Below are positions 1-54,871 of a stretch of 54,871 nt of DNA, piece after piece. Source of the DNA: a virus; the IMG/VR virus record IMGVR_UViG_3300031759_000031, positions 1-54,871 of that record, one strand, 5' to 3'. Made by a program: the position numbers and the translations under genes. The stretch's first letter is position 1; each line of letters starts with the position of its first letter. The notes under the pieces were generated by a model. The model searched no databases and was not told the DNA's origin. It saw only the letters and a list, made by a program, of their open reading frames with translations.

Positions 1-34
1 TATATTACACTAGTATAATTAGCTTGTCAATGAT

Positions 35-1873
35 TTAGAATGATGAAACTTGGGCAACTGTCGGCAAATAACTATAAGTATTGATACCAGTTGTTTGGTT
101 AGCTGTTACATGGCTGCCTGATGCATACGTGATATTGACTTGAGCGGCTACTGTGCCAGTAACGTCCTCGTCTATATCAAAGGTATTTCCGCTACTCTTG
201 TAAGTGTCTTCCGTTGCGGCTGTCGACAAATCTTGCAATTCAATTTTAAATGTTAATACACTACCGCCAGCATCTAATTTTGCCAATATGTCATATTGGT
301 TTGGTGCATATAACACAGATCCTGAACTGCCTAAACTAGCTGTATATATAGTAACATATGAACCGCCTTTATTTGCTAAAAAATAATTCCAGCCATTACT
401 AGTATTTCCAGCGGTTGTTGTAGCAGAACGTGTGCCAGTTAAACCAAAAGAAATAGTTCCCATGTTGTTTAACAATGTGTACCAGGAATCATTTTTATTT
501 GCAGGTACAACTGTTGCAGGAGGATAAGTTGCAGGTATTGTTGCACTAGCAGTTGATGTTCCTGCTTCACTCATACTGGCAGTAAATTGTATTAGTCCGC
601 CCGAATTAAAGAAATACTGTGCGGCTTGTGCGGCAGTATATGAACCTCCACCGCCGTATGTACCACCATTCCATGTCACTGTGAACACATTATTAATTGT
701 TTGAATATTACTTTCAATAACGTTAAGATTGTACGTCATTGTCGTTGTAGCAACTGATTGAGATATGTTAACTGAGTAACTTGTAGCAATAAATGGACGA
801 CTTGGAGAAGGTAATCCTGGTCCTCCTACTGACTGACTTAAATTGACATACCATTGAGATCCGCCGGCAAAGCCATTAATAATTGTACCTTGCGTAACAC
901 CTCCGTAAGCATCTCCTGTTCCGCCGCCATACAACATCATATTAACAGCAAGAGTACCGCTTGTAATACTAGTAATAGTTAATGTACTATTGACAATATA
1001 TCCTGAAAAAACACAAGTGTTTACCGATGTGATCTTTGTGCCAGATGCAACTCCAGAACCTGTTACTGTCATGCCTGCAACAAGAGATGCACTTGGAAAT
1101 GCAGTTGTTGTCATTATATTTCCAACAATATATGCACTTGCTGTAGGGTTTGGGTTTGGATTTGTTATAGTTGATCCACCCCAAAGATACGATGAACCTA
1201 CTCTATACGCAGTATAGGGAAAATTATTTAAAGGAGAAGATAATCCTGTAGTGCTAGCTAGCATTGTGCCTGGAGGTGTTGCATAACATCCAGGATACGT
1301 GACTCCGTTCACAGTAGTACTACTAGAATTAGCTAATGCTGATGCTATTACACCATATGCTATTTTATCAACTTCTCGAATGTCTGTGCTTGTTGTAGGT
1401 ATTGTAAGAGCAGGACTAGTAGCTACACCTAGCTGATGATAATTTAAATTTGTAATATCTAAATATAAATTATTCCAATCGCTTACTTTAACTTTACCTC
1501 CGGCACCTGCTAACTGAGAGCTATTCAAAATTTGTCCGTAACCCGGATACACGCCACCACCCGAAGTATACACGCTCATAATATTATATACTATTGTTTG
1601 AATAGCATTATAATCTTCATAAACAATTGGTATCACAGTACCTGTGAACGTTGTTGGAGAACCCGAACTTCCTACTGTTTGACTAGTGCTAACAGTATAA
1701 GTTCCTGTACCTCCAGTTCCTGTACCTTGAGCAAGTATATAAGTACTATTTGCACCAGCATTCCATGTAATAAGCATTGGCACTATTACAGGTTGGTTGG
1801 CAGTAACAGAGGTAACAGTTAATGTTGTCCCTGAAATATAACCAGAAAATGTTTCAGCTGTTGGAAAAGTCAT
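35..1873 (-). CDS. Tail fibre-like structural protein, paralogue A
   Basis: 612-aa protein, probably a tail fibre or tail-surface protein; no enzymatic motif is seen. It is rich in Gly, Ser, Thr and Asn with almost no charged runs, as in beta-structured phage fibres. It opens with a module of the type F-x-GYI-x-GTTLTVT followed by a Gly-rich GTGTYTVSxSQTVG block, and the same module recurs in degenerate form in the middle. A block containing QYFFNSGG, then NSWYTLLNNMGTISF-like residues, then YAPNQYDILAKL is shared in the same order with the next gene upstream (1875-3971), so the two are tandem paralogues. The start lies 1 base after the stop of that gene, without a clear Shine-Dalgarno, which suggests translational coupling. 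It is the last gene of the minus-strand tail block seen here. Function is inferred from composition and position only. Confidence 0.7.
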   Translation of the reverse strand: MTFPTAETFSGYISGTTLTVTSVTANQPVIVPMLITWNAGANSTYILAQGTGTGGTGTYTVSTSQTVGSSGSPTTFTGTVIPIVYEDYNAIQTIVYNIMSVYTSGGGVYPGYGQILNSSQLAGAGGKVKVSDWNNLYLDITNLNYHQLGVATSPALTIPTTSTDIREVDKIAYGVIASALANSSSTTVNGVTYPGCYATPPGTMLASTTGLSSPLNNFPYTAYRVGSSYLWGGSTITNPNPNPTASAYIVGNIMTTTAFPSASLVAGMTVTGSGVASGTKITSVNTCVFSGYIVNSTLTITSITSGTLAVNMMLYGGGTGDAYGGVTQGTIINGFAGGSQWYVNLSQSVGGPGLPSPSRPFIATSYSVNISQSVATTTMTYNLNVIESNIQTINNVFTVTWNGGTYGGGGSYTAAQAAQYFFNSGGLIQFTASMSEAGTSTASATIPATYPPATVVPANKNDSWYTLLNNMGTISFGLTGTRSATTTAGNTSNGWNYFLANKGGSYVTIYTASLGSSGSVLYAPNQYDILAKLDAGGSVLTFKIELQDLSTAATEDTYKSSGNTFDIDEDVTGTVAAQVNITYASGSHVTANQTTGINTYSYLPTVAQVSSF

Positions 1874-1874
1874 A

Positions 1875-3971
1875 TTAGAGAGGATTTACTGTTGTAATGT
1901 TTGGCAAATAATTATAAACGTTTTGTCCGGTAGCATTTACCATAGTTACATAATTACCAGAAGCGTAAGATATGTTTACTTCACTGGATAATGTTCCTGT
2001 AACATCCTCATCGATATCATACGGATTAGTACCGCCTGAACCAAATGCAACTTGTTTATAATAATCTTCAGTTCCAGCCGCTTGGAAAGATGTTCCGGAT
2101 AATGTAGCTGTAATTAAATTACTAATTACAATGGGTGTGGCTGCCGTAGCATTATTATAACTAGTGGCTAGTGTAACACTATTGTTACCAGCATTTACAC
2201 TTGCTACATAATAAGTTGTTGCCGAAGATCCTGTGCCCCCGGTCAATCCATTTCCGCCAGTACCTGTTAATATAATAATTGTTCCTTGTAGTATGCTTGA
2301 AATATTGCCTTGCGAAATATTTAAAAATACTGAGCTAGGAGCACCTGTACTGGAAACTGTTCCTGTTACTGTAGGGAAACTACTTGATAAATCTTCAAAA
2401 TCAATCTGGAATGTCAATTGATTTGCTTGAGCATTTAATTGTGCCCAAATTGTATATTGGTTCGGTGCATATAAATTGGTACCTGGAGTACCTGCACTCT
2501 GTACAAATATTGGAGTAAATTGATTTCCAGCCTGTGATAGGAAATATTGCCAACCATAACTAGTTCCAGTACCGCCCGATCCACTTTGTGTAACACCATA
2601 ATAACTAAAATTAATAGTACCCATGTTGTTTAACAAGGTATACCATGAATAATTTTTAGTACCAGTAGTAGGAATAGCACCGGCACTGGTAGGAATTGTA
2701 GGTGTTAATGTTCCTGGACTACTCATGCTGGCATTAAACTGTATACTACCACCTGAATTAAAGAAATATTGTGCGGCTTGTGCGGCACTATAACCATTAC
2801 CGCCTGTCCAACTAACTGTAATAATATTACTAATAACCGATACATTACTTTCAGGAGTACCAAAAGAAGCGGAAAAAGTTACAGGAGAACTGATATTTCC
2901 AACAGACTGACTACTACTGATAGTGTAAGATGTTGCGTTGAATTGTACAGGATTTCCCGAAGTTCCTACATTAGTAAGTGTGTTATTTGTTTGATATTGA
3001 GTACCACTACCGTATAAAATAATTGGTTTTACTGGCAAATATGATTGCCCTGCACCATCTAGCATTGCTGGACTTACTATTGCTTGGCTAATTGGTCCTA
3101 TTGTGTTTATAAGACCTGTACTATTAATATAACCTGAAAATACTGAATAATTTACAGTTGAAATTGTTGTTCCTGCGGCAATACTTCCACCAGAAATTTT
3201 CATACCTGCGGCAATACTTCCGGAAGGTAATGTTGTTGTAGTTAATGTAGTACCTGTTATATAACCCGTAGCTGTAATTGGTGTTGTAGGATTACTTGTA
3301 CTTGTTCCGCCCCATGGACGACTAGTTCCGATTCTGTTAGAAATATATGGAAATCCGCCTGCTGTAGGGCTTGATGCAGAATTAGTTAATTGTGTGCTTG
3401 GTGGAATAGCATAAGCTCCAGGATAACTTACACCATTAACTGTAGCTGTACCAATATTTGCTAAATTAGTAGCTATTGTCTGATAGGCTAATCTATCAGT
3501 CTCTTTAATTTTAATTGCATTAGTAGCTGTTGTTAAACTAAGTGCAGGAGTTTGTACTTGGTGATAATAAACATTTGTAATATCTTGTTGTAAAGCATTC
3601 CAATCTGTTACTTTAATATTATTACCTGTGCTTACTGCTGTACTATTTAAAGGCTGTCCGTAACCTGTACTAGCATTGCCTAATATTCCAGCGATTGTTC
3701 CCTGAATAGTGTTATAATCGTTAGCTAATATTAAAGGAGTAGTACCGTTAAAAGTAACCGGTGATAAACTAGTTCCTACCGATTGACTTATGTTAACTTG
3801 ATACGATCCGGCTTGACCACTGCCAGAAATTGCGGCAACAATGTATGTAATTGGCGTTGTTGGAGAACCCGACCATGTTATAGCCATTGGCCATTGTATC
3901 GAACCGCTTGAAGGAGCATTGGCATATAAAGTTGTTCCTGCAATATAACCGGTAAATGTTACTGATGCCAT
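1875..3971 (-). CDS. Tail fibre-like structural protein, paralogue B
   Basis: 698-aa protein, probably a tail fibre or surface protein. It has the same architecture as the product of 35-1873: an N-terminal TFTGYIAGTTL module with a SYQVNISQSVG block, a middle part with two more GYI/TTL modules, then QYFFNSGGSIQFNASMS, a WYTLLNNMGTINF block, YAPNQYTIWAQL and a C-terminal DIDEDVTGTLSSEVNISYASG motif. It is about 86 residues longer because of extra sequence between YAPNQY and the C-terminal motif. A good Shine-Dalgarno (AAGGA) precedes the ATG, and the gene follows 3991-5478 by 19 bases. The paralogy is visible directly; the fibre role is inferred from composition and its place in the tail cluster. 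Confidence 0.7.
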   Translation of the reverse strand: MASVTFTGYIAGTTLYANAPSSGSIQWPMAITWSGSPTTPITYIVAAISGSGQAGSYQVNISQSVGTSLSPVTFNGTTPLILANDYNTIQGTIAGILGNASTGYGQPLNSTAVSTGNNIKVTDWNALQQDITNVYYHQVQTPALSLTTATNAIKIKETDRLAYQTIATNLANIGTATVNGVSYPGAYAIPPSTQLTNSASSPTAGGFPYISNRIGTSRPWGGTSTSNPTTPITATGYITGTTLTTTTLPSGSIAAGMKISGGSIAAGTTISTVNYSVFSGYINSTGLINTIGPISQAIVSPAMLDGAGQSYLPVKPIILYGSGTQYQTNNTLTNVGTSGNPVQFNATSYTISSSQSVGNISSPVTFSASFGTPESNVSVISNIITVSWTGGNGYSAAQAAQYFFNSGGSIQFNASMSSPGTLTPTIPTSAGAIPTTGTKNYSWYTLLNNMGTINFSYYGVTQSGSGGTGTSYGWQYFLSQAGNQFTPIFVQSAGTPGTNLYAPNQYTIWAQLNAQANQLTFQIDFEDLSSSFPTVTGTVSSTGAPSSVFLNISQGNISSILQGTIIILTGTGGNGLTGGTGSSATTYYVASVNAGNNSVTLATSYNNATAATPIVISNLITATLSGTSFQAAGTEDYYKQVAFGSGGTNPYDIDEDVTGTLSSEVNISYASGNYVTMVNATGQNVYNYLPNITTVNPL

Positions 3972-3990
3972 TTAAATTCCTTTTTATAAA

Positions 3991-5478
3991 TTATAGAACT
4001 AAACATTCTACAAGTTTTGGACCATTATCGGCATTAGATTCTAATGCAATAGCAAAAATAAATTGTCCGTCTGCGGGTGCATTGTTGTCAGATTGTCCTG
4101 TTCCAGCACTACCTGCTGTGATAAAATCACCTTTATTAACTGGTCCTGAAATTATAGTTGGCACACGCCCTTTGATTGCAATATAAGTTCCACCTTCTTG
4201 CTCTGAATTCATCATATATGCCGGATTAGTACTTACTACTCCAACAGCAAATGTACCAATTTGGCATTGAGTAACTTCTTTTGTTCCGCCAACCATTACG
4301 ACAGTCCCTTTAGGATAGTCTCGATCCATTATGTATTTTTCTGCTAAGTCGGCATAGTTAGCAGAAGTTGCTGTTCCTTGGAAAATGTTTGCAGATAAAT
4401 TTCCATTTGAATCACGACCAGCAATAGTATTTGCAGAAGCGGTCGTTGTAGCTGATGCATAACCGTAACTAGCAAGACTTAATAATCCTGCTTGTGTTGC
4501 AGTACCAATAAACTGACTAGCATATACATTTAACCATTGATAAGCACTACTACCCAAACTGCTAGTTCCTCCAATAACTGGAAGAGCATCAGTTCCTGTT
4601 AGTCTAAGTACCGGAGTAACTGTTCCGTTCAATTGTGTTGTTTGGAAGAAAATATCGTTAGAGCTAGTAAATGTAGGAGCTGTAACGTTTGCAATTAATC
4701 CGCTCTGGACTTGAGCAAGTAAACTAGGATTTGAACCAATTGTAAATCCTGTGCTAAAATTAGCACTGGTTAATGTTGCGTTTGCAGACTGAACAAACGC
4801 ACTGGTAGGCAATCCATTAAATAAAATTGAATTACTTGCAGTTCCATGGAATTGATATCCGCCAGTTGTAACACCGTTAGTCGATTGGGTAGTATTAACT
4901 AGCGTAATACCTTGTTGTATAGTATCAAATCCAGTAAATCCTGCTGTGTTACTAGGAATTTGGAATGTTTCATTACTAATAACTGCAACTGTTACACCTT
5001 CTGCTTGTACTTGTACGATTGGAATAGTTTTTGTACCAGCTGAATTAGTTAAACTTGTTGCATTTACTTGAGTAGTTAAACCGCCTACAGTAACTTCTTG
5101 TGGTCCGATTAGTACTGAGTTAGATCCGTTATAAACATAAAGTTGATTACTTGCTGTATTAAAATAAAAATCGCCAGATGTTAAACCAGCTGGCTGGGTT
5201 GTGCCGGTTTCTGCACCATTTGCTGTACGGAAATAGCTTCCGTCCCAGAATTTTAATTTTTTATTACCGCTATCATACCAGATTTGACCAGCTAATGGAT
5301 TTGGCGGTTGGGTTGTATTTGCAAAATTTTCAAGCAACCAAACAAAATTATCATTTTGTGCCTGACCGTATCCAGCGTAGTTTTTACCGATTAGGGTAAG
5401 ATCTGTACTAGTATCAACTGTGCCGTCCGCAACTGTTGCTAATAATACTCCATTGTAGTGATTAATTGTATATGACAT
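3991..5478 (-). CDS. Tail fibre protein, shared N-terminal domain with ADLAEKY C-terminal domain
   Basis: 495-aa probable tail fibre protein. Residues 1 to about 125 form a domain shared with the next two genes upstream (5523-6914 and 6911-9193), with key segments YGQAQNDNFVWLLENFANT and PLAGQIWYD followed by a LKFWDG motif. The shared domain probably anchors the fibre to the virion, and the different C-termini probably face the host; that split is inference. The middle is beta-rich fibre sequence. The last 120 residues carry YADLAEKYIMDRDYPKGTVV and a GRVPTIISGPVNKGD segment, a C-terminal domain common in phage fibres of aquatic phages. The ATG at 5478 is preceded by its own late promoter (5505-5512), so this gene can start a separate transcript for itself and the two paralogous fibre genes downstream. 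Confidence 0.75.
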   Translation of the reverse strand: MSYTINHYNGVLLATVADGTVDTSTDLTLIGKNYAGYGQAQNDNFVWLLENFANTTQPPNPLAGQIWYDSGNKKLKFWDGSYFRTANGAETGTTQPAGLTSGDFYFNTASNQLYVYNGSNSVLIGPQEVTVGGLTTQVNATSLTNSAGTKTIPIVQVQAEGVTVAVISNETFQIPSNTAGFTGFDTIQQGITLVNTTQSTNGVTTGGYQFHGTASNSILFNGLPTSAFVQSANATLTSANFSTGFTIGSNPSLLAQVQSGLIANVTAPTFTSSNDIFFQTTQLNGTVTPVLRLTGTDALPVIGGTSSLGSSAYQWLNVYASQFIGTATQAGLLSLASYGYASATTTASANTIAGRDSNGNLSANIFQGTATSANYADLAEKYIMDRDYPKGTVVMVGGTKEVTQCQIGTFAVGVVSTNPAYMMNSEQEGGTYIAIKGRVPTIISGPVNKGDFITAGSAGTGQSDNNAPADGQFIFAIALESNADNGPKLVECLVL

Positions 5479-5504
5479 GGTTGTCGCTCATCCTTATTTC
5501 AGTA

Positions 5505-5512
5505 TATTTATC
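5505..5512 (-). promoter_or_regulatory. Late promoter GATAAATA for fibre gene
   Basis: The minus strand reads TGATAAATATAC in the 44-base gap between fibre genes. RNA would start near 5499, giving a 21-base leader to the ATG at 5478. Confidence 0.65.
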
Positions 5513-5522
5513 ATAGTTTTGC

Positions 5523-6914
5523 TTACCAACCAGATGTTGTTAAAGCCGCTCTACCCCATGTAGCATTTCCGGTAGTTCCACCGCTTACACATACATAGAT
5601 ATAACTAGAATCCCATGCAATCTGCCCTGTTGTACCTGCCGCTGAATGACTTGCAGGAGTTGATGTTGCAGTTGCAATGAAATTAGTTGCTATGACACTT
5701 GAACTGGAATGTATTATTCCGCCCACATCTAATGGATATTGAGGTCTACTAGACGATGTAAATCCGTTGATACCAATATTACCAGTATTAGAACTTATAA
5801 AAAGTGCCGAACTATTAGAACTTACCGGTAAAGAAATTTCAAAATCCTGAGATGAAATATTAGATTGTATTAAAAATTGTGTAGAATTAACATTGATTTG
5901 CGATTGGTTTGCTGTTCCTAATGTTAAAGGTATAGCATTGTTAATCTGTAAAGATCCGCTTGTTGTATTTTGATAAGTGTCGGTTGATAAGAATTGTTCA
6001 GCTGATTTTAAAGATCCGTTGGCCGCAAGTAGTTTGCTGGCTTGACTTGTTGGAACATTAAAACTAATTCCTGCCCAAGTACTAACATTAAACCCAACAT
6101 TGATTGTACCTTGAATTGCATTTAAAGTTGTAGGATTTCCGCTAGTTGCAACAGTTTGGCTTACACTGACACTATATGTTCCAACTCCGCCTTGTGCTAC
6201 TCCGGCACCGCCTGGCCCTGTACCATATGCAGTAATAACTGTATTAGAAGCAATAGTGTTAATGCCTGGAGTTGTTATTGATTGTCCAACGCTGAGTGTT
6301 CCAGAAGTTACACCAGTCACTGTTAATGTATTGCCAACAATATATCCTTGAAATACTGCTGTACTTGTGTATCCGCTTATACTGCTAGAAGGACTAGGTG
6401 TAAATGAATCTTTAGAAAAGACACCCATCAATGTACTACCAACATATAACAATACGATTACGTGAGATACTCCGTTTACATCTGTTACAGTTTCAACTAC
6501 AAATCCCGAAGGACCTTGTTTTTTAGTATAAATTGGTCCAGCTAAATTATTTGCAGTACCATCATTAAAATATAATTGACTAGTTGCTGTATTAATCCAG
6601 AAACCGCCTGTACTTAATCCGCTAGGAGCAGTATCGCCTAAGAGTGTATTACCAGTTGGGGCAAATGTTGTTCCATTCCAAACTTTTAAAATATTTGCAC
6701 TGGTATCGTACCATAGCTGACCTATAATTGGATAATTAGGTTGACTTGTATTTGCAAAATTTTCTAACAACTGTACAAAATTTTCGTTGATGTACTGTCC
6801 ATAACTAGTGGCGTTTTGTCCGATTAAAGTTAATGATGTATGACTTTGATCGATTGCACCGTTAGAAACTGCTGTTAATTTATTGCCATTTGTTAGATAA
6901 ATTGAATAGGTCAT
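5523..6914 (-). CDS. Tail fibre protein, shared N-terminal domain
   Basis: 463-aa probable tail fibre protein. The N-terminus repeats the domain of its neighbours (SYGQYINENFVQLLENFANT, IIGQLWYDT, LKVWNGTTF). Around residue 185 it carries the mobile module FQGYIVGNTLTVTGVTSGTL followed by GGVGTYSVSVSQTV, which also occurs in the two paralogous genes at 35-3971. The C-terminal 75 residues (GNIGINGF, then AAGTTGQIAWDSSYIYVCV and a terminal WGRAAL) are a widespread phage-fibre end domain. The ATG overlaps the stop of the upstream fibre gene by four bases (ATGA), so the two are translationally coupled. The fibre call rests on domain resemblance; the host target is unknown. Confidence 0.75.
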   Translation of the reverse strand: MTYSIYLTNGNKLTAVSNGAIDQSHTSLTLIGQNATSYGQYINENFVQLLENFANTSQPNYPIIGQLWYDTSANILKVWNGTTFAPTGNTLLGDTAPSGLSTGGFWINTATSQLYFNDGTANNLAGPIYTKKQGPSGFVVETVTDVNGVSHVIVLLYVGSTLMGVFSKDSFTPSPSSSISGYTSTAVFQGYIVGNTLTVTGVTSGTLSVGQSITTPGINTIASNTVITAYGTGPGGAGVAQGGVGTYSVSVSQTVATSGNPTTLNAIQGTINVGFNVSTWAGISFNVPTSQASKLLAANGSLKSAEQFLSTDTYQNTTSGSLQINNAIPLTLGTANQSQINVNSTQFLIQSNISSQDFEISLPVSSNSSALFISSNTGNIGINGFTSSSRPQYPLDVGGIIHSSSSVIATNFIATATSTPASHSAAGTTGQIAWDSSYIYVCVSGGTTGNATWGRAALTTSGW

Positions 6915-9193
6915 GATAAGTTAGCACCAGTAAAGATAAGATAGTTAATAGTCAAGTAAGGATTCATCACATTAAATCCTGTTCCTATGTTAGATACTGT
7001 ACTTGTTCCATCCGAAGAAACAGATCCTACTGTAATACCAGTAGTAGAAGAACTTGTAAAGAAACGAGTTTGGTCGCTGTCTGTTGACCCTGAACCGGCC
7101 GCACCGTATGATCCAGGTACTGCATTAAAAGGTACTCCGCCCTCGGCATATGGATCAATGTGTGAGTGTCCAGTTTGCCCTGGATTATTAGGATCACTAG
7201 GTTCGACAACTACGTGTTGGTGCTGTGGTAAGTTTGATATACCCAATGTTACATTTTGCCCGCCGTTTGTTCCGCCTTCTGTTTGAGCAGAACTTGCAGT
7301 TACGTTTTGAGAATTGCCTGCTTGACCGCCTGTAGCTATTGGACCAGGTGGAGTAAACCCTGCGACTTCCTGATAGTTATTCATTGTGCTTCTTCCTAAC
7401 GGAAATCTAGCACGTAGGTCTGGTAATACAAACGCATTTGGATTTTGTGCAGTACCATATGTACTACCAATCACTTTATAAAGAGCAGAATATGTAACTG
7501 TGCTTACTTCTGATCCATCGCATAACAACCAACCAACTGGTATAGCATGAATAGAAGATTTGCCTGCCCAAGGAATAATTCCTCCAACAGGCATACCATA
7601 AGCACTGGTATTTAATAAAGGATCAATTTGTAAAAATGTTTGTTTAGACATATTTACAAGACTACCGCTACCTGCACTACCTTGGAAAACTAAGAACTGA
7701 TCGGATTTACTACTTGATTGAGCTACAGTTCTAGCAGTACCATTACTGTTAGTCGTAACAACTGACGGACTCAATGAGGTATTAAGTACAGCATACCCTG
7801 AAGCACTAGATCCATTGAACCCTGTTCCATTGTCTGCACTAACGACATCTCCTGCCAATTGGAATGTAATAGTTTGTGTAAGACTACTTGCTGTTCCTGT
7901 GACACTACCAGTAACTGTTCCTGTAAAATTTCCATTAAAACTTCCCACAAATGACTGGGCGTACATGTTTCTGAATGGCTGTGTTTGACTTCCAATATCG
8001 TATTGTGGTGTAGAGTTTACCAGTACTGGAGGTAATATTATTGCGCCAGCAGTAGTATTTGATGTAATCTGTAATGCACCGCCTAAATTTAAATTATTGT
8101 TAATTGTTGTTGCTAAATTTGTTGTTATTGCTGTCGAAGATACTGAAAATATACTTGCATTGCTTGAATTATTAACAACAATACCACCGGTTGTACCAGT
8201 TGTACCTGATGTAATTATACCACTGACTGTTGTCGGAGCACCTAATGCAACTTTACCAGATACATCAAGATGTAATAAATTATTTCCATTTAACAAAAAA
8301 TCAATATTGTTTGTACTGGTCTTACTATTAAATAGGAATGTGTTGTTGCCTTGGCCAATAGTTAAACTTAAATCAGTTCCAATACTAAGACCATTTGTAT
8401 TTCTAATGTTGAAAGCATTATTTGTGGTACTTACAACATCCGATCTTAAAAAATTACTACCTTGTACAACTGATTGTGACGACCCCGAACCAACAATAAG
8501 TGCATTTGAAGACTGAGCTATACCCCAAACATAGGCTACGCCTTTATCTAATGAGTTACTGTATAAGTTTACACCAATATTAATAGTTGAAAAGCCGGCA
8601 ATCGTAGCTTTAGGAGTAAAGGAATCAATACTAATAATTGCTACACGATATGCAACATTATTTGTAGCACTTGAAGCATATAATGAAATTACGCTATGTG
8701 ATATGTTACTTGTATCAACAATAGATTCTACTAAAGGTCCTGTACTTGCACCTGCACTAAACTGTGGACCTATTAGCAACCATGTGGTTCCTGAAAACAA
8801 ATACAACTGACTATTGTCGGTATCGACCCATAGGTCACCTTGATTACTATTTGTAACATCAGGAACACCGCCCGTGCTAGCTAATGTGCCTTTACCTTCA
8901 CGTCTAATAGCACCAGCTTCCGGCCAGTTGCCTGCACCGTCATAAACTCTAAGTACGTTATTGCCAGATGCAGTATCATACCATAATTGTCCTTGAACAG
9001 GATTGCTAGGAGGACTTGAATAAGCAAAATTTTCTAATAAATGTAATAAATTTCCAGCAATTAACGAACCATATCCTGCATATCCTTGACCGGGAAATGC
9101 AAGACTAGTTTGCTGATTAACCGTACCATCGGCAACTGTAATAGCTGGTTTTGCTGGATTAGCAGAATCTGTAAATGCAACTGAATATGTCAT
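6911..9193 (-). CDS. Tail fibre protein with phage tail-collar domain
   Basis: 760-aa fibre or short-tail-fibre-like adhesin. The N-terminus has the same domain as the two downstream genes (GYGSLIAGNLLHLLENFAYS, VQGQLWYDT, LRVYDG). The middle is a beta-rich shaft. Near residues 530-600 is a phage tail-collar domain: PVGGIIPWAGKS, then PVGWLLCDGSEVS, Y..LYKVIGSTYG and FVLPDLRARFPLG. The C-terminus has PQHQHVVVEP and GHSHI, His-x-His pairs like the metal-binding motifs of T4 gp12 and gp37 tips, and ends in NVMNPYLTINYLIF. By analogy with T4 gp12 the C-terminal half binds the cell surface and the N-terminus attaches to the tail. A Shine-Dalgarno AGGAG lies just before the ATG, inside the end of the preceding gene. 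Confidence 0.85.
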   Translation of the reverse strand: MTYSVAFTDSANPAKPAITVADGTVNQQTSLAFPGQGYAGYGSLIAGNLLHLLENFAYSSPPSNPVQGQLWYDTASGNNVLRVYDGAGNWPEAGAIRREGKGTLASTGGVPDVTNSNQGDLWVDTDNSQLYLFSGTTWLLIGPQFSAGASTGPLVESIVDTSNISHSVISLYASSATNNVAYRVAIISIDSFTPKATIAGFSTINIGVNLYSNSLDKGVAYVWGIAQSSNALIVGSGSSQSVVQGSNFLRSDVVSTTNNAFNIRNTNGLSIGTDLSLTIGQGNNTFLFNSKTSTNNIDFLLNGNNLLHLDVSGKVALGAPTTVSGIITSGTTGTTGGIVVNNSSNASIFSVSSTAITTNLATTINNNLNLGGALQITSNTTAGAIILPPVLVNSTPQYDIGSQTQPFRNMYAQSFVGSFNGNFTGTVTGSVTGTASSLTQTITFQLAGDVVSADNGTGFNGSSASGYAVLNTSLSPSVVTTNSNGTARTVAQSSSKSDQFLVFQGSAGSGSLVNMSKQTFLQIDPLLNTSAYGMPVGGIIPWAGKSSIHAIPVGWLLCDGSEVSTVTYSALYKVIGSTYGTAQNPNAFVLPDLRARFPLGRSTMNNYQEVAGFTPPGPIATGGQAGNSQNVTASSAQTEGGTNGGQNVTLGISNLPQHQHVVVEPSDPNNPGQTGHSHIDPYAEGGVPFNAVPGSYGAAGSGSTDSDQTRFFTSSSTTGITVGSVSSDGTSTVSNIGTGFNVMNPYLTINYLIFTGANLS

Positions 9194-9196
9194 CTA

Positions 9197-9808
9197 TTAT
9201 ACTCCTACTAGGCCAGTTAAACTTTGGATACGTACAGTATAATCGATTTGAATTAATCTGTTAAGACTTTTTAAAACTGGATGAAATATAACATGAGTTA
9301 GTAGTAAACTATTTCCGCTTGCACTATAACTTTGTAATCCTAATTCATCGAACACATACGTTGTTTCGCCTGTTGAAGAAGTATCGTATGCACTTTGTCC
9401 GCCAGGCTCACCGTAATCCAGTAAACAAGTACAGAAAATATCTGTGTAGTTAACACCGGTCACATGGCGAACTTCAGTAAAGTTGCGAGTTGGATCGGTA
9501 TTTGTGCTAGCAGTTGGGTCGATTACTTTTTTATATGTTTGATTGTACAAGCTGGCATTTGTTCCGCTGGTATTAGGTGTAAGATATGTAATAATTCCTG
9601 TAGGATCAATACTGGTTCCACCGTTACCAAAATTCATCTGGTAGATATATCCGCCATCTGTATTGTTTGACAAACTGGCAGCCAGGGCGTAACTTATGTT
9701 TTCATAATGAATAGCGTTACGTTTATTAACGAAAATTTCTTTGGAAACTGGGTCAAATATTTTAATATGACCTTCCACATGAATTCCTGTTTGATCTTTA
9801 GTCTGCAT
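9197..9808 (-). CDS. Virion-associated protein of unknown function
   Basis: 203-aa protein that I do not recognise with certainty. An upstream in-frame ATG at 9838 would give 213 aa, but I prefer the ATG at 9808 (MQTKDQTG): it has a purine-rich site (AAGAGAG) just upstream, and a late promoter (9829-9836) would start RNA near 9823, downstream of the longer start. The sequence has an N-terminal EGHIKIFDPVSKEIFVNKRN segment, a middle part with GNGGT and a PTRNFTEVRHVTG stretch, and a C-terminal IQIDYTVRI strand. Position between the sedolisin gene and the fibre genes suggests a tail accessory or fibre-attachment protein; this is inference. No signal peptide or membrane segment is seen. Confidence 0.65.
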   Translation of the reverse strand: MQTKDQTGIHVEGHIKIFDPVSKEIFVNKRNAIHYENISYALAASLSNNTDGGYIYQMNFGNGGTSIDPTGIITYLTPNTSGTNASLYNQTYKKVIDPTASTNTDPTRNFTEVRHVTGVNYTDIFCTCLLDYGEPGGQSAYDTSSTGETTYVFDELGLQSYSASGNSLLLTHVIFHPVLKSLNRLIQIDYTVRIQSLTGLVGV

Positions 9809-9828
9809 AGTTGTCTCTCTTAGTCTTA

Positions 9829-9836
9829 TATTTATC
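9829..9836 (-). promoter_or_regulatory. Late promoter GATAAATA
   Basis: The minus strand reads GATAAATA, one base from the T4 late element TATAAATA. With T4 spacing, RNA would start near 9823, 15 bases before the ATG at 9808. Confidence 0.6.
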
Positions 9837-9859
9837 AATATTTTAATATGCTAGTTTAA

Positions 9860-11434
9860 TTATCTAACACCTGTTGTTTTTCTTGGATATGACGGTCCTG
9901 ATGTAGGTCTAAAACCATAATTTTGTTTTGGAAAAGTACTTCCTGTATGGAAGTATTTGTATATCTGATCAACTTTTGGAGTACCAAGACCTGTAACCGC
10001 ATCCCAGCCTGTAGTTGTAGTATAGCCCGTAGTATAGCCGTCTCTATTATCACCGCTAGTAATATCGTTAAACAATAATGCTCTGTTTGAATACCATGTG
10101 GACATATTGAATGGAATACGCTGTCCTAATTGTTGATTTAATCTAGCCCAAATACCCGCCAATAAAGGCGCCGCGGCGCTAGTTCCGCCTACTTGATTTA
10201 GCACACCATTTACGTAGTACGCATATCCCGTGTTAGGATCAGCAGGAGCACTTATATCTGGAACACCCCGATAAGGTAGTGCAGTTGGTGAACCTGTCGA
10301 TGATGCTGTAATAGTAGTTGTTGTTAGTCCTGATTGCCAGCTAGGGAGAGGAACACTAGCACTAACGCCGCCGCCAGATCCGCTCCAAGCTGTTTCACTA
10401 GTAATTTGAGCACTACCGTTTAGATTAATTGAAGTTCCGCCGGCCGATACCATATATGGACTACAACATGTAGCGGCTGTACTTAGATTAACTGCACCGT
10501 TATCGCCTGAGCTTATAAAAACTGTTATACCCTTAACTACACAAGACTGAAGTGCTGTATCATATTGTGTTCCATCACCGATGCCCCAACTCACATCAAG
10601 GGCAGTTGGATTATTTGTAGTGTCTGCGGCTACTGCTAGAAAAATATCATTAATAGGTGCGGTTCCAGTATTGGGTGCGGTATAGTATGCAATCAATGCC
10701 TTTGGTGCTACACCACCTGCACAAAATATATCTAGCATACTTTCCAAATCACTAGTTGTGCTGGCAGTAGCACCGTCGACACTTATTTGTACTATAGTTG
10801 GAGCTGAAAGTCCAATCCTACTAAAACTACTATTAACATCAGTTTGGTTGTATCCTGTTACGTATCCGCTATAGGTTAATTCAAAAATTCCAACACATCC
10901 GCCGTAGCCATTAGACGGAGGCATATTATAAGCTATGGACATTTGTACAGGAGTTACTGCTGTCAAAGGATTTGCTACACTAGCTTCACAAACTACCGCA
11001 TGTTTCTTTGCAATAAAACTTTCATCAAACCCTAGTACCTGTTCAACCATACTGGAAATATCTGCAGGTACTATTACTGGACTGTCGTGTGATGTATATG
11101 TTCTACCAGTATCATCGGTAACATCCAAAAGTGTTATATTAAAAATATTATTAAAATTTTCAACAGTTCCAAAAACTCTAATTAATCCTTTAACTCTGCT
11201 AGCTTCTACTATTTTAAATCCTATGTCTTGGAAAAAATCATTCACTTCTATAGTATTAGATTCTGTTGATCCGAACTGATACACATACTCATCGTGATCC
11301 AAAATTGGGTGAGTACCGTCAATTACAGCATCTGCATATTCTTTCAAAGTCATCCCATTATCGTGCGTATCCCTATGCAGGTACACACTGATTGTCATTG
11401 TATCTGAAAGATTTTTTAATCTACTAAACGTCAT
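9860..11434 (-). CDS. Sedolisin-family (S53) serine-carboxyl peptidase with pro-domain
   Basis: 524-aa predicted pro-peptidase of the sedolisin/kumamolisin family (MEROPS S53), a subtilisin-fold acid endopeptidase. Residues about 50-150 match a pro-kumamolisin activation domain (VNDFFQDIGFKIVEASR, then LIRVFGTVENFNNIF). The catalytic domain has the Glu/Asp pair in DLESMLDIF (E231 and D235, the family's four-residue spacing), the oxyanion Asp in SSGDNG (D311) and the nucleophile in GGTSAAAP (S419). The C-terminal calcium site is present: FNDITSGDN (D457) and GWDAVTGLGTP (D478). There is no signal peptide. It lies 1 base from the 890-aa fibre gene, inside the tail block, so it is probably a virion-associated protease acting on host surface protein or maturing tail proteins. 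Family assignment is strong; the phage role is inference. Confidence 0.9.
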   Translation of the reverse strand: MTFSRLKNLSDTMTISVYLHRDTHDNGMTLKEYADAVIDGTHPILDHDEYVYQFGSTESNTIEVNDFFQDIGFKIVEASRVKGLIRVFGTVENFNNIFNITLLDVTDDTGRTYTSHDSPVIVPADISSMVEQVLGFDESFIAKKHAVVCEASVANPLTAVTPVQMSIAYNMPPSNGYGGCVGIFELTYSGYVTGYNQTDVNSSFSRIGLSAPTIVQISVDGATASTTSDLESMLDIFCAGGVAPKALIAYYTAPNTGTAPINDIFLAVAADTTNNPTALDVSWGIGDGTQYDTALQSCVVKGITVFISSGDNGAVNLSTAATCCSPYMVSAGGTSINLNGSAQITSETAWSGSGGGVSASVPLPSWQSGLTTTTITASSTGSPTALPYRGVPDISAPADPNTGYAYYVNGVLNQVGGTSAAAPLLAGIWARLNQQLGQRIPFNMSTWYSNRALLFNDITSGDNRDGYTTGYTTTTGWDAVTGLGTPKVDQIYKYFHTGSTFPKQNYGFRPTSGPSYPRKTTGVR

Positions 11435-11435
11435 A

Positions 11436-14108
11436 TTATACTTCCAACTTCAGATATGAGATTGTAACTGTTAGGTTAGATTGTGAAATACTGCTATTGT
11501 TGTATATTTTCAAATACATATTTGTGCTAGGAGTTGCATCACCATTGAATCCTATGACTGCTGGTGTGAAATAAACAGTACCGCTTACAGTACCAGTAGT
11601 TATTGCTTCGGCGATAACTCCTGATCCTGGAGTAGGATCTGTAGTAATACTTCTACTGCTGTCGTTTGATTGTGCTGTAGTAGTTGTATAAACAGTTACC
11701 CATGCACCCGCTGAACATGTTATACTATACAATGCATATCCTTTAGCTGCCGTTACAGTTGTAGTTGTGCTTGCACCAGATGTTAAGTTTACGCTTGTGC
11801 TAACTGTAGCTCTACTACTTAATGTTCCAGCAGATACGTTTGCTGTAATTATTCCGCCACTAATTGTAATAGTGGACCCGTCAACTTTGACTGCACCTAG
11901 CTGTGTTGTTGAAGCCGTAGGAACTGAAATTGTTCCTCCGCTAACTGTAATTGTAGTTCCATCTGGTTTAACAATACCTGCCGCGCCAGTTGTTGCTAAA
12001 GTTCCGCCTGAACTGCTAATCACTCCGCCACTGATTGTAATTGTAGAACCGTCAACTTTTACGCCACCCAGTACACTTGTTGTTGCAGTTGGCAATGAAT
12101 AAGAACTATTTGCACTAATTACTCCGCCACTGATTGTAATTGTAGAACCGTCAACTTTTACGCCGCCCAGTACACTTGTTGTTGCAGTCGGCAATGAATA
12201 AGTTTGAGCTGTAATAACTCCACTACCGTTAATTGTAATTGTTGATCCGTCTACTTTGACTCCGCCCAATGTTCCGCCACTAGTTGTACCTGCTATTGGG
12301 AGAGTATATCCGCTACCTCCTGCGGCACTGATAACTCCTCCTAAGATTGTAATTGTCGATCCGTCAACTTTTACGCCACCTAATTGTGTAGTAGATGCAA
12401 CTGCTAAACTAATTGATCCGCCAGTATTATTAATACCGCTTGAACTAACTGGTTGTATACTTACACCGCCAAGTGTACTTGTACCGGCAGCTGGCAATGA
12501 ATAGCCGCTACCAGATGCTGATATAACTCCATTACTAATAGTAATAGTGCTTCCGTCCACTTTAACTCCACCCAACGTATTTGTACTTGCTGTGGGCAAT
12601 GTATAAGTTGCTGACATTAGTCCGCTAATACCATTGACAGTGATAGTCGTTCCATCAGGTTTAACACCGCCTAACACACTAGTTGTAGCTATCGGTAATG
12701 CGTAAGTTGAACTAATAACACCATTACTAATAGTAATAGTAGATCCATCTACCTTAACTCCACCCAGCGTATTTGTACTTGCTGTAGGCAATGTATAACC
12801 ACCAGAACCTCCAGTAGAACTAATAACTCCGTTAGTTATAATAATTGTACTTCCGTCTACCTTAACTCCGCCCAATACACTTGTAGTTGCTGTTGGTAAC
12901 GTATAATTATTACTTGGTGTTGCACTAATGACTCCGTTACTAATTGTAATCGTTGACCCATCTATTTTAACTCCGCCTAATACACTTGTAGTTGCTGTTG
13001 GAAGTGCATATTGTGTACTGCTAATAACTCCATTGTTTATTGTTATTGTAGATCCATCTATTTTAACTCCGCCAAGTATACTTGTAGTTGCAGTAGGTAG
13101 ACTGTATTGTTGAGCACTAATAACTCCGCCTACACTAGTGATAGTAGATCCATCAATCTTAACTCCGCCTAATTGCGTTGTAGTTGCTGTTGCTAAAGTT
13201 ATTGTTCCGCTTGAATTGTTTAATCCGCTAGTAGTAACCGTAGGAATTATTACACCACCCAAATTGCTAGTAGTAGCCGATGGCAATGAATAATTGATTG
13301 CACTACTAATAACACCATTGCTAATCGTAATAGTGCTTCCGTCTACTTTAACTCCGCCAAGTATACTTGTAGTTGCTATTGGTAATGAATAATTTGAACT
13401 AATAACACCGAGGCCACTGATTGTAATAGTAGATCCATCTACCTTAACTCCGCCCAAAGTACCAGTACTTGCTGTTGGAAGTGTATATCCGCTACCGCCT
13501 GCACCTGTTGCACTAATTACTCCGTTACTGATTACAATAGTGGATCCGTCAACTTTGACACCGCCCAGTACGGAATTAGTAGCAACTGGTAAAGTATAGC
13601 TACTGGCTGTTGAGCTTATTACACCATTGTTAATTGTTATGGTTGTACCGTCAACTTTAACACCGCCAAGTATTGCTGTAGTAGCAGTTGGCAATGAGTA
13701 TTGAGTAGTAGTTAATTGGTTTGAACCGTTTAGAGTTATTGTTGTACCGTCAATTTTAACACCGCCAAGTATACTTGTAGTTGCAGTAGGTAGACTGTAT
13801 TGACTAGTACTTGCTTTAATAATTCCGTTGGTAATAGTAATTGTTGTACCGTCAACTTTAACGCCGCCCAACTGTGTTGTAGATGCTATGGCTAAACTAA
13901 TTGCTCCGCTAGAATTTATTAGTCCGCTGGCAGCGGTAGCAGGAATAGTTACTCCTCCTAATATTGATGTTGTTGCTGTAGGCAATACATAAGATGGCTT
14001 ATTATACAATTCTGTAAAATTAGCATTAATTTTTATGCCGGCTGTACGTAATGTGTCTCCCGTACCTGAATTAACAGCCGTTCCTGTGTTGATTAATTGT
14101 TGTGCCAT
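11436..14108 (-). CDS. Tail fibre with about 18 tandem LGGVKVDGSTITI repeats
   Basis: 890-aa fibre protein. Residues 1-37 (LINTGTAVNSGTGDTLRTAG, INANFTELYNK) are a phage-fibre N-terminal motif seen in many T4-like phages. Residues about 38-780 are a tandem array of roughly 33-residue units of the form Y-x-LPTATTS-x-LGGVKVDGSTITI-x-NGVIS. I count about 18 Y-x-LP units plus four variants in which a longer insert carries a second TTQLGGVKVDG. The C-terminal 100 residues (GYALYSITCSAGAWVTVYT, DPTPGSGVIAEAITTG, GFNGD) are a known fibre end domain. The regular array predicts a long trimeric beta shaft. A good AAGGA site precedes the ATG. The shaft geometry is inference. Confidence 0.85.
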   Translation of the reverse strand: MAQQLINTGTAVNSGTGDTLRTAGIKINANFTELYNKPSYVLPTATTSILGGVTIPATAASGLINSSGAISLAIASTTQLGGVKVDGTTITITNGIIKASTSQYSLPTATTSILGGVKIDGTTITLNGSNQLTTTQYSLPTATTAILGGVKVDGTTITINNGVISSTASSYTLPVATNSVLGGVKVDGSTIVISNGVISATGAGGSGYTLPTASTGTLGGVKVDGSTITISGLGVISSNYSLPIATTSILGGVKVDGSTITISNGVISSAINYSLPSATTSNLGGVIIPTVTTSGLNNSSGTITLATATTTQLGGVKIDGSTITSVGGVISAQQYSLPTATTSILGGVKIDGSTITINNGVISSTQYALPTATTSVLGGVKIDGSTITISNGVISATPSNNYTLPTATTSVLGGVKVDGSTIIITNGVISSTGGSGGYTLPTASTNTLGGVKVDGSTITISNGVISSTYALPIATTSVLGGVKPDGTTITVNGISGLMSATYTLPTASTNTLGGVKVDGSTITISNGVISASGSGYSLPAAGTSTLGGVSIQPVSSSGINNTGGSISLAVASTTQLGGVKVDGSTITILGGVISAAGGSGYTLPIAGTTSGGTLGGVKVDGSTITINGSGVITAQTYSLPTATTSVLGGVKVDGSTITISGGVISANSSYSLPTATTSVLGGVKVDGSTITISGGVISSSGGTLATTGAAGIVKPDGTTITVSGGTISVPTASTTQLGAVKVDGSTITISGGIITANVSAGTLSSRATVSTSVNLTSGASTTTTVTAAKGYALYSITCSAGAWVTVYTTTTAQSNDSSRSITTDPTPGSGVIAEAITTGTVSGTVYFTPAVIGFNGDATPSTNMYLKIYNNSSISQSNLTVTISYLKLEV
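11850..13990. repeat. In-frame tandem coding repeats, about 100 bp per unit
   Basis: The DNA encoding the fibre shaft is itself repetitive. Blocks such as GTAGATCCATCTACCTTAAC and close variants recur about every 93-110 bases. Synonymous positions differ between units, so the array is ancient and held by protein-level selection, not freshly duplicated. Confidence 0.85.
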
Positions 14109-14111
14109 CTT

Positions 14112-17100
14112 TTATCCTTGGTCCATTGTTGTGTTTCCGGTATCTAAACTAACATTATTACCGTCAAATGTTGGGTCTGTACTATTACTTATTTGAATAA
14201 AGCCATTATACCATATGCCAGGTTGTGCCTTAACAAAGGTTGATACAGTATCTTTTCCTTGTAAAATACTAGTCGTAGAAGTACCAGCACGTACACTTGG
14301 GGACTGATTTAATTGTTTTAAATCGTATCCATCCCATAGTGTTCCAGTAGTTCTGACCACTGTTATTAATGTACCAAACGCTGGAGCATTTGTTAATGTA
14401 ATTGTTGAAGTTCCATTAACTGTAAAATCCGCAGGATAACTTACATCACCTGCTGGACTATACGGTGCATTATTAATATCAAATATCTTGTAAGATTGTT
14501 TCTTTAATCGAACAAGATCATTTTGTCCACCTACAAATATTTCAATCTGGTTAGCCGATGTAACAGTATACGGCAATGTGATTGTAGTTGTACCTAAACT
14601 TGTTATTTGTGTTGTCTGAACTGTGTCAATATAAGGAATAGTTTCACTTGGGCCGATACCTTGTACAAATGTTCCAGATGGATTTACTTTTGTTACTCCT
14701 GTACCTAACGTACCTCTGCGAAGTTGTCCTAGTGTATTTCCGGTTAATGTGAAGTATTCAATGCGTTCGCCTCGAATTTCAACAACGCCTGGTTTATTAT
14801 TAGAAGGACTCGGTATATCAAGATTGCTTGCATCTGATACAATAATTGTAGTATCATTCCAATGTAGTGTTTGTGCTAGTGTTGTTTGTTTATTCAAATT
14901 CAAACGTTTATAATTTACACGATTCAACATGTCTTTAAATTGCATATATGCAATACTAGTTTGAACTACATTATTACCAAATGTAATTAATGTAACTGTA
15001 TCCGTAGGAGATAATGTTTTTGCCAATGTGATACTTTGGAAATCACTATTTAAAATGTAATCAATGCTGTTAGATAACAATGTTGAATTTTTTATTACCC
15101 AAACATAATTTCCATCAATTACTGGACGATCTAATTTGATAATGCCGCCTGGTATATTTTTATAATTGAAATAACTAGTTGAGCTTGGAGTTATGTTATA
15201 ACTTGAGTTATACTGAATAGTTGTTCTTTGAATATCCAATACATTCTGCACATAAGAACTAATAATTTCAACCACACCAGATGGAACTGTTGCAAATGTT
15301 ATTTGACTAGTAGAAGGATTATAAGCATAGGCATTGTTTGCAACAATACTTACAATTAATTGCTGTCCAGAATATTGAGAATAAATTGCTCTATTAATCT
15401 TAATAGTAATACCAGTTGGGTCTATGCTATAATCAGAAGATGCATTTAATAAATTATTACCTGCATAAACTAGAATGTTATTAGTTGTTACTGACTGAGG
15501 AACAGCCTTAGATGGATCAATGGTATAATTTAATCTATTACCACCAATTGTAAAATAACTGTTGACTGGTGCGGACAATATTGATTGTCCTACACGTACA
15601 ATCATATTACTTTCGTAAGGTAAATTATTTCCAATTGGGTATGACAAAGTGTAAGCCGATACACCAACTACTGGTGTAATTGATTGTGTTGTTGTGATTG
15701 CAAATGTTTGTTGCAAACCAGACACTATAATATAATTGATTAATGCACCGGCTGGTGGAGGAGATGCAAATTGTATTCCAATAAATCCAGCAACTTCATA
15801 AGATGTATCTGTTTCAAATAAAGTCACTGATGTTGCAACACCGTTTACATACACTAAACTTGTTACAGTACTATTCCAGCTAGCTCTTGTTATAAAATCA
15901 ACTGTTGTACCATCACCAATAAAATAATCAATATCTAACAAATTAGATCCACTAAATCCGACACTATAAATTGATACAAGTTGGTTTGCTGTTGGAGTAT
16001 TGATGAATGTAATATTAGGAGTTGTAGTGTAGTTAATCAAATAATCAGTATTATAAGTTACAATATTACCATTAAGTTTAACAATAATAGCTCTTGAACT
16101 ATTAGGTTGTTGTCCAATATTATAAGTCGATGTTATTCCATCAGTTTCATAGTTAACAACTTTTATGTTAGCTGAACCTGTTCCAGTTTGATCATATACT
16201 TTAATTGCAAGTGTATCTACTACTTGTCCCGGTACTACTTCTTCTGGTGCAGGGCTAGATGTTGGTGTAACAAATCCGTCACCGTCTAATAAAATATCAT
16301 CAGGTGCTAGTCCGGTTGCAGTTGTATAAGCTAAATTGCCGCCATCTAATTTTGTATCGTAATCAGTATCCGGTGTTGGTACTGAACCATCACTAGTACT
16401 TTCACGTAGAATAAATCTGTCTCCAGTATTTACAGTAAAAGAAGCAGGAAGTTCTATGACATTTGTAATAGATTGATCAATCACAGTTCCACTTAAAGTA
16501 GATGCAAAACTAGTAGTACTAGCCGACCCGCCATAATCGACAGCACTAAAAGATACTGATAAACTAGCACCACCGCCACCGATCGTTGCAGGAGTAATAG
16601 TAGTACCAACTACTGGAGTTTTTATAATAGCGTTGGCATTGGTTTGCTGTGCTGTTCCAAAATTAGGATCATCTAATCTAATTGGACTATATGTTCCAGT
16701 TATATTAATGGTAGATCCCACTGGGTACGCTGTTTTTAATGTAGCACTACCTGGTATTAGTACAACATCAGTTAATTCTTGTAATTTTTCTGTAAATGTA
16801 ACTTGTGTCGAAGGTAACATGTTAGTTAAAATAACTTGACTCAACGTTACAGCATTAGTCGATGTGTTAATTGCTGTAATTGTTGTATCATAACTAAAAG
16901 AACTCACTGTAGCGGCTGTTCCTGTTCCTGATCCTACACCTGTTGCAGTAAATGATTCTCCTGTTTGATTAGCTAATGCGCCGATTAATGTAAAATCGGT
17001 TGATCCAATACTGCTAATTGTATAAAGAATACCCGGAGTAAATGACCCCGCAGTAACCAATGCGTTAGTGACTACGGCTCCAACTTTTAATCCGTTTAAA

Positions 17101-20100
17101 GAATTAAGTGTTAATACATTACCTCCTGCAATATTAGAAACTGTAAGAGAACTACCGTTAGTAGGTAAAGAAGAAAATATTATTGCTTGATCATTTGGTG
17201 GAGTTGCATCCGGTGGAGCACTAATTTTTAAAATTGTGCTACTGACAACACTAACTACAGTTTGTCCAGACAAGAAATATGCCGGAGTTGCAACACCGTT
17301 GACTGAAGTAGTCGATGTTATTAACATTCCAGGAATAATTTTTGAAGTGCTTGACACTTGTAAAAGTATACCTGAACTACCGAACGAATTATAAAAACGT
17401 AGGTAAGATAAATTATCTGGAATAGAATCTAAGATAAGTGTTGTACTATTTTCTATTCGAAGAATTTTTTGTCTACTTAAAAATCCTTGTCCATAAATTC
17501 TCATACCAGGTACCATACCTGTAGTAGACGCAACTTTAACTATAAACCCTGCACTACCTAAAGAATTATATGTTGTAGTAATTCCAGAAGTTAACGCACT
17601 AGTTGTAATTGTTACCGATGGACTAATTAAATTTTGATCCACTGGGTAAACAAGTGTACTACCGTCCGATGTGTATGAATAAGTTTTTTGTTTAACATAA
17701 TATACGTTGATATTAGTATTGTTAGGTGGTGTATATGGTAACGTGAATACGTGAGTATTTGCTAATACTTGAACAGAGTAATCATTAAAATTAGGATCTC
17801 TACTATCCCATGTATCACTCAAATAAGGTGCATCGTCCCAACCACCTGAAATGTTAAAGTTTAATCCTGTAACTGTTACACCGCCGTAATCTGTTCCTGT
17901 CATTAACTGACTTAAATCTTTACCTAACTGTCCTGTTGTAGGATTGTAAAAATATTGAATTCTGTCTGTAGCTGTTAATACTGAGATATCTTTATGATAA
18001 GTTACAATAATTGTTGATCCAACTGCTATATTAAAAGTAAATGTAATGCTACCGGTATACTGAGTATAACCTGATTCCATTGATGTCACTTTTGAAAGAG
18101 TATATAATTCTCTCAAGACAGGTGTTCCATTTACAGTCACTACTGTTTGATCTATTCTAGTATCAGGTGCCCATGTCAATGGATACTGTACACGATTAAT
18201 TATTGCAGTAAATGTATCAACTTGTTGCAGATTAGTAATATAATATCCATAATTAACTCTATCAAATTTCATACCTACTAAATTTGAACGTACTAATCCG
18301 TTGCCAATAATTGCAACTGCTTGAGCTTGCACTCCGTTTGCACCTAGCCCGCCATTAATTGTCACTGTAGGTGCAAATAAATAACCGTTACCACTTGCAC
18401 CAAATTGATCAACATTTAATAAAGTTATTTTAGAAACTTTACCATTTGAAATCAATGCGTCGGCTGTTGCTGTAACAGGATTTGATCCTGTTGGAGATGA
18501 TATTATAATCTGCGGAACATTAGTATAACCGCTTCCTCCATTTGTAATGACAATTTCAATAACTTTAAATCCAACATTGTCATTCCAAAATTTCCAAGGA
18601 TAACTTTCAATCAACGGATTACTTGTTTGAAGTGTTCCATTAACATCTGTTACTTGTATTGTTGTAAATCCGCCATTTTCGTAAGTAGTTTGTAAATCAA
18701 AATCAGTTACAGCACTTTCAGTTGTATCCATACCAGTATAGTCACTGATATATTCTCTAACTTTTGTTCTGTAAGGTTTAACTTCAGCTACATAATCTTC
18801 AAAATTTCTTAAATTATCAATTGGATAGTTTACAGGCTGACCTAATGTACCTACTTTATGGGTAGCACGTACAAAACTTGTTTTAAATATCCAGTCAATG
18901 AAAGGCTGTTCGCTATGTGCATAACGAACATTAGTAAAGAATAGATCTAAATAATCTTGTTTTAAATCGTCTATTAGAATATTATTTTTAATACAATTAA
19001 GAATTATTCTTAATTCAGCACTGGCTTGTACGTCAAAGTCACCGCCATCGAAAATGTTAGCATCATATCCAACATCTGTACCTGAGAACGAATACAAGCT
19101 AGATTTAAACTGGATCGTTCCATTTTCTATACCGACAATTCGATAACTTTGTGTCCAGTCTACGCTAGTTGAACTAGCATATTTTTCTAATAATATCCAA
19201 TTGCTACTGCTACCATTTATAATCTTAACTAATATACCGATACCCTGGTCACTTAATGCCGAAAGACTTTCATTAACTACAAACAAATCTGCAAATGTGT
19301 TTATTTTAAAATCTGGTCCGTTAAACTGGCTAAAACCAGTTGCATACCAATCAGTGTAACTCCAGTATTTTCTAACATCATATGACTGTGATAAGGATCT
19401 TGACCAAATTCCAGTAGCAGGATCATAAGAGTAAATACTCCATGCACCGTATGCGGTACTGTCGGATAAAATTAATACAGAATAACTTCTAATTGTACAT
19501 ATTGTATTGTTGTTATATCCTTGTCCACCATTAATAATAGTAGCACCAGTTATCTGACCTAGTGCATTAATAGTGGCTTTTACTATTGCGCCTTCACCTG
19601 ATCCAGTAATTTCAATATAAGGTGCATATCCATAACCATTTCCAGCATTTACTATTGTTATCCCAGTGATAGATCCGTTAGTTATAACAGGTTTTACTGA
19701 TGGTAACGCAAATGATCCAATACTAGCAAATTTTAATTCTGCTTCTGTATTATAAGAAATATCCCATAATCCTAGAATTTTATCAGGAGTAGGATCATAA
19801 CTTTCCAACGCCGATATGTTTCTAGAATTAGTTGTTTGGTATGTACTTAATACAAGATTGGTACGTTCAATTAATTCTTTAATTGCTTCTACACGATTAA
19901 CAAACATTCCTTGACGAGGACGATTTTCAATACCGTAACGCAATTTAACTGGTAAGCTAGGATCCGGTACTGGTCTACCACCCTGGTCGACACCACATAA
20001 ACTATCAAACCATTTTTGTTCAATGGTATTTGGTAAATCTACAACAGGATCGTTACTAATTAATTTCCATTGGCTATGAATATTTTGGTCTGTTTTATCA

Positions 20101-23100
20101 ATAGTCCAATATTCAATTGCTAGTGCTACATCAGTTCCGTTTAGATATCGACTTGCATTTATAAGACTAAAGCTATTAGTACCAGTTAATGCAAGACATG
20201 TATAATCTTGTCCGCTTGGATTTGCAATTAAATTTGCAACATCATTTGCAGACATATTTCTTCCATCGACGCTAGGAATAATTTTTTTATTTTTTACCCA
20301 GAAATAATAAGTGTTTGTAAATGTTTTACTTACTGTGTCATATTTTGTAGTTGAGCTATAGGCTGAATTACCGTATAAACTTTTTCCGCTGATACCTGCT
20401 GTTAGTCCAGCTGGTGTATCAGCAATACTATCCCATACACTAGGTAATTGATTATAACTTACCCATTCGTAAATATCAACACTTGCACCTGCGGCAAGTG
20501 TATTCCATGCAGTGTTTCTATATAAAGGATCTGCAAAATAATTATTAACAAATTTACAAGTTCTCAGATCCCACCATAGTTGACCGACTGGTTGGTCTGA
20601 CCACCATCCTTCAATTCCGTTTGAAGATGCAACATTAACTGTTACTGTACTATCACTGTAACTATAAGTTGCTGGGTCAAAGAACGTTTGATATTTGATT
20701 TCTTCTTCGGCAGGACCTGGAATTTTTCCTTGTAAAGGATCTACAACATCCAAATAAGTAGACAATGTTCCTAATTTTTTATTATACAGGAATGCTTTTT
20801 TAATTTTACTTACATCTGGAATGGATACTTGCGTGTTATAAATTGTCCAGGCAAATACATTACTTAACTTTGTATATGTATAAACTTGTCCAGATTCAAT
20901 ATTATTAAACATTGCATACGGGGCACTAATTGCAATTTGATTATTGCCTACTGCAAATCCAGTTCCGTATCCTTCTCCAAATTTATTTTCAGTTGCTAAT
21001 GATTCGCTGAATATCCATTTACTATTGTATCTGTCGTAAATGTCAACCCTACCACTTGCATTATCTGCTGTTAAAAAATCAGTTGAATTTCTGTCAAATG
21101 TCGTTGTAGAGCTATCAAAGGAAGTACTAACTGTAGTATCACCGTATAAACTATAAACAACAATAGTTTGACTATCATTCATAAATGATATCTTGTTACC
21201 AAATAAAGAATTAGTTTCAGGATTATTACTAATTAATGCTTGATTAAAAATATACTGTCCATTTACAAGAGAATATACATTGATACCGCCTGCTTGCACT
21301 TTTGTATTACTTTGTGTATCATCGGAAATAGCAATATAATTTCCATAGTCGGATATTGCTATTCCAAATCCAAAATTAGAGTCAGATCCAACTAACACCT
21401 GCATAAAATCAGGATTGTTAACATCAGACACATCGTACACACTTACTGCACCGGATGACGATACTAATAATGTGTTTCCATCTGCTGTTATTTTTAATGC
21501 ACTACCAAAATTTACAGGGTTAGTTAACGATGCATCTGGATCGATATGTCCACTATAAGTCCATGTGTGTTCTACAAAGTTAATTGTTCCGCCTGGTAAA
21601 CTGTTTTGATCAACCGGTGAATCTAAGAATAACGTATTCAAAGGTATAATTGGAGCAGAAGTTCCGCTTAGTTGATTAGTGCTAGCAACAGCAAATGTTA
21701 AATTAACATCGTTATTAATAACCAGTTGTGTAATGGATGTACTCATGTCTTGAGTAGAACCAACAATCAAATAACTAAATGCTTGTTGTGATCCGTTTAT
21801 TGTAAGATTTTCTTGTCCCTGGCTTATTACAATAGTATCAGGTAGAATATTTGTACCTGTAACTGTCATACCTGCCAACACCTGACTTAAATTATAACTA
21901 GCACTATTGGTTACACTATAGTAAGAATATAATATGAATTTGGTTAATACATAATCAACTTTTTGACCACTAGTGTATCCACCGTTTGCACCAGACACTG
22001 CTATCATACCTGCACGTATTCCAAGAGTTGAATTAACTACTAAAATATTTTGTCCTGACTGAACTAAATTGTTGAATATAACTGTAGTTGCAACTCCTGA
22101 TCCTGATCCAACGTTAGTTGCAATAAACGTTACGCCAACAGTATTTGCAGTTGCACCCATTGTAGTAAAATCTGTTGTACCTAGAGTGTAAATTGTATAA
22201 GTTGTTCCTATAACAAATGACCCAGCCGTTACTTTAAGTATTTCAGATGTAGTAACTCCTTGGTTTACTGCTTCACTGCCTACAGGATTATACTGTGACG
22301 AAGCCAGTGTGACTGTTGTATATCTTAATTGATAAACTCTACCTGCTCCGTTATTATGTCCAGGAGCACCAACGTACATAACATTATTTCCAAAAGCTAC
22401 ACTAGAACCAAATTGTTCATTAGTACTAGGAGATGGACTAATAATTGAATCAACTAAACTATAATTGTTATTTAAATCTTTAACATACAGGCTTATCGCA
22501 CCTTGTCCTACTATTGTGGAATTTATCCCCGATAAAGAATTTACAGGAACATACGGAATAATTTGCCATGATAAAGATGTTGAGGACGGAGCAATTCCAT
22601 TACTAGTAATCAAACACTCATAAAATATTCCATTTGTATCAGATACAATACTTCCAGGAGTATACGTATTGCTACTGTTATACAGTCCTACATAGCTGGT
22701 TGCTACTCGGTTGACTGTTGGACTACCGCCAACTAGCCAGACTCCGTCATCACTAAAACTTAACACAGTAGAAAGTTGTGTAGGTTTTGTATTTTGTATT
22801 GGATACAACGGATTAGGGTTAGACATGAAAGGTGCAGTAAGAGTTGAGCGTTGTGCCCAAGGAACTACTGTTCCTGCTTTATCATAGGTAGTAATAACAC
22901 CGGTTGATCCATTAGTTACTGCTAGTACAGAACCTTTACGATTCATAGCTACAACTGAACCAAATTGTAAATTTGCAGAGAATGAAATATTTGCCAAGGA
23001 AGATTGGCTAAACGCTGGATTGTATTTCCAAGTAGCCCAAGATCCTGCCCCACTATCATCGGTCCAAACTAATTCACCGGCTTTAAGTTTAACTGTATTA

Positions 23101-26100
23101 CTTGTTGAATTCACAGTGTCTATACCTGCAAATCTTCTTGATACTAAAGAATACATTACCATCTGTCCAGTTTGTGTAAACGGAGATGGAAAATTTGAGA
23201 TTTTAGTATTGATAGTAATTACATTTAAATTAACAGTAGCAATTTGATAAAACCCATCAAAAGTACTTAGATAAACACCTTGACTATTAATAGTTCCAGT
23301 TTCTCTTACTCCAATGTAAGAACCTGCTGTTAATGGTAAGCTATTCAATGCTGTTATTGTTAGTACTCCGTTACTGTATGCAACAGATGATACTCTGATT
23401 TTTAAATCTGTAAAACGATATATATTCCAACTGTTATTATCAAATGCAGTCCAAATATACTGGCCTTCATCGATTGAAGTAATGGGGTATAACAAATTTC
23501 CTTTACTATCGGTATCGTTAATATTTGATAATGATTTTAAACTAAATTTAACATCTGCTGGATTAATATAACCAGCATCACGCAATAACGGATTATAATT
23601 TGTGTTTACTGGAAATGGATTAGAATTATAGCCGAGTGGTTTTACATATACATCATTAGGTGTTTGTTGATTCACAAAGTCGCTAATATTTTTATTAATA
23701 GAATTTGTTAAAAAATATCCTTGAGGATTATTTCTAAAATCTTTTTGGTCTAACACAAATTCTATATCCTCAAAAGCATTAGTTGCCCCATATCGGCCAA
23801 CACGCAATGCCCACTCTTCATAAAATACTAGACTCTCCGCTTTGTCTTCGCTCAATACTCCAAACAAATGATTCAGCACATTTTGTGTACCTTTATCTCG
23901 AATCATACCTTGATAGAATTTAAATTCGCTGACAGGGTCTTGTATGATATTATCCAGGTACTGTCTTTTTTGATAACCAATTAAATGTTGTGCAAATTTC
24001 TGTTGATCTGTATTAAAATTATCAACGTTAAGACTATAAAAATCTACAAACTGTGTAGCAACATTTGTCCAGTTTGGCAATAGCTGTGCCGATGGTTTAG
24101 ATTTTAATCTGGTCCATTGCTCAGATACAAAATTAATTGTTCCTGCTGTAAAGGCATTAGCACTATAATAGTTTCCTTGATATTCAATGATATCGGCCAT
24201 ATTATAATCTTGCCACGCTTGCCAAGAATCGATCTTAGCGGCATCATACACAAATCCAGGAATATCTAATCCGCCGTACCAGCCTTCGGTTACATACCCT
24301 GACAATTTTAAACGTTCTCTTCTATAACCTGTAGCAGGATTATAAATGATATCATTAAAAATATCTGTATTATTAATTGTCACTACATGTTCATTTTGTA
24401 TCAAATAAAAACTTGCACAATAAATTCCATGTGTACCTCTTGGACTATATGTAACGGTATTTCCAGTTCGATAGCTATCTATATCGTTTGGAGTTAAAGG
24501 CGTACCGTCCACTTTAAATATTTCATAGCTGTTGAACGGATTACTTATACTGTCAACAACTGTCAAATTAGTAATAAAATTGATACCATTGGCACTAGGA
24601 CTTAAACTGATAACACTACTTCCAAGATTGCTTAATCCAGGTAATGCAGTCCATAGATTGTATTCAAACACAGCAGATGCCGGAATATTGTAGTTTGCAC
24701 TATAATAATTGCCGTCGTATCGCACTACAGTTCCGTAACTATAAGGTTGATTTACAGACCAGTCAGACCATTTTTCTTGTCCGTTACTCCAGTTTTGTGT
24801 TGTCCAGAACATGAACTCTCTAGCACTAGTGGACCAATTAGCAACACGGCCAAGATTATTATTGAAATCATCAAATATGAATCCTTGACTTAAAAGATAT
24901 TGTTCATATCCTAATAAAAAGTCTACTACTTCTTGAATAGTAGTTAATTGTGTTCCGTAAGGCAATGTTTGTAAAGATGTGGTATCCCATGCCGATCTGA
25001 AAACAGCAGATACTCCGCCAGTTAACGGAAGAGATGCCAATAATGCGAATGATTGACTATTAAAAGTTTCAGTAGCAACTGTACTAGTTACTGCTCTGTA
25101 ATAAGAATTTCCATATTGCACAATCTGTCCGGCTGTATAAGATTGTCTCGGAGTCCAAGTTACAAAACTTTCTGAAATTCCTCCGACATTGACTGTGATG
25201 CCTGATTCTAAATAATTAAAATAATTAAAATATGGTTGTGTTTTACTATAACCTTTAATTTCAAAACCGGTTGATAATTTTGTAATAATCACACCACTAT
25301 AGGTTATTTTTTGAACAGGGCTAGAACTATTTAAAAATATGTTATAACTTTCTGGAGGAATAAAAACACTACCGGTAGCCAATGGGGTTTTACTTTCTAA
25401 TAGTAAATTAAATTGTGGCTGGTTAGTAAATGCTCCAACTCTATAACTTAATTGAGGAGTTAAATTAGCTAAATTTGCAACATATAAATTATATGAATCT
25501 TGATTATTACTAAAAATAATATTTGAAATAAGATCAACTACATAATTGATTAGTCCAGCTGTTTGTACTCTAGATTTACTAGAATATAAATTAGGAATTT
25601 TTACATCAGCTGGTCGAATACGTAGCCCGGTGTCTTTATAAATTAATTGTCCGGCAATATTTCTTTCAATTCTAAATCGATCTAACAAAATTCCAAAAGT
25701 TTTAGCAGGAGTTAACAACAAAGAAGATACTAACACACTAAATGGATAATAGCTACTGCGTCTCCATGCTGATTCAACTGGTCCCACATCTCCAAATACA
25801 AAGACACTATTTGTATTTTGTAATAATGGTCCGCTGGCCAATCCGCTAGTTGCAGGACTTACTAAGTTTCCAGATTCGTCAACTGGTAAATGATTTATTA
25901 AGAAAGGTCTTGCAAATTTAGATAATTTAATAACAGGCATCCCAGGTTCTTTAACAAGTCCTGCAGAGATATCTTGCCACATAGGTAAATTATCACTAGT
26001 ATAAGGTGCTGGACCATACACACTAACCCACCAATTGGGTTGCTGACTAAATCCTAACATTTCCCATGGGCAAAGATTAGGACGATCGGTATCTAGCATC

Positions 26101-29100
26101 CAGCGATATACACCTCTCCAAAATCCCGGAACAGGGTTACCGTCCGGTGATGTATCAAAAGAATAGTTATAAGTGAATAGATTAGCAACATCAAAATTTA
26201 CAGGTTGAGTAAAATCTACGCCTACTAATCCAACCCAAGAATAGAATGAAGGAGAAAGTACCTCGTTAAATTCGCTTAGGGTGTAAGGAGTAGTTCGGTT
26301 ATATCCTGGAATTATATCTGCGACATCAAAAATTGTAGAATCGTATTTTACTTTAATATTATTAAAAATTCGTGTTTCTAATTCTAATAATACTGCATCT
26401 CTATAGTCGCCATATGCTAACACAATGCTACCGTCGTGCCCTTGTATTACGTTTTGCGGAGATGCTAGTGTTGTATCTAAATAAATTTTAGGAACAAATG
26501 CAGGCCAAATTCCTAATTTAGTAGGAGTTGGCGGAACAAAACTTCCATCTGTATTATCATATTCTACTGTAGTAATTGTATCACCGTTAGTCAACACAAC
26601 AATATCTGTAATGACAATAAATCCTTGACTATTAAATGTATAGTCTTGTCCGTATATTAACTGAGTTTTTATAGCATTAGTTGTATGATAAACACCGACC
26701 GCCTGATTGCTAAGTTTATCCAACGTAAAAACACTAGTTAAAGGATAAGTTTTTATTCTATAATCTACAACTGTAAGATGTGTAGTAATACTTGCACCGT
26801 ATGGCACCATATCACTAAAATAATAAGGAGCAGTATTTGGTTTGTTACCGTTAATAGATTGCATTACTAATTCAACCATAGTAACTGGATCTGTATCTAC
26901 TCCTAAATTACTAGCTGCCGCAATAAAATTACGTTTAAAACTATTATAATCATCCCTTGCTGTTTCAATAGCTTTAATAATATTATTAGATTCGGATGTA
27001 ATATGATATAAACTTAAACTTAAAGGTCCGCTATGTTGTACAAATTTTGTTCCGTATTGTGTTACATTTCCTAAATCTCTTAAATTATCATCTCCCGGGA
27101 ACACTCCAACAAATCCCGTTGGGAGGTTGTCAATAATACTAACAACATGGTCAGTAACTTCTCCCAATGTAAATGTATCAATAATATCATTTAATGGATT
27201 ATTTTGAAGATTCAACGGTATTTCATAATAGCCGTTACTGTTAATTGCTTGCGAACTAAATGCTCTTATTGTTAATACATCTGTTGTAGTAATTGGCGTA
27301 TTCAACACTAATTGTTTGTATTGAGGCGTATCGACTATTGTCCATTCTGAAGGACTAACTCTAAAACTATTAATATAAACTTTAACTACAAGATCTGATA
27401 AGTTTTTTATGTCATCAAAGATGTCAATGTTAAAATTATTTGTTTGTTCAGCACCTTCATAGATACGCACAGCGGCTTGTACTGTTGGTGTGGTACATGT
27501 TTGCCAGCCGTTTACATAACTAGAAACTCCTGCAAAATTAGTTTTTAATAAAAATCCGGTATCAATACCTGTTGTGATAGTAGTCGAATTGTCTTTATAA
27601 TTGAATGTATCTATTGCAAGATTAAAATTAAAAACAATATCTCCAATATTTGCAACATTTAAGTAGCTTAATGGAAATCCTAAAACTGAATCACTTGGGC
27701 CTGATCCTACTTGATAAGAAAACAGTTTAGTTCCTGTAAACGTAGAACCTGGATAAGTGGAAACATCACTAAAACTTATTTCATTATTGTCAAATATATC
27801 AAATAACGGTGGTTGGTTTGAAGTTGTTTTTTGTTGTCCTTCAACCCATGCTGTACCATTATACCAATACATCTGGCTTTGACCTTTAACTCCTTGTAAT
27901 ACTAGTACTGATTGATTCAATTCTGGAGTTGCTACTTGAGTTAACTGTATTTGATTGCGACCTTGAATGTTTACAAAACTTACTTGATATATATTTCCTC
28001 GCACTAAAGGATCGGCATTTGCATTTGTAAACAATATGCGTTGCCCATCGGCTAATGAAATACCATCAATCGTATATCCTAACGACCCTTCAATTACATT
28101 AAAGACATCAGTTGTGTATGTATCAACTAAATCCACATCTGCTATTGATATCGTTCCTGTATTAAATAATTTTAAACCAGCTTCAAATTCAATAATAGGT
28201 CTGTTAGCTCTTGCTGTTTGATCTAATGAAGGAACATCTGTATTATAATTTGCACTAGCTATAATAACATCTTTATGAAACCAACGATTGATCCTAGACC
28301 AAGGATTATGATCAGTACTTGCACGATTAATTACTATATAATCTTTAACATTTGCATAGCCTGTTGAATCATCAAAGGGCAACGAAGCAAATGGTGCAGA
28401 ATCAAATTCGACTGATAAATTGGAAGTATAAGGACTCAATATCTCTAGTAATTTTTCAGAAACTAATTTAATTGCAACGCCAACTCCTTCAACATAATAG
28501 CTACCAATAGCATATTGCGATGGAGCTACATTTCCACCAAAATTTACTTTCATCCCGTTACTTAATGCAGTTCCGTCTGAAAGGGTGTATGTTTGTTTTC
28601 CAATAATTTCTTTATCTACGTCAAGAAATGTATTATCTACAATGTCAAAAATTTCAATGGCGCCGCCTAAATTAATATCAGTTTCGCTTTGATAAAATAT
28701 TAAACTAGGAGCATTAAGCGGTACTGTAAATGTTATTGTTCCTAACTCTACGCTATGATCACTAACTCCTTCTTTATATAGATACCCTTGTTCTATACTA
28801 CGTTCAGTCATAAAACTAAAAGGATTACCCGGGCTTACAATATTAAAATTGTAAGTTTGACCTCTATATAATTTTAATACAGGATTTAAAGTTAGTCCGT
28901 CAGGTGTAAACAAATATTCATTTGTATTACCTTCAGCCTGTATTGCAACATTGTAAGTACTATTCGTACCTAGTTGCTGACCGTAAATTGTAATAGTGTC
29001 AGGGCCGTATGGTAACCAATAGTAATCTTGAAAGTTTACAAATTTGTCCCAATCGATATGAGGATCCCAACTATAGAATTCTTGATTGTTTAATCTGTTA

Positions 29101-29438
29101 TGATTTTTTGTGTTGGCTCCAAACACTCCTAACTGATTGATATAGTCAATATAATCTTTAAAGAATGTAACATTGCCTAACGCATCTGTTACTGTAAATC
29201 CTGGCTCTAATTGATAATTCTGTCTAGTATTATCTGCCGCAGTAACATAAACATCTTTACCAGTTGCGGCTTTTGCATTTTTACGACCAATAAATCCACT
29301 AGTTTTTGTTATTGTACCAGGTTGATATAACTGATCAATCGTCGATTGCAAAAACTTTTTATTTGCAATAGTCTGATAAAAATCAGGAAGAAAATTAACA
29401 CCTAGACCAGTGCCGGTTGGAATATTACTATTGGCCAT
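14112..29438 (-). CDS. Giant 5108-aa virion structural protein
   Basis: A single uninterrupted 15.3-kb frame. It directly follows gp6, with stop and start overlapping (TAATG), the place T4 uses for wedge genes 7, 8 and 10; it may be a wedge or wedge-attached protein, but I see no clear gp7 homology. The N-terminus (NFLPDFYQTIANKKFLQSTI, then YSWDPHIDWDKFVNFQDYYW) resembles very large structural proteins of marine T4-like phages. Around residues 2150-2860 there are beta-propeller-like repeats (FGSSVAFGNNVMYVGAPGH, FGFGIAISDYGNYIAIS). Two copies of a module with YTIxxxGxTDFTxxGA and GSGxGxATT lie near 2400-2450 and 4125-4180, and GSGY-type modules near residues 3260-3310 and 3620-3670. The C-terminus is fibre-like. 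It is probably an extended baseplate or tail structure; size and position are direct, function is inference. Confidence 0.85.
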   Translation of the reverse strand: MANSNIPTGTGLGVNFLPDFYQTIANKKFLQSTIDQLYQPGTITKTSGFIGRKNAKAATGKDVYVTAADNTRQNYQLEPGFTVTDALGNVTFFKDYIDYINQLGVFGANTKNHNRLNNQEFYSWDPHIDWDKFVNFQDYYWLPYGPDTITIYGQQLGTNSTYNVAIQAEGNTNEYLFTPDGLTLNPVLKLYRGQTYNFNIVSPGNPFSFMTERSIEQGYLYKEGVSDHSVELGTITFTVPLNAPSLIFYQSETDINLGGAIEIFDIVDNTFLDVDKEIIGKQTYTLSDGTALSNGMKVNFGGNVAPSQYAIGSYYVEGVGVAIKLVSEKLLEILSPYTSNLSVEFDSAPFASLPFDDSTGYANVKDYIVINRASTDHNPWSRINRWFHKDVIIASANYNTDVPSLDQTARANRPIIEFEAGLKLFNTGTISIADVDLVDTYTTDVFNVIEGSLGYTIDGISLADGQRILFTNANADPLVRGNIYQVSFVNIQGRNQIQLTQVATPELNQSVLVLQGVKGQSQMYWYNGTAWVEGQQKTTSNQPPLFDIFDNNEISFSDVSTYPGSTFTGTKLFSYQVGSGPSDSVLGFPLSYLNVANIGDIVFNFNLAIDTFNYKDNSTTITTGIDTGFLLKTNFAGVSSYVNGWQTCTTPTVQAAVRIYEGAEQTNNFNIDIFDDIKNLSDLVVKVYINSFRVSPSEWTIVDTPQYKQLVLNTPITTTDVLTIRAFSSQAINSNGYYEIPLNLQNNPLNDIIDTFTLGEVTDHVVSIIDNLPTGFVGVFPGDDNLRDLGNVTQYGTKFVQHSGPLSLSLYHITSESNNIIKAIETARDDYNSFKRNFIAAASNLGVDTDPVTMVELVMQSINGNKPNTAPYYFSDMVPYGASITTHLTVVDYRIKTYPLTSVFTLDKLSNQAVGVYHTTNAIKTQLIYGQDYTFNSQGFIVITDIVVLTNGDTITTVEYDNTDGSFVPPTPTKLGIWPAFVPKIYLDTTLASPQNVIQGHDGSIVLAYGDYRDAVLLELETRIFNNIKVKYDSTIFDVADIIPGYNRTTPYTLSEFNEVLSPSFYSWVGLVGVDFTQPVNFDVANLFTYNYSFDTSPDGNPVPGFWRGVYRWMLDTDRPNLCPWEMLGFSQQPNWWVSVYGPAPYTSDNLPMWQDISAGLVKEPGMPVIKLSKFARPFLINHLPVDESGNLVSPATSGLASGPLLQNTNSVFVFGDVGPVESAWRRSSYYPFSVLVSSLLLTPAKTFGILLDRFRIERNIAGQLIYKDTGLRIRPADVKIPNLYSSKSRVQTAGLINYVVDLISNIIFSNNQDSYNLYVANLANLTPQLSYRVGAFTNQPQFNLLLESKTPLATGSVFIPPESYNIFLNSSSPVQKITYSGVIITKLSTGFEIKGYSKTQPYFNYFNYLESGITVNVGGISESFVTWTPRQSYTAGQIVQYGNSYYRAVTSTVATETFNSQSFALLASLPLTGGVSAVFRSAWDTTSLQTLPYGTQLTTIQEVVDFLLGYEQYLLSQGFIFDDFNNNLGRVANWSTSAREFMFWTTQNWSNGQEKWSDWSVNQPYSYGTVVRYDGNYYSANYNIPASAVFEYNLWTALPGLSNLGSSVISLSPSANGINFITNLTVVDSISNPFNSYEIFKVDGTPLTPNDIDSYRTGNTVTYSPRGTHGIYCASFYLIQNEHVVTINNTDIFNDIIYNPATGYRRERLKLSGYVTEGWYGGLDIPGFVYDAAKIDSWQAWQDYNMADIIEYQGNYYSANAFTAGTINFVSEQWTRLKSKPSAQLLPNWTNVATQFVDFYSLNVDNFNTDQQKFAQHLIGYQKRQYLDNIIQDPVSEFKFYQGMIRDKGTQNVLNHLFGVLSEDKAESLVFYEEWALRVGRYGATNAFEDIEFVLDQKDFRNNPQGYFLTNSINKNISDFVNQQTPNDVYVKPLGYNSNPFPVNTNYNPLLRDAGYINPADVKFSLKSLSNINDTDSKGNLLYPITSIDEGQYIWTAFDNNSWNIYRFTDLKIRVSSVAYSNGVLTITALNSLPLTAGSYIGVRETGTINSQGVYLSTFDGFYQIATVNLNVITINTKISNFPSPFTQTGQMVMYSLVSRRFAGIDTVNSTSNTVKLKAGELVWTDDSGAGSWATWKYNPAFSQSSLANISFSANLQFGSVVAMNRKGSVLAVTNGSTGVITTYDKAGTVVPWAQRSTLTAPFMSNPNPLYPIQNTKPTQLSTVLSFSDDGVWLVGGSPTVNRVATSYVGLYNSSNTYTPGSIVSDTNGIFYECLITSNGIAPSSTSLSWQIIPYVPVNSLSGINSTIVGQGAISLYVKDLNNNYSLVDSIISPSPSTNEQFGSSVAFGNNVMYVGAPGHNNGAGRVYQLRYTTVTLASSQYNPVGSEAVNQGVTTSEILKVTAGSFVIGTTYTIYTLGTTDFTTMGATANTVGVTFIATNVGSGSGVATTVIFNNLVQSGQNILVVNSTLGIRAGMIAVSGANGGYTSGQKVDYVLTKFILYSYYSVTNSASYNLSQVLAGMTVTGTNILPDTIVISQGQENLTINGSQQAFSYLIVGSTQDMSTSITQLVINNDVNLTFAVASTNQLSGTSAPIIPLNTLFLDSPVDQNSLPGGTINFVEHTWTYSGHIDPDASLTNPVNFGSALKITADGNTLLVSSSGAVSVYDVSDVNNPDFMQVLVGSDSNFGFGIAISDYGNYIAISDDTQSNTKVQAGGINVYSLVNGQYIFNQALISNNPETNSLFGNKISFMNDSQTIVVYSLYGDTTVSTSFDSSTTTFDRNSTDFLTADNASGRVDIYDRYNSKWIFSESLATENKFGEGYGTGFAVGNNQIAISAPYAMFNNIESGQVYTYTKLSNVFAWTIYNTQVSIPDVSKIKKAFLYNKKLGTLSTYLDVVDPLQGKIPGPAEEEIKYQTFFDPATYSYSDSTVTVNVASSNGIEGWWSDQPVGQLWWDLRTCKFVNNYFADPLYRNTAWNTLAAGASVDIYEWVSYNQLPSVWDSIADTPAGLTAGISGKSLYGNSAYSSTTKYDTVSKTFTNTYYFWVKNKKIIPSVDGRNMSANDVANLIANPSGQDYTCLALTGTNSFSLINASRYLNGTDVALAIEYWTIDKTDQNIHSQWKLISNDPVVDLPNTIEQKWFDSLCGVDQGGRPVPDPSLPVKLRYGIENRPRQGMFVNRVEAIKELIERTNLVLSTYQTTNSRNISALESYDPTPDKILGLWDISYNTEAELKFASIGSFALPSVKPVITNGSITGITIVNAGNGYGYAPYIEITGSGEGAIVKATINALGQITGATIINGGQGYNNNTICTIRSYSVLILSDSTAYGAWSIYSYDPATGIWSRSLSQSYDVRKYWSYTDWYATGFSQFNGPDFKINTFADLFVVNESLSALSDQGIGILVKIINGSSSNWILLEKYASSTSVDWTQSYRIVGIENGTIQFKSSLYSFSGTDVGYDANIFDGGDFDVQASAELRIILNCIKNNILIDDLKQDYLDLFFTNVRYAHSEQPFIDWIFKTSFVRATHKVGTLGQPVNYPIDNLRNFEDYVAEVKPYRTKVREYISDYTGMDTTESAVTDFDLQTTYENGGFTTIQVTDVNGTLQTSNPLIESYPWKFWNDNVGFKVIEIVITNGGSGYTNVPQIIISSPTGSNPVTATADALISNGKVSKITLLNVDQFGASGNGYLFAPTVTINGGLGANGVQAQAVAIIGNGLVRSNLVGMKFDRVNYGYYITNLQQVDTFTAIINRVQYPLTWAPDTRIDQTVVTVNGTPVLRELYTLSKVTSMESGYTQYTGSITFTFNIAVGSTIIVTYHKDISVLTATDRIQYFYNPTTGQLGKDLSQLMTGTDYGGVTVTGLNFNISGGWDDAPYLSDTWDSRDPNFNDYSVQVLANTHVFTLPYTPPNNTNINVYYVKQKTYSYTSDGSTLVYPVDQNLISPSVTITTSALTSGITTTYNSLGSAGFIVKVASTTGMVPGMRIYGQGFLSRQKILRIENSTTLILDSIPDNLSYLRFYNSFGSSGILLQVSSTSKIIPGMLITSTTSVNGVATPAYFLSGQTVVSVVSSTILKISAPPDATPPNDQAIIFSSLPTNGSSLTVSNIAGGNVLTLNSLNGLKVGAVVTNALVTAGSFTPGILYTISSIGSTDFTLIGALANQTGESFTATGVGSGTGTAATVSSFSYDTTITAINTSTNAVTLSQVILTNMLPSTQVTFTEKLQELTDVVLIPGSATLKTAYPVGSTINITGTYSPIRLDDPNFGTAQQTNANAIIKTPVVGTTITPATIGGGGASLSVSFSAVDYGGSASTTSFASTLSGTVIDQSITNVIELPASFTVNTGDRFILRESTSDGSVPTPDTDYDTKLDGGNLAYTTATGLAPDDILLDGDGFVTPTSSPAPEEVVPGQVVDTLAIKVYDQTGTGSANIKVVNYETDGITSTYNIGQQPNSSRAIIVKLNGNIVTYNTDYLINYTTTPNITFINTPTANQLVSIYSVGFSGSNLLDIDYFIGDGTTVDFITRASWNSTVTSLVYVNGVATSVTLFETDTSYEVAGFIGIQFASPPPAGALINYIIVSGLQQTFAITTTQSITPVVGVSAYTLSYPIGNNLPYESNMIVRVGQSILSAPVNSYFTIGGNRLNYTIDPSKAVPQSVTTNNILVYAGNNLLNASSDYSIDPTGITIKINRAIYSQYSGQQLIVSIVANNAYAYNPSTSQITFATVPSGVVEIISSYVQNVLDIQRTTIQYNSSYNITPSSTSYFNYKNIPGGIIKLDRPVIDGNYVWVIKNSTLLSNSIDYILNSDFQSITLAKTLSPTDTVTLITFGNNVVQTSIAYMQFKDMLNRVNYKRLNLNKQTTLAQTLHWNDTTIIVSDASNLDIPSPSNNKPGVVEIRGERIEYFTLTGNTLGQLRRGTLGTGVTKVNPSGTFVQGIGPSETIPYIDTVQTTQITSLGTTTITLPYTVTSANQIEIFVGGQNDLVRLKKQSYKIFDINNAPYSPAGDVSYPADFTVNGTSTITLTNAPAFGTLITVVRTTGTLWDGYDLKQLNQSPSVRAGTSTTSILQGKDTVSTFVKAQPGIWYNGFIQISNSTDPTFDGNNVSLDTGNTTMDQG

Positions 29439-32400
29439 TAACTATTTGCCCCATAATTTGCACTTGTTATTTGTTGAAGATTTGCTGTTGAAGATAATGC
29501 AGTACCTGTAACTGTCTTAAGGTTACTTGGAGTTAGTCCAGATACTACTTGGATATTGCTAAATGTAGCACAGCTTAAGAAAATACTATCACTTGCACAT
29601 GTTATTTCAAATAAACTTCCAAAATACTGACCAGATTGTGTTGGAACTATAACGAAACTAATAATATCCGGTGCTAATTGTTGCATTACATAAGTCGATA
29701 ATTCAGTAAAATAGAATGTATCTCCAAAATTCCAATTTTCTAAAGCAAAGAATTGATTGATAGCTGTTAGAATACGTGCAGTAACATTGGCATTAGATAC
29801 TGCCGAACTAGGATTAATAATAACTTCAAACACAGCTTGAAGACCTGGATCAGCTGCCGCTCCGAACAGTAATGTATAATTTACTGGATGATAGATTATT
29901 TCGTCTGAGATTGATTTAATTATGTTAAGATTTGGTGCTAATAAATTATTCAACTCATCCTGACTTGGGGGCAATGGTTCAGTGCCTGTCGTTCCGCCAT
30001 CCACCCATTGTCTAAATGCAGTATCGTAACTCTTAGTTAAGATATAAACATCTATAATATTACTTGCGCCTGGGTCAATTCTTGAATTATAATCTGCACT
30101 ATGAGTATATTGAAATTTTAATCCGTCGCGGCCGACATAAACTTTATAGTCTAATGTTGGATTTAATATTCCGCTTGCCACGGTATACTGAACTACTATT
30201 TGTGTATCTATAAAATAAAAATACTGTCCGTCAGTCCATTGTGATAACGGATAAGCCAAACTTTGTGAAGCTAAAATTGTAACTGGTCCAGCTCCGCCAA
30301 TCGCAGGATCATTATAGACATATTTGTAATCTTCTTGTCCTTGAGAAATAGAATACTTTTTCTGTACAATATAAGATGTTGGTAATGAAGGGTCAACAAT
30401 ATCTATGAATCCCTGAGGGTTGTCAACACTACCATTGTTTAATGGATCTGCAAAAGTAATTATAACTTTTTTAGGATCAATGTATCCGTCTTGTCCAAAA
30501 TATTCATTTACAACTTGCCATGAGTAATCAGTTGTGAATGCAGATGTCGATAATGGCTGTGTATTAATGCTTAGTACTTTAATGATATCTGAAATTGTTG
30601 AACTTGATACTATATCGTAAATTTTTACACTATCGTCAAAGTAAAATGAAACTTCTGCATCACTTTCAAAAACATATCTTAAAGATCGCTGTGTAATTGT
30701 ATAAGTTTGATTATCTGTTGTAAACAATAAAAACCAGCTAGCATCTAATTGTGTACTAGAAACATCTCCTTGATTTGTTAGACTAAAAGAACCTGTAGTA
30801 TTAAGATTATTTTCAAATATAATTTGCCATGTCTGGGTTGGGCTGTCATATCTCAAACCAAAAGATTGATTATTAAAAATTAAATCAATTATTTGTGTTT
30901 GTACGCTCGAGGTTAATGCTGTTGAAAATGCTGGAATAATTTGTGTTAGTAACGGAGTGGCTGTTATTGCTCCTAAACTATTAAACAAAGTACTTACAGG
31001 TTTACTTAATGTAATTGGACCTTGACCATTAGACAGCGTAGCGGTTGTTCCGTCACCTGACACAGATTCAACTGTCGCCCACAAATAAGTAATACCCCCT
31101 GATGGCAAAACTCCCGAAGCAGGTATAGCAGTTAGTATATTTTTTTGCAAGGTATTAAAATAATATCCGGTCGGTGCTGTAAACTTAATCAAAGCCCCTA
31201 CTCCAAGATACAGTAACGCATTTGATGTATTATTGTATCCAACTGCTAACGGCGTTTGGTCAATTGCACCAACATATCCAGTAGAACTGTTGTTATCAAT
31301 AGTTTTAGAATACCAATTAGCACTAACACTCTTTGAAATAAAGTTAATAAAATTGCTATAAAAGAAATTTCTAATGTTAGGATCTTCTAATATTGGAAGA
31401 ATTTTATTATCAATAACTCCTTGAATATCTGTTTGTGTTACATAGGTAAATGTTGTTCCAGTATTGAATAATTGTTGATATAGTATACCATCATCAGCAA
31501 ATAAATTTGTTGATGAATATTTTCCGGTTGGGTCTGTCAGGTCAAAATATCGACTAATTCCGCTTGATGTTCTATTAATAGCTTTAACTTTTGCCACTTG
31601 TAAACTTGCACTCAACGGACTAATATTATAATCTTCTCCTGTGATCATACGATTTTGTGTGTAGTATGTTTGAGGAGCATTTTGTTTTATGCTTGCATTG
31701 GATTCAGTTGTGGTTGCATTAATTACTGACGTTTTTAAAGATAATGTCAATGTTATAACTTCTGGTGCATTATTAGCAGAGATATAAGGAACAGAAATTG
31801 AAACGTTATTAATATCCGTCGAGTTAATAACGTAAGACAATCCGTTACTAATTCTGTAGTATACTCTAAAAGTACCAAGAGGCATCTGACCAAATATACC
31901 GTCTGCAAAATTTAATATAATAGAATCGTTAGTTTGTGTTGTAACACTATAAATTGTTGTCACATTTTGATTCAAACTGTTGTATATAATATTATTACCG
32001 GTAAGTGCTGGAATCTTTGTCCACAAAACACTTTCATTTCCGTTAGAATCTAATTGCCATAACCAAACATCTGTATTGTTTATATTAGGTGTGTCAATGT
32101 TAATTTGCATGTTAGTACTTGGAGTAGTAACTGTAAATGTTGCATTGTTCAATGTACCTTGCGTGAATCGAAAGAAAAAACCTGTGCCTGGACTACCGGC
32201 GCCGTACCCGTCATCAGTGTAAACACATGCTACTTGATTTCCAATTTTTGGAGTTTCTTCGTATATGTACGTCTGTGCATTAAAAGTTGTACTAGTAATA
32301 TCAAAGTCCATCGATCTGCCAGCTACCGAAGAACTAAAAGAATACACAGGAAGATTTGCGGCTACAGCATTAAATCGATATTGTGCTGTTGGGATATTGT

Positions 32401-32938
32401 AAATTGTTGCACTATCGGATGGATTTCCAAATTGTTGATTTTGTGGAAGTGCCGCGTTGATAATTCTAATAAATTGATCATACCAATTAGTATTACTAGG
32501 ATCGTTCCATGCAATAACTTGTCCTGACAAATCTCTTGAATTAGAATCTAAAACATTTTCAGTTGTAGAAACCGTGGCAACTTTTAACAATCCGCTAGCA
32601 CTAACACATCTACTAGGAACATAACTAACAAGTTGTGCCAGGTTGATAAGACTACTACGACGTTCTGCCGTTTCAATAAAATTTTCACGAGCATTTAGAT
32701 CTACACGAAATGCAATACTTTGTCCTACAAAAGCAATCAGGTCAATAAGAGCTAGATACTCACTAGATTCAATATAATCATTAAAATCTTCAGGAAAATT
32801 TGTACGGATATAATCAATCATTGTACGGCGTAGATTATCAAAATCGTAGCTTTGGAAATTTGCATTGCTAAAAGTTTGATATATCTTTTGCCAATCTTCT
32901 GCTAGTAGTAGATTATTTTGTCTAGTAGTTGAACTCAT
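29438..32938 (-). CDS. 6: Baseplate wedge protein gp6
   Basis: 1166-aa homologue of T4 gp6 (660 aa in T4), the wedge protein that forms the inner baseplate ring and links wedges to the hub. The diagnostic N-terminus is present: QKIYQTFSNANFQSYDFDNL, LRRTMIDYIRTNFPEDFNDY, then YLALIDLIAFVGQSIAFRVD and NARENFIETAERRSSLINLA. These residues, about 20-112, are typical of the gp6/J-like family. The C-terminal third has a conserved-looking YHPVNYTLLFGA segment and an ALENWNFGDTFYFTELSTYV stretch like the C-terminal domain of J-type baseplate proteins. The extra length relative to T4 is common in aquatic T4-like phages. It has its own late promoter at 32957-32964 with a 13-base leader containing AGGA. 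Confidence 0.88.
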   Translation of the reverse strand: MSSTTRQNNLLLAEDWQKIYQTFSNANFQSYDFDNLRRTMIDYIRTNFPEDFNDYIESSEYLALIDLIAFVGQSIAFRVDLNARENFIETAERRSSLINLAQLVSYVPSRCVSASGLLKVATVSTTENVLDSNSRDLSGQVIAWNDPSNTNWYDQFIRIINAALPQNQQFGNPSDSATIYNIPTAQYRFNAVAANLPVYSFSSSVAGRSMDFDITSTTFNAQTYIYEETPKIGNQVACVYTDDGYGAGSPGTGFFFRFTQGTLNNATFTVTTPSTNMQINIDTPNINNTDVWLWQLDSNGNESVLWTKIPALTGNNIIYNSLNQNVTTIYSVTTQTNDSIILNFADGIFGQMPLGTFRVYYRISNGLSYVINSTDINNVSISVPYISANNAPEVITLTLSLKTSVINATTTESNASIKQNAPQTYYTQNRMITGEDYNISPLSASLQVAKVKAINRTSSGISRYFDLTDPTGKYSSTNLFADDGILYQQLFNTGTTFTYVTQTDIQGVIDNKILPILEDPNIRNFFYSNFINFISKSVSANWYSKTIDNNSSTGYVGAIDQTPLAVGYNNTSNALLYLGVGALIKFTAPTGYYFNTLQKNILTAIPASGVLPSGGITYLWATVESVSGDGTTATLSNGQGPITLSKPVSTLFNSLGAITATPLLTQIIPAFSTALTSSVQTQIIDLIFNNQSFGLRYDSPTQTWQIIFENNLNTTGSFSLTNQGDVSSTQLDASWFLLFTTDNQTYTITQRSLRYVFESDAEVSFYFDDSVKIYDIVSSSTISDIIKVLSINTQPLSTSAFTTDYSWQVVNEYFGQDGYIDPKKVIITFADPLNNGSVDNPQGFIDIVDPSLPTSYIVQKKYSISQGQEDYKYVYNDPAIGGAGPVTILASQSLAYPLSQWTDGQYFYFIDTQIVVQYTVASGILNPTLDYKVYVGRDGLKFQYTHSADYNSRIDPGASNIIDVYILTKSYDTAFRQWVDGGTTGTEPLPPSQDELNNLLAPNLNIIKSISDEIIYHPVNYTLLFGAAADPGLQAVFEVIINPSSAVSNANVTARILTAINQFFALENWNFGDTFYFTELSTYVMQQLAPDIISFVIVPTQSGQYFGSLFEITCASDSIFLSCATFSNIQVVSGLTPSNLKTVTGTALSSTANLQQITSANYGANS

Positions 32939-32956
32939 GATTTATCCTAATATTAA

Positions 32957-32964
32957 TATTTATC
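32957..32964 (-). promoter_or_regulatory. Late promoter GATAAATA for gp6
   Basis: The minus strand reads GATAAATATT in the 50-base gap between gp25 and gp6. With T4 late spacing, RNA would start near 32951, 13 bases before the gp6 ATG. Confidence 0.65.
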
Positions 32965-32988
32965 GAACAAAATTATATGCGTATTTTA

Positions 32989-33432
32989 TTAGATATTTGA
33001 TACTAGACCGTTGTTTTGATCGAATTTTAATTGCAGATTTTCACTAAGATTGTACGCTGAATATGTCAATCTAAACTCAATTTGTAGTCCTGTATCATAC
33101 TGAGATATGATTACATTGGTTGCCTGAACCCTAGGATCTGCATTTACGATTGCATTGACATTCTGCAATAATAGTTCCTTTATGTTTTCTGTCAAAGGTT
33201 CAAACAACAAGTCCCATATTATACAACCGTAAGCTGGATTCATGAGTCTTTCGCCCTGACGTACATAAAAACTGTTTAGCAAGTCTTGTTTGATTAGTTC
33301 AAAATCATACAATGCAAAATTTTTACTATTTGTATTAACTGTGCTGAATCCTCTGTACAAACGAGAAGTTGGCTTGTTATTAATGTTCGATTTTGTTGTA
33401 AGATTTGTTTTTGTGTATAAACTGTTTGCCAT
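32989..33432 (-). CDS. 25: Baseplate wedge protein gp25
   Basis: 147-aa homologue of T4 gp25 (132 aa), the small wedge protein with a lysozyme-like fold but no lytic function, which with gp6 and gp53 forms the wedge core and contacts the first sheath ring. Recognisable are DFELIKQDLLNSFYVRQGER, then LMNPAYGCIIWDLLFEPLTE (the gp25 hallmark GERxMNPxxG) and a VNADPRV segment. It lies between gp5-like and gp6, the same cluster as in related phages. The start sits 12 bases after the gp5 gene, with GGAG upstream of the ATG. Confidence 0.9.
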   Translation of the reverse strand: MANSLYTKTNLTTKSNINNKPTSRLYRGFSTVNTNSKNFALYDFELIKQDLLNSFYVRQGERLMNPAYGCIIWDLLFEPLTENIKELLLQNVNAIVNADPRVQATNVIISQYDTGLQIEFRLTYSAYNLSENLQLKFDQNNGLVSNI

Positions 33433-33444
33433 GTTAGGTCTCCG

Positions 33445-35073
33445 TTACTTTGCAGATTGGTTTGAACTTGGTGGAATAAAGTTAAACGTGTCTGTTGCTG
33501 TAGTATACTTTAAATAAAAATCTGGTGCTGTAGTTTTTCCATTACTAAATGTTATTGGCGAAGTCGATGTTATATCTGTCTGCGAAGCTGCCATCGATTT
33601 TGGATCTAAATTTTCGTGCTGAGGCCAAGGTTCATGATTAGGAATACGCTTCATAATACTCACTATTTGACTACCGTTAGTGTCGTAAATATTATTAAAT
33701 GTTGGCAAAGGTTTAGGAGCAGTTGTTAATGCCTTTGATGCAACTCCTGCACCGTTTATACCAAGGACACTTGATGCAGTTATTATTAAATTGTTACTGC
33801 TGTTTAAATTTGTATTAACACTAGTTAAATTTACTGATGTACTTGCACTAACATTAAAATCTTTAACTACATTAATATAATCGCCTGTTACTTTTACTTT
33901 ATAATTTCCGTTAACAATAAAATTAAAGTCGCCGCCTGATTCTAATTGTGTTTGTGTCGTAGATTTCATATTAATACTACGTCCAGCTTCCATATTAATA
34001 TCTCGGTCAGCATAAAAATTCATATCTGCTTTTGTATGGATGCTGACACTGTCCGAAGCAAATATATCAATTTTTCCCATGCTAGACATTTCTATCCAAC
34101 TAGTACCTGAGGCATTTCCAATGTAAATTAAATCTTCACTGTTATGCAATAATATCTGATGTCCGGTACGTGTACGAATTCTAACCATCTCGTTGTGAGG
34201 TAGAGTAGGATCTCCAGATTTATCGCCTGCTTGAAAACTTGCATAATCAGGAGGACCTTCGCTAGCATTCTTTTTTCTTCTAAATCCAGAATCGCCATCA
34301 TCCATTACAAATGTTGTTCCGCCAAGTCTGCTGATTGGCTGGACTATTGGATTATTATTAAGGGAATCCAAGCCAACTTTGCCTGTTGGAGCACCTGGTG
34401 TTTTATCTACTGGGCCAGGAGTACTAATTCCAAATACAGTACTAGGTGCTTCTCTCCTTGCACCGCTAGTTGTAATTCCTCTGATATCGTCAAGATTTAA
34501 TCCTTGATTTGTTAGTATTTGTGAAAAATATTTGTGAGTAGGTTTAGGAATTTGTGTTGCTGGTTTAGATGCATTAGCAGTATCCGTATTTGCAATTACT
34601 TTATTATATTCCGATGTAGGAGCCCTTAATGGTTGTCCGCTTGGAGTAGTTCCCTGCTCAACAGTAAATTCTGTTGAAGGCATTCCGGGAACCATAAAGT
34701 TACTTTCGGTATCAGGAACACATCCTATCCAAAATCCACGAGATGGATCGCCATTGATAAAAATTACAACTACTTGTGTCCCCACATCCGGTGGTACAAA
34801 CCACATACCGTAACTTTTTTGTGTTCCGTCATAGTCATTATTATTACCAACAAAGTCAGCATTAGTTTGCCCTGCAAAAGGAAACATAGCTTTTACTTGG
34901 AATGATTGATTGTCAAATCTAGAGTCGCCTGCTTCTCTTAAGATTCGTACTTTAAGACCTCCCATGAATTTGCTGTCAAGATGACCTTCTACTATGGCTA
35001 GTCTAGGGACTTCGGGTGCTTTTTGTCCGCCTGAACCTTTAGCTGTATCTATTCTGGATATGGTACCTGTCAT
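33445..35073 (-). CDS. 5: gp5-like baseplate hub / tail spike, without lysozyme domain
   Basis: 542-aa homologue of the gp5/VgrG-type central spike, the membrane-piercing needle at the tip of the tail tube. Residues about 20-140 form the OB-fold (RLAIVEGHLDSKFMGGLKVR, GMWFVPPDVGTQVVVIFING, GFWIGCVPD). The middle has KYFSQILTNQGLNLDDIRG and TRTGHQILLHNSEDLIYIGN, and the C-terminal part is a repetitive beta-helix (IDIFASDSVSIHTKADMNF, DRDINMEAGRSINMKS). T4 gp5 carries a lysozyme domain between the OB-fold and helix; I see none here, as in cyanophage gp5 proteins. It sits 2 bases from the 732-aa hub gene and 12 from gp25. Confidence 0.88.
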   Translation of the reverse strand: MTGTISRIDTAKGSGGQKAPEVPRLAIVEGHLDSKFMGGLKVRILREAGDSRFDNQSFQVKAMFPFAGQTNADFVGNNNDYDGTQKSYGMWFVPPDVGTQVVVIFINGDPSRGFWIGCVPDTESNFMVPGMPSTEFTVEQGTTPSGQPLRAPTSEYNKVIANTDTANASKPATQIPKPTHKYFSQILTNQGLNLDDIRGITTSGARREAPSTVFGISTPGPVDKTPGAPTGKVGLDSLNNNPIVQPISRLGGTTFVMDDGDSGFRRKKNASEGPPDYASFQAGDKSGDPTLPHNEMVRIRTRTGHQILLHNSEDLIYIGNASGTSWIEMSSMGKIDIFASDSVSIHTKADMNFYADRDINMEAGRSINMKSTTQTQLESGGDFNFIVNGNYKVKVTGDYINVVKDFNVSASTSVNLTSVNTNLNSSNNLIITASSVLGINGAGVASKALTTAPKPLPTFNNIYDTNGSQIVSIMKRIPNHEPWPQHENLDPKSMAASQTDITSTSPITFSNGKTTAPDFYLKYTTATDTFNFIPPSSNQSAK

Positions 35074-35075
35074 TA

Positions 35076-37274
35076 TTAAACCTGCGGTATATCGCCACGA
35101 TTATATGCGGCTGTGTATTCGGGAGTGCCGGGTGCCGGTTGAGCGGCAGCTGGAGATTGTTTGTCTGTACCAATAGCTTGTCCAGGTTTCAAGCCAGAAC
35201 TTGAAGTTACTGAATTTGGCGGTGGCTGATTTGGTAATCTAATACCGTTGAGTACTTGTGTAAATTTGCCGTCTTTAAATGTACTCTTAACTGTAGTTAA
35301 TTTATACAGTCCTTGCCATTGATATGCTGTCTTATTTGATGAGAAGTCATACAGTCCAGTTGACTGATTTATATCGTTAGGTGATTTAAAATTAACAATA
35401 AAAGAAACTTCTCCTCCTTGATAATTCATATCTCCGTCTGATGTTATATTAACCTGGCTACTGACGTTTGCTGTATAGTTGCCCATTCCAGAATTAGAAA
35501 TATAGTAAGGGTCTCCCATAATTGTTATGTTAGCATTAGACATGTCGTAAGGAGTATTAATTACATCATGGTACCAAGCCGCGGCTTGTGCTGTTTGAGC
35601 GGCTCCGTATGTACCTCCTATCCTACCTAAAGATGTTTCAGTTCCTGTATAACGCAAAGTCTGAGCGGCATTTACATTGCCCTTGTTAACTTTTGCACCA
35701 TTGTCGTTGACTTGAACTTCATCTTTTTTAGCATCCTTATTTGCTTCACTAGCAAAATCGTTTCTATTTTGTAAAAGTTCACTTTGTGTATTTTTAAACA
35801 AATCAGGAGCCATTCTCATAATGAATGCATTTTTAATTTCAATATTAAAATTTAAAATTTCCGTGTTTAATCCTGTGTAGATATAGTTGTAAACTTTTGC
35901 TACTTTTTTTCTAAGACTATCTAGACCAGGAGGAACTACGTTAGTTGCTAGACTCCATGCAACGTGCGATTTGTATTCGCAAACTCTGTATACAACAATC
36001 TTAGGTAGTCTTCCTTTTGATTTTATATTGTCATCAGAATTTATATGATAAACTTGTGTATCAACTCGCCACCATGTTCTAAATCCGTCGGCATCAACTG
36101 CACTACTTTTAAGATTATCAACCGCATATTTGCTAACAAATAACACTTTATTAATCATATCAATAATGCTAGTGCCTTGTGGAAATTCAAATTCAATCGA
36201 TTTTGGATCTACAACCTGCGTAGATGCTTTGTTTACTTCTCCGGTATTAGGATCTACTATCGATTTTGCAAAAGGTTTATTGGCTGCTTTTATTGTCTCA
36301 CCGTCAAACTCTGAAGATCCAATTTTATTTACAGTACTAGTATCTTGTTGTGCAATTGCCTGTTGCTGATCTGCTGTTTTTAATCCTATACTTTTTAAAA
36401 AACTTGCATCTGTACCTGATGTAATTTTACTTACTGTGGCAGATGATACATTGTATTTGCTGGAAGCATTTGGAGTTTGTGATCCAGATTTACCTGTTTG
36501 CAAAGTGGATGGAAAAACTATATAAATTCTTTCGGGTTGATCTGCACCACCGTCTTTCTTTAAATTATCATAGTACTTGTTCAAGGCAGCTTGCAAACTA
36601 TGAGCACCGCTTTGCAAGGCTTCTTGTACAGTAAGGCCTGAAAAATTCACGTTTGTTTTAAGAGCAAGATATTCATCTTTTAAAGATTCTCCGTTGGCAA
36701 CATAGCCTGCACAGTCATACGTTGCGCCAGCGGGAGTCATTTTCATATCAATTTTTGTAAATTTAAACGGAATATATTTTGAAGTAGATGGTATTGATGA
36801 AATTGCTCCGCCTTCCGTGTTTCCCCTAAAATCAATAGTAATCAAATAAACAGCATCATTATAATTTTGATACCCAGCTAGCCCTGCCGCACCAGATAAT
36901 GCTGTAGGAAATCCGCACATGCTGTATGGCTCAACTATTTTAAATTCTAAAGTTAAATTGCTTGTGTTAGTCAATTTAGGTGTGAATGAAACTGTACTAT
37001 TGACTGTAAGTTCAGTCATATAAAATTCAAATTTAGTGCCGCCGATAATAAATCTGTTGTCAGGATTCGCACCAGCACTTTTTAAAATTGCAGTCGGTAG
37101 TTGTCCTGCAAGGTATGATGAATTTGGAAAATTATAACTTGCAGGATCTAAACAATAAAGACCAAACACATAATCGTAAGATGCATAACTGCTCAAGACA
37201 TTTGGTCTAGGCAAAGAAAATTTTGTAAAGGCATCCGATATTGCAGATCCAAGATTAGATAATACAGAAGCCAT
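35076..37274 (-). CDS. Probable baseplate hub protein (gp27 position)
   Basis: 732-aa structural protein lying between gp53-like and gp5-like genes, where a gp27-type hub would be expected. It has an N-terminal domain with YDYVFGLYCLDPASYNFPNS, FIIGGTKFEFYMTELTVNS and a VEPYSMCGFPTAL stretch, a middle region with GLTVQEALQSGAHSLQAALN and a long polar linker rich in Gln and Lys, then FRTWWRVDTQVYHINSDDN and KIVVYRVCEYKSHVAW. Near residues 590-650 is a DPYYISNSGMGNY-type segment, then VSFIVNFKSPNDINQSTGLY. The C-terminal 50 residues are Pro-rich. I recognise it as a T4-like virion protein; hub identity comes from synteny with gp5, not from sequence motifs. Confidence 0.7.
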   Translation of the reverse strand: MASVLSNLGSAISDAFTKFSLPRPNVLSSYASYDYVFGLYCLDPASYNFPNSSYLAGQLPTAILKSAGANPDNRFIIGGTKFEFYMTELTVNSTVSFTPKLTNTSNLTLEFKIVEPYSMCGFPTALSGAAGLAGYQNYNDAVYLITIDFRGNTEGGAISSIPSTSKYIPFKFTKIDMKMTPAGATYDCAGYVANGESLKDEYLALKTNVNFSGLTVQEALQSGAHSLQAALNKYYDNLKKDGGADQPERIYIVFPSTLQTGKSGSQTPNASSKYNVSSATVSKITSGTDASFLKSIGLKTADQQQAIAQQDTSTVNKIGSSEFDGETIKAANKPFAKSIVDPNTGEVNKASTQVVDPKSIEFEFPQGTSIIDMINKVLFVSKYAVDNLKSSAVDADGFRTWWRVDTQVYHINSDDNIKSKGRLPKIVVYRVCEYKSHVAWSLATNVVPPGLDSLRKKVAKVYNYIYTGLNTEILNFNIEIKNAFIMRMAPDLFKNTQSELLQNRNDFASEANKDAKKDEVQVNDNGAKVNKGNVNAAQTLRYTGTETSLGRIGGTYGAAQTAQAAAWYHDVINTPYDMSNANITIMGDPYYISNSGMGNYTANVSSQVNITSDGDMNYQGGEVSFIVNFKSPNDINQSTGLYDFSSNKTAYQWQGLYKLTTVKSTFKDGKFTQVLNGIRLPNQPPPNSVTSSSGLKPGQAIGTDKQSPAAAQPAPGTPEYTAAYNRGDIPQV

Positions 37275-37275
37275 A

Positions 37276-37578
37276 TTATATTCCCAATGCTTGTGTTAAT
37301 TCGCTTAATTTACAAATATATATTTGTGTTCCTGGAATAAAATCTAAAATAGGATCTTGTAATACATCTAAATTTCGTTGAATGAAAACCCACCATAAAT
37401 TAGCATCGCCGTATAAGTCAAATGCCAGTAGGTCTGGTCTATAGGTATATTGCGGTTCAATAGTATATAAAAAATCGTCTGGATTTGCACTGACAGGTCT
37501 GATATTTAAAATGTCTAGATAGTTATTTGTAATAGATGTCAAGTACCAAGGACTACTTGTAGAATAATCTGCTTGCAT
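37276..37578 (-). CDS. 53: Baseplate wedge protein gp53-like
   Basis: 100-aa protein resembling the conserved core of T4 gp53 (196 aa), the wedge protein that clamps gp6, gp7 and gp25. Key residues are YRPDLLAFDLYGDANLWWVF, followed by IQRNLDVLQDPILDFIPGTQ and a terminal IYICKLSEL, a LysM-like fold common to small baseplate proteins of contractile tails. It is about half the T4 length, so either only the core is kept or it is a related small LysM-like baseplate protein. One base separates it from each neighbour, so it is part of one tightly packed operon with the tube-cap and hub genes. Confidence 0.75.
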   Translation of the reverse strand: MQADYSTSSPWYLTSITNNYLDILNIRPVSANPDDFLYTIEPQYTYRPDLLAFDLYGDANLWWVFIQRNLDVLQDPILDFIPGTQIYICKLSELTQALGI

Positions 37579-37579
37579 T

Positions 37580-38569
37580 TTAAATGTATCCCGGAGTTGT
37601 GTTTAGATATCCGCCTTCAACAAATCTGTCAAGGCTAAATCTTTGACTTGTATTTCTTGCATACATTGGCTGTAGTGTAACTGTAAATGTACTTTTTACA
37701 GGAACATGAGTATATCCTCCTGGGATAGACCCGCCAGTTCCAAATAATCCTGCAAGGGCGGCTACTTGTCCAACACCGCCTGCAATACTTCCTATTCCGG
37801 CAGTAACATCTCCCGCTCCTGGAAAGATTGAACCAAGTGCATCTGTTATTCCACCGACTGCATCTGCGGCACCTTGTGCTATACTAGCGGCACTGTTGAC
37901 TACTGGTACACTGATATAATCACAATCTTTTGCCAACTGAGTTTGAAATGATGTAACTGCAACTGGCACATTGTTAAACACATACTGACCATACGCATTA
38001 AAATTTACAATCGGTGGAGGATTGCCAGCCTTTGGATCATTTCCGTTAAACATTTTGGTAAGACTTCTTAAATAATGCATGGCTGCAATCCAGTACAAGC
38101 CTTGTGTTTGATCCTCAACATACATTGGAGCAGTAATCTGAATTGTACCAGGATCACTATTTTGATATGCATGGAAATTGTAATTTGTATGCGGAATATT
38201 CAAAGGTGTGTACTTTGCCTGTGCAGTTATATTAATGTCTGGAGTGTAAGGAAAAATCATGCCGCCTGCATCGATTAATGGTTTCATTACTACACTGGTT
38301 CTAAAACTAGGCCAGGTAGGTATGCTTAAACGAACACGCCATTCATTGGCGCCTTCCAAATCAGTAAAAGCAGCCGAAGCGGCGTATATATCGCCTACTG
38401 ATTCACCAGCAGTTGGTAAACTTATCGAACGTACAGAACTTAATAAATTGGCGGCATTACCCACCGCTCCTGCCAATGCAGTGATTTTACCTGCTTTATT
38501 GATAGCAGATCCAATCGAATTAGCACTTGCGCCTTGTTGTACCTGTGCTGTTGCTCCTGTTACGGCCAT
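37580..38569 (-). CDS. Baseplate tail-tube cap/initiator, gp48/gp54-like
   Basis: 329-aa protein similar in layout to T4 gp48/gp54, which sit on the hub and start tail-tube polymerisation. The N-terminus is Ala/Gly-rich. The core has EWRVRLSIPTW, GMIFPYTPDINITAQAKYT, NYNFHAYQNSDPGTIQITAP and GLYWIAAMHYLRSLTKMF. A second Gly/Ala-rich helix-like insertion (residues about 230-280) precedes a C-terminal tube-like strand set (VPVKSTFTVTLQPMYARNTS, FSLDRFVEGGYL), a signature of these caps. I cannot decide between gp48 and gp54. It is the first gene of the leftward tail operon, with an AAGGAA site and a late promoter upstream. Confidence 0.75.
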   Translation of the reverse strand: MAVTGATAQVQQGASANSIGSAINKAGKITALAGAVGNAANLLSSVRSISLPTAGESVGDIYAASAAFTDLEGANEWRVRLSIPTWPSFRTSVVMKPLIDAGGMIFPYTPDINITAQAKYTPLNIPHTNYNFHAYQNSDPGTIQITAPMYVEDQTQGLYWIAAMHYLRSLTKMFNGNDPKAGNPPPIVNFNAYGQYVFNNVPVAVTSFQTQLAKDCDYISVPVVNSAASIAQGAADAVGGITDALGSIFPGAGDVTAGIGSIAGGVGQVAALAGLFGTGGSIPGGYTHVPVKSTFTVTLQPMYARNTSQRFSLDRFVEGGYLNTTPGYI

Positions 38570-38592
38570 AATATTATTCCTTTTTGGTATAA

Positions 38593-38600
38593 TATTTAGT
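38593..38600 (-). promoter_or_regulatory. Late promoter ACTAAATA for tail operon
   Basis: The minus strand reads ACTAAATATT. CTAAATA is the form seen for late promoters of cyanophage-type T4 relatives. RNA would start near 38587, 18 bases before the ATG at 38569. It overlaps the -35 box of the divergent rightward promoter. Confidence 0.55.
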
Positions 38601-38628
38601 TGACTTTATAAAGTGCGTAGTTTATAAT
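38600..38628 (+). promoter_or_regulatory. Sigma70-type promoter for the gp55-gp47-gp46 operon
   Basis: TTGACT at 38600-38605 and TATAAT at 38623-38628 are separated by exactly 17 bases, a near-perfect host housekeeping promoter. RNA would start near 38635, before the GAGGA Shine-Dalgarno (38638-38642) of the gp55 gene. It would allow expression before late sigma is available. Confidence 0.75.
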
Positions 38629-38651
38629 TAACCATTAGAGGACTCTTAAGG

Positions 38652-39500
38652 ATGACAATACCAGCAAACCCGCCCAAAGTAAATTACTTAAACAACAAAG
38701 ACATGTTGGCCGAAATACACAAATCAAAAAGTAGTTATTGTGTATTTTCCAAACCAGAATATCATCAATACGATATAATCCTGCCCAGCGTAGATAAAAT
38801 TAATATTAGAACTATTGCAGAAGCCAAACGTAATCGTGCCAAACGTATTGGAGACACCGATTATGCCGCTCGTAAAAAGGGCGGAGAAAAAATTAAACAA
38901 GCCGACTGCGAAATTGATTATAAAAAAATTCCAAAGACAGATGTAGTCTTCAGGATCATGACATTTGATCATATTCCACTTAACAATACACGTAAGAAAA
39001 ATCCAAAGAGTCTTGCAGATCACCGTGATAAGGTTAATTTTCCTCCTTTCCAACATTGGAAATTTAATGACGAAGATGAACTCATATGTGTTGGTAAAAG
39101 TCATTGGAAAGGTGGATTGAAGACTGGTCATTTTGACAAAAATGCGGGCCAAATAACTAACACCTTAGCTCGTATGATGTTAAAATTATGTGAGCGTTAT
39201 GCTACTCGGGGTAACGTTCGTGGGTACACATATAATGACGAAATGAAAGGTCAGGCTATTTTGCAACTTACACAGATAGGACTACAATTTGATGAATCGA
39301 AATCAGACAATCCTTTTGCGTATTTTACTGCGGCTGTTACTAATAGCTTTGTTCGTGTTATTAATATAGAAAAACGCAATCAAAATATCCGTGACGACAT
39401 ACTGGAAATCAACGGAATGAATCCTAGTTATAGCCGTACTGGCGCAGGTGAACATGCAAACGCATTAAAACGACACAACGAGGATACTGCTAGTGAGTAA
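38652..39500 (+). CDS. 55: Late transcription sigma factor gp55
   Basis: 282-aa homologue of T4 gp55 (185 aa), the sigma-like factor that makes host RNA polymerase recognise the TATAAATA late promoter. The conserved part is C-terminal: LARMMLKLCERYATRGNVRG, YTYNDEMKGQAILQLTQIGL, then FDESKSDNPFAYFTAAVTNS and FVRVINIEKRNQNIRDDIL, a sigma region-2-like core. The N-terminal 140 residues are basic and not in T4 gp55; they include HWKFNDEDELICVGKSHWKG. The gene has a sigma70-type promoter and is followed by gp47 with an 8-base overlap. Several matching late promoters occur elsewhere in the window, which fits its role. Confidence 0.88.
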   Translation: MTIPANPPKVNYLNNKDMLAEIHKSKSSYCVFSKPEYHQYDIILPSVDKINIRTIAEAKRNRAKRIGDTDYAARKKGGEKIKQADCEIDYKKIPKTDVVFRIMTFDHIPLNNTRKKNPKSLADHRDKVNFPPFQHWKFNDEDELICVGKSHWKGGLKTGHFDKNAGQITNTLARMMLKLCERYATRGNVRGYTYNDEMKGQAILQLTQIGLQFDESKSDNPFAYFTAAVTNSFVRVINIEKRNQNIRDDILEINGMNPSYSRTGAGEHANALKRHNEDTASE

Positions 39501-40506
39501 TATGTTTAAAAAGATTGCCGCTTTTACTGACATACATTTTGGTCTTAAAAGTAATTCATCAATTCACAATCAAGATTGTGAGGAATTTGTGGATTGGTAT
39601 ATCGCTAAAGCAAAGGAGGAAGGTTGTGATACAGGTATCTTTATGGGTGATTGGCACCATAACCGTAATAGCCTTAACATTACTACAATGGATTATAGCC
39701 TTAGGGCCTTGGAAAAGTTGGGTCAGGCGTTTAACAACTTCTATTTCTTTCCTGGTAATCATGATTTGTATTACAAAGACAAACGAGACATACACTCTGT
39801 GGAATTTGGAAAATACATTCCTGGTGTTACTGTCATACACGAGCCTACTACTATTGGAGATGTCACCCTTTATCCGTGGTTGGTGGGAGAAGAATGGAAA
39901 AACATAAACAAACGTACAGGCAAATATTGCTTTGGACATTTTGAACTTCCTAAATTTTTTATGAATGCCATGGTGCAAATGCCGGATCACGGAGAACTAC
40001 AAGTTGACGCATTTAAAGGTTTTGAATTAGGGTTTAGTGGACATTTCCACAAACGTCAACAAAATGAAAACATGGTTTATATTGGCAATGCGTTCCCGCA
40101 CAACTATTCGGATGCATGGGATGATGAACGTGGTATGATGATATTGGAGTGGGGTGGACAACCTGTATATCATAGCTGGCCTGGACAACCTACATATCGA
40201 ACTCTTAAATTAAGTGAACTGATTGATCGTGCCGATGAAATTATTCTGCCTAGACAACATCTTCGTGTTGCATTAGACATTGATATTAGTTTTGAAGAAG
40301 CAAGTTTTATCAAAGAAAAATTCATTGCAGACTACAATATCAGAGAACTTACATTGATAGCTGAAAAGAAAGAAATCGAAATTAACACTAATATAGATAT
40401 TCAAAGTTTTGAAAGTGTTGATCAAATTGTCAGTAATCAAATTGTCAGCATTGATTCAGACACCTACGACAAAAATACACTACTATCGATTTACAGTAAC
40501 CTATGA
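39493..40506 (+). CDS. 47: Recombination endonuclease subunit gp47 (Mre11/SbcD-like)
   Basis: 337-aa metallophosphoesterase, the nuclease subunit of the gp46/gp47 complex that resects DNA ends for recombination-dependent replication. Metal-binding motifs are present: FTDIHFG (D13, H15), MGDWHHNR (D53), FPGNHD (N89, H90, D91), CFGHFEL and GFSGHFHKRQ. The length equals T4 gp47 (339 aa). The start is a GTG at 39493, with GAGGA nine bases upstream inside the gp55 gene; an ATG three codons later is the alternative. Its stop overlaps the gp46 ATG by four bases (ATGA), so the two subunits are coupled. Confidence 0.92.
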   Translation: MSNMFKKIAAFTDIHFGLKSNSSIHNQDCEEFVDWYIAKAKEEGCDTGIFMGDWHHNRNSLNITTMDYSLRALEKLGQAFNNFYFFPGNHDLYYKDKRDIHSVEFGKYIPGVTVIHEPTTIGDVTLYPWLVGEEWKNINKRTGKYCFGHFELPKFFMNAMVQMPDHGELQVDAFKGFELGFSGHFHKRQQNENMVYIGNAFPHNYSDAWDDERGMMILEWGGQPVYHSWPGQPTYRTLKLSELIDRADEIILPRQHLRVALDIDISFEEASFIKEKFIADYNIRELTLIAEKKEIEINTNIDIQSFESVDQIVSNQIVSIDSDTYDKNTLLSIYSNL

Positions 40507-42281
40507 TTATAATAAAAGAACTAACAGTACGTAACTTCATGAGTGTGGGCAACCAGACTCAAGCTGTAGACTTTGGTAAAGAAAATTTAACACTCGTATT
40601 AGGTGAGAATTTAGATCAAGGCGGTGATGATAGCGGAAGTCGTAACGGTACAGGTAAGACAACCATTGTAAATGCTTTAAGTTATGCACTTTACGGTATT
40701 GCACTCACTAACATTAAAAAAGATAATCTTATCAATAAGATTAACGCCAAAGGTATGTTGGTTACACTTACATTTGAAAAAAATGGTGTTCTCTATCGTA
40801 TAGAACGTGGGCGTAAACCTAACATATTAAAGTTTTTTATTGATGACCAAGAGCAAGAAACAGACGAAACAGACGATGCTCAAGGAGATATGCGTGAAAC
40901 CCAGAAGGACTTAGATGACTTGCTGGGCATGAGCCACGATATGTTCAAACATATTGTTGCTCTTAACACTTATACAGAACCTTTCTTAAGTATGCGGGCT
41001 AACGACCAACGTGCTATCATTGAACAGTTGTTGGGTATTACATTACTAAGTGAAAAAGCAGAAACTCTTAAAGAACAAGTTAAAGAAACTAAAGATGCTA
41101 TTACACAAGAGACTGCCAATCTCGAAGCTACAAAGAAAAGCAACGAAAAAATACAATTAAGTATTGATAGTTTGCTAACCAAACAAATGGCTTGGGGTAA
41201 TCAACATACTCAAGAGCTAGAAAAGATGGGCAGAGCCATTGTCGAATTAGAGGACGTAGATATTGACGCTGAGCTTGCGAAGCATGCGGAGCTCAAAGTG
41301 TATGACGAGAAGTCAGCGAAGCTGAAAAGCCTAAATAAAGAGCGTGCAACGCTCGAAAGTGCGATAGCACAAGCGGAGCGAAGCGTCACGAAGTACGACG
41401 GCGAGCTCGTCAAGTTGGCTAACAAGACCTGTCACGCATGTGAACAAGAGCTACATGATCACAAGCATGAAGAAATGACATCAACAGCACAAGGGCACCT
41501 TGACGAGGCCCGAAAGTATTTCGACAAGGTCACTAAGGATTTGTCAAAAATACAAGCCGAAATTGCTACCCTGGGTGAGCTGACTCAACGTCCTTCAACG
41601 TACTATGACAGCGTGGAGCAGGCTCTTAAACATCAAAACAACTTAAAAACTCTTGAAACACAGTTGACTATCAAAGCGGGTGAAACTGATCCGTATCAAG
41701 AGCAAATTGAAGAACTGCGTATGACTGCCATGCAGGAAATTTCTTGGGACTTGGTCAATGAGCTGACTCGCTTGAAGGATCATCAAGAGTTCTTGTTGAA
41801 ATTGCTGACATCAAAAGATTCATTTATTCGCAAAAAGATTATAGATCAAAACCTAGCATACTTAAACAATCGCTTGACCTATTACTTGGACAAGCTGGGG
41901 TTACCACACACAGTTACATTCCAAAACGACTTGACGGTCTTAATCACACAGCTGGGGCAAGATTTAGATTTTGATAATCTAAGTCGAGGCGAACGCAATA
42001 GACTCATACTGGGCTTGTCGTGGGCTTTCCGTGATGTATGGGAAAGTCTATATCAAAGTATTAATTTGCTGTTTGTTGACGAGCTCATAGACAACGGACT
42101 AGATCCTTCAGGAGTAGAAGGTGCCCTGGGCATACTGAAAAAGATGGGTCGTGAACGCAAGAAAAACATATTCTTGATCAGTCACAAGGAAGAGCTGATA
42201 GGCCGTGTAAACAATGTACTGAGAGTTATCAAAGAAAACGGTTTTACCAGCTATGCAAACGATTTAGAGATACATGAGTAG
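40503..42281 (+). CDS. 46: Recombination endonuclease subunit gp46 (Rad50/SbcC-like)
   Basis: 592-aa SMC-type ATPase (T4 gp46 is 560 aa), partner of gp47. The Walker A motif GSRNGTGKTT is at residues 45-54, the Q-loop segment LNTYTEPFLSM follows, and a coiled coil spans about 175-440. At its apex is a Rad50 zinc hook, TCHACE (C310, C313). The signature LSRGERNRL begins at 493, Walker B LLFVDELIDNGLD near 521 and the H-loop ISHK at 559. All parts are intact. Bases 41255-41430, encoding the coil just before the hook, are clearly richer in G+C and hairpins than the rest of the gene (see findings). Confidence 0.93.
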   Translation: MIIIKELTVRNFMSVGNQTQAVDFGKENLTLVLGENLDQGGDDSGSRNGTGKTTIVNALSYALYGIALTNIKKDNLINKINAKGMLVTLTFEKNGVLYRIERGRKPNILKFFIDDQEQETDETDDAQGDMRETQKDLDDLLGMSHDMFKHIVALNTYTEPFLSMRANDQRAIIEQLLGITLLSEKAETLKEQVKETKDAITQETANLEATKKSNEKIQLSIDSLLTKQMAWGNQHTQELEKMGRAIVELEDVDIDAELAKHAELKVYDEKSAKLKSLNKERATLESAIAQAERSVTKYDGELVKLANKTCHACEQELHDHKHEEMTSTAQGHLDEARKYFDKVTKDLSKIQAEIATLGELTQRPSTYYDSVEQALKHQNNLKTLETQLTIKAGETDPYQEQIEELRMTAMQEISWDLVNELTRLKDHQEFLLKLLTSKDSFIRKKIIDQNLAYLNNRLTYYLDKLGLPHTVTFQNDLTVLITQLGQDLDFDNLSRGERNRLILGLSWAFRDVWESLYQSINLLFVDELIDNGLDPSGVEGALGILKKMGRERKKNIFLISHKEELIGRVNNVLRVIKENGFTSYANDLEIHE

Positions 42282-42543
42282 ACATGTAGAACCCAGTCCC
42301 TATCAAAATGAAGAGTCGCATGAGCGTTTGATGCATGCTTTTAAGGAATACTTTAAAGAAAATCAAAAATGGCAAGCTCGTGGGACTCGTCGTGCTGGGG
42401 AAAACATGCGATACTGGCTGGCACAAATACGCATTATTGCCCGGGAACGCAGGGAACATGTGCAACAGTATCGCGTATGGTTAGATAAAAACAAGGCAGA
42501 ACGCAAGGCAAATCAAAAGGCAGGGGAGGGTGAGTCCGAATAA
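42274..42543 (+). CDS. Small basic protein of unknown function
   Basis: 89-aa basic, helical protein; not assigned. Its ATG lies within the end of gp46 (8-base overlap), so it is translated from the same message. The core is NQKWQARGTRRAGENMRYWL followed by IRIIARERREHVQQYR, similar in type to small proteins found near replication or recombination genes in T4-like phages. The C-terminus is Lys/Glu-rich and disordered. Nucleic-acid binding is possible from charge but unsupported by a motif. Confidence 0.7.
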   Translation: MSRHVEPSPYQNEESHERLMHAFKEYFKENQKWQARGTRRAGENMRYWLAQIRIIARERREHVQQYRVWLDKNKAERKANQKAGEGESE

Positions 42544-42555
42544 ACTACATAGTTA

Positions 42556-42999
42556 ATGTCTTGGACTTATCAATCTCAACCAATAGAAACACTACCAGAA
42601 GACTGTATAGGATTTGTTTATATCATAACAAACACTACTAACGGTCGCATGTACATAGGCAAAAAACTAGCTAAATTCTCAAAAACCACATACAAGACAG
42701 TAAAATTAAAGAACGGCAACAAGAAAAAAAAGAAAATTCGTAGCAAAATTGACTCAGACTGGCGGGAATATTATGGTTCAAGCCCAGAATTAAGCAAGGA
42801 TGTTACGGCATTAGGCACAGAAAATTTTACAAGAGAGATACTGTTTCTCTGTCGAAGCAAGGCAGAATGCAGTTATATAGAGGCTAGAGAACAATTTTCA
42901 CGCAGAGTTTTAGAATCAAATGACTATTATAATGGTCATATTCAAGTGCGTGTACATGGTTCACATATTCGCAAACTTCAAGAAAACCAGGCAAAATAA
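42556..42999 (+). CDS. GIY-YIG endonuclease, SegE-like
   Basis: 147-aa protein with a GIY-YIG nuclease core: GFVYIITNTTNGRMYIGKK carries the two conserved strands (here FVYI and YIG), followed by a Lys-rich linker, then SKIDSDWREYYGSSPELSKD and a CRSKAECSYIEAREQFSRRV segment with the catalytic-type Glu. The family matches freestanding homing endonucleases of T4 (SegE type). No DNA-binding appendage of I-TevI kind is visible, so it is freestanding or minimal. No clear Shine-Dalgarno precedes the ATG. An A8 run near 42723-42730 encodes the Lys stretch. It directly precedes the structured non-coding region 43000-43492. Confidence 0.8.
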   Translation: MSWTYQSQPIETLPEDCIGFVYIITNTTNGRMYIGKKLAKFSKTTYKTVKLKNGNKKKKKIRSKIDSDWREYYGSSPELSKDVTALGTENFTREILFLCRSKAECSYIEAREQFSRRVLESNDYYNGHIQVRVHGSHIRKLQENQAK

Positions 43000-43492
43000 C
43001 GCCAAATAAGCCCGCACAGGCGATAGTATTGTGCCCTGAATCCGCTCTGATGTGTGGCGGCAAGGAATCTCTGCTTGGCGCAGAGTAGCTGGATCACTAT
43101 CCTTTACAGGACGCGGATGGGATATGCCTATGAATAAACCCGTTTGATCAGCAAGAAAATATATTTTACAGGCTAAAAGAGAGGAGAGAAACCTCGGGTT
43201 TAATAAACGTTTTACGTTGTTTATTAGACTGCCGTCATATAAAGACTTGGCTCGTGGTACCGGATGACCGCCACTGTAATGCCAAAACGTAAGAGTGAGC
43301 ATGTTCGACTCGGATAATGTTTGTCATTTTGCCCGCCAGGGCAAAGTGTGACTGAACGATCTGGATAATATCTTAAACGCTTCGCGTTATAAGTGTTGTT
43401 AACTAATCCTTAATAGTTCGAGCGAAAGCGAAGAATAGAAGAACGCAAGTTCTTCTTAAATGACTTGATAAATATCTTACAGGAATTGAATA
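43000..43492 (+). ncRNA. Candidate structured non-coding RNA region
   Basis: 493 bases without a credible gene and with more G+C than the surroundings. Visible stems: CTCTGC/GCAGAG (43069-43085), AAACCCG/CGGGTTT (43136-43142 with 43195-43201), an imperfect hairpin of about 11-13 pairs (43198-43229), TTTGCCC/GGGCAAA with a 4-base loop (43328-43345), AACGC/GCGTT (43376-43388), a GAAA-capped stem with an internal GA/GAA loop (43417-43435), and AGAAGAAC/GTTCTTCT with a GCAA loop (43437-43456). The GNRA loops exist only when the plus strand is read, and both flanking genes are on plus. No stem is followed by a U-tract. No tRNA, tmRNA, RNase P or group I core was recognised. RNA identity is inference. 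Confidence 0.4.
43467..43474 (+). promoter_or_regulatory. Late promoter GATAAATA
   Basis: TTGATAAATATC, with predicted RNA start near 43480, 13 bases before the ATG at 43493. The short leader holds the AGGAA ribosome site. Confidence 0.65.
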
Positions 43493-44377
43493 ATGAAAGT
43501 TTATGAAATAATCTCAGAAGGAACTGGCAGTAGTATATTGGCAGCTATTGATAAATTTGCCAGTACTACACCTATTTCCGGCAAAGCTGTTACACTTAAA
43601 ACAGAAAAAGTTCTTGGTGGTTATTTAAAAATCATCAAGTATTTGAATCTTGCCACTTTTATCTATCAGTTCATGCAACACAGAATGGTCATTGAAAAGA
43701 TGATTCAAGCTGGAGAGCTAGAAAAAGAAGACTATCCTGTGGCCATGCGTCTTGAAGCTGAAAAGATGGTGGTGTCTATGATAGCAGGCGGTGCTATACT
43801 GCGTGTTATTCAATTTTTCTTTAGAATATTTTTAGTTGGTAGAATTGCAACTGGCGTAGTTGGAACTGCCGCTGGTATTTTTACCGGAGGCATACTTGCT
43901 CCAGAAAGTATTGCTTTATTGTTGGCTCAGGAAGCCGCGGCATTGTATTTGCAAAAATGGCTAGCTACCAAAGAAGGTCAACAATGCGTGGCCTATGTTG
44001 TACTACACTTGGTCGATCCAGGTGTAAAAGTATTATGGGATTTAGGACCAGGCACATTTGCTGGCAAACTAAAAGACTTGAGTAGCAAAGGCCAAGCTGG
44101 ATACGATAAGAAATTAGGACCTGGCGATATCGGCGATAAAATTTCAAACAAACTTAACGGTTTGGCAGGCACTGCTGGCACAGCATTGGGTGTAGATGCC
44201 ACAAGTTCTAACAGTAAAGATACCACAGCTGGCAGTTCAACTCCTAATGCATCAATCAACGCTACTTCAGCTTCGGGCAATGGTCTTGACACGGATAAAC
44301 TATTACATGATCCTGCCAACTATACATCAGACAATGCGTTTGCTAAAAAATACGGAAATCCTTGGCAAAGGAATTAA
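43493..44377 (+). CDS. Membrane-type late protein of unknown function
   Basis: 294-aa protein that I do not recognise. It starts with MKVYEIISEG, a start-type motif common among small late T4-like phage proteins. Residues about 93-115 (VVSMIAGGAILRVIQFFF) and 117-150 (GRIATGVVGTAAGIFTGGIL) are hydrophobic and could cross a membrane twice. The C-terminal 100 residues are Gly/Ser/Thr-rich and probably disordered. It is expressed from a late promoter with a 13-base leader and ends overlapping the stop of the convergent gp51-like gene. An internal virion protein ejected into the host, or a lysis-related membrane protein, are both possible; neither is shown. Confidence 0.65.
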   Translation: MKVYEIISEGTGSSILAAIDKFASTTPISGKAVTLKTEKVLGGYLKIIKYLNLATFIYQFMQHRMVIEKMIQAGELEKEDYPVAMRLEAEKMVVSMIAGGAILRVIQFFFRIFLVGRIATGVVGTAAGIFTGGILAPESIALLLAQEAAALYLQKWLATKEGQQCVAYVVLHLVDPGVKVLWDLGPGTFAGKLKDLSSKGQAGYDKKLGPGDIGDKISNKLNGLAGTAGTALGVDATSSNSKDTTAGSSTPNASINATSASGNGLDTDKLLHDPANYTSDNAFAKKYGNPWQRN

Positions 44378-44589
44378 ATCAGTGGCAGGCCTGAATTCTT
44401 AGTAGCTTCTGTATTACCCTTAATTATTTCTGAAATCAACTTGATATCTTCATGACTGTACGTGTGAAATAAATCGTTTATATTCACTCCACCACGCATG
44501 AACCAACTTATTCTAAATAATTCTTCTTTAAAATCTAAAACTTCTTTTTCTAGCCTAACAAGATAATCTTTAATATCTTCGTTAGTCAT
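44374..44589 (-). CDS. Small protein next to gp26, probably gp51-like hub-assembly factor
   Basis: 71-aa acidic helical protein: DIKDYLVRLEKEVLDFKEEL, then FRISWFMRGGVNINDLF and SHEDIKLISEIIKGN. Size, WFMRGG motif and position directly downstream of gp26 resemble the small gp51 (baseplate hub assembly chaperone) of cyanophage-type T4 relatives. The start follows the gp26 stop by 5 bases, so it is co-transcribed. Assignment is by resemblance and synteny, moderate. Confidence 0.6.
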   Translation of the reverse strand: MTNEDIKDYLVRLEKEVLDFKEELFRISWFMRGGVNINDLFHTYSHEDIKLISEIIKGNTEATKNSGLPLI

Positions 44590-44594
44590 CTTTG

Positions 44595-45419
44595 TTAGGC
44601 GCCAACGAAAAAATTTGTCTGATTTAACTCCAATAAAATTTTGTCAGCTGTATCGCAAGAAGAGCAAACTATATCAATATCTGGATACTTCATATTTTTA
44701 ATATTATTTTCAAACTGTGTTTTAAGTGATTGAAAAACAGCTCGGTCACATTTCTCTACAAATTCTTTAATGAATTCTCTTTTAACTACCACAGTGTCAG
44801 GTAATTCAATGCTTTCAATGCTTTCAAACATCATGTTTGTTTGTATTACTCCAAGTGATTCATATATTTCACGCAAGAATCCTTCTTGATCAGCTTCTGG
44901 AACATTGTTTATTTGAAATAATCTTCTTTGAAGGTTAAAAGTTTCTATGTTGAATTTGTTTGATTCTTTGTATGATAAAGGTCTTACATTTATAACAATT
45001 TCATCTTCTTTGATTTTGTTAGAGAATGACGCATGTTTATAATGTTCTAAAATAATTCCTAAATCTGCATCATAATCATTTTCTGATTGACATTTTTTAC
45101 ATGTATGGGTCAGTGATATACTATTGCCATAGGTTGCTACTCTAATAGCCACCACTAGCATTTCTATATCCATACTGGGTAATTCATAAGGATCTGTAAT
45201 ATCTGGACAACAACTTTTAACAGTTCGTGTAATTGCTTCGCCTGACAGTAAAGCATCGGGTGTCTTTAAAATGATTTCATCCATGCCGGTTAATCCATAT
45301 ACAGCTAGATTACTGTGCTTGTTTAAAGAACCGGGCTTATTATAGATTCCTTTAGAAGGTAAATCTACAAATATTTTTGGTTGTCTAAAGTATTGCTGTA
45401 AAGGGTTGTTTTCTGCCAT
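44595..45419 (-). CDS. 26: Baseplate hub subunit gp26
   Basis: 274-aa homologue of T4 gp26 (208 aa), a baseplate hub assembly protein. The N-terminus has QPKIFVDLPSKGIYNKPGSL and GMDEIILKTPDALLSGEAI, both typical of the family, followed by the MDIEMLVVAIRVATYG segment. Two CxxC pairs (C107/C110 in HTCKKC; C252/C255 in CSSCD) suggest a zinc ribbon bringing the two ends of the domain together. A strong AGGAG and a late promoter (45449-45456) lie upstream. It is transcribed away from the tape-measure gene. Confidence 0.85.
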   Translation of the reverse strand: MAENNPLQQYFRQPKIFVDLPSKGIYNKPGSLNKHSNLAVYGLTGMDEIILKTPDALLSGEAITRTVKSCCPDITDPYELPSMDIEMLVVAIRVATYGNSISLTHTCKKCQSENDYDADLGIILEHYKHASFSNKIKEDEIVINVRPLSYKESNKFNIETFNLQRRLFQINNVPEADQEGFLREIYESLGVIQTNMMFESIESIELPDTVVVKREFIKEFVEKCDRAVFQSLKTQFENNIKNMKYPDIDIVCSSCDTADKILLELNQTNFFVGA

Positions 45420-45430
45420 TTTAGGCTCCT

Positions 45431-45438
45431 GATAAATA
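45431..45438 (+). promoter_or_regulatory. Late promoter GATAAATA for tape-measure gene
   Basis: Plus-strand GATAAATATAG; RNA would start near 45444, 38 bases before the ATG at 45482. Faces the minus-strand promoter at 45449-45456, so the two transcripts overlap slightly at their 5' ends. Confidence 0.6.
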
Positions 45439-45448
45439 TAGTGTACAG

Positions 45449-45456
45449 TATTTATA
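45449..45456 (-). promoter_or_regulatory. Late promoter TATAAATA for gp26
   Basis: Exact T4 late consensus TATAAATA on the minus strand; RNA start near 45443, 24 bases before the gp26 ATG. Confidence 0.7.
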
Positions 45457-45481
45457 TACGCATATTTTCAGGATTTTTTTT

Positions 45482-47407
45482 ATGTCAGATAAAGACGAAA
45501 TCATTGCCGCAATCAAAGACGGATTCAAAAGTGCCGGAAGCTCTTTTGGCTCTGGAAGTGGAAGTGGAAGTGGAAATATTACAAATTTAATTGGTAATAT
45601 GGGACTACTAAGTGGAACGTTTGGTACTGTAGTAACCTCGGCAAAATTAGTAGCAAGTGCGTTTCAATCTATTGCAAAAGAATCAGAACAGTTAATAACA
45701 AATTTTCAACAAGCGTCTGATACCGGCGTAACATTTACAAAAAATCTTGTAGGTTTCAACATTGCAGTTTTGCAAACTATGATGTCTACAGAAGACTTTG
45801 TTAAAGTAATCAATAAAAATAAAATTGGTTTTACTGGACTCGGCGGCGGCATGGAGGAAAGTACAAAAGCATTTGCTCAATTGAGTAAAGAGCTTTCTCA
45901 GAGAGATTTTGCAACACAGTTGAGAGATCTAGGATATGACACAGAAGGTTATAATGAGTTGCTGGCTATATCAGCTACACAATTTGGAGCATTAAATTCT
46001 AAAATGGGTAGACTAGGCCCTGAGGGTATCGATCGGACTCTTCAAGCAACACGTGATTTAGGACAACAATTATCTTTAGTTGCTGAATTGACTGGCGAAA
46101 GTAGAAAAGCCCAGATGGAAGAAATACAAAAATCTAGAGAGAATGAGGCCTTACAAGTAGCATACGATCAATTAGGTGAAGGAGCGAGAGCCGCTTTTGA
46201 ATCTATGGAAAGTGAACTAAAAGCATTTGGTGTTGGAGACATTAGCAAAGCGATTGTAGCACAAAACGGTAATTTAACACAAAAACAATCAGAACAATTA
46301 GCTGTGTTAGGTGCACCTGGTATTCAATTTAGAGATGCATTATTAAATTATACTAAGACAATGGCGTCAGATGCAGAACCTGCGGTCAAAGAAAAAGCAA
46401 AAGCCGATTTAAGAGCGGCTGAACAAGGCATTAACGAATTAACAAAAACTAAAGAATTTCAAGACAGAGTAAGATATCAACAGTTTTACACAGATGCAGG
46501 CAGCCAAGTGGGAGAATTTTCTTCAAAAGTATCTGCCGCTAATCGAAACATTAACGAAGCTATTCGTGCCGAACAATCAAAAGAAGGCGGAGACAAAAAT
46601 GCAAGTGTAACTTCTATAATACAGGCATATACGAAAAAAGTAGAAAAAGACGAAGAACAAAGAAAAAATGAAACAGAAGATCAGAAAAAAGAAAGAAAAG
46701 CTCAGGAAGAATTATCAAAAGACATGCTTCGCGGACAACAGATATTAAATCAACAGAGTACAATACTACTAGGTGAATTATTAAAACTAGGAGCAAATAA
46801 ATTAGGTTCTGAAGCTTTGAAATATGATATATCGAGTAAATTAAATCAACAAAAACCGGACGGTAGTCCTAATACATTTAACCCTGACAACATACAGCGT
46901 AAGACCGAGGAGATTTTTAATGCAATAACAGATGCTGTAGGTAAAACTATGCCTGCTGGATTTGTTAAAGGCTTAGAAAATGCTACAGACATTATTGCAA
47001 AATATGGTAAATCAGCATTCGATTGGGCTTCAGATAAATTAACTGGAAATGTAAAACCCCATGCAACTGGAACTATGGGAGTGTGGGGAGAACTATTTCA
47101 CGACTTTAATACTAACGGTGAACTGCATCAGTTAGACGGTCGAGAAGCAGTGGTCACCGAAGCCCAATTTTCTAATATTATCAATAGTGTTGCCGGAACT
47201 GCAATGAATATTTCAAGCGATATTCAAAAAACTAATAGTAATACTGCCGGAGCTCAAGTTAATCAACTCAATGATGCTCATTTAACTGATATCAAACAAC
47301 TGCTAGGACAGTTAAATACATTTATGTCACATTTGCCTGAAATTGCCAGCAATACTGATAAACAAATACGTGCCTTAAAAGATCTGCATCCAGATCTTCA
47401 CGCCTAA
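45482..47407 (+). CDS. Tail tape-measure protein (gp29 role)
   Basis: 641-aa protein setting tail-tube length, comparable to T4 gp29 (590 aa). After a Gly/Ser linker (residues 20-32), there is a hydrophobic segment (LLSGTFGTVVTSAKLVASAF), then a long helical Gln/Glu/Lys-rich part, residues about 130-500, including a highly charged coil near 380-410. The C-terminal mark HATGTMGVWGELFHDFNTNG, followed by LHQLDGREAVVTEAQF, is a common tape-measure end motif. Similar length to T4 predicts a tail of similar length. It is on the strand opposite to the main tail block and is followed 10 bases later by the portal gene, so it is co-transcribed with head genes. Confidence 0.8.
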   Translation: MSDKDEIIAAIKDGFKSAGSSFGSGSGSGSGNITNLIGNMGLLSGTFGTVVTSAKLVASAFQSIAKESEQLITNFQQASDTGVTFTKNLVGFNIAVLQTMMSTEDFVKVINKNKIGFTGLGGGMEESTKAFAQLSKELSQRDFATQLRDLGYDTEGYNELLAISATQFGALNSKMGRLGPEGIDRTLQATRDLGQQLSLVAELTGESRKAQMEEIQKSRENEALQVAYDQLGEGARAAFESMESELKAFGVGDISKAIVAQNGNLTQKQSEQLAVLGAPGIQFRDALLNYTKTMASDAEPAVKEKAKADLRAAEQGINELTKTKEFQDRVRYQQFYTDAGSQVGEFSSKVSAANRNINEAIRAEQSKEGGDKNASVTSIIQAYTKKVEKDEEQRKNETEDQKKERKAQEELSKDMLRGQQILNQQSTILLGELLKLGANKLGSEALKYDISSKLNQQKPDGSPNTFNPDNIQRKTEEIFNAITDAVGKTMPAGFVKGLENATDIIAKYGKSAFDWASDKLTGNVKPHATGTMGVWGELFHDFNTNGELHQLDGREAVVTEAQFSNIINSVAGTAMNISSDIQKTNSNTAGAQVNQLNDAHLTDIKQLLGQLNTFMSHLPEIASNTDKQIRALKDLHPDLHA

Positions 47408-47417
47408 AGGATAATCG

Positions 47418-49175
47418 ATGAGTTGGAAAAAATATTTTACACCCGTCCCTGTTAACGGTCAGTTACTAAGCCCTATCAGCGGGCAATCTAGCGGAAACCG
47501 TCCAGGACCAGCACGTACAAATTATTCCAGCTATTTGCCAGATGTGTACACTGGTAGTCCAAACCGTATTGAACGTTATGCTCAATACGAAGTCATGGAT
47601 AGCGATCCAGAAGTTAATGCGGCACTAGATATTCTTGCAGAATTCTGCACACAAAAATTAAAAGATTCTAAGAGTCCATTTGCTATTAAATGGCGCAACA
47701 AAGCAACTAACGCTGAAATTAAAATCTTAGGTGAATATCTACAGCAATGGAACAAGCTACAACAGTTTGATACTCGCATGTTCCGTATTGTGCGTAACAC
47801 ATTCAAATACGGAGATGCATTCTTTGTACGTGATCCAGAAAATCAAAAATGGAATTGGGTCGATTCTGCACAAATTATTAAAGTTATTGTAAATGAAAGC
47901 GAAGGTAAGAAACCAGAGCAGTTCATTATTAAAGATCTTGCTCCTAATTTTGAAAATTTAGTAGCAACACAGATCACTCCACAAGTTGGACCACGCCAAG
48001 GCGGACAAGGATCACAAACTAGCGGTGGAAATTTTGGTGGAAGCACAAGTGGCGGTCCAGGTGGTGGCAAAGGTCCTACTCCAGGCAACACTAGTCGCTT
48101 TGGTTTAAATCAAAAAGAATCTGCTGTCAATGCAGAACATGTCATACATTTAAGTTTGTCAGAAGGGCTAGACAACAACTATCCATTTGGCAACAGTTTA
48201 TTAGAGAATATCTTTAAAGTTTACAAACAAAAAGAATTATTAGAAGATGCTATTCTAATCTATCGTATACAACGTGCTCCAGAACGCAGAGTATTCCACA
48301 TTGATGTAGGTAATATGCCTCCGCATTTGGCCATGGCATTTGTAGAACGTGTAAAGAACGAAATCCACCAACGTCGTATTCCTTCACAAACAGGTGGAGG
48401 ACAGAACGTCATAGACTCTGCATACAACCCTCTAAGCATTAACGAAGATTATTTCTTCCCTAAAACTCCAGACGGCAAAGGTTCCGACGTAACAATGCTA
48501 GAAGGCGGTAAGAATATTGGCGAGATTGATGACTTGAAGTATTTTACTAACAAGTTATTCCGTGGATTGCGTATTCCTAGTAGCTATTTGCCTACAGGAC
48601 AAGATGACAGTCAAAGCAATTTCAATGACGGTCGTGTTGGAACAGCATACATTCAAGAACTACGTTTCAACAAATATTGCGAACGTTTGCAAAGTTTGTT
48701 AGTTCATATCTTTGATGAAGAGTTTAAACGCTTCATGTATTACAAAGGCATGAACATTGATCCTAATTTGTTTGAATTAAACTTTAATCCACCGATGAAC
48801 TTTGCAAGTAGCCGTCAAGCTACTATTGATGCAGAGCGTATTAACACCTTTAGTACCATCAGTGCATTGCCTTTCGTGTCAAAACGCTTTGCATTTAAAC
48901 GTTTCCTAGCCCTAACCGACGAAGAAATTGCAGAAAATGAACGCATGTGGGCAGAAGAAAACGGTCACGGTGAGCCAACTACTACAGATAGTCAAGGTGA
49001 ATTGCGTGGTGCAGGGCTTAGTGCCGCTGGTATTGCAGGCGATTTAGCTGGTGCAAGCGATATGGAAGCACCTGAAGATATGCAAGGTCCTGAATCTGGT
49101 GAAGGTGCAGGTGGTGCAGTACCTCCTAGTACCGGCGGAGCAGGTGTAGCAGGTGGTGCTCAAGGACCGGTTTAA
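47418..49175 (+). CDS. 20: Portal vertex protein gp20
   Basis: 585-aa portal protein (T4 gp20, 524 aa), the dodecameric ring through which DNA enters and leaves the head. Conserved parts: DVYTGSPNRIERYAQYEVMD, SDPEVNAALDILAEFC, FDTRMFRIVRNTFKYGDAFF, and in the second half RAPERRVFHIDVGNMPPHLA, RLQSLLVHIFDEEFKRFM and LNFNPPMNFASSRQATIDAE. Two features add length: a Gly-rich loop at about residues 193-230 and a Gly/Ala/Pro-rich tail after 525. A Shine-Dalgarno AAAGGA is present upstream. First head gene of the T4-order block 20-67-68-21-22-23. Confidence 0.95.
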   Translation: MSWKKYFTPVPVNGQLLSPISGQSSGNRPGPARTNYSSYLPDVYTGSPNRIERYAQYEVMDSDPEVNAALDILAEFCTQKLKDSKSPFAIKWRNKATNAEIKILGEYLQQWNKLQQFDTRMFRIVRNTFKYGDAFFVRDPENQKWNWVDSAQIIKVIVNESEGKKPEQFIIKDLAPNFENLVATQITPQVGPRQGGQGSQTSGGNFGGSTSGGPGGGKGPTPGNTSRFGLNQKESAVNAEHVIHLSLSEGLDNNYPFGNSLLENIFKVYKQKELLEDAILIYRIQRAPERRVFHIDVGNMPPHLAMAFVERVKNEIHQRRIPSQTGGGQNVIDSAYNPLSINEDYFFPKTPDGKGSDVTMLEGGKNIGEIDDLKYFTNKLFRGLRIPSSYLPTGQDDSQSNFNDGRVGTAYIQELRFNKYCERLQSLLVHIFDEEFKRFMYYKGMNIDPNLFELNFNPPMNFASSRQATIDAERINTFSTISALPFVSKRFAFKRFLALTDEEIAENERMWAEENGHGEPTTTDSQGELRGAGLSAAGIAGDLAGASDMEAPEDMQGPESGEGAGGAVPPSTGGAGVAGGAQGPV

Positions 49176-49183
49176 TATAAATA
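49176..49183 (+). promoter_or_regulatory. TATAAATA late-promoter match next to a start codon
   Basis: Exact TATAAATA, but RNA would start at about 49189, on the ATG (49188) of the following gene. It would give a leaderless message or serve the downstream genes, or it is a chance match in AT-rich DNA. Confidence 0.35.
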
Positions 49184-49187
49184 TAGT

Positions 49188-49436
49188 ATGATCCTACGTG
49201 AATTGTTTTATATTGATCCAAGCACTCGTAATGTAGCTAACGACTTACGCTACGAGCCCCATCGTGACGATACTCAATTACATAGAGACGATACACGTAA
49301 GACACGTTTAACTCTTAGACAAATCAACGAATTACGCAAAAGCACAGAAGCACACATTCTAGAACAAGAAAAAGAACTAGAATTTATACATGCCATGTAT
49401 GCAATGCCTGCTCCTGAAGCTGGTGCACCTCAATAA
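49188..49436 (+). CDS. Prohead core protein, gp67 position
   Basis: 82-aa protein in the position and size of T4 gp67 (80 aa), an acidic prohead core component. Recognised parts are ILRELFYIDPSTRNVANDLR and DDTRKTRLTLRQINELRKS, then HILEQEKELEFIHAMYAMPA; similar small proteins follow gp20 in cyanophage-type T4 relatives. It is charged and helical, fit for a scaffold core. No good Shine-Dalgarno is seen; it may be coupled to gp20, 12 bases upstream. A terminator follows. Confidence 0.7.
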   Translation: MILRELFYIDPSTRNVANDLRYEPHRDDTQLHRDDTRKTRLTLRQINELRKSTEAHILEQEKELEFIHAMYAMPAPEAGAPQ

Positions 49437-49440
49437 TAAT

Positions 49441-49467
49441 AAAACAGTCAAAATTTGACTGTTTTTT
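49441..49467 (+). terminator. Rho-independent terminator
   Basis: ACAGTC...GACTGT stem extended by AAA/TTT, followed by T6. It separates the gp20-gp67 transcript from the following core gene. An A-run upstream of the stem might also allow termination on the minus strand. Confidence 0.75.
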
Positions 49468-49497
49468 GCCTATATCACCCCGTTTTTTTAACATAGG

Positions 49498-49505
49498 TGT
49501 AAATA
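49498..49505 (+). promoter_or_regulatory. Possible late promoter TGTAAATA
   Basis: TGTAAATATT, two mismatches from TATAAATA, directly after a terminator and 40 bases before the ATG at 49545. A promoter is expected here, and this is the best late-type match. Confidence 0.4.
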
Positions 49506-49544
49506 TTACACAGCCTTGTATCTATAACAACAGGAGAATTTAAC

Positions 49545-50612
49545 ATGACTGACCGTGCTCAATTTGAAGCCATGCTTGAAGCGTTAATCAATGACGACCA
49601 ACAAGCGGCAAAAGAAATATTTCATAATATCGTAGTAGGCAAAAGCCGTGAAATCTACGAAGAACTACTAGCAGAAGACTTTGGTATTGCTGGTACAAAC
49701 AAAAAAGATTCCGGAAATCCATACACAGAAGAGATGGAAGAAAAGGATATGGAAGAAGAAAGCTCCGAAGATGACGGGGAAGACAAAGAAGAAAACCCAT
49801 TCGGCGGCGATGATGCAGAAGATGATGCAGAAGATGATAGCGATGATGCAGAAGATGATAGCGATGATGCAGAAGATGACGCAGAAGCTGATATGGATGA
49901 CGCAGAAGATGACGCAGAAACTATCGATCAAGATGCAGGCGACATGGAAGATCGCGTAATGGATCTAGAAGATGCATTAGAAGATCTAAAAGCAGAATTT
50001 GAACAGCTATTGGCTGGTGAAGAACACGAAGAAGAAAACGAGCCAGGTATCCATGGTGATGGCGCTCCAATGCACGATTTAGGTGCTGAGATGGGTGGTG
50101 ACATGGGTGGTGACGATGATCATGAAATGGGCGGTTTAGATGAACTAGCTCACATCATGGAATACGTTAACAAGATCGGTGCTCCATACGAATCAGGCAA
50201 AAACATTGCTGGTTCAACAGAAGGCGCACACGTTGGTGCTCAAGCTGGTTCAGTTACAAGCAACATGTACAAGAAAAGTGCTATCGACGGACACATGGTA
50301 AACAACATGGGCGGCACTTCAGAAAACATTGCACAGAATCATGTAGAAGTAAAAGGTGATGCTGGCACAAGAGCTGGTGGAACTAAAGGTGGTTTAGCTG
50401 ATCCAAGCAATCCAAAACCATTAATCGGTGATACAATGAACCGTCCAGGTGGCGATGCTGGTAAGAAAGCGTTCCGTGATCGTCAAAATGGTTATGGTGG
50501 TGTAGACAGTAGTGGCAATCAGAAAAAAGCACAAGGTAAAGAAGTAGGTGCTAAAGATTCTAATGGCCGTGGCGAAAGCAACACACAAAGCGTTTTACGT
50601 GCTCGTAAATAA
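49545..50612 (+). CDS. Acidic prohead core protein, gp68 position
   Basis: 355-aa strongly acidic protein between gp67-like and gp21, the position of T4 gp68 (141 aa). The N-terminus (QFEAMLEALINDDQQAAKEI, then FHNIVVGKSREIYEELL) is a conserved helical segment seen in core proteins of cyanophage-type phages. Residues about 60-135 are nearly all Asp, Glu and Ala in repeats of DDAEDDSDDAED type, and a coiled-coil segment follows (MEDRVMDLEDALEDLKAEFE). The C-terminal 150 residues are Gly/Asn-rich, with no fold seen. An acidic core protein would fit removal by gp21 during maturation. AGGAG precedes the ATG. Confidence 0.75.
   Translation: MTDRAQFEAMLEALINDDQQAAKEIFHNIVVGKSREIYEELLAEDFGIAGTNKKDSGNPYTEEMEEKDMEEESSEDDGEDKEENPFGGDDAEDDAEDDSDDAEDDSDDAEDDAEADMDDAEDDAETIDQDAGDMEDRVMDLEDALEDLKAEFEQLLAGEEHEEENEPGIHGDGAPMHDLGAEMGGDMGGDDDHEMGGLDELAHIMEYVNKIGAPYESGKNIAGSTEGAHVGAQAGSVTSNMYKKSAIDGHMVNNMGGTSENIAQNHVEVKGDAGTRAGGTKGGLADPSNPKPLIGDTMNRPGGDAGKKAFRDRQNGYGGVDSSGNQKKAQGKEVGAKDSNGRGESNTQSVLRARK
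49810..49922. repeat. Short tandem repeats encoding Asp/Glu/Ala
   Basis: In-frame repeats of GATGATGCAGAA-type 12-mers, some expanded to 21-mers with GATAGC, in the acidic prohead core gene. Some units are identical at all bases, so recent expansion or slippage is likely. Confidence 0.85.
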
Positions 50613-50633
50613 TTAAAAGAGACTATTAAAAGT

Positions 50634-51263
50634 ATGTCTTTATACCTCCGAGAGAATCTCAGTTTCAACGAAGCAAAAATGATCGTTGAATCTGATGACA
50701 AAGATGGGAAAAACTTGTACATGTCCGGGATTTGCATCCAGGGCGGTATTAAAAACGCCAACCAGCGTGTTTACCCTGTTAATGAGATTGGCAAGGCTGT
50801 TAAGACCCTTAACGATCAGATTCAAAACGGTTATTCAGTTCTCGGAGAAGTGGATCATCCAGATGATCTAAAAATTAACCTGGACCGTGTGTCACACATG
50901 ATAGTTAATATGTGGATGGACGGTCCTAATGGTTACGGGAAGTTGAAAATACTTCCAACACCAATGGGACAACTAATCAAGACGATGCTAGAAAGCGGAG
51001 TCAAGTTAGGTGTTTCAAGTCGCGGATCCGGAAACGTCAAAGATGACGGATCCGGTGAAGTATCAGATTTTGAGATTATCACAGTAGATATGGTAGCTCA
51101 ACCTAGTGCTCCTGGAGCATATCCCACACCAATTTATGAACACCTGATGAATAATCGCGGTGGTCTAAGTGCCTTGCGTATAGCGGAAGAGGTGAAAGGG
51201 GATCCTAAGGCACAGAAATATCTCAAAGAGAGCTTATTAGCAATAATAAGCAGACTCCAATAA
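50634..51263 (+). CDS. 21: Prohead maturation protease gp21
   Basis: 209-aa serine protease of the herpes-assemblin-like fold (T4 gp21, 212 aa), which cleaves core and capsid proteins before DNA packaging. Key parts: NANQRVYPVN, LGEVDHPDDLKINLDRVSHM with catalytic-type His (H75), and KLGVSSRGSGN with the Ser (S128 or S129), then FEIITVDMVAQPSAPGA. The Shine-Dalgarno is weak (AAGAG). Located between the core gene and gp22 as in T4. Confidence 0.93.
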   Translation: MSLYLRENLSFNEAKMIVESDDKDGKNLYMSGICIQGGIKNANQRVYPVNEIGKAVKTLNDQIQNGYSVLGEVDHPDDLKINLDRVSHMIVNMWMDGPNGYGKLKILPTPMGQLIKTMLESGVKLGVSSRGSGNVKDDGSGEVSDFEIITVDMVAQPSAPGAYPTPIYEHLMNNRGGLSALRIAEEVKGDPKAQKYLKESLLAIISRLQ

Positions 51264-51276
51264 CAAGGAGAATCAT

Positions 51277-52389
51277 ATGTTGGATGCACTAAAAAGTTTA
51301 TTTGAAAACAATGTGATTTCTGTAGAGATTAAAGAGTCAATTGAGAAGGCGTTCGAAGCTAAGGTTAACGAAGCTAAGGAAACAGCCGCTCAACAATTAC
51401 GTGAAGAGTTTGCACAAAAATATGAACACGATAAAGCAACAATGGTTGAAGCAATTGATCGTATGATCACTGATCAACTAGCTGTTGAAATCGTAGAATT
51501 TGCCGATGATCGCAATCAACTAGCTGAGATGAAAGTCAAGTATGCTAAGAAGATGAAGAAAGATGCTGAGATGATGAAGGAATTCGTTACTCGTCAACTA
51601 GCTCAAGAAGTTCGTGAACTTCATGAAGATCAAGTAAGAATGGCAAATAAGTTTGGCGTGTTAGAACAATTTGTAGTTGAGGCTCTAGCTCAAGAAATTA
51701 CAGAGTTTGGTCAAGACAAGAAGGATTTAGCAGAAACTAAAGTTCGCTTAATCCGTGAAGGTCGACAAGAAATCAAGAAGGTAAAAGAGCAATTTGTAAC
51801 TCGTGCCGCTAAGATGGTTCAAGGTGTTGTAAGCGAAGGACTACGTTCTGAAATTACATCATTAAAAGAAGACATCGAAACAGCTCGTCGTGCAGATTTT
51901 GGTCGCAAGTTATTTGAAGCTTTTGCTCACGAATATCAAGCGTCTTACCTAAATGAAAAATCGGAAACATCTAAATTACTCAAGGTTATAGACCTGAAAG
52001 ATCAAGCTATGCAAGAGGCCGCTAAGGCAGTCGTACAAGCTGAGCAAATCCTAGAAAGTAAAGATGCAGAGATCCGTGCTTTGAAAGAAGCTAAAGAAAG
52101 AAAAGAAATCATGAGTGAATTGTTGGCGCCACTTAACAGTGAGCAAAAGCAAATCATGAGCGAGTTGATGGAGTCTGTGAAAACAGAACGTCTAAACGAA
52201 AGTTTTGAAAAGTACTTGCCAAGCGTTATCAATGGTAATGTTAGCAAGACTCCGCAGAAGAAACAGGCACTAGTAGAGGCTAAAGAAATAACCGGAAATA
52301 AGATTTCCAACAACCAAAATAGCAGTGGGTTAGATGGTGACAGTAGCAATATTGTTGACATTCGTAGACTTGCTGGACTAAAATTTTAA
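51277..52389 (+). CDS. 22: Prohead scaffold/core protein gp22
   Basis: 370-aa helical scaffold protein (T4 gp22, 269 aa). It is almost entirely charged alpha-helix (FVTRQLAQEVRELHEDQVRM, LAETKVRLIREGRQEIKKVK and similar), as expected for the core that shapes the head and is then degraded. The N-terminal LKSLFENNVISVEIKESIEK and the C-terminal LNEKSETSKLLKVIDLKDQA, then IMSELLAPLNSEQKQIMSEL, are typical of gp22 relatives. AAGGAG lies just before the ATG; gp23 follows in 12 bases. Confidence 0.9.
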   Translation: MLDALKSLFENNVISVEIKESIEKAFEAKVNEAKETAAQQLREEFAQKYEHDKATMVEAIDRMITDQLAVEIVEFADDRNQLAEMKVKYAKKMKKDAEMMKEFVTRQLAQEVRELHEDQVRMANKFGVLEQFVVEALAQEITEFGQDKKDLAETKVRLIREGRQEIKKVKEQFVTRAAKMVQGVVSEGLRSEITSLKEDIETARRADFGRKLFEAFAHEYQASYLNEKSETSKLLKVIDLKDQAMQEAAKAVVQAEQILESKDAEIRALKEAKERKEIMSELLAPLNSEQKQIMSELMESVKTERLNESFEKYLPSVINGNVSKTPQKKQALVEAKEITGNKISNNQNSSGLDGDSSNIVDIRRLAGLKF

Positions 52390-52401
52390 GGAGAAATTTA
52401 A

Positions 52402-53577
52402 ATGTCAGAACTATTAACAGGACGTTGGGCAGAAACTAAGGAAGCCCTATTAGAAGGCTTACAAGGCACAAAAAAATCAGTAATGGGTGTAACCCTAGAG
52501 AATACTCGCAAGTATTTGATGGAATCTCCAACTGCTGGTGCCACTTCTGCTGGTAACGTTGCAACTTTAAATCGCGTGATTCTTCCAGTAATCCGCCGCG
52601 TTATGCCTACCGTTATTGCTAACGAATTAGTAGGTGTACAACCAATGACTGGTCCAGTAGGACAGATCCACACATTGCGTGTGCGTTATAGTGATACATC
52701 AACTGGTGCTAACGTACTAGCTGGTGAAGAGGCATTGAGCCCATTCAAGATTGCTAGTTCTTATTCTGGTAACGCTAACGACGCTTTTGCTAAGGCAGCT
52801 TCAACAGCTACTTTAGAAGGTGTTGCTGGTAACCGTTTAAGTATTCAAATCTTGAAGCAAACTGTTGAAGCAAAAACCCGCAAGCTATCAGCTCGTTGGA
52901 CATTTGAGTCAGCACAAGATGCTCAAGCACAACAAGGTATCGACGTTGAAGCAGAAGTAATGGCTGCTTTAGCACAAGAAATTACAGCTGAAATCGACCA
53001 AGAAATTATTTCTTCATTGATTTCTTTAGCTGGTACTGCAACACAAACTTTTGATCAGTCACAAGTTTCTGGTACTGCAACATTCGTAGGTGACGAGCAT
53101 GCCGCTCTAGCTGTTCAGATCAATCGCGTAAGCAACTTGATCGCTCAAAGAACACGTCGTGGTGCTGGTAACTATGCTGTTGTAAGCCCATTTGCATTAA
53201 CAATTCTACAATCTGCTACTACTTCAGCTTTTGCTCGTACAACAGAAGGTACATTTGAAGCACCTACAAACACTAAGTTTGTTGGTACATTAAACAATGC
53301 AATGAAAGTGTATGTTAACAGCTACGCACAAGATGCTACACCAATCCTTATCGGATACAAAGGTGCAAGTGAATCAGATGCTCCTGCATTCTATTGCCCA
53401 TATATTCCTTTAATGAGTTCTGGTGTTGTTCTTGACCCATCAACATTTGAACCAGTCGTTTCATTCATGACACGTTATGGTTATGTTGAGTTGTCAAACA
53501 CTGCATCATCTCTAGGTAACGCCGCTGACTATTTAGGTCTAGTTGCTATCACTGCCGCTAACGTTAAGTTCAGCTAA
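52402..53577 (+). CDS. 23: Major capsid protein gp23
   Basis: 391-aa HK97-fold major capsid protein. Diagnostic T4-type segments: VATLNRVILPVIRRVMPTVI, NELVGVQPMTGPVGQIHTLR, TRKLSARWTFESAQDAQAQQ, then IDVEAEVMAALAQEITAEID and EIISSLISL, and at the end PFVPLMSS-like residues YIPLMSSGVVLDPSTFEPVV followed by MTRYGYVEL. At 391 aa it is shorter than T4 gp23 (521 aa). Candidate gp21 cleavage sites of LxE type are LLE18/G19 and LME41/S42; the latter lies just before the conserved capsid core. AAGGAG precedes the ATG and a strong terminator follows. Confidence 0.95.
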   Translation: MSELLTGRWAETKEALLEGLQGTKKSVMGVTLENTRKYLMESPTAGATSAGNVATLNRVILPVIRRVMPTVIANELVGVQPMTGPVGQIHTLRVRYSDTSTGANVLAGEEALSPFKIASSYSGNANDAFAKAASTATLEGVAGNRLSIQILKQTVEAKTRKLSARWTFESAQDAQAQQGIDVEAEVMAALAQEITAEIDQEIISSLISLAGTATQTFDQSQVSGTATFVGDEHAALAVQINRVSNLIAQRTRRGAGNYAVVSPFALTILQSATTSAFARTTEGTFEAPTNTKFVGTLNNAMKVYVNSYAQDATPILIGYKGASESDAPAFYCPYIPLMSSGVVLDPSTFEPVVSFMTRYGYVELSNTASSLGNAADYLGLVAITAANVKFS

Positions 53578-53607
53578 TCTGATAACCAAGAGGTTAATTA
53601 GTAAATT

Positions 53608-53636
53608 AAAAAGTCCACTTCGGTGGACTTTTTTTT
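53608..53636 (+). terminator. Strong Rho-independent terminator after gp23
   Basis: AGTCCAC-TTCG-GTGGACT stem with UUCG loop, A5 before and T8 after. Likely active in both directions. It ends the head-gene transcript. Confidence 0.92.
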
Positions 53637-53646
53637 CGGTAAATAT

Positions 53647-54237
53647 ATGATGACTACCACACAATTTTATAATCCGCAAACAGTTACAAATGTTAATGTA
53701 TTAAATGAAATCATTAATACTCCTAGTATTGATTGGCAGTTTAATAAGATTATATCAGAAAATAATTATGCAACAAGCAAACAACCGTTGTATACCATTA
53801 GTGGTATGTGGATGGAAAAGTTTCTTAGTAATACAAGTCAACTGTGGCTGACTAATTTAAAAATTCCATTGAAGGCAACCGCAGTACAGGGTATAGAATT
53901 TAAATTAAATCTATTACGTGCAGGACGAATTGAAGATTTAGTAATACAATTAACACTGGGAGGTAATCTTATTGGAAATAATTATGCCAGTTTAATTAAT
54001 CCTGTACAAAGTAATATGTATACAGGTGGAGGTCCTAACGATATTCCGCTAGTACCTGTGGGTGATTTTAATATATATGGCGGTCCTGCAGATTTATGGG
54101 GCACAACTGGGCTTACAGCGGCCAACATTAGTGATCCTACATTTGGAGTTGTAATTAGTTTTAAAAGCAACAGTATATACCCTCACAGAGACACAGCTTA
54201 TATAGATCAAGTAGGTGTAAGAGTTACCTACGCATAA
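53647..54237 (+). CDS. Late protein of unknown function downstream of gp23
   Basis: 196-aa protein, unassigned. The longer frame would start at 53623 inside the terminator, so I take ATG 53647 (or 53650). No Shine-Dalgarno is seen; GTAAATAT just upstream looks like a weak late promoter and would give a nearly leaderless message. The sequence is beta-rich: SGMWMEKFLSNTSQLWLTNL, FKLNLLRAGRIEDLVIQLTL and a C-terminal RDTAYIDQVGVRVTYA, which resemble a jelly-roll or capsid-decoration type fold, though this is a guess. It has low charge, as do structural proteins. Confidence 0.65.
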   Translation: MMTTTQFYNPQTVTNVNVLNEIINTPSIDWQFNKIISENNYATSKQPLYTISGMWMEKFLSNTSQLWLTNLKIPLKATAVQGIEFKLNLLRAGRIEDLVIQLTLGGNLIGNNYASLINPVQSNMYTGGGPNDIPLVPVGDFNIYGGPADLWGTTGLTAANISDPTFGVVISFKSNSIYPHRDTAYIDQVGVRVTYA

Positions 54238-54240
54238 ATA
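54233..54240 (+). promoter_or_regulatory. Late-promoter match CATAAATA
   Basis: CATAAATA overlaps the stop of the previous gene. RNA would start near 54246, giving an 85-base leader with three hairpins before the gene at 54331. Confidence 0.5.
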
Positions 54241-54249
54241 CATAGTAAC

Positions 54250-54270
54250 AACTCACATGGGGTGAGTTTT
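54250..54270 (+). terminator. Hairpin with short T-run
   Basis: AACTCAC/GTGAGTT stem, 5-base loop, then TTTTAT. Either terminator of 53647-54237 or first stem of the next gene's leader. Confidence 0.5.
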
Positions 54271-54290
54271 ATGCAGAAATCCAACTGCGT

Positions 54291-54313
54291 ACGGCCTAGA
54301 ACGCCGTGTTTTT
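54291..54313 (+). terminator. Second hairpin with T5
   Basis: ACGGC/GCCGT stem with a 7-base loop, followed by G and T5. A GCAG/CTGC stem (54273-54288) sits between it and the first hairpin. The T-run ends 3 bases before the AAGGAG of the next gene. Confidence 0.45.
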
Positions 54314-54330
54314 CATAAGGAGAAAACAAA

Positions 54331-54871
54331 ATGGGACGTCCTCTTAATAAAAAGTACTTTGGCTCACGTAATGCGTCAGCATCAGGTACATATAGCCGCT
54401 CTGCCGCAGTTGATGCCGGCATTGGTGGTTCAAATATTGCAAGTCTTGCAACAGGCGGTACACTAACAGGTTATACATCTGGTGCTCCAAGTTTATCAAT
54501 CTTTGGTCCACAACTTGCTAACGGTGTACAAGCTACAGCAGTTGCAGTTTTAACAGCGGCCGCGGCCAGTGTTACAAGTGGTGGTACAGGTTATCCAGCA
54601 TCAAGTACATTTACAGTTTCAGTAACTGGTACAAATGTTCAAGGCGGTGGTACAGCAGTATTGAACGTTACAACAAACGGTTCTGGCGTTATTACAACAG
54701 TTAACTCAGTAACTTCAGGCGGTACATGGACTGGCGCAACATCAGGTGCAACAGCTTTAACGGCAGTTGGTAGTACATTTACATCGGCCGCTACATTCAC
54801 ACTAACATCATTCACAATTACAAGTTATTCATTAACTAACAACGGTGGTGATGGTTATTTAGATTCTGCAG
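54331..54871 (+). CDS. Structural protein with GSGY-type modules, partial (cut by window end)
   Basis: At least 180 aa; the reading frame is open to the window end. ATG 54331 has AAGGAG eight bases upstream. The N-terminus MGRPLNKKYFGSRN is a start seen in proteins encoded downstream of gp23 in aquatic T4-like phages. The rest is Gly/Thr/Ser-rich with VTSGGTGYPASSTFTVSVTG and GGGTAVLNVTTNGSGVITTV, modules also found in the giant protein at 14112-29438. Likely a virion surface or decoration protein; this is inference. Confidence 0.75.
   Translation, partial: MGRPLNKKYFGSRNASASGTYSRSAAVDAGIGGSNIASLATGGTLTGYTSGAPSLSIFGPQLANGVQATAVAVLTAAAASVTSGGTGYPASSTFTVSVTGTNVQGGGTAVLNVTTNGSGVITTVNSVTSGGTWTGATSGATALTAVGSTFTSAATFTLTSFTITSYSLTNNGGDGYLDSA

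Follow-up and report, generated by a model that had tools for sequence, protein, structure and literature searches.

An S53 pro-peptidase gene amid fibre and baseplate genes

The window analysed here is the whole of a 54,871-base virus record (IMG/VR IMGVR_UViG_3300031759_000031). Its major capsid protein is 72.5% identical to the one in the 469-kb Sinorhizobium phage Phosso and 66-70% identical to those in other large T4-like phages listed; this set also supplies the matches of its wedge and p213 proteins. Minus-strand transcription runs from the baseplate wedge gene through the genes for a giant protein, a repeat fibre, an S53 peptidase and p213 to a run of fibre genes (Table 1). Domain searches identify the neighbours as a repeat fibre (PF11133), a collar fibre (PF07484) and a baseplate-wedge gene, in agreement with the fibre setting proposed in an initial annotation of this DNA. 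Contrary to the reading direction implied there, the peptidase gene reads from 11434 down to 9860 on the minus strand, and translation of the plus strand over this interval meets numerous stop codons. The p213 gene is listed with a TTG start codon; the ATG at 9808 is a more likely one. In Phosso and Atu_ph07, the counterpart of the giant protein (about 4,450-4,560 aa) is annotated as "virion structural protein" or "structural protein", and no protease is annotated between it and p213, the two genes adjoining in Phosso and being separated by two small ORFs in Atu_ph07.

Table 1. Features of the protease locus and its surroundings in the window
Feature	Position	Strand	Basis or remark
S53 (kumamolisin-type) pro-peptidase gene, 524 aa	9860..11434	-	ORF list, Pfam, phmmer, model alignment
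Pro-kumamolisin activation domain, aa 10-137	11024..11407	-	PF09286
Catalytic domain, about aa 158-497 (E231, D235, D311, S419, D457, D478)	9944..10963	-	phmmer, alignments, model
C-terminal tail, aa 499-524 (..STFPKQNYGFRPTSGPSYPRKTTGVR), proposed docking peptide	9863..9940	-	pLDDT <50, predicted disordered; common to S8
Repeat-fibre gene, 890 aa, protease partner; ends 1 nt before the S53 start codon	11436..14108	-	PF11133, phrog_15343, pairing
C-terminal "tip" domain of the repeat fibre, aa 763-890 (128 aa), beta-sandwich	11439..11822	-	alignments, model
Giant protein, 5108 aa, precedes the fibre gene; marker of the slot on the other side	14112..29438	-	ORF list and neighbourhood comparison
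Baseplate wedge gene	29438-32938	-	transcribed before the giant protein
p213 gene (PHROG 11259), conserved downstream of the protease slot	9197..9838	-	PHROG match, neighbourhood comparison

Late control of the peptidase gene, also proposed in the initial annotation, is plausible without being borne out at the gene itself. ATAAATA sites, which we take to be T4-type late-promoter-like, are few in the window; those on the minus strand (32963, 9835 and 5511) stand immediately ahead of the genes for the wedge, p213 and a 495-aa protein, respectively, and none directly precedes the S53 gene. Elsewhere, a 147-aa ORF (42556-42999, plus strand) has a GIY-YIG-nuclease-like start, GFVYIITNTTNGRMYIGKK, and presumably belongs to that family. 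Capsid proteins close to that of the window (89-100% identity) were found in 8 of 12 related records examined. The photosynthesis gene family PF00124 was found in 0/12 of these records, which may be incomplete, so there is no sign of a cyanobacterial host.

The protein has the pro-domain, fold and catalytic residues of kumamolisin

The window contains an intact gene for a kumamolisin-type S53 pro-peptidase. The N-terminal part of the protein matches the activation domain PF09286 (E 4.9e-11, 43.5 bits against a cut-off of 23.5), and the sole Pfam family for the catalytic domain is the subtilase family PF00082 (aa 238-463, E 1.6e-11, above cut-off). No family was found for it in NCBIfam or PHROGs. 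When PDB sequences were searched with phmmer, the best match was pro-kumamolisin 1t1e (E 3.5e-61, aa 14-486), the best 15 matches were all S53 members, and E231, D235, D311 and S419 aligned with the E...D, GDSG and GGTSA motifs of kumamolisin. An AlphaFold2 model (mean pLDDT 84.3, pTM 0.87) has the S53 fold. It aligns with intact pro-kumamolisin over residues 1-497 (Z 47.1, rmsd 2.8, 475 residues, 32% identity), its 15 best structural matches are all S53, and S8 structures begin at Z 26. pLDDT falls below 50 in the tail (499-524, except residue 517) and in two stretches close to the active and calcium sites, 313-318 and 461-477. The S53 membership, pro-domain and catalytic set put forward in the initial annotation are upheld by profile search, alignment and model taken together. 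The lack of a signal peptide, also noted there, agrees with a mean hydropathy that peaks at 0.64 over 12 aa near the N terminus. The enzyme is acidic (pI 4.6) and its tail strongly basic (pI 11.1).

With the window S53 as query, tblastn found no match at 1e-5 among 50,697 deposited phage records, and a first scan of genome contigs gave 15 pattern matches, 0 of which were confirmed. Within IMG/VR, 22 loci were found by protein search and 37, these 22 included, by alignment; further S53 genes, among them a type of about 407-413 aa without a pro-domain, surfaced in the tip scans described below. Across 28 aligned phage S53, E231, D235, D311, S419, W283, D457 and D478 are invariant. The tip scans yielded 41 complete phage S53, a set that omits two shorter or broken ORFs (L089 and L287); in these, E231, D235, D311, S419, D457 and D478 are each present in 41/41, W283 in 40/41 and E185 in 30/41; we take the last two to be W129 and E32 of kumamolisin. 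D457 and D478, which we assume to be calcium-site residues with ligand roles, are invariant, but the adjoining loop is the poorly modelled 461-477 segment. A pro-domain is present in 32 of these 41 proteins, the other 9 being pro-less. Pro-less proteins (L057, L067, L072, L074, L077, L083 and L084) keep the catalytic residues, often have a changed E185 position, and form one clade (100/100, six rows). A chance motif match was ruled out by Pfam, phmmer, the model alignment and residue conservation. A host gene introduced by misassembly was likewise ruled out, the gene and its flanks recurring in independent contigs at 42-100% identity.

The best cellular S53 matches (best 80 of 563 confirmed) are 34-41% identical to the window protein. 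In a tree, phage S53 are separated by a 100/99 branch from 35 cellular rows, consisting of 34 picked from the 80 loci plus kumamolisin, with giant-virus S53 left out. These two results rule out recent capture from a sampled bacterium. The long branch of L036 in this tree is spurious and stems from the excerpt used. In a viral structure library, giant-virus proteases are nearest to the window S53, and the phage proteins named among the top rows are S8-like. Two loci have unusual S53 genes. L036 has two, one of which (9989-12571, 860 aa) has a large insert before its C-terminal part and neither tail nor adjacent tip, while the start of the second (21286-21490) lies directly behind a tip ~9 kb from the first. 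In L089 (6377-7643), the S53 gene is split into two ORFs in one contig; it is whole in L084.

Clan-SB proteases are encoded directly behind a conserved fibre tip

At 34 of the 37 S53 loci, the upstream gene ends in a 128-residue tip of the window type, a few nt before the S53 gene. This pairing persists amid different neighbours (L009, L014, L015, L018, L020, L022 and L028). The shaft before the tip is variable, with LPTATTSILGGVKVDG-type repeats in the window and collagen-like GxP repeats in L028. The tip is modelled as a beta-sandwich (pLDDT 93.5). Its good matches are the C termini of Synechococcus phage tail-fibre-like proteins, and its PDB matches are weak, the best (Z 7.9) being at a level common for unrelated beta-sandwiches.

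We scanned IMG/VR three times with different tip alignments and kept the best 80 of each scan, which gave 230 loci that form a best-scoring, non-random sample. At 226 of the 230, a tip match reached the C terminus, yielding 234 tip ends in total and 151 distinct ones. The gene next to these 151 encodes an S8 peptidase in 89 cases (the fibre L099_1264 is not counted among them), an S53 peptidase in 44 and another protein in 15, and is unreadable in 3. A clan-SB protease therefore directly follows 133 of 151 distinct tip ends, with a 1-nt gap in 97 of the 133. In the window and behind all 133 tip ends, the protease is a separate ORF and is not fused to the fibre. Three of the 15 other next genes are fibre-like (L344, L354 and L288_468). 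The tip is conserved to its final residues behind S53 and S8 alike.

In the deposited phage collection, the tip occurs in 48 records, every one bearing the name of a Synechococcus phage, a cyanophage or a marine virus. Of 10 that were inspected, 9 encode next to the tip a protein with the tail motif described below, 8 have the serine motif GTS[MC]A[ST]P, at least 8 have an S8-type protein as the next gene product, and 5 have a next gene annotated as protease or peptidase. The next gene in S-RSM4 is annotated as similar to an S-PM2 structural protein identified by MS.

S53 and S8 proteases share a C-terminal tail

The S53 and S8 proteases behind tips have in common a C-terminal tail with the core RPxSGxxYPR, exemplified by YGFRPTSGPSYPRKTTGVR in the window S53, YLARPSSGTVYPRIRMRIHK in the S8 of L071 and FGLRATSGQTFPRFITQRTK in that of L107. 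The tail pattern is C-terminal in 96 of 118 complete proteases (S53 40/43, S8 56/75). The remaining 22 comprise 17 S8 in which a YPR-like motif is internal and followed by extra protein, 2 with a variant tail and 3 without, the last being short or broken ORFs (L089, L287 and L351). As assessed by a simple pattern, 66 of the 96 contain an earlier similar copy, often about 12 residues upstream. An HMM of 28 distinct S53 tails placed 16 of 25 listed S8 above the HMMER inclusion threshold. When run against 3,250 ORFs (at least 100 aa, from the loci then in the set), it gave 54 matches at E<=1; every matched protein has a clan-SB serine motif, and the cellular S53 loci gave no match. Likewise, [YF]PR was found in the last 45 residues of 0/34 cellular S53 examined. 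Two S53 loci, L034 and L038, have the tail and no detectable tip, which breaks a strict coupling of tail and tip.

A protease acting inside the cell or at lysis on host proteins, its gene lying amid tail genes by chance of transcription, would agree with the missing signal peptide, and we infer the virion location rather than read it directly. Such a role is nevertheless very unlikely, given that a single structural gene is paired with the protease at 133/151 tip ends and that two families carry a common tail. S53 peptidases as a rule require acid for maturation and action, which also speaks against it.

By alignment count, the S8 catalytic triad is intact in 64 of 66 S8 other than a long type that begins with an "EGTDKQ" segment. 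In the long type, Glu is aligned at the catalytic Asp in 9/9, and because of this substitution some of these tip partners may be weak or inactive. One might then ask whether the fibre uses the protease fold as a head for binding or as a cap, with catalysis incidental or lost in some lineages. The substitution in the long type would suit such a structural use, as would the conservation of tail and tip in all protease types. Against it stand the intact catalytic residues in all 41 complete S53 and in the 64 other S8, together with the pro-domain retained by all but the 9 pro-less S53, and we regard it as improbable.

Several S8 loci merit separate description. Long-type S8 are carried by L078, L081, L093, L098, L114, L116 and the S-CAM1 type; the annotation of the S-CAM1 protein itself reads "tail fiber protein". 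In the 345-kb phage of L088, a second S8 (L363) of about 520 aa lacks the tail, and no tip was seen in the 5 kb inspected. In L131 (S-BM3, 4296-6463), the tip is followed first by a 608-aa protein lacking the serine motif and next by an ORF of 113 aa with a YPR-like motif at its end; this may be the arrangement in decayed or split form.

The protease is exchanged or lost in one genomic slot

Related phages share the order giant protein, tip fibre, slot, p213, and the slot contains a pro-S53, a pro-less S53, an S8 or nothing. A pro-S53 is found in the window and in most of the 37 loci, and a pro-less S53 in L084. An S8 occupies the slot in L364 (PF00082, E 2e-28), a phage whose capsid protein is 89% identical to that of the window, and in L071, where the order is tip-S8-p213. 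The slot is empty in L319, L331 and L336, which keep the gene order with the tip fibre. A search for S53 and S8 found none on the L336 contig (102,674 bases, may be incomplete) or the L331 contig (17,178).

In a tree of tips, S8-linked and S53-linked tips are divided at 100/97 with the exception of L071, whose S8-linked tip falls inside the S53-linked clade (100/100). Strict co-evolution of tip and protease was rejected: the pro-less S53 label requires 7 changes on the tip tree, no better than in 157 of 500 shuffles (bootstrap not settled).

These loci bear on the possibility, raised in the initial annotation, that the enzyme matures fibres. An assembly protease could trim the partner fibre or another tail protein, its tail guiding it to the tip, and would not need to remain in the virion; the tight pairing with one fibre gene and the shared tail would fit a protease and its substrate equally well. 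If the fibre were the substrate, a protease would be expected wherever the tip fibre occurs, and this failed in L336, L331 and L319. The fibre-maturation alternative is weakened because the giant protein, tip fibre and p213 persist in relatives whose contigs have neither S53 nor S8. Moreover, the tip is intact to its last residues behind both families, and the use of unrelated catalytic families for one fixed cleavage would be unusual. We therefore consider an assembly protease unlikely. The existence of a protease-less and otherwise intact version speaks for an accessory role directed at the host rather than a requirement in assembly.

A proposed model of a fibre-mounted protease

Because two protease families found after the same tip in many aquatic phages share an end-piece, our findings suggest that the protease is an exchangeable enzyme mounted on the fibre, where it may assist access to the host. 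Pairing with the tip, a tail shared with S8, and swap or loss in one slot, all read from gene and protein sequences, give strong indirect support to a virion-borne, fibre-associated role. We consider it probable that the enzyme is docked by its tail to the fibre tip and cuts a host surface protein. In this model, the 128-aa beta-sandwich at the fibre's C terminus would be the mounting point and the flexible protease tail the docking peptide, so that a constant socket and a constant tail would be combined with an exchangeable catalytic domain. The protease would be synthesised with no signal peptide during infection and kept silent by its pro-domain, which would be the reason why it does no harm during assembly. 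It would attach to the fibre as particles are assembled, mature by self-cleavage near the linker (about residues 148-160) and cleave the surface protein upon adsorption of the next particle. The catalytic domain could be replaced (by a pro-S53, a pro-less S53 or an S8 subtilase) or lost, while the tip and the flanking genes remain.

Several observations run counter to the model in its simplest form. These are the tail without a tip in L034 and L038, the first S53 of L036 without either, the 17 S8 with extra C-terminal sequence, the Glu in 9/9 long-type S8, the tail-less and tip-less second S8 in the L088 phage, and the 15 of 151 tip ends followed by another gene.

More broadly, it is possible, though slightly less likely than not, that aquatic T4-like phages have a modular system in which the tip accepts any tail-bearing clan-SB protease, swapped to match host surface or habitat. 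We speculate that S53 would suit acid freshwater and S8 neutral or marine water. The phage enzymes known to give access to the host are mostly polysaccharide or peptidoglycan hydrolases. A modular tip-protease system, if real, would be the protein-cutting counterpart of polysaccharide depolymerase tailspikes, and a widespread exchangeable protease at the fibre tip would extend the range of targets to host surface protein. It would also account for the unassigned S8 genes that adjoin fibre genes in cultured cyanophages, and the tail-and-socket pair would offer a natural means of mounting enzymes on phage fibres.

Comparison with known systems

The S53 and S8 families are already known, as are annotated S8 genes in cyanophages. 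In our searches of the open-access literature (PMC), we found no description of a phage sedolisin and none linking fibre tip, tail and protease. Related terms do occur in some papers: "subtilisin" names a tail sheath domain (PMC9004378, PMC12796325), "peptidase S8/S53" appears in a putative Geitlerinema prophage region called by PHAST, in an entry that gives no tail setting (PMC5177637), and a subtilisin-like gene is mentioned near phage-like genes of Histophilus (PMC3339403).

The window protein is a member of S53 and resembles kumamolisin and pro-kumamolisin (MEROPS S53; PDB 1t1e, 1gt9) in its pro-domain, its fold and its Ser-Glu-Asp plus Asp residues. It differs in being phage-encoded beside a fibre gene and in having an extra C-terminal tail. 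The "subtilisin-like serine protease" or "peptidase" of the Synechococcus phages S-H38, S-CREM1, S-H9-1, S-WAM2 and Sf-FR1 lies directly after the same tip and has a YPR-type motif downstream of its protease domain. Unlike the window enzyme, these are S8, not S53, and belong to marine or estuarine cyanophages; their annotations make no link between tip, tail and protease. Sullivan et al. 2010 (PMC3037559) describe, for T4-like cyanophages including the Prochlorococcus phages P-HM1 and P-HM2, diverged peptidase genes at syntenic positions (T4-GC 573 and 452) and an S8 peptidase, T4-GC518. The relevant part of that paper names no fibre partner, tail or S53. The Anabaena phage A-1(L) has a virion-borne peptidase domain in its baseplate hub that acts on host cells (PMC10966104). 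As that account describes it, this peptidase is a domain within the hub protein, whereas the window type is a separate S53 or S8 linked to a fibre.

The nearest viral fold matches are S53-like proteases of the giant eukaryotic viruses Barrevirus and Homavirus (E 1.3e-33 and 2.5e-33, 24-26% identity), which are eukaryote-virus proteins of 741 and 972 aa. Tailspike and tail-fibre depolymerases are exchangeable enzymes on the adsorption structure that act on polysaccharide and, as a rule, are built into the polypeptide of the spike itself. The window type would likewise combine an exchangeable enzyme with an adsorption structure, but its enzyme is a protease and a separate polypeptide. Taken together, these comparisons suggest that the arrangement is a variant of the virion-borne adsorption enzymes, its place in the virion being inferred from sequence.
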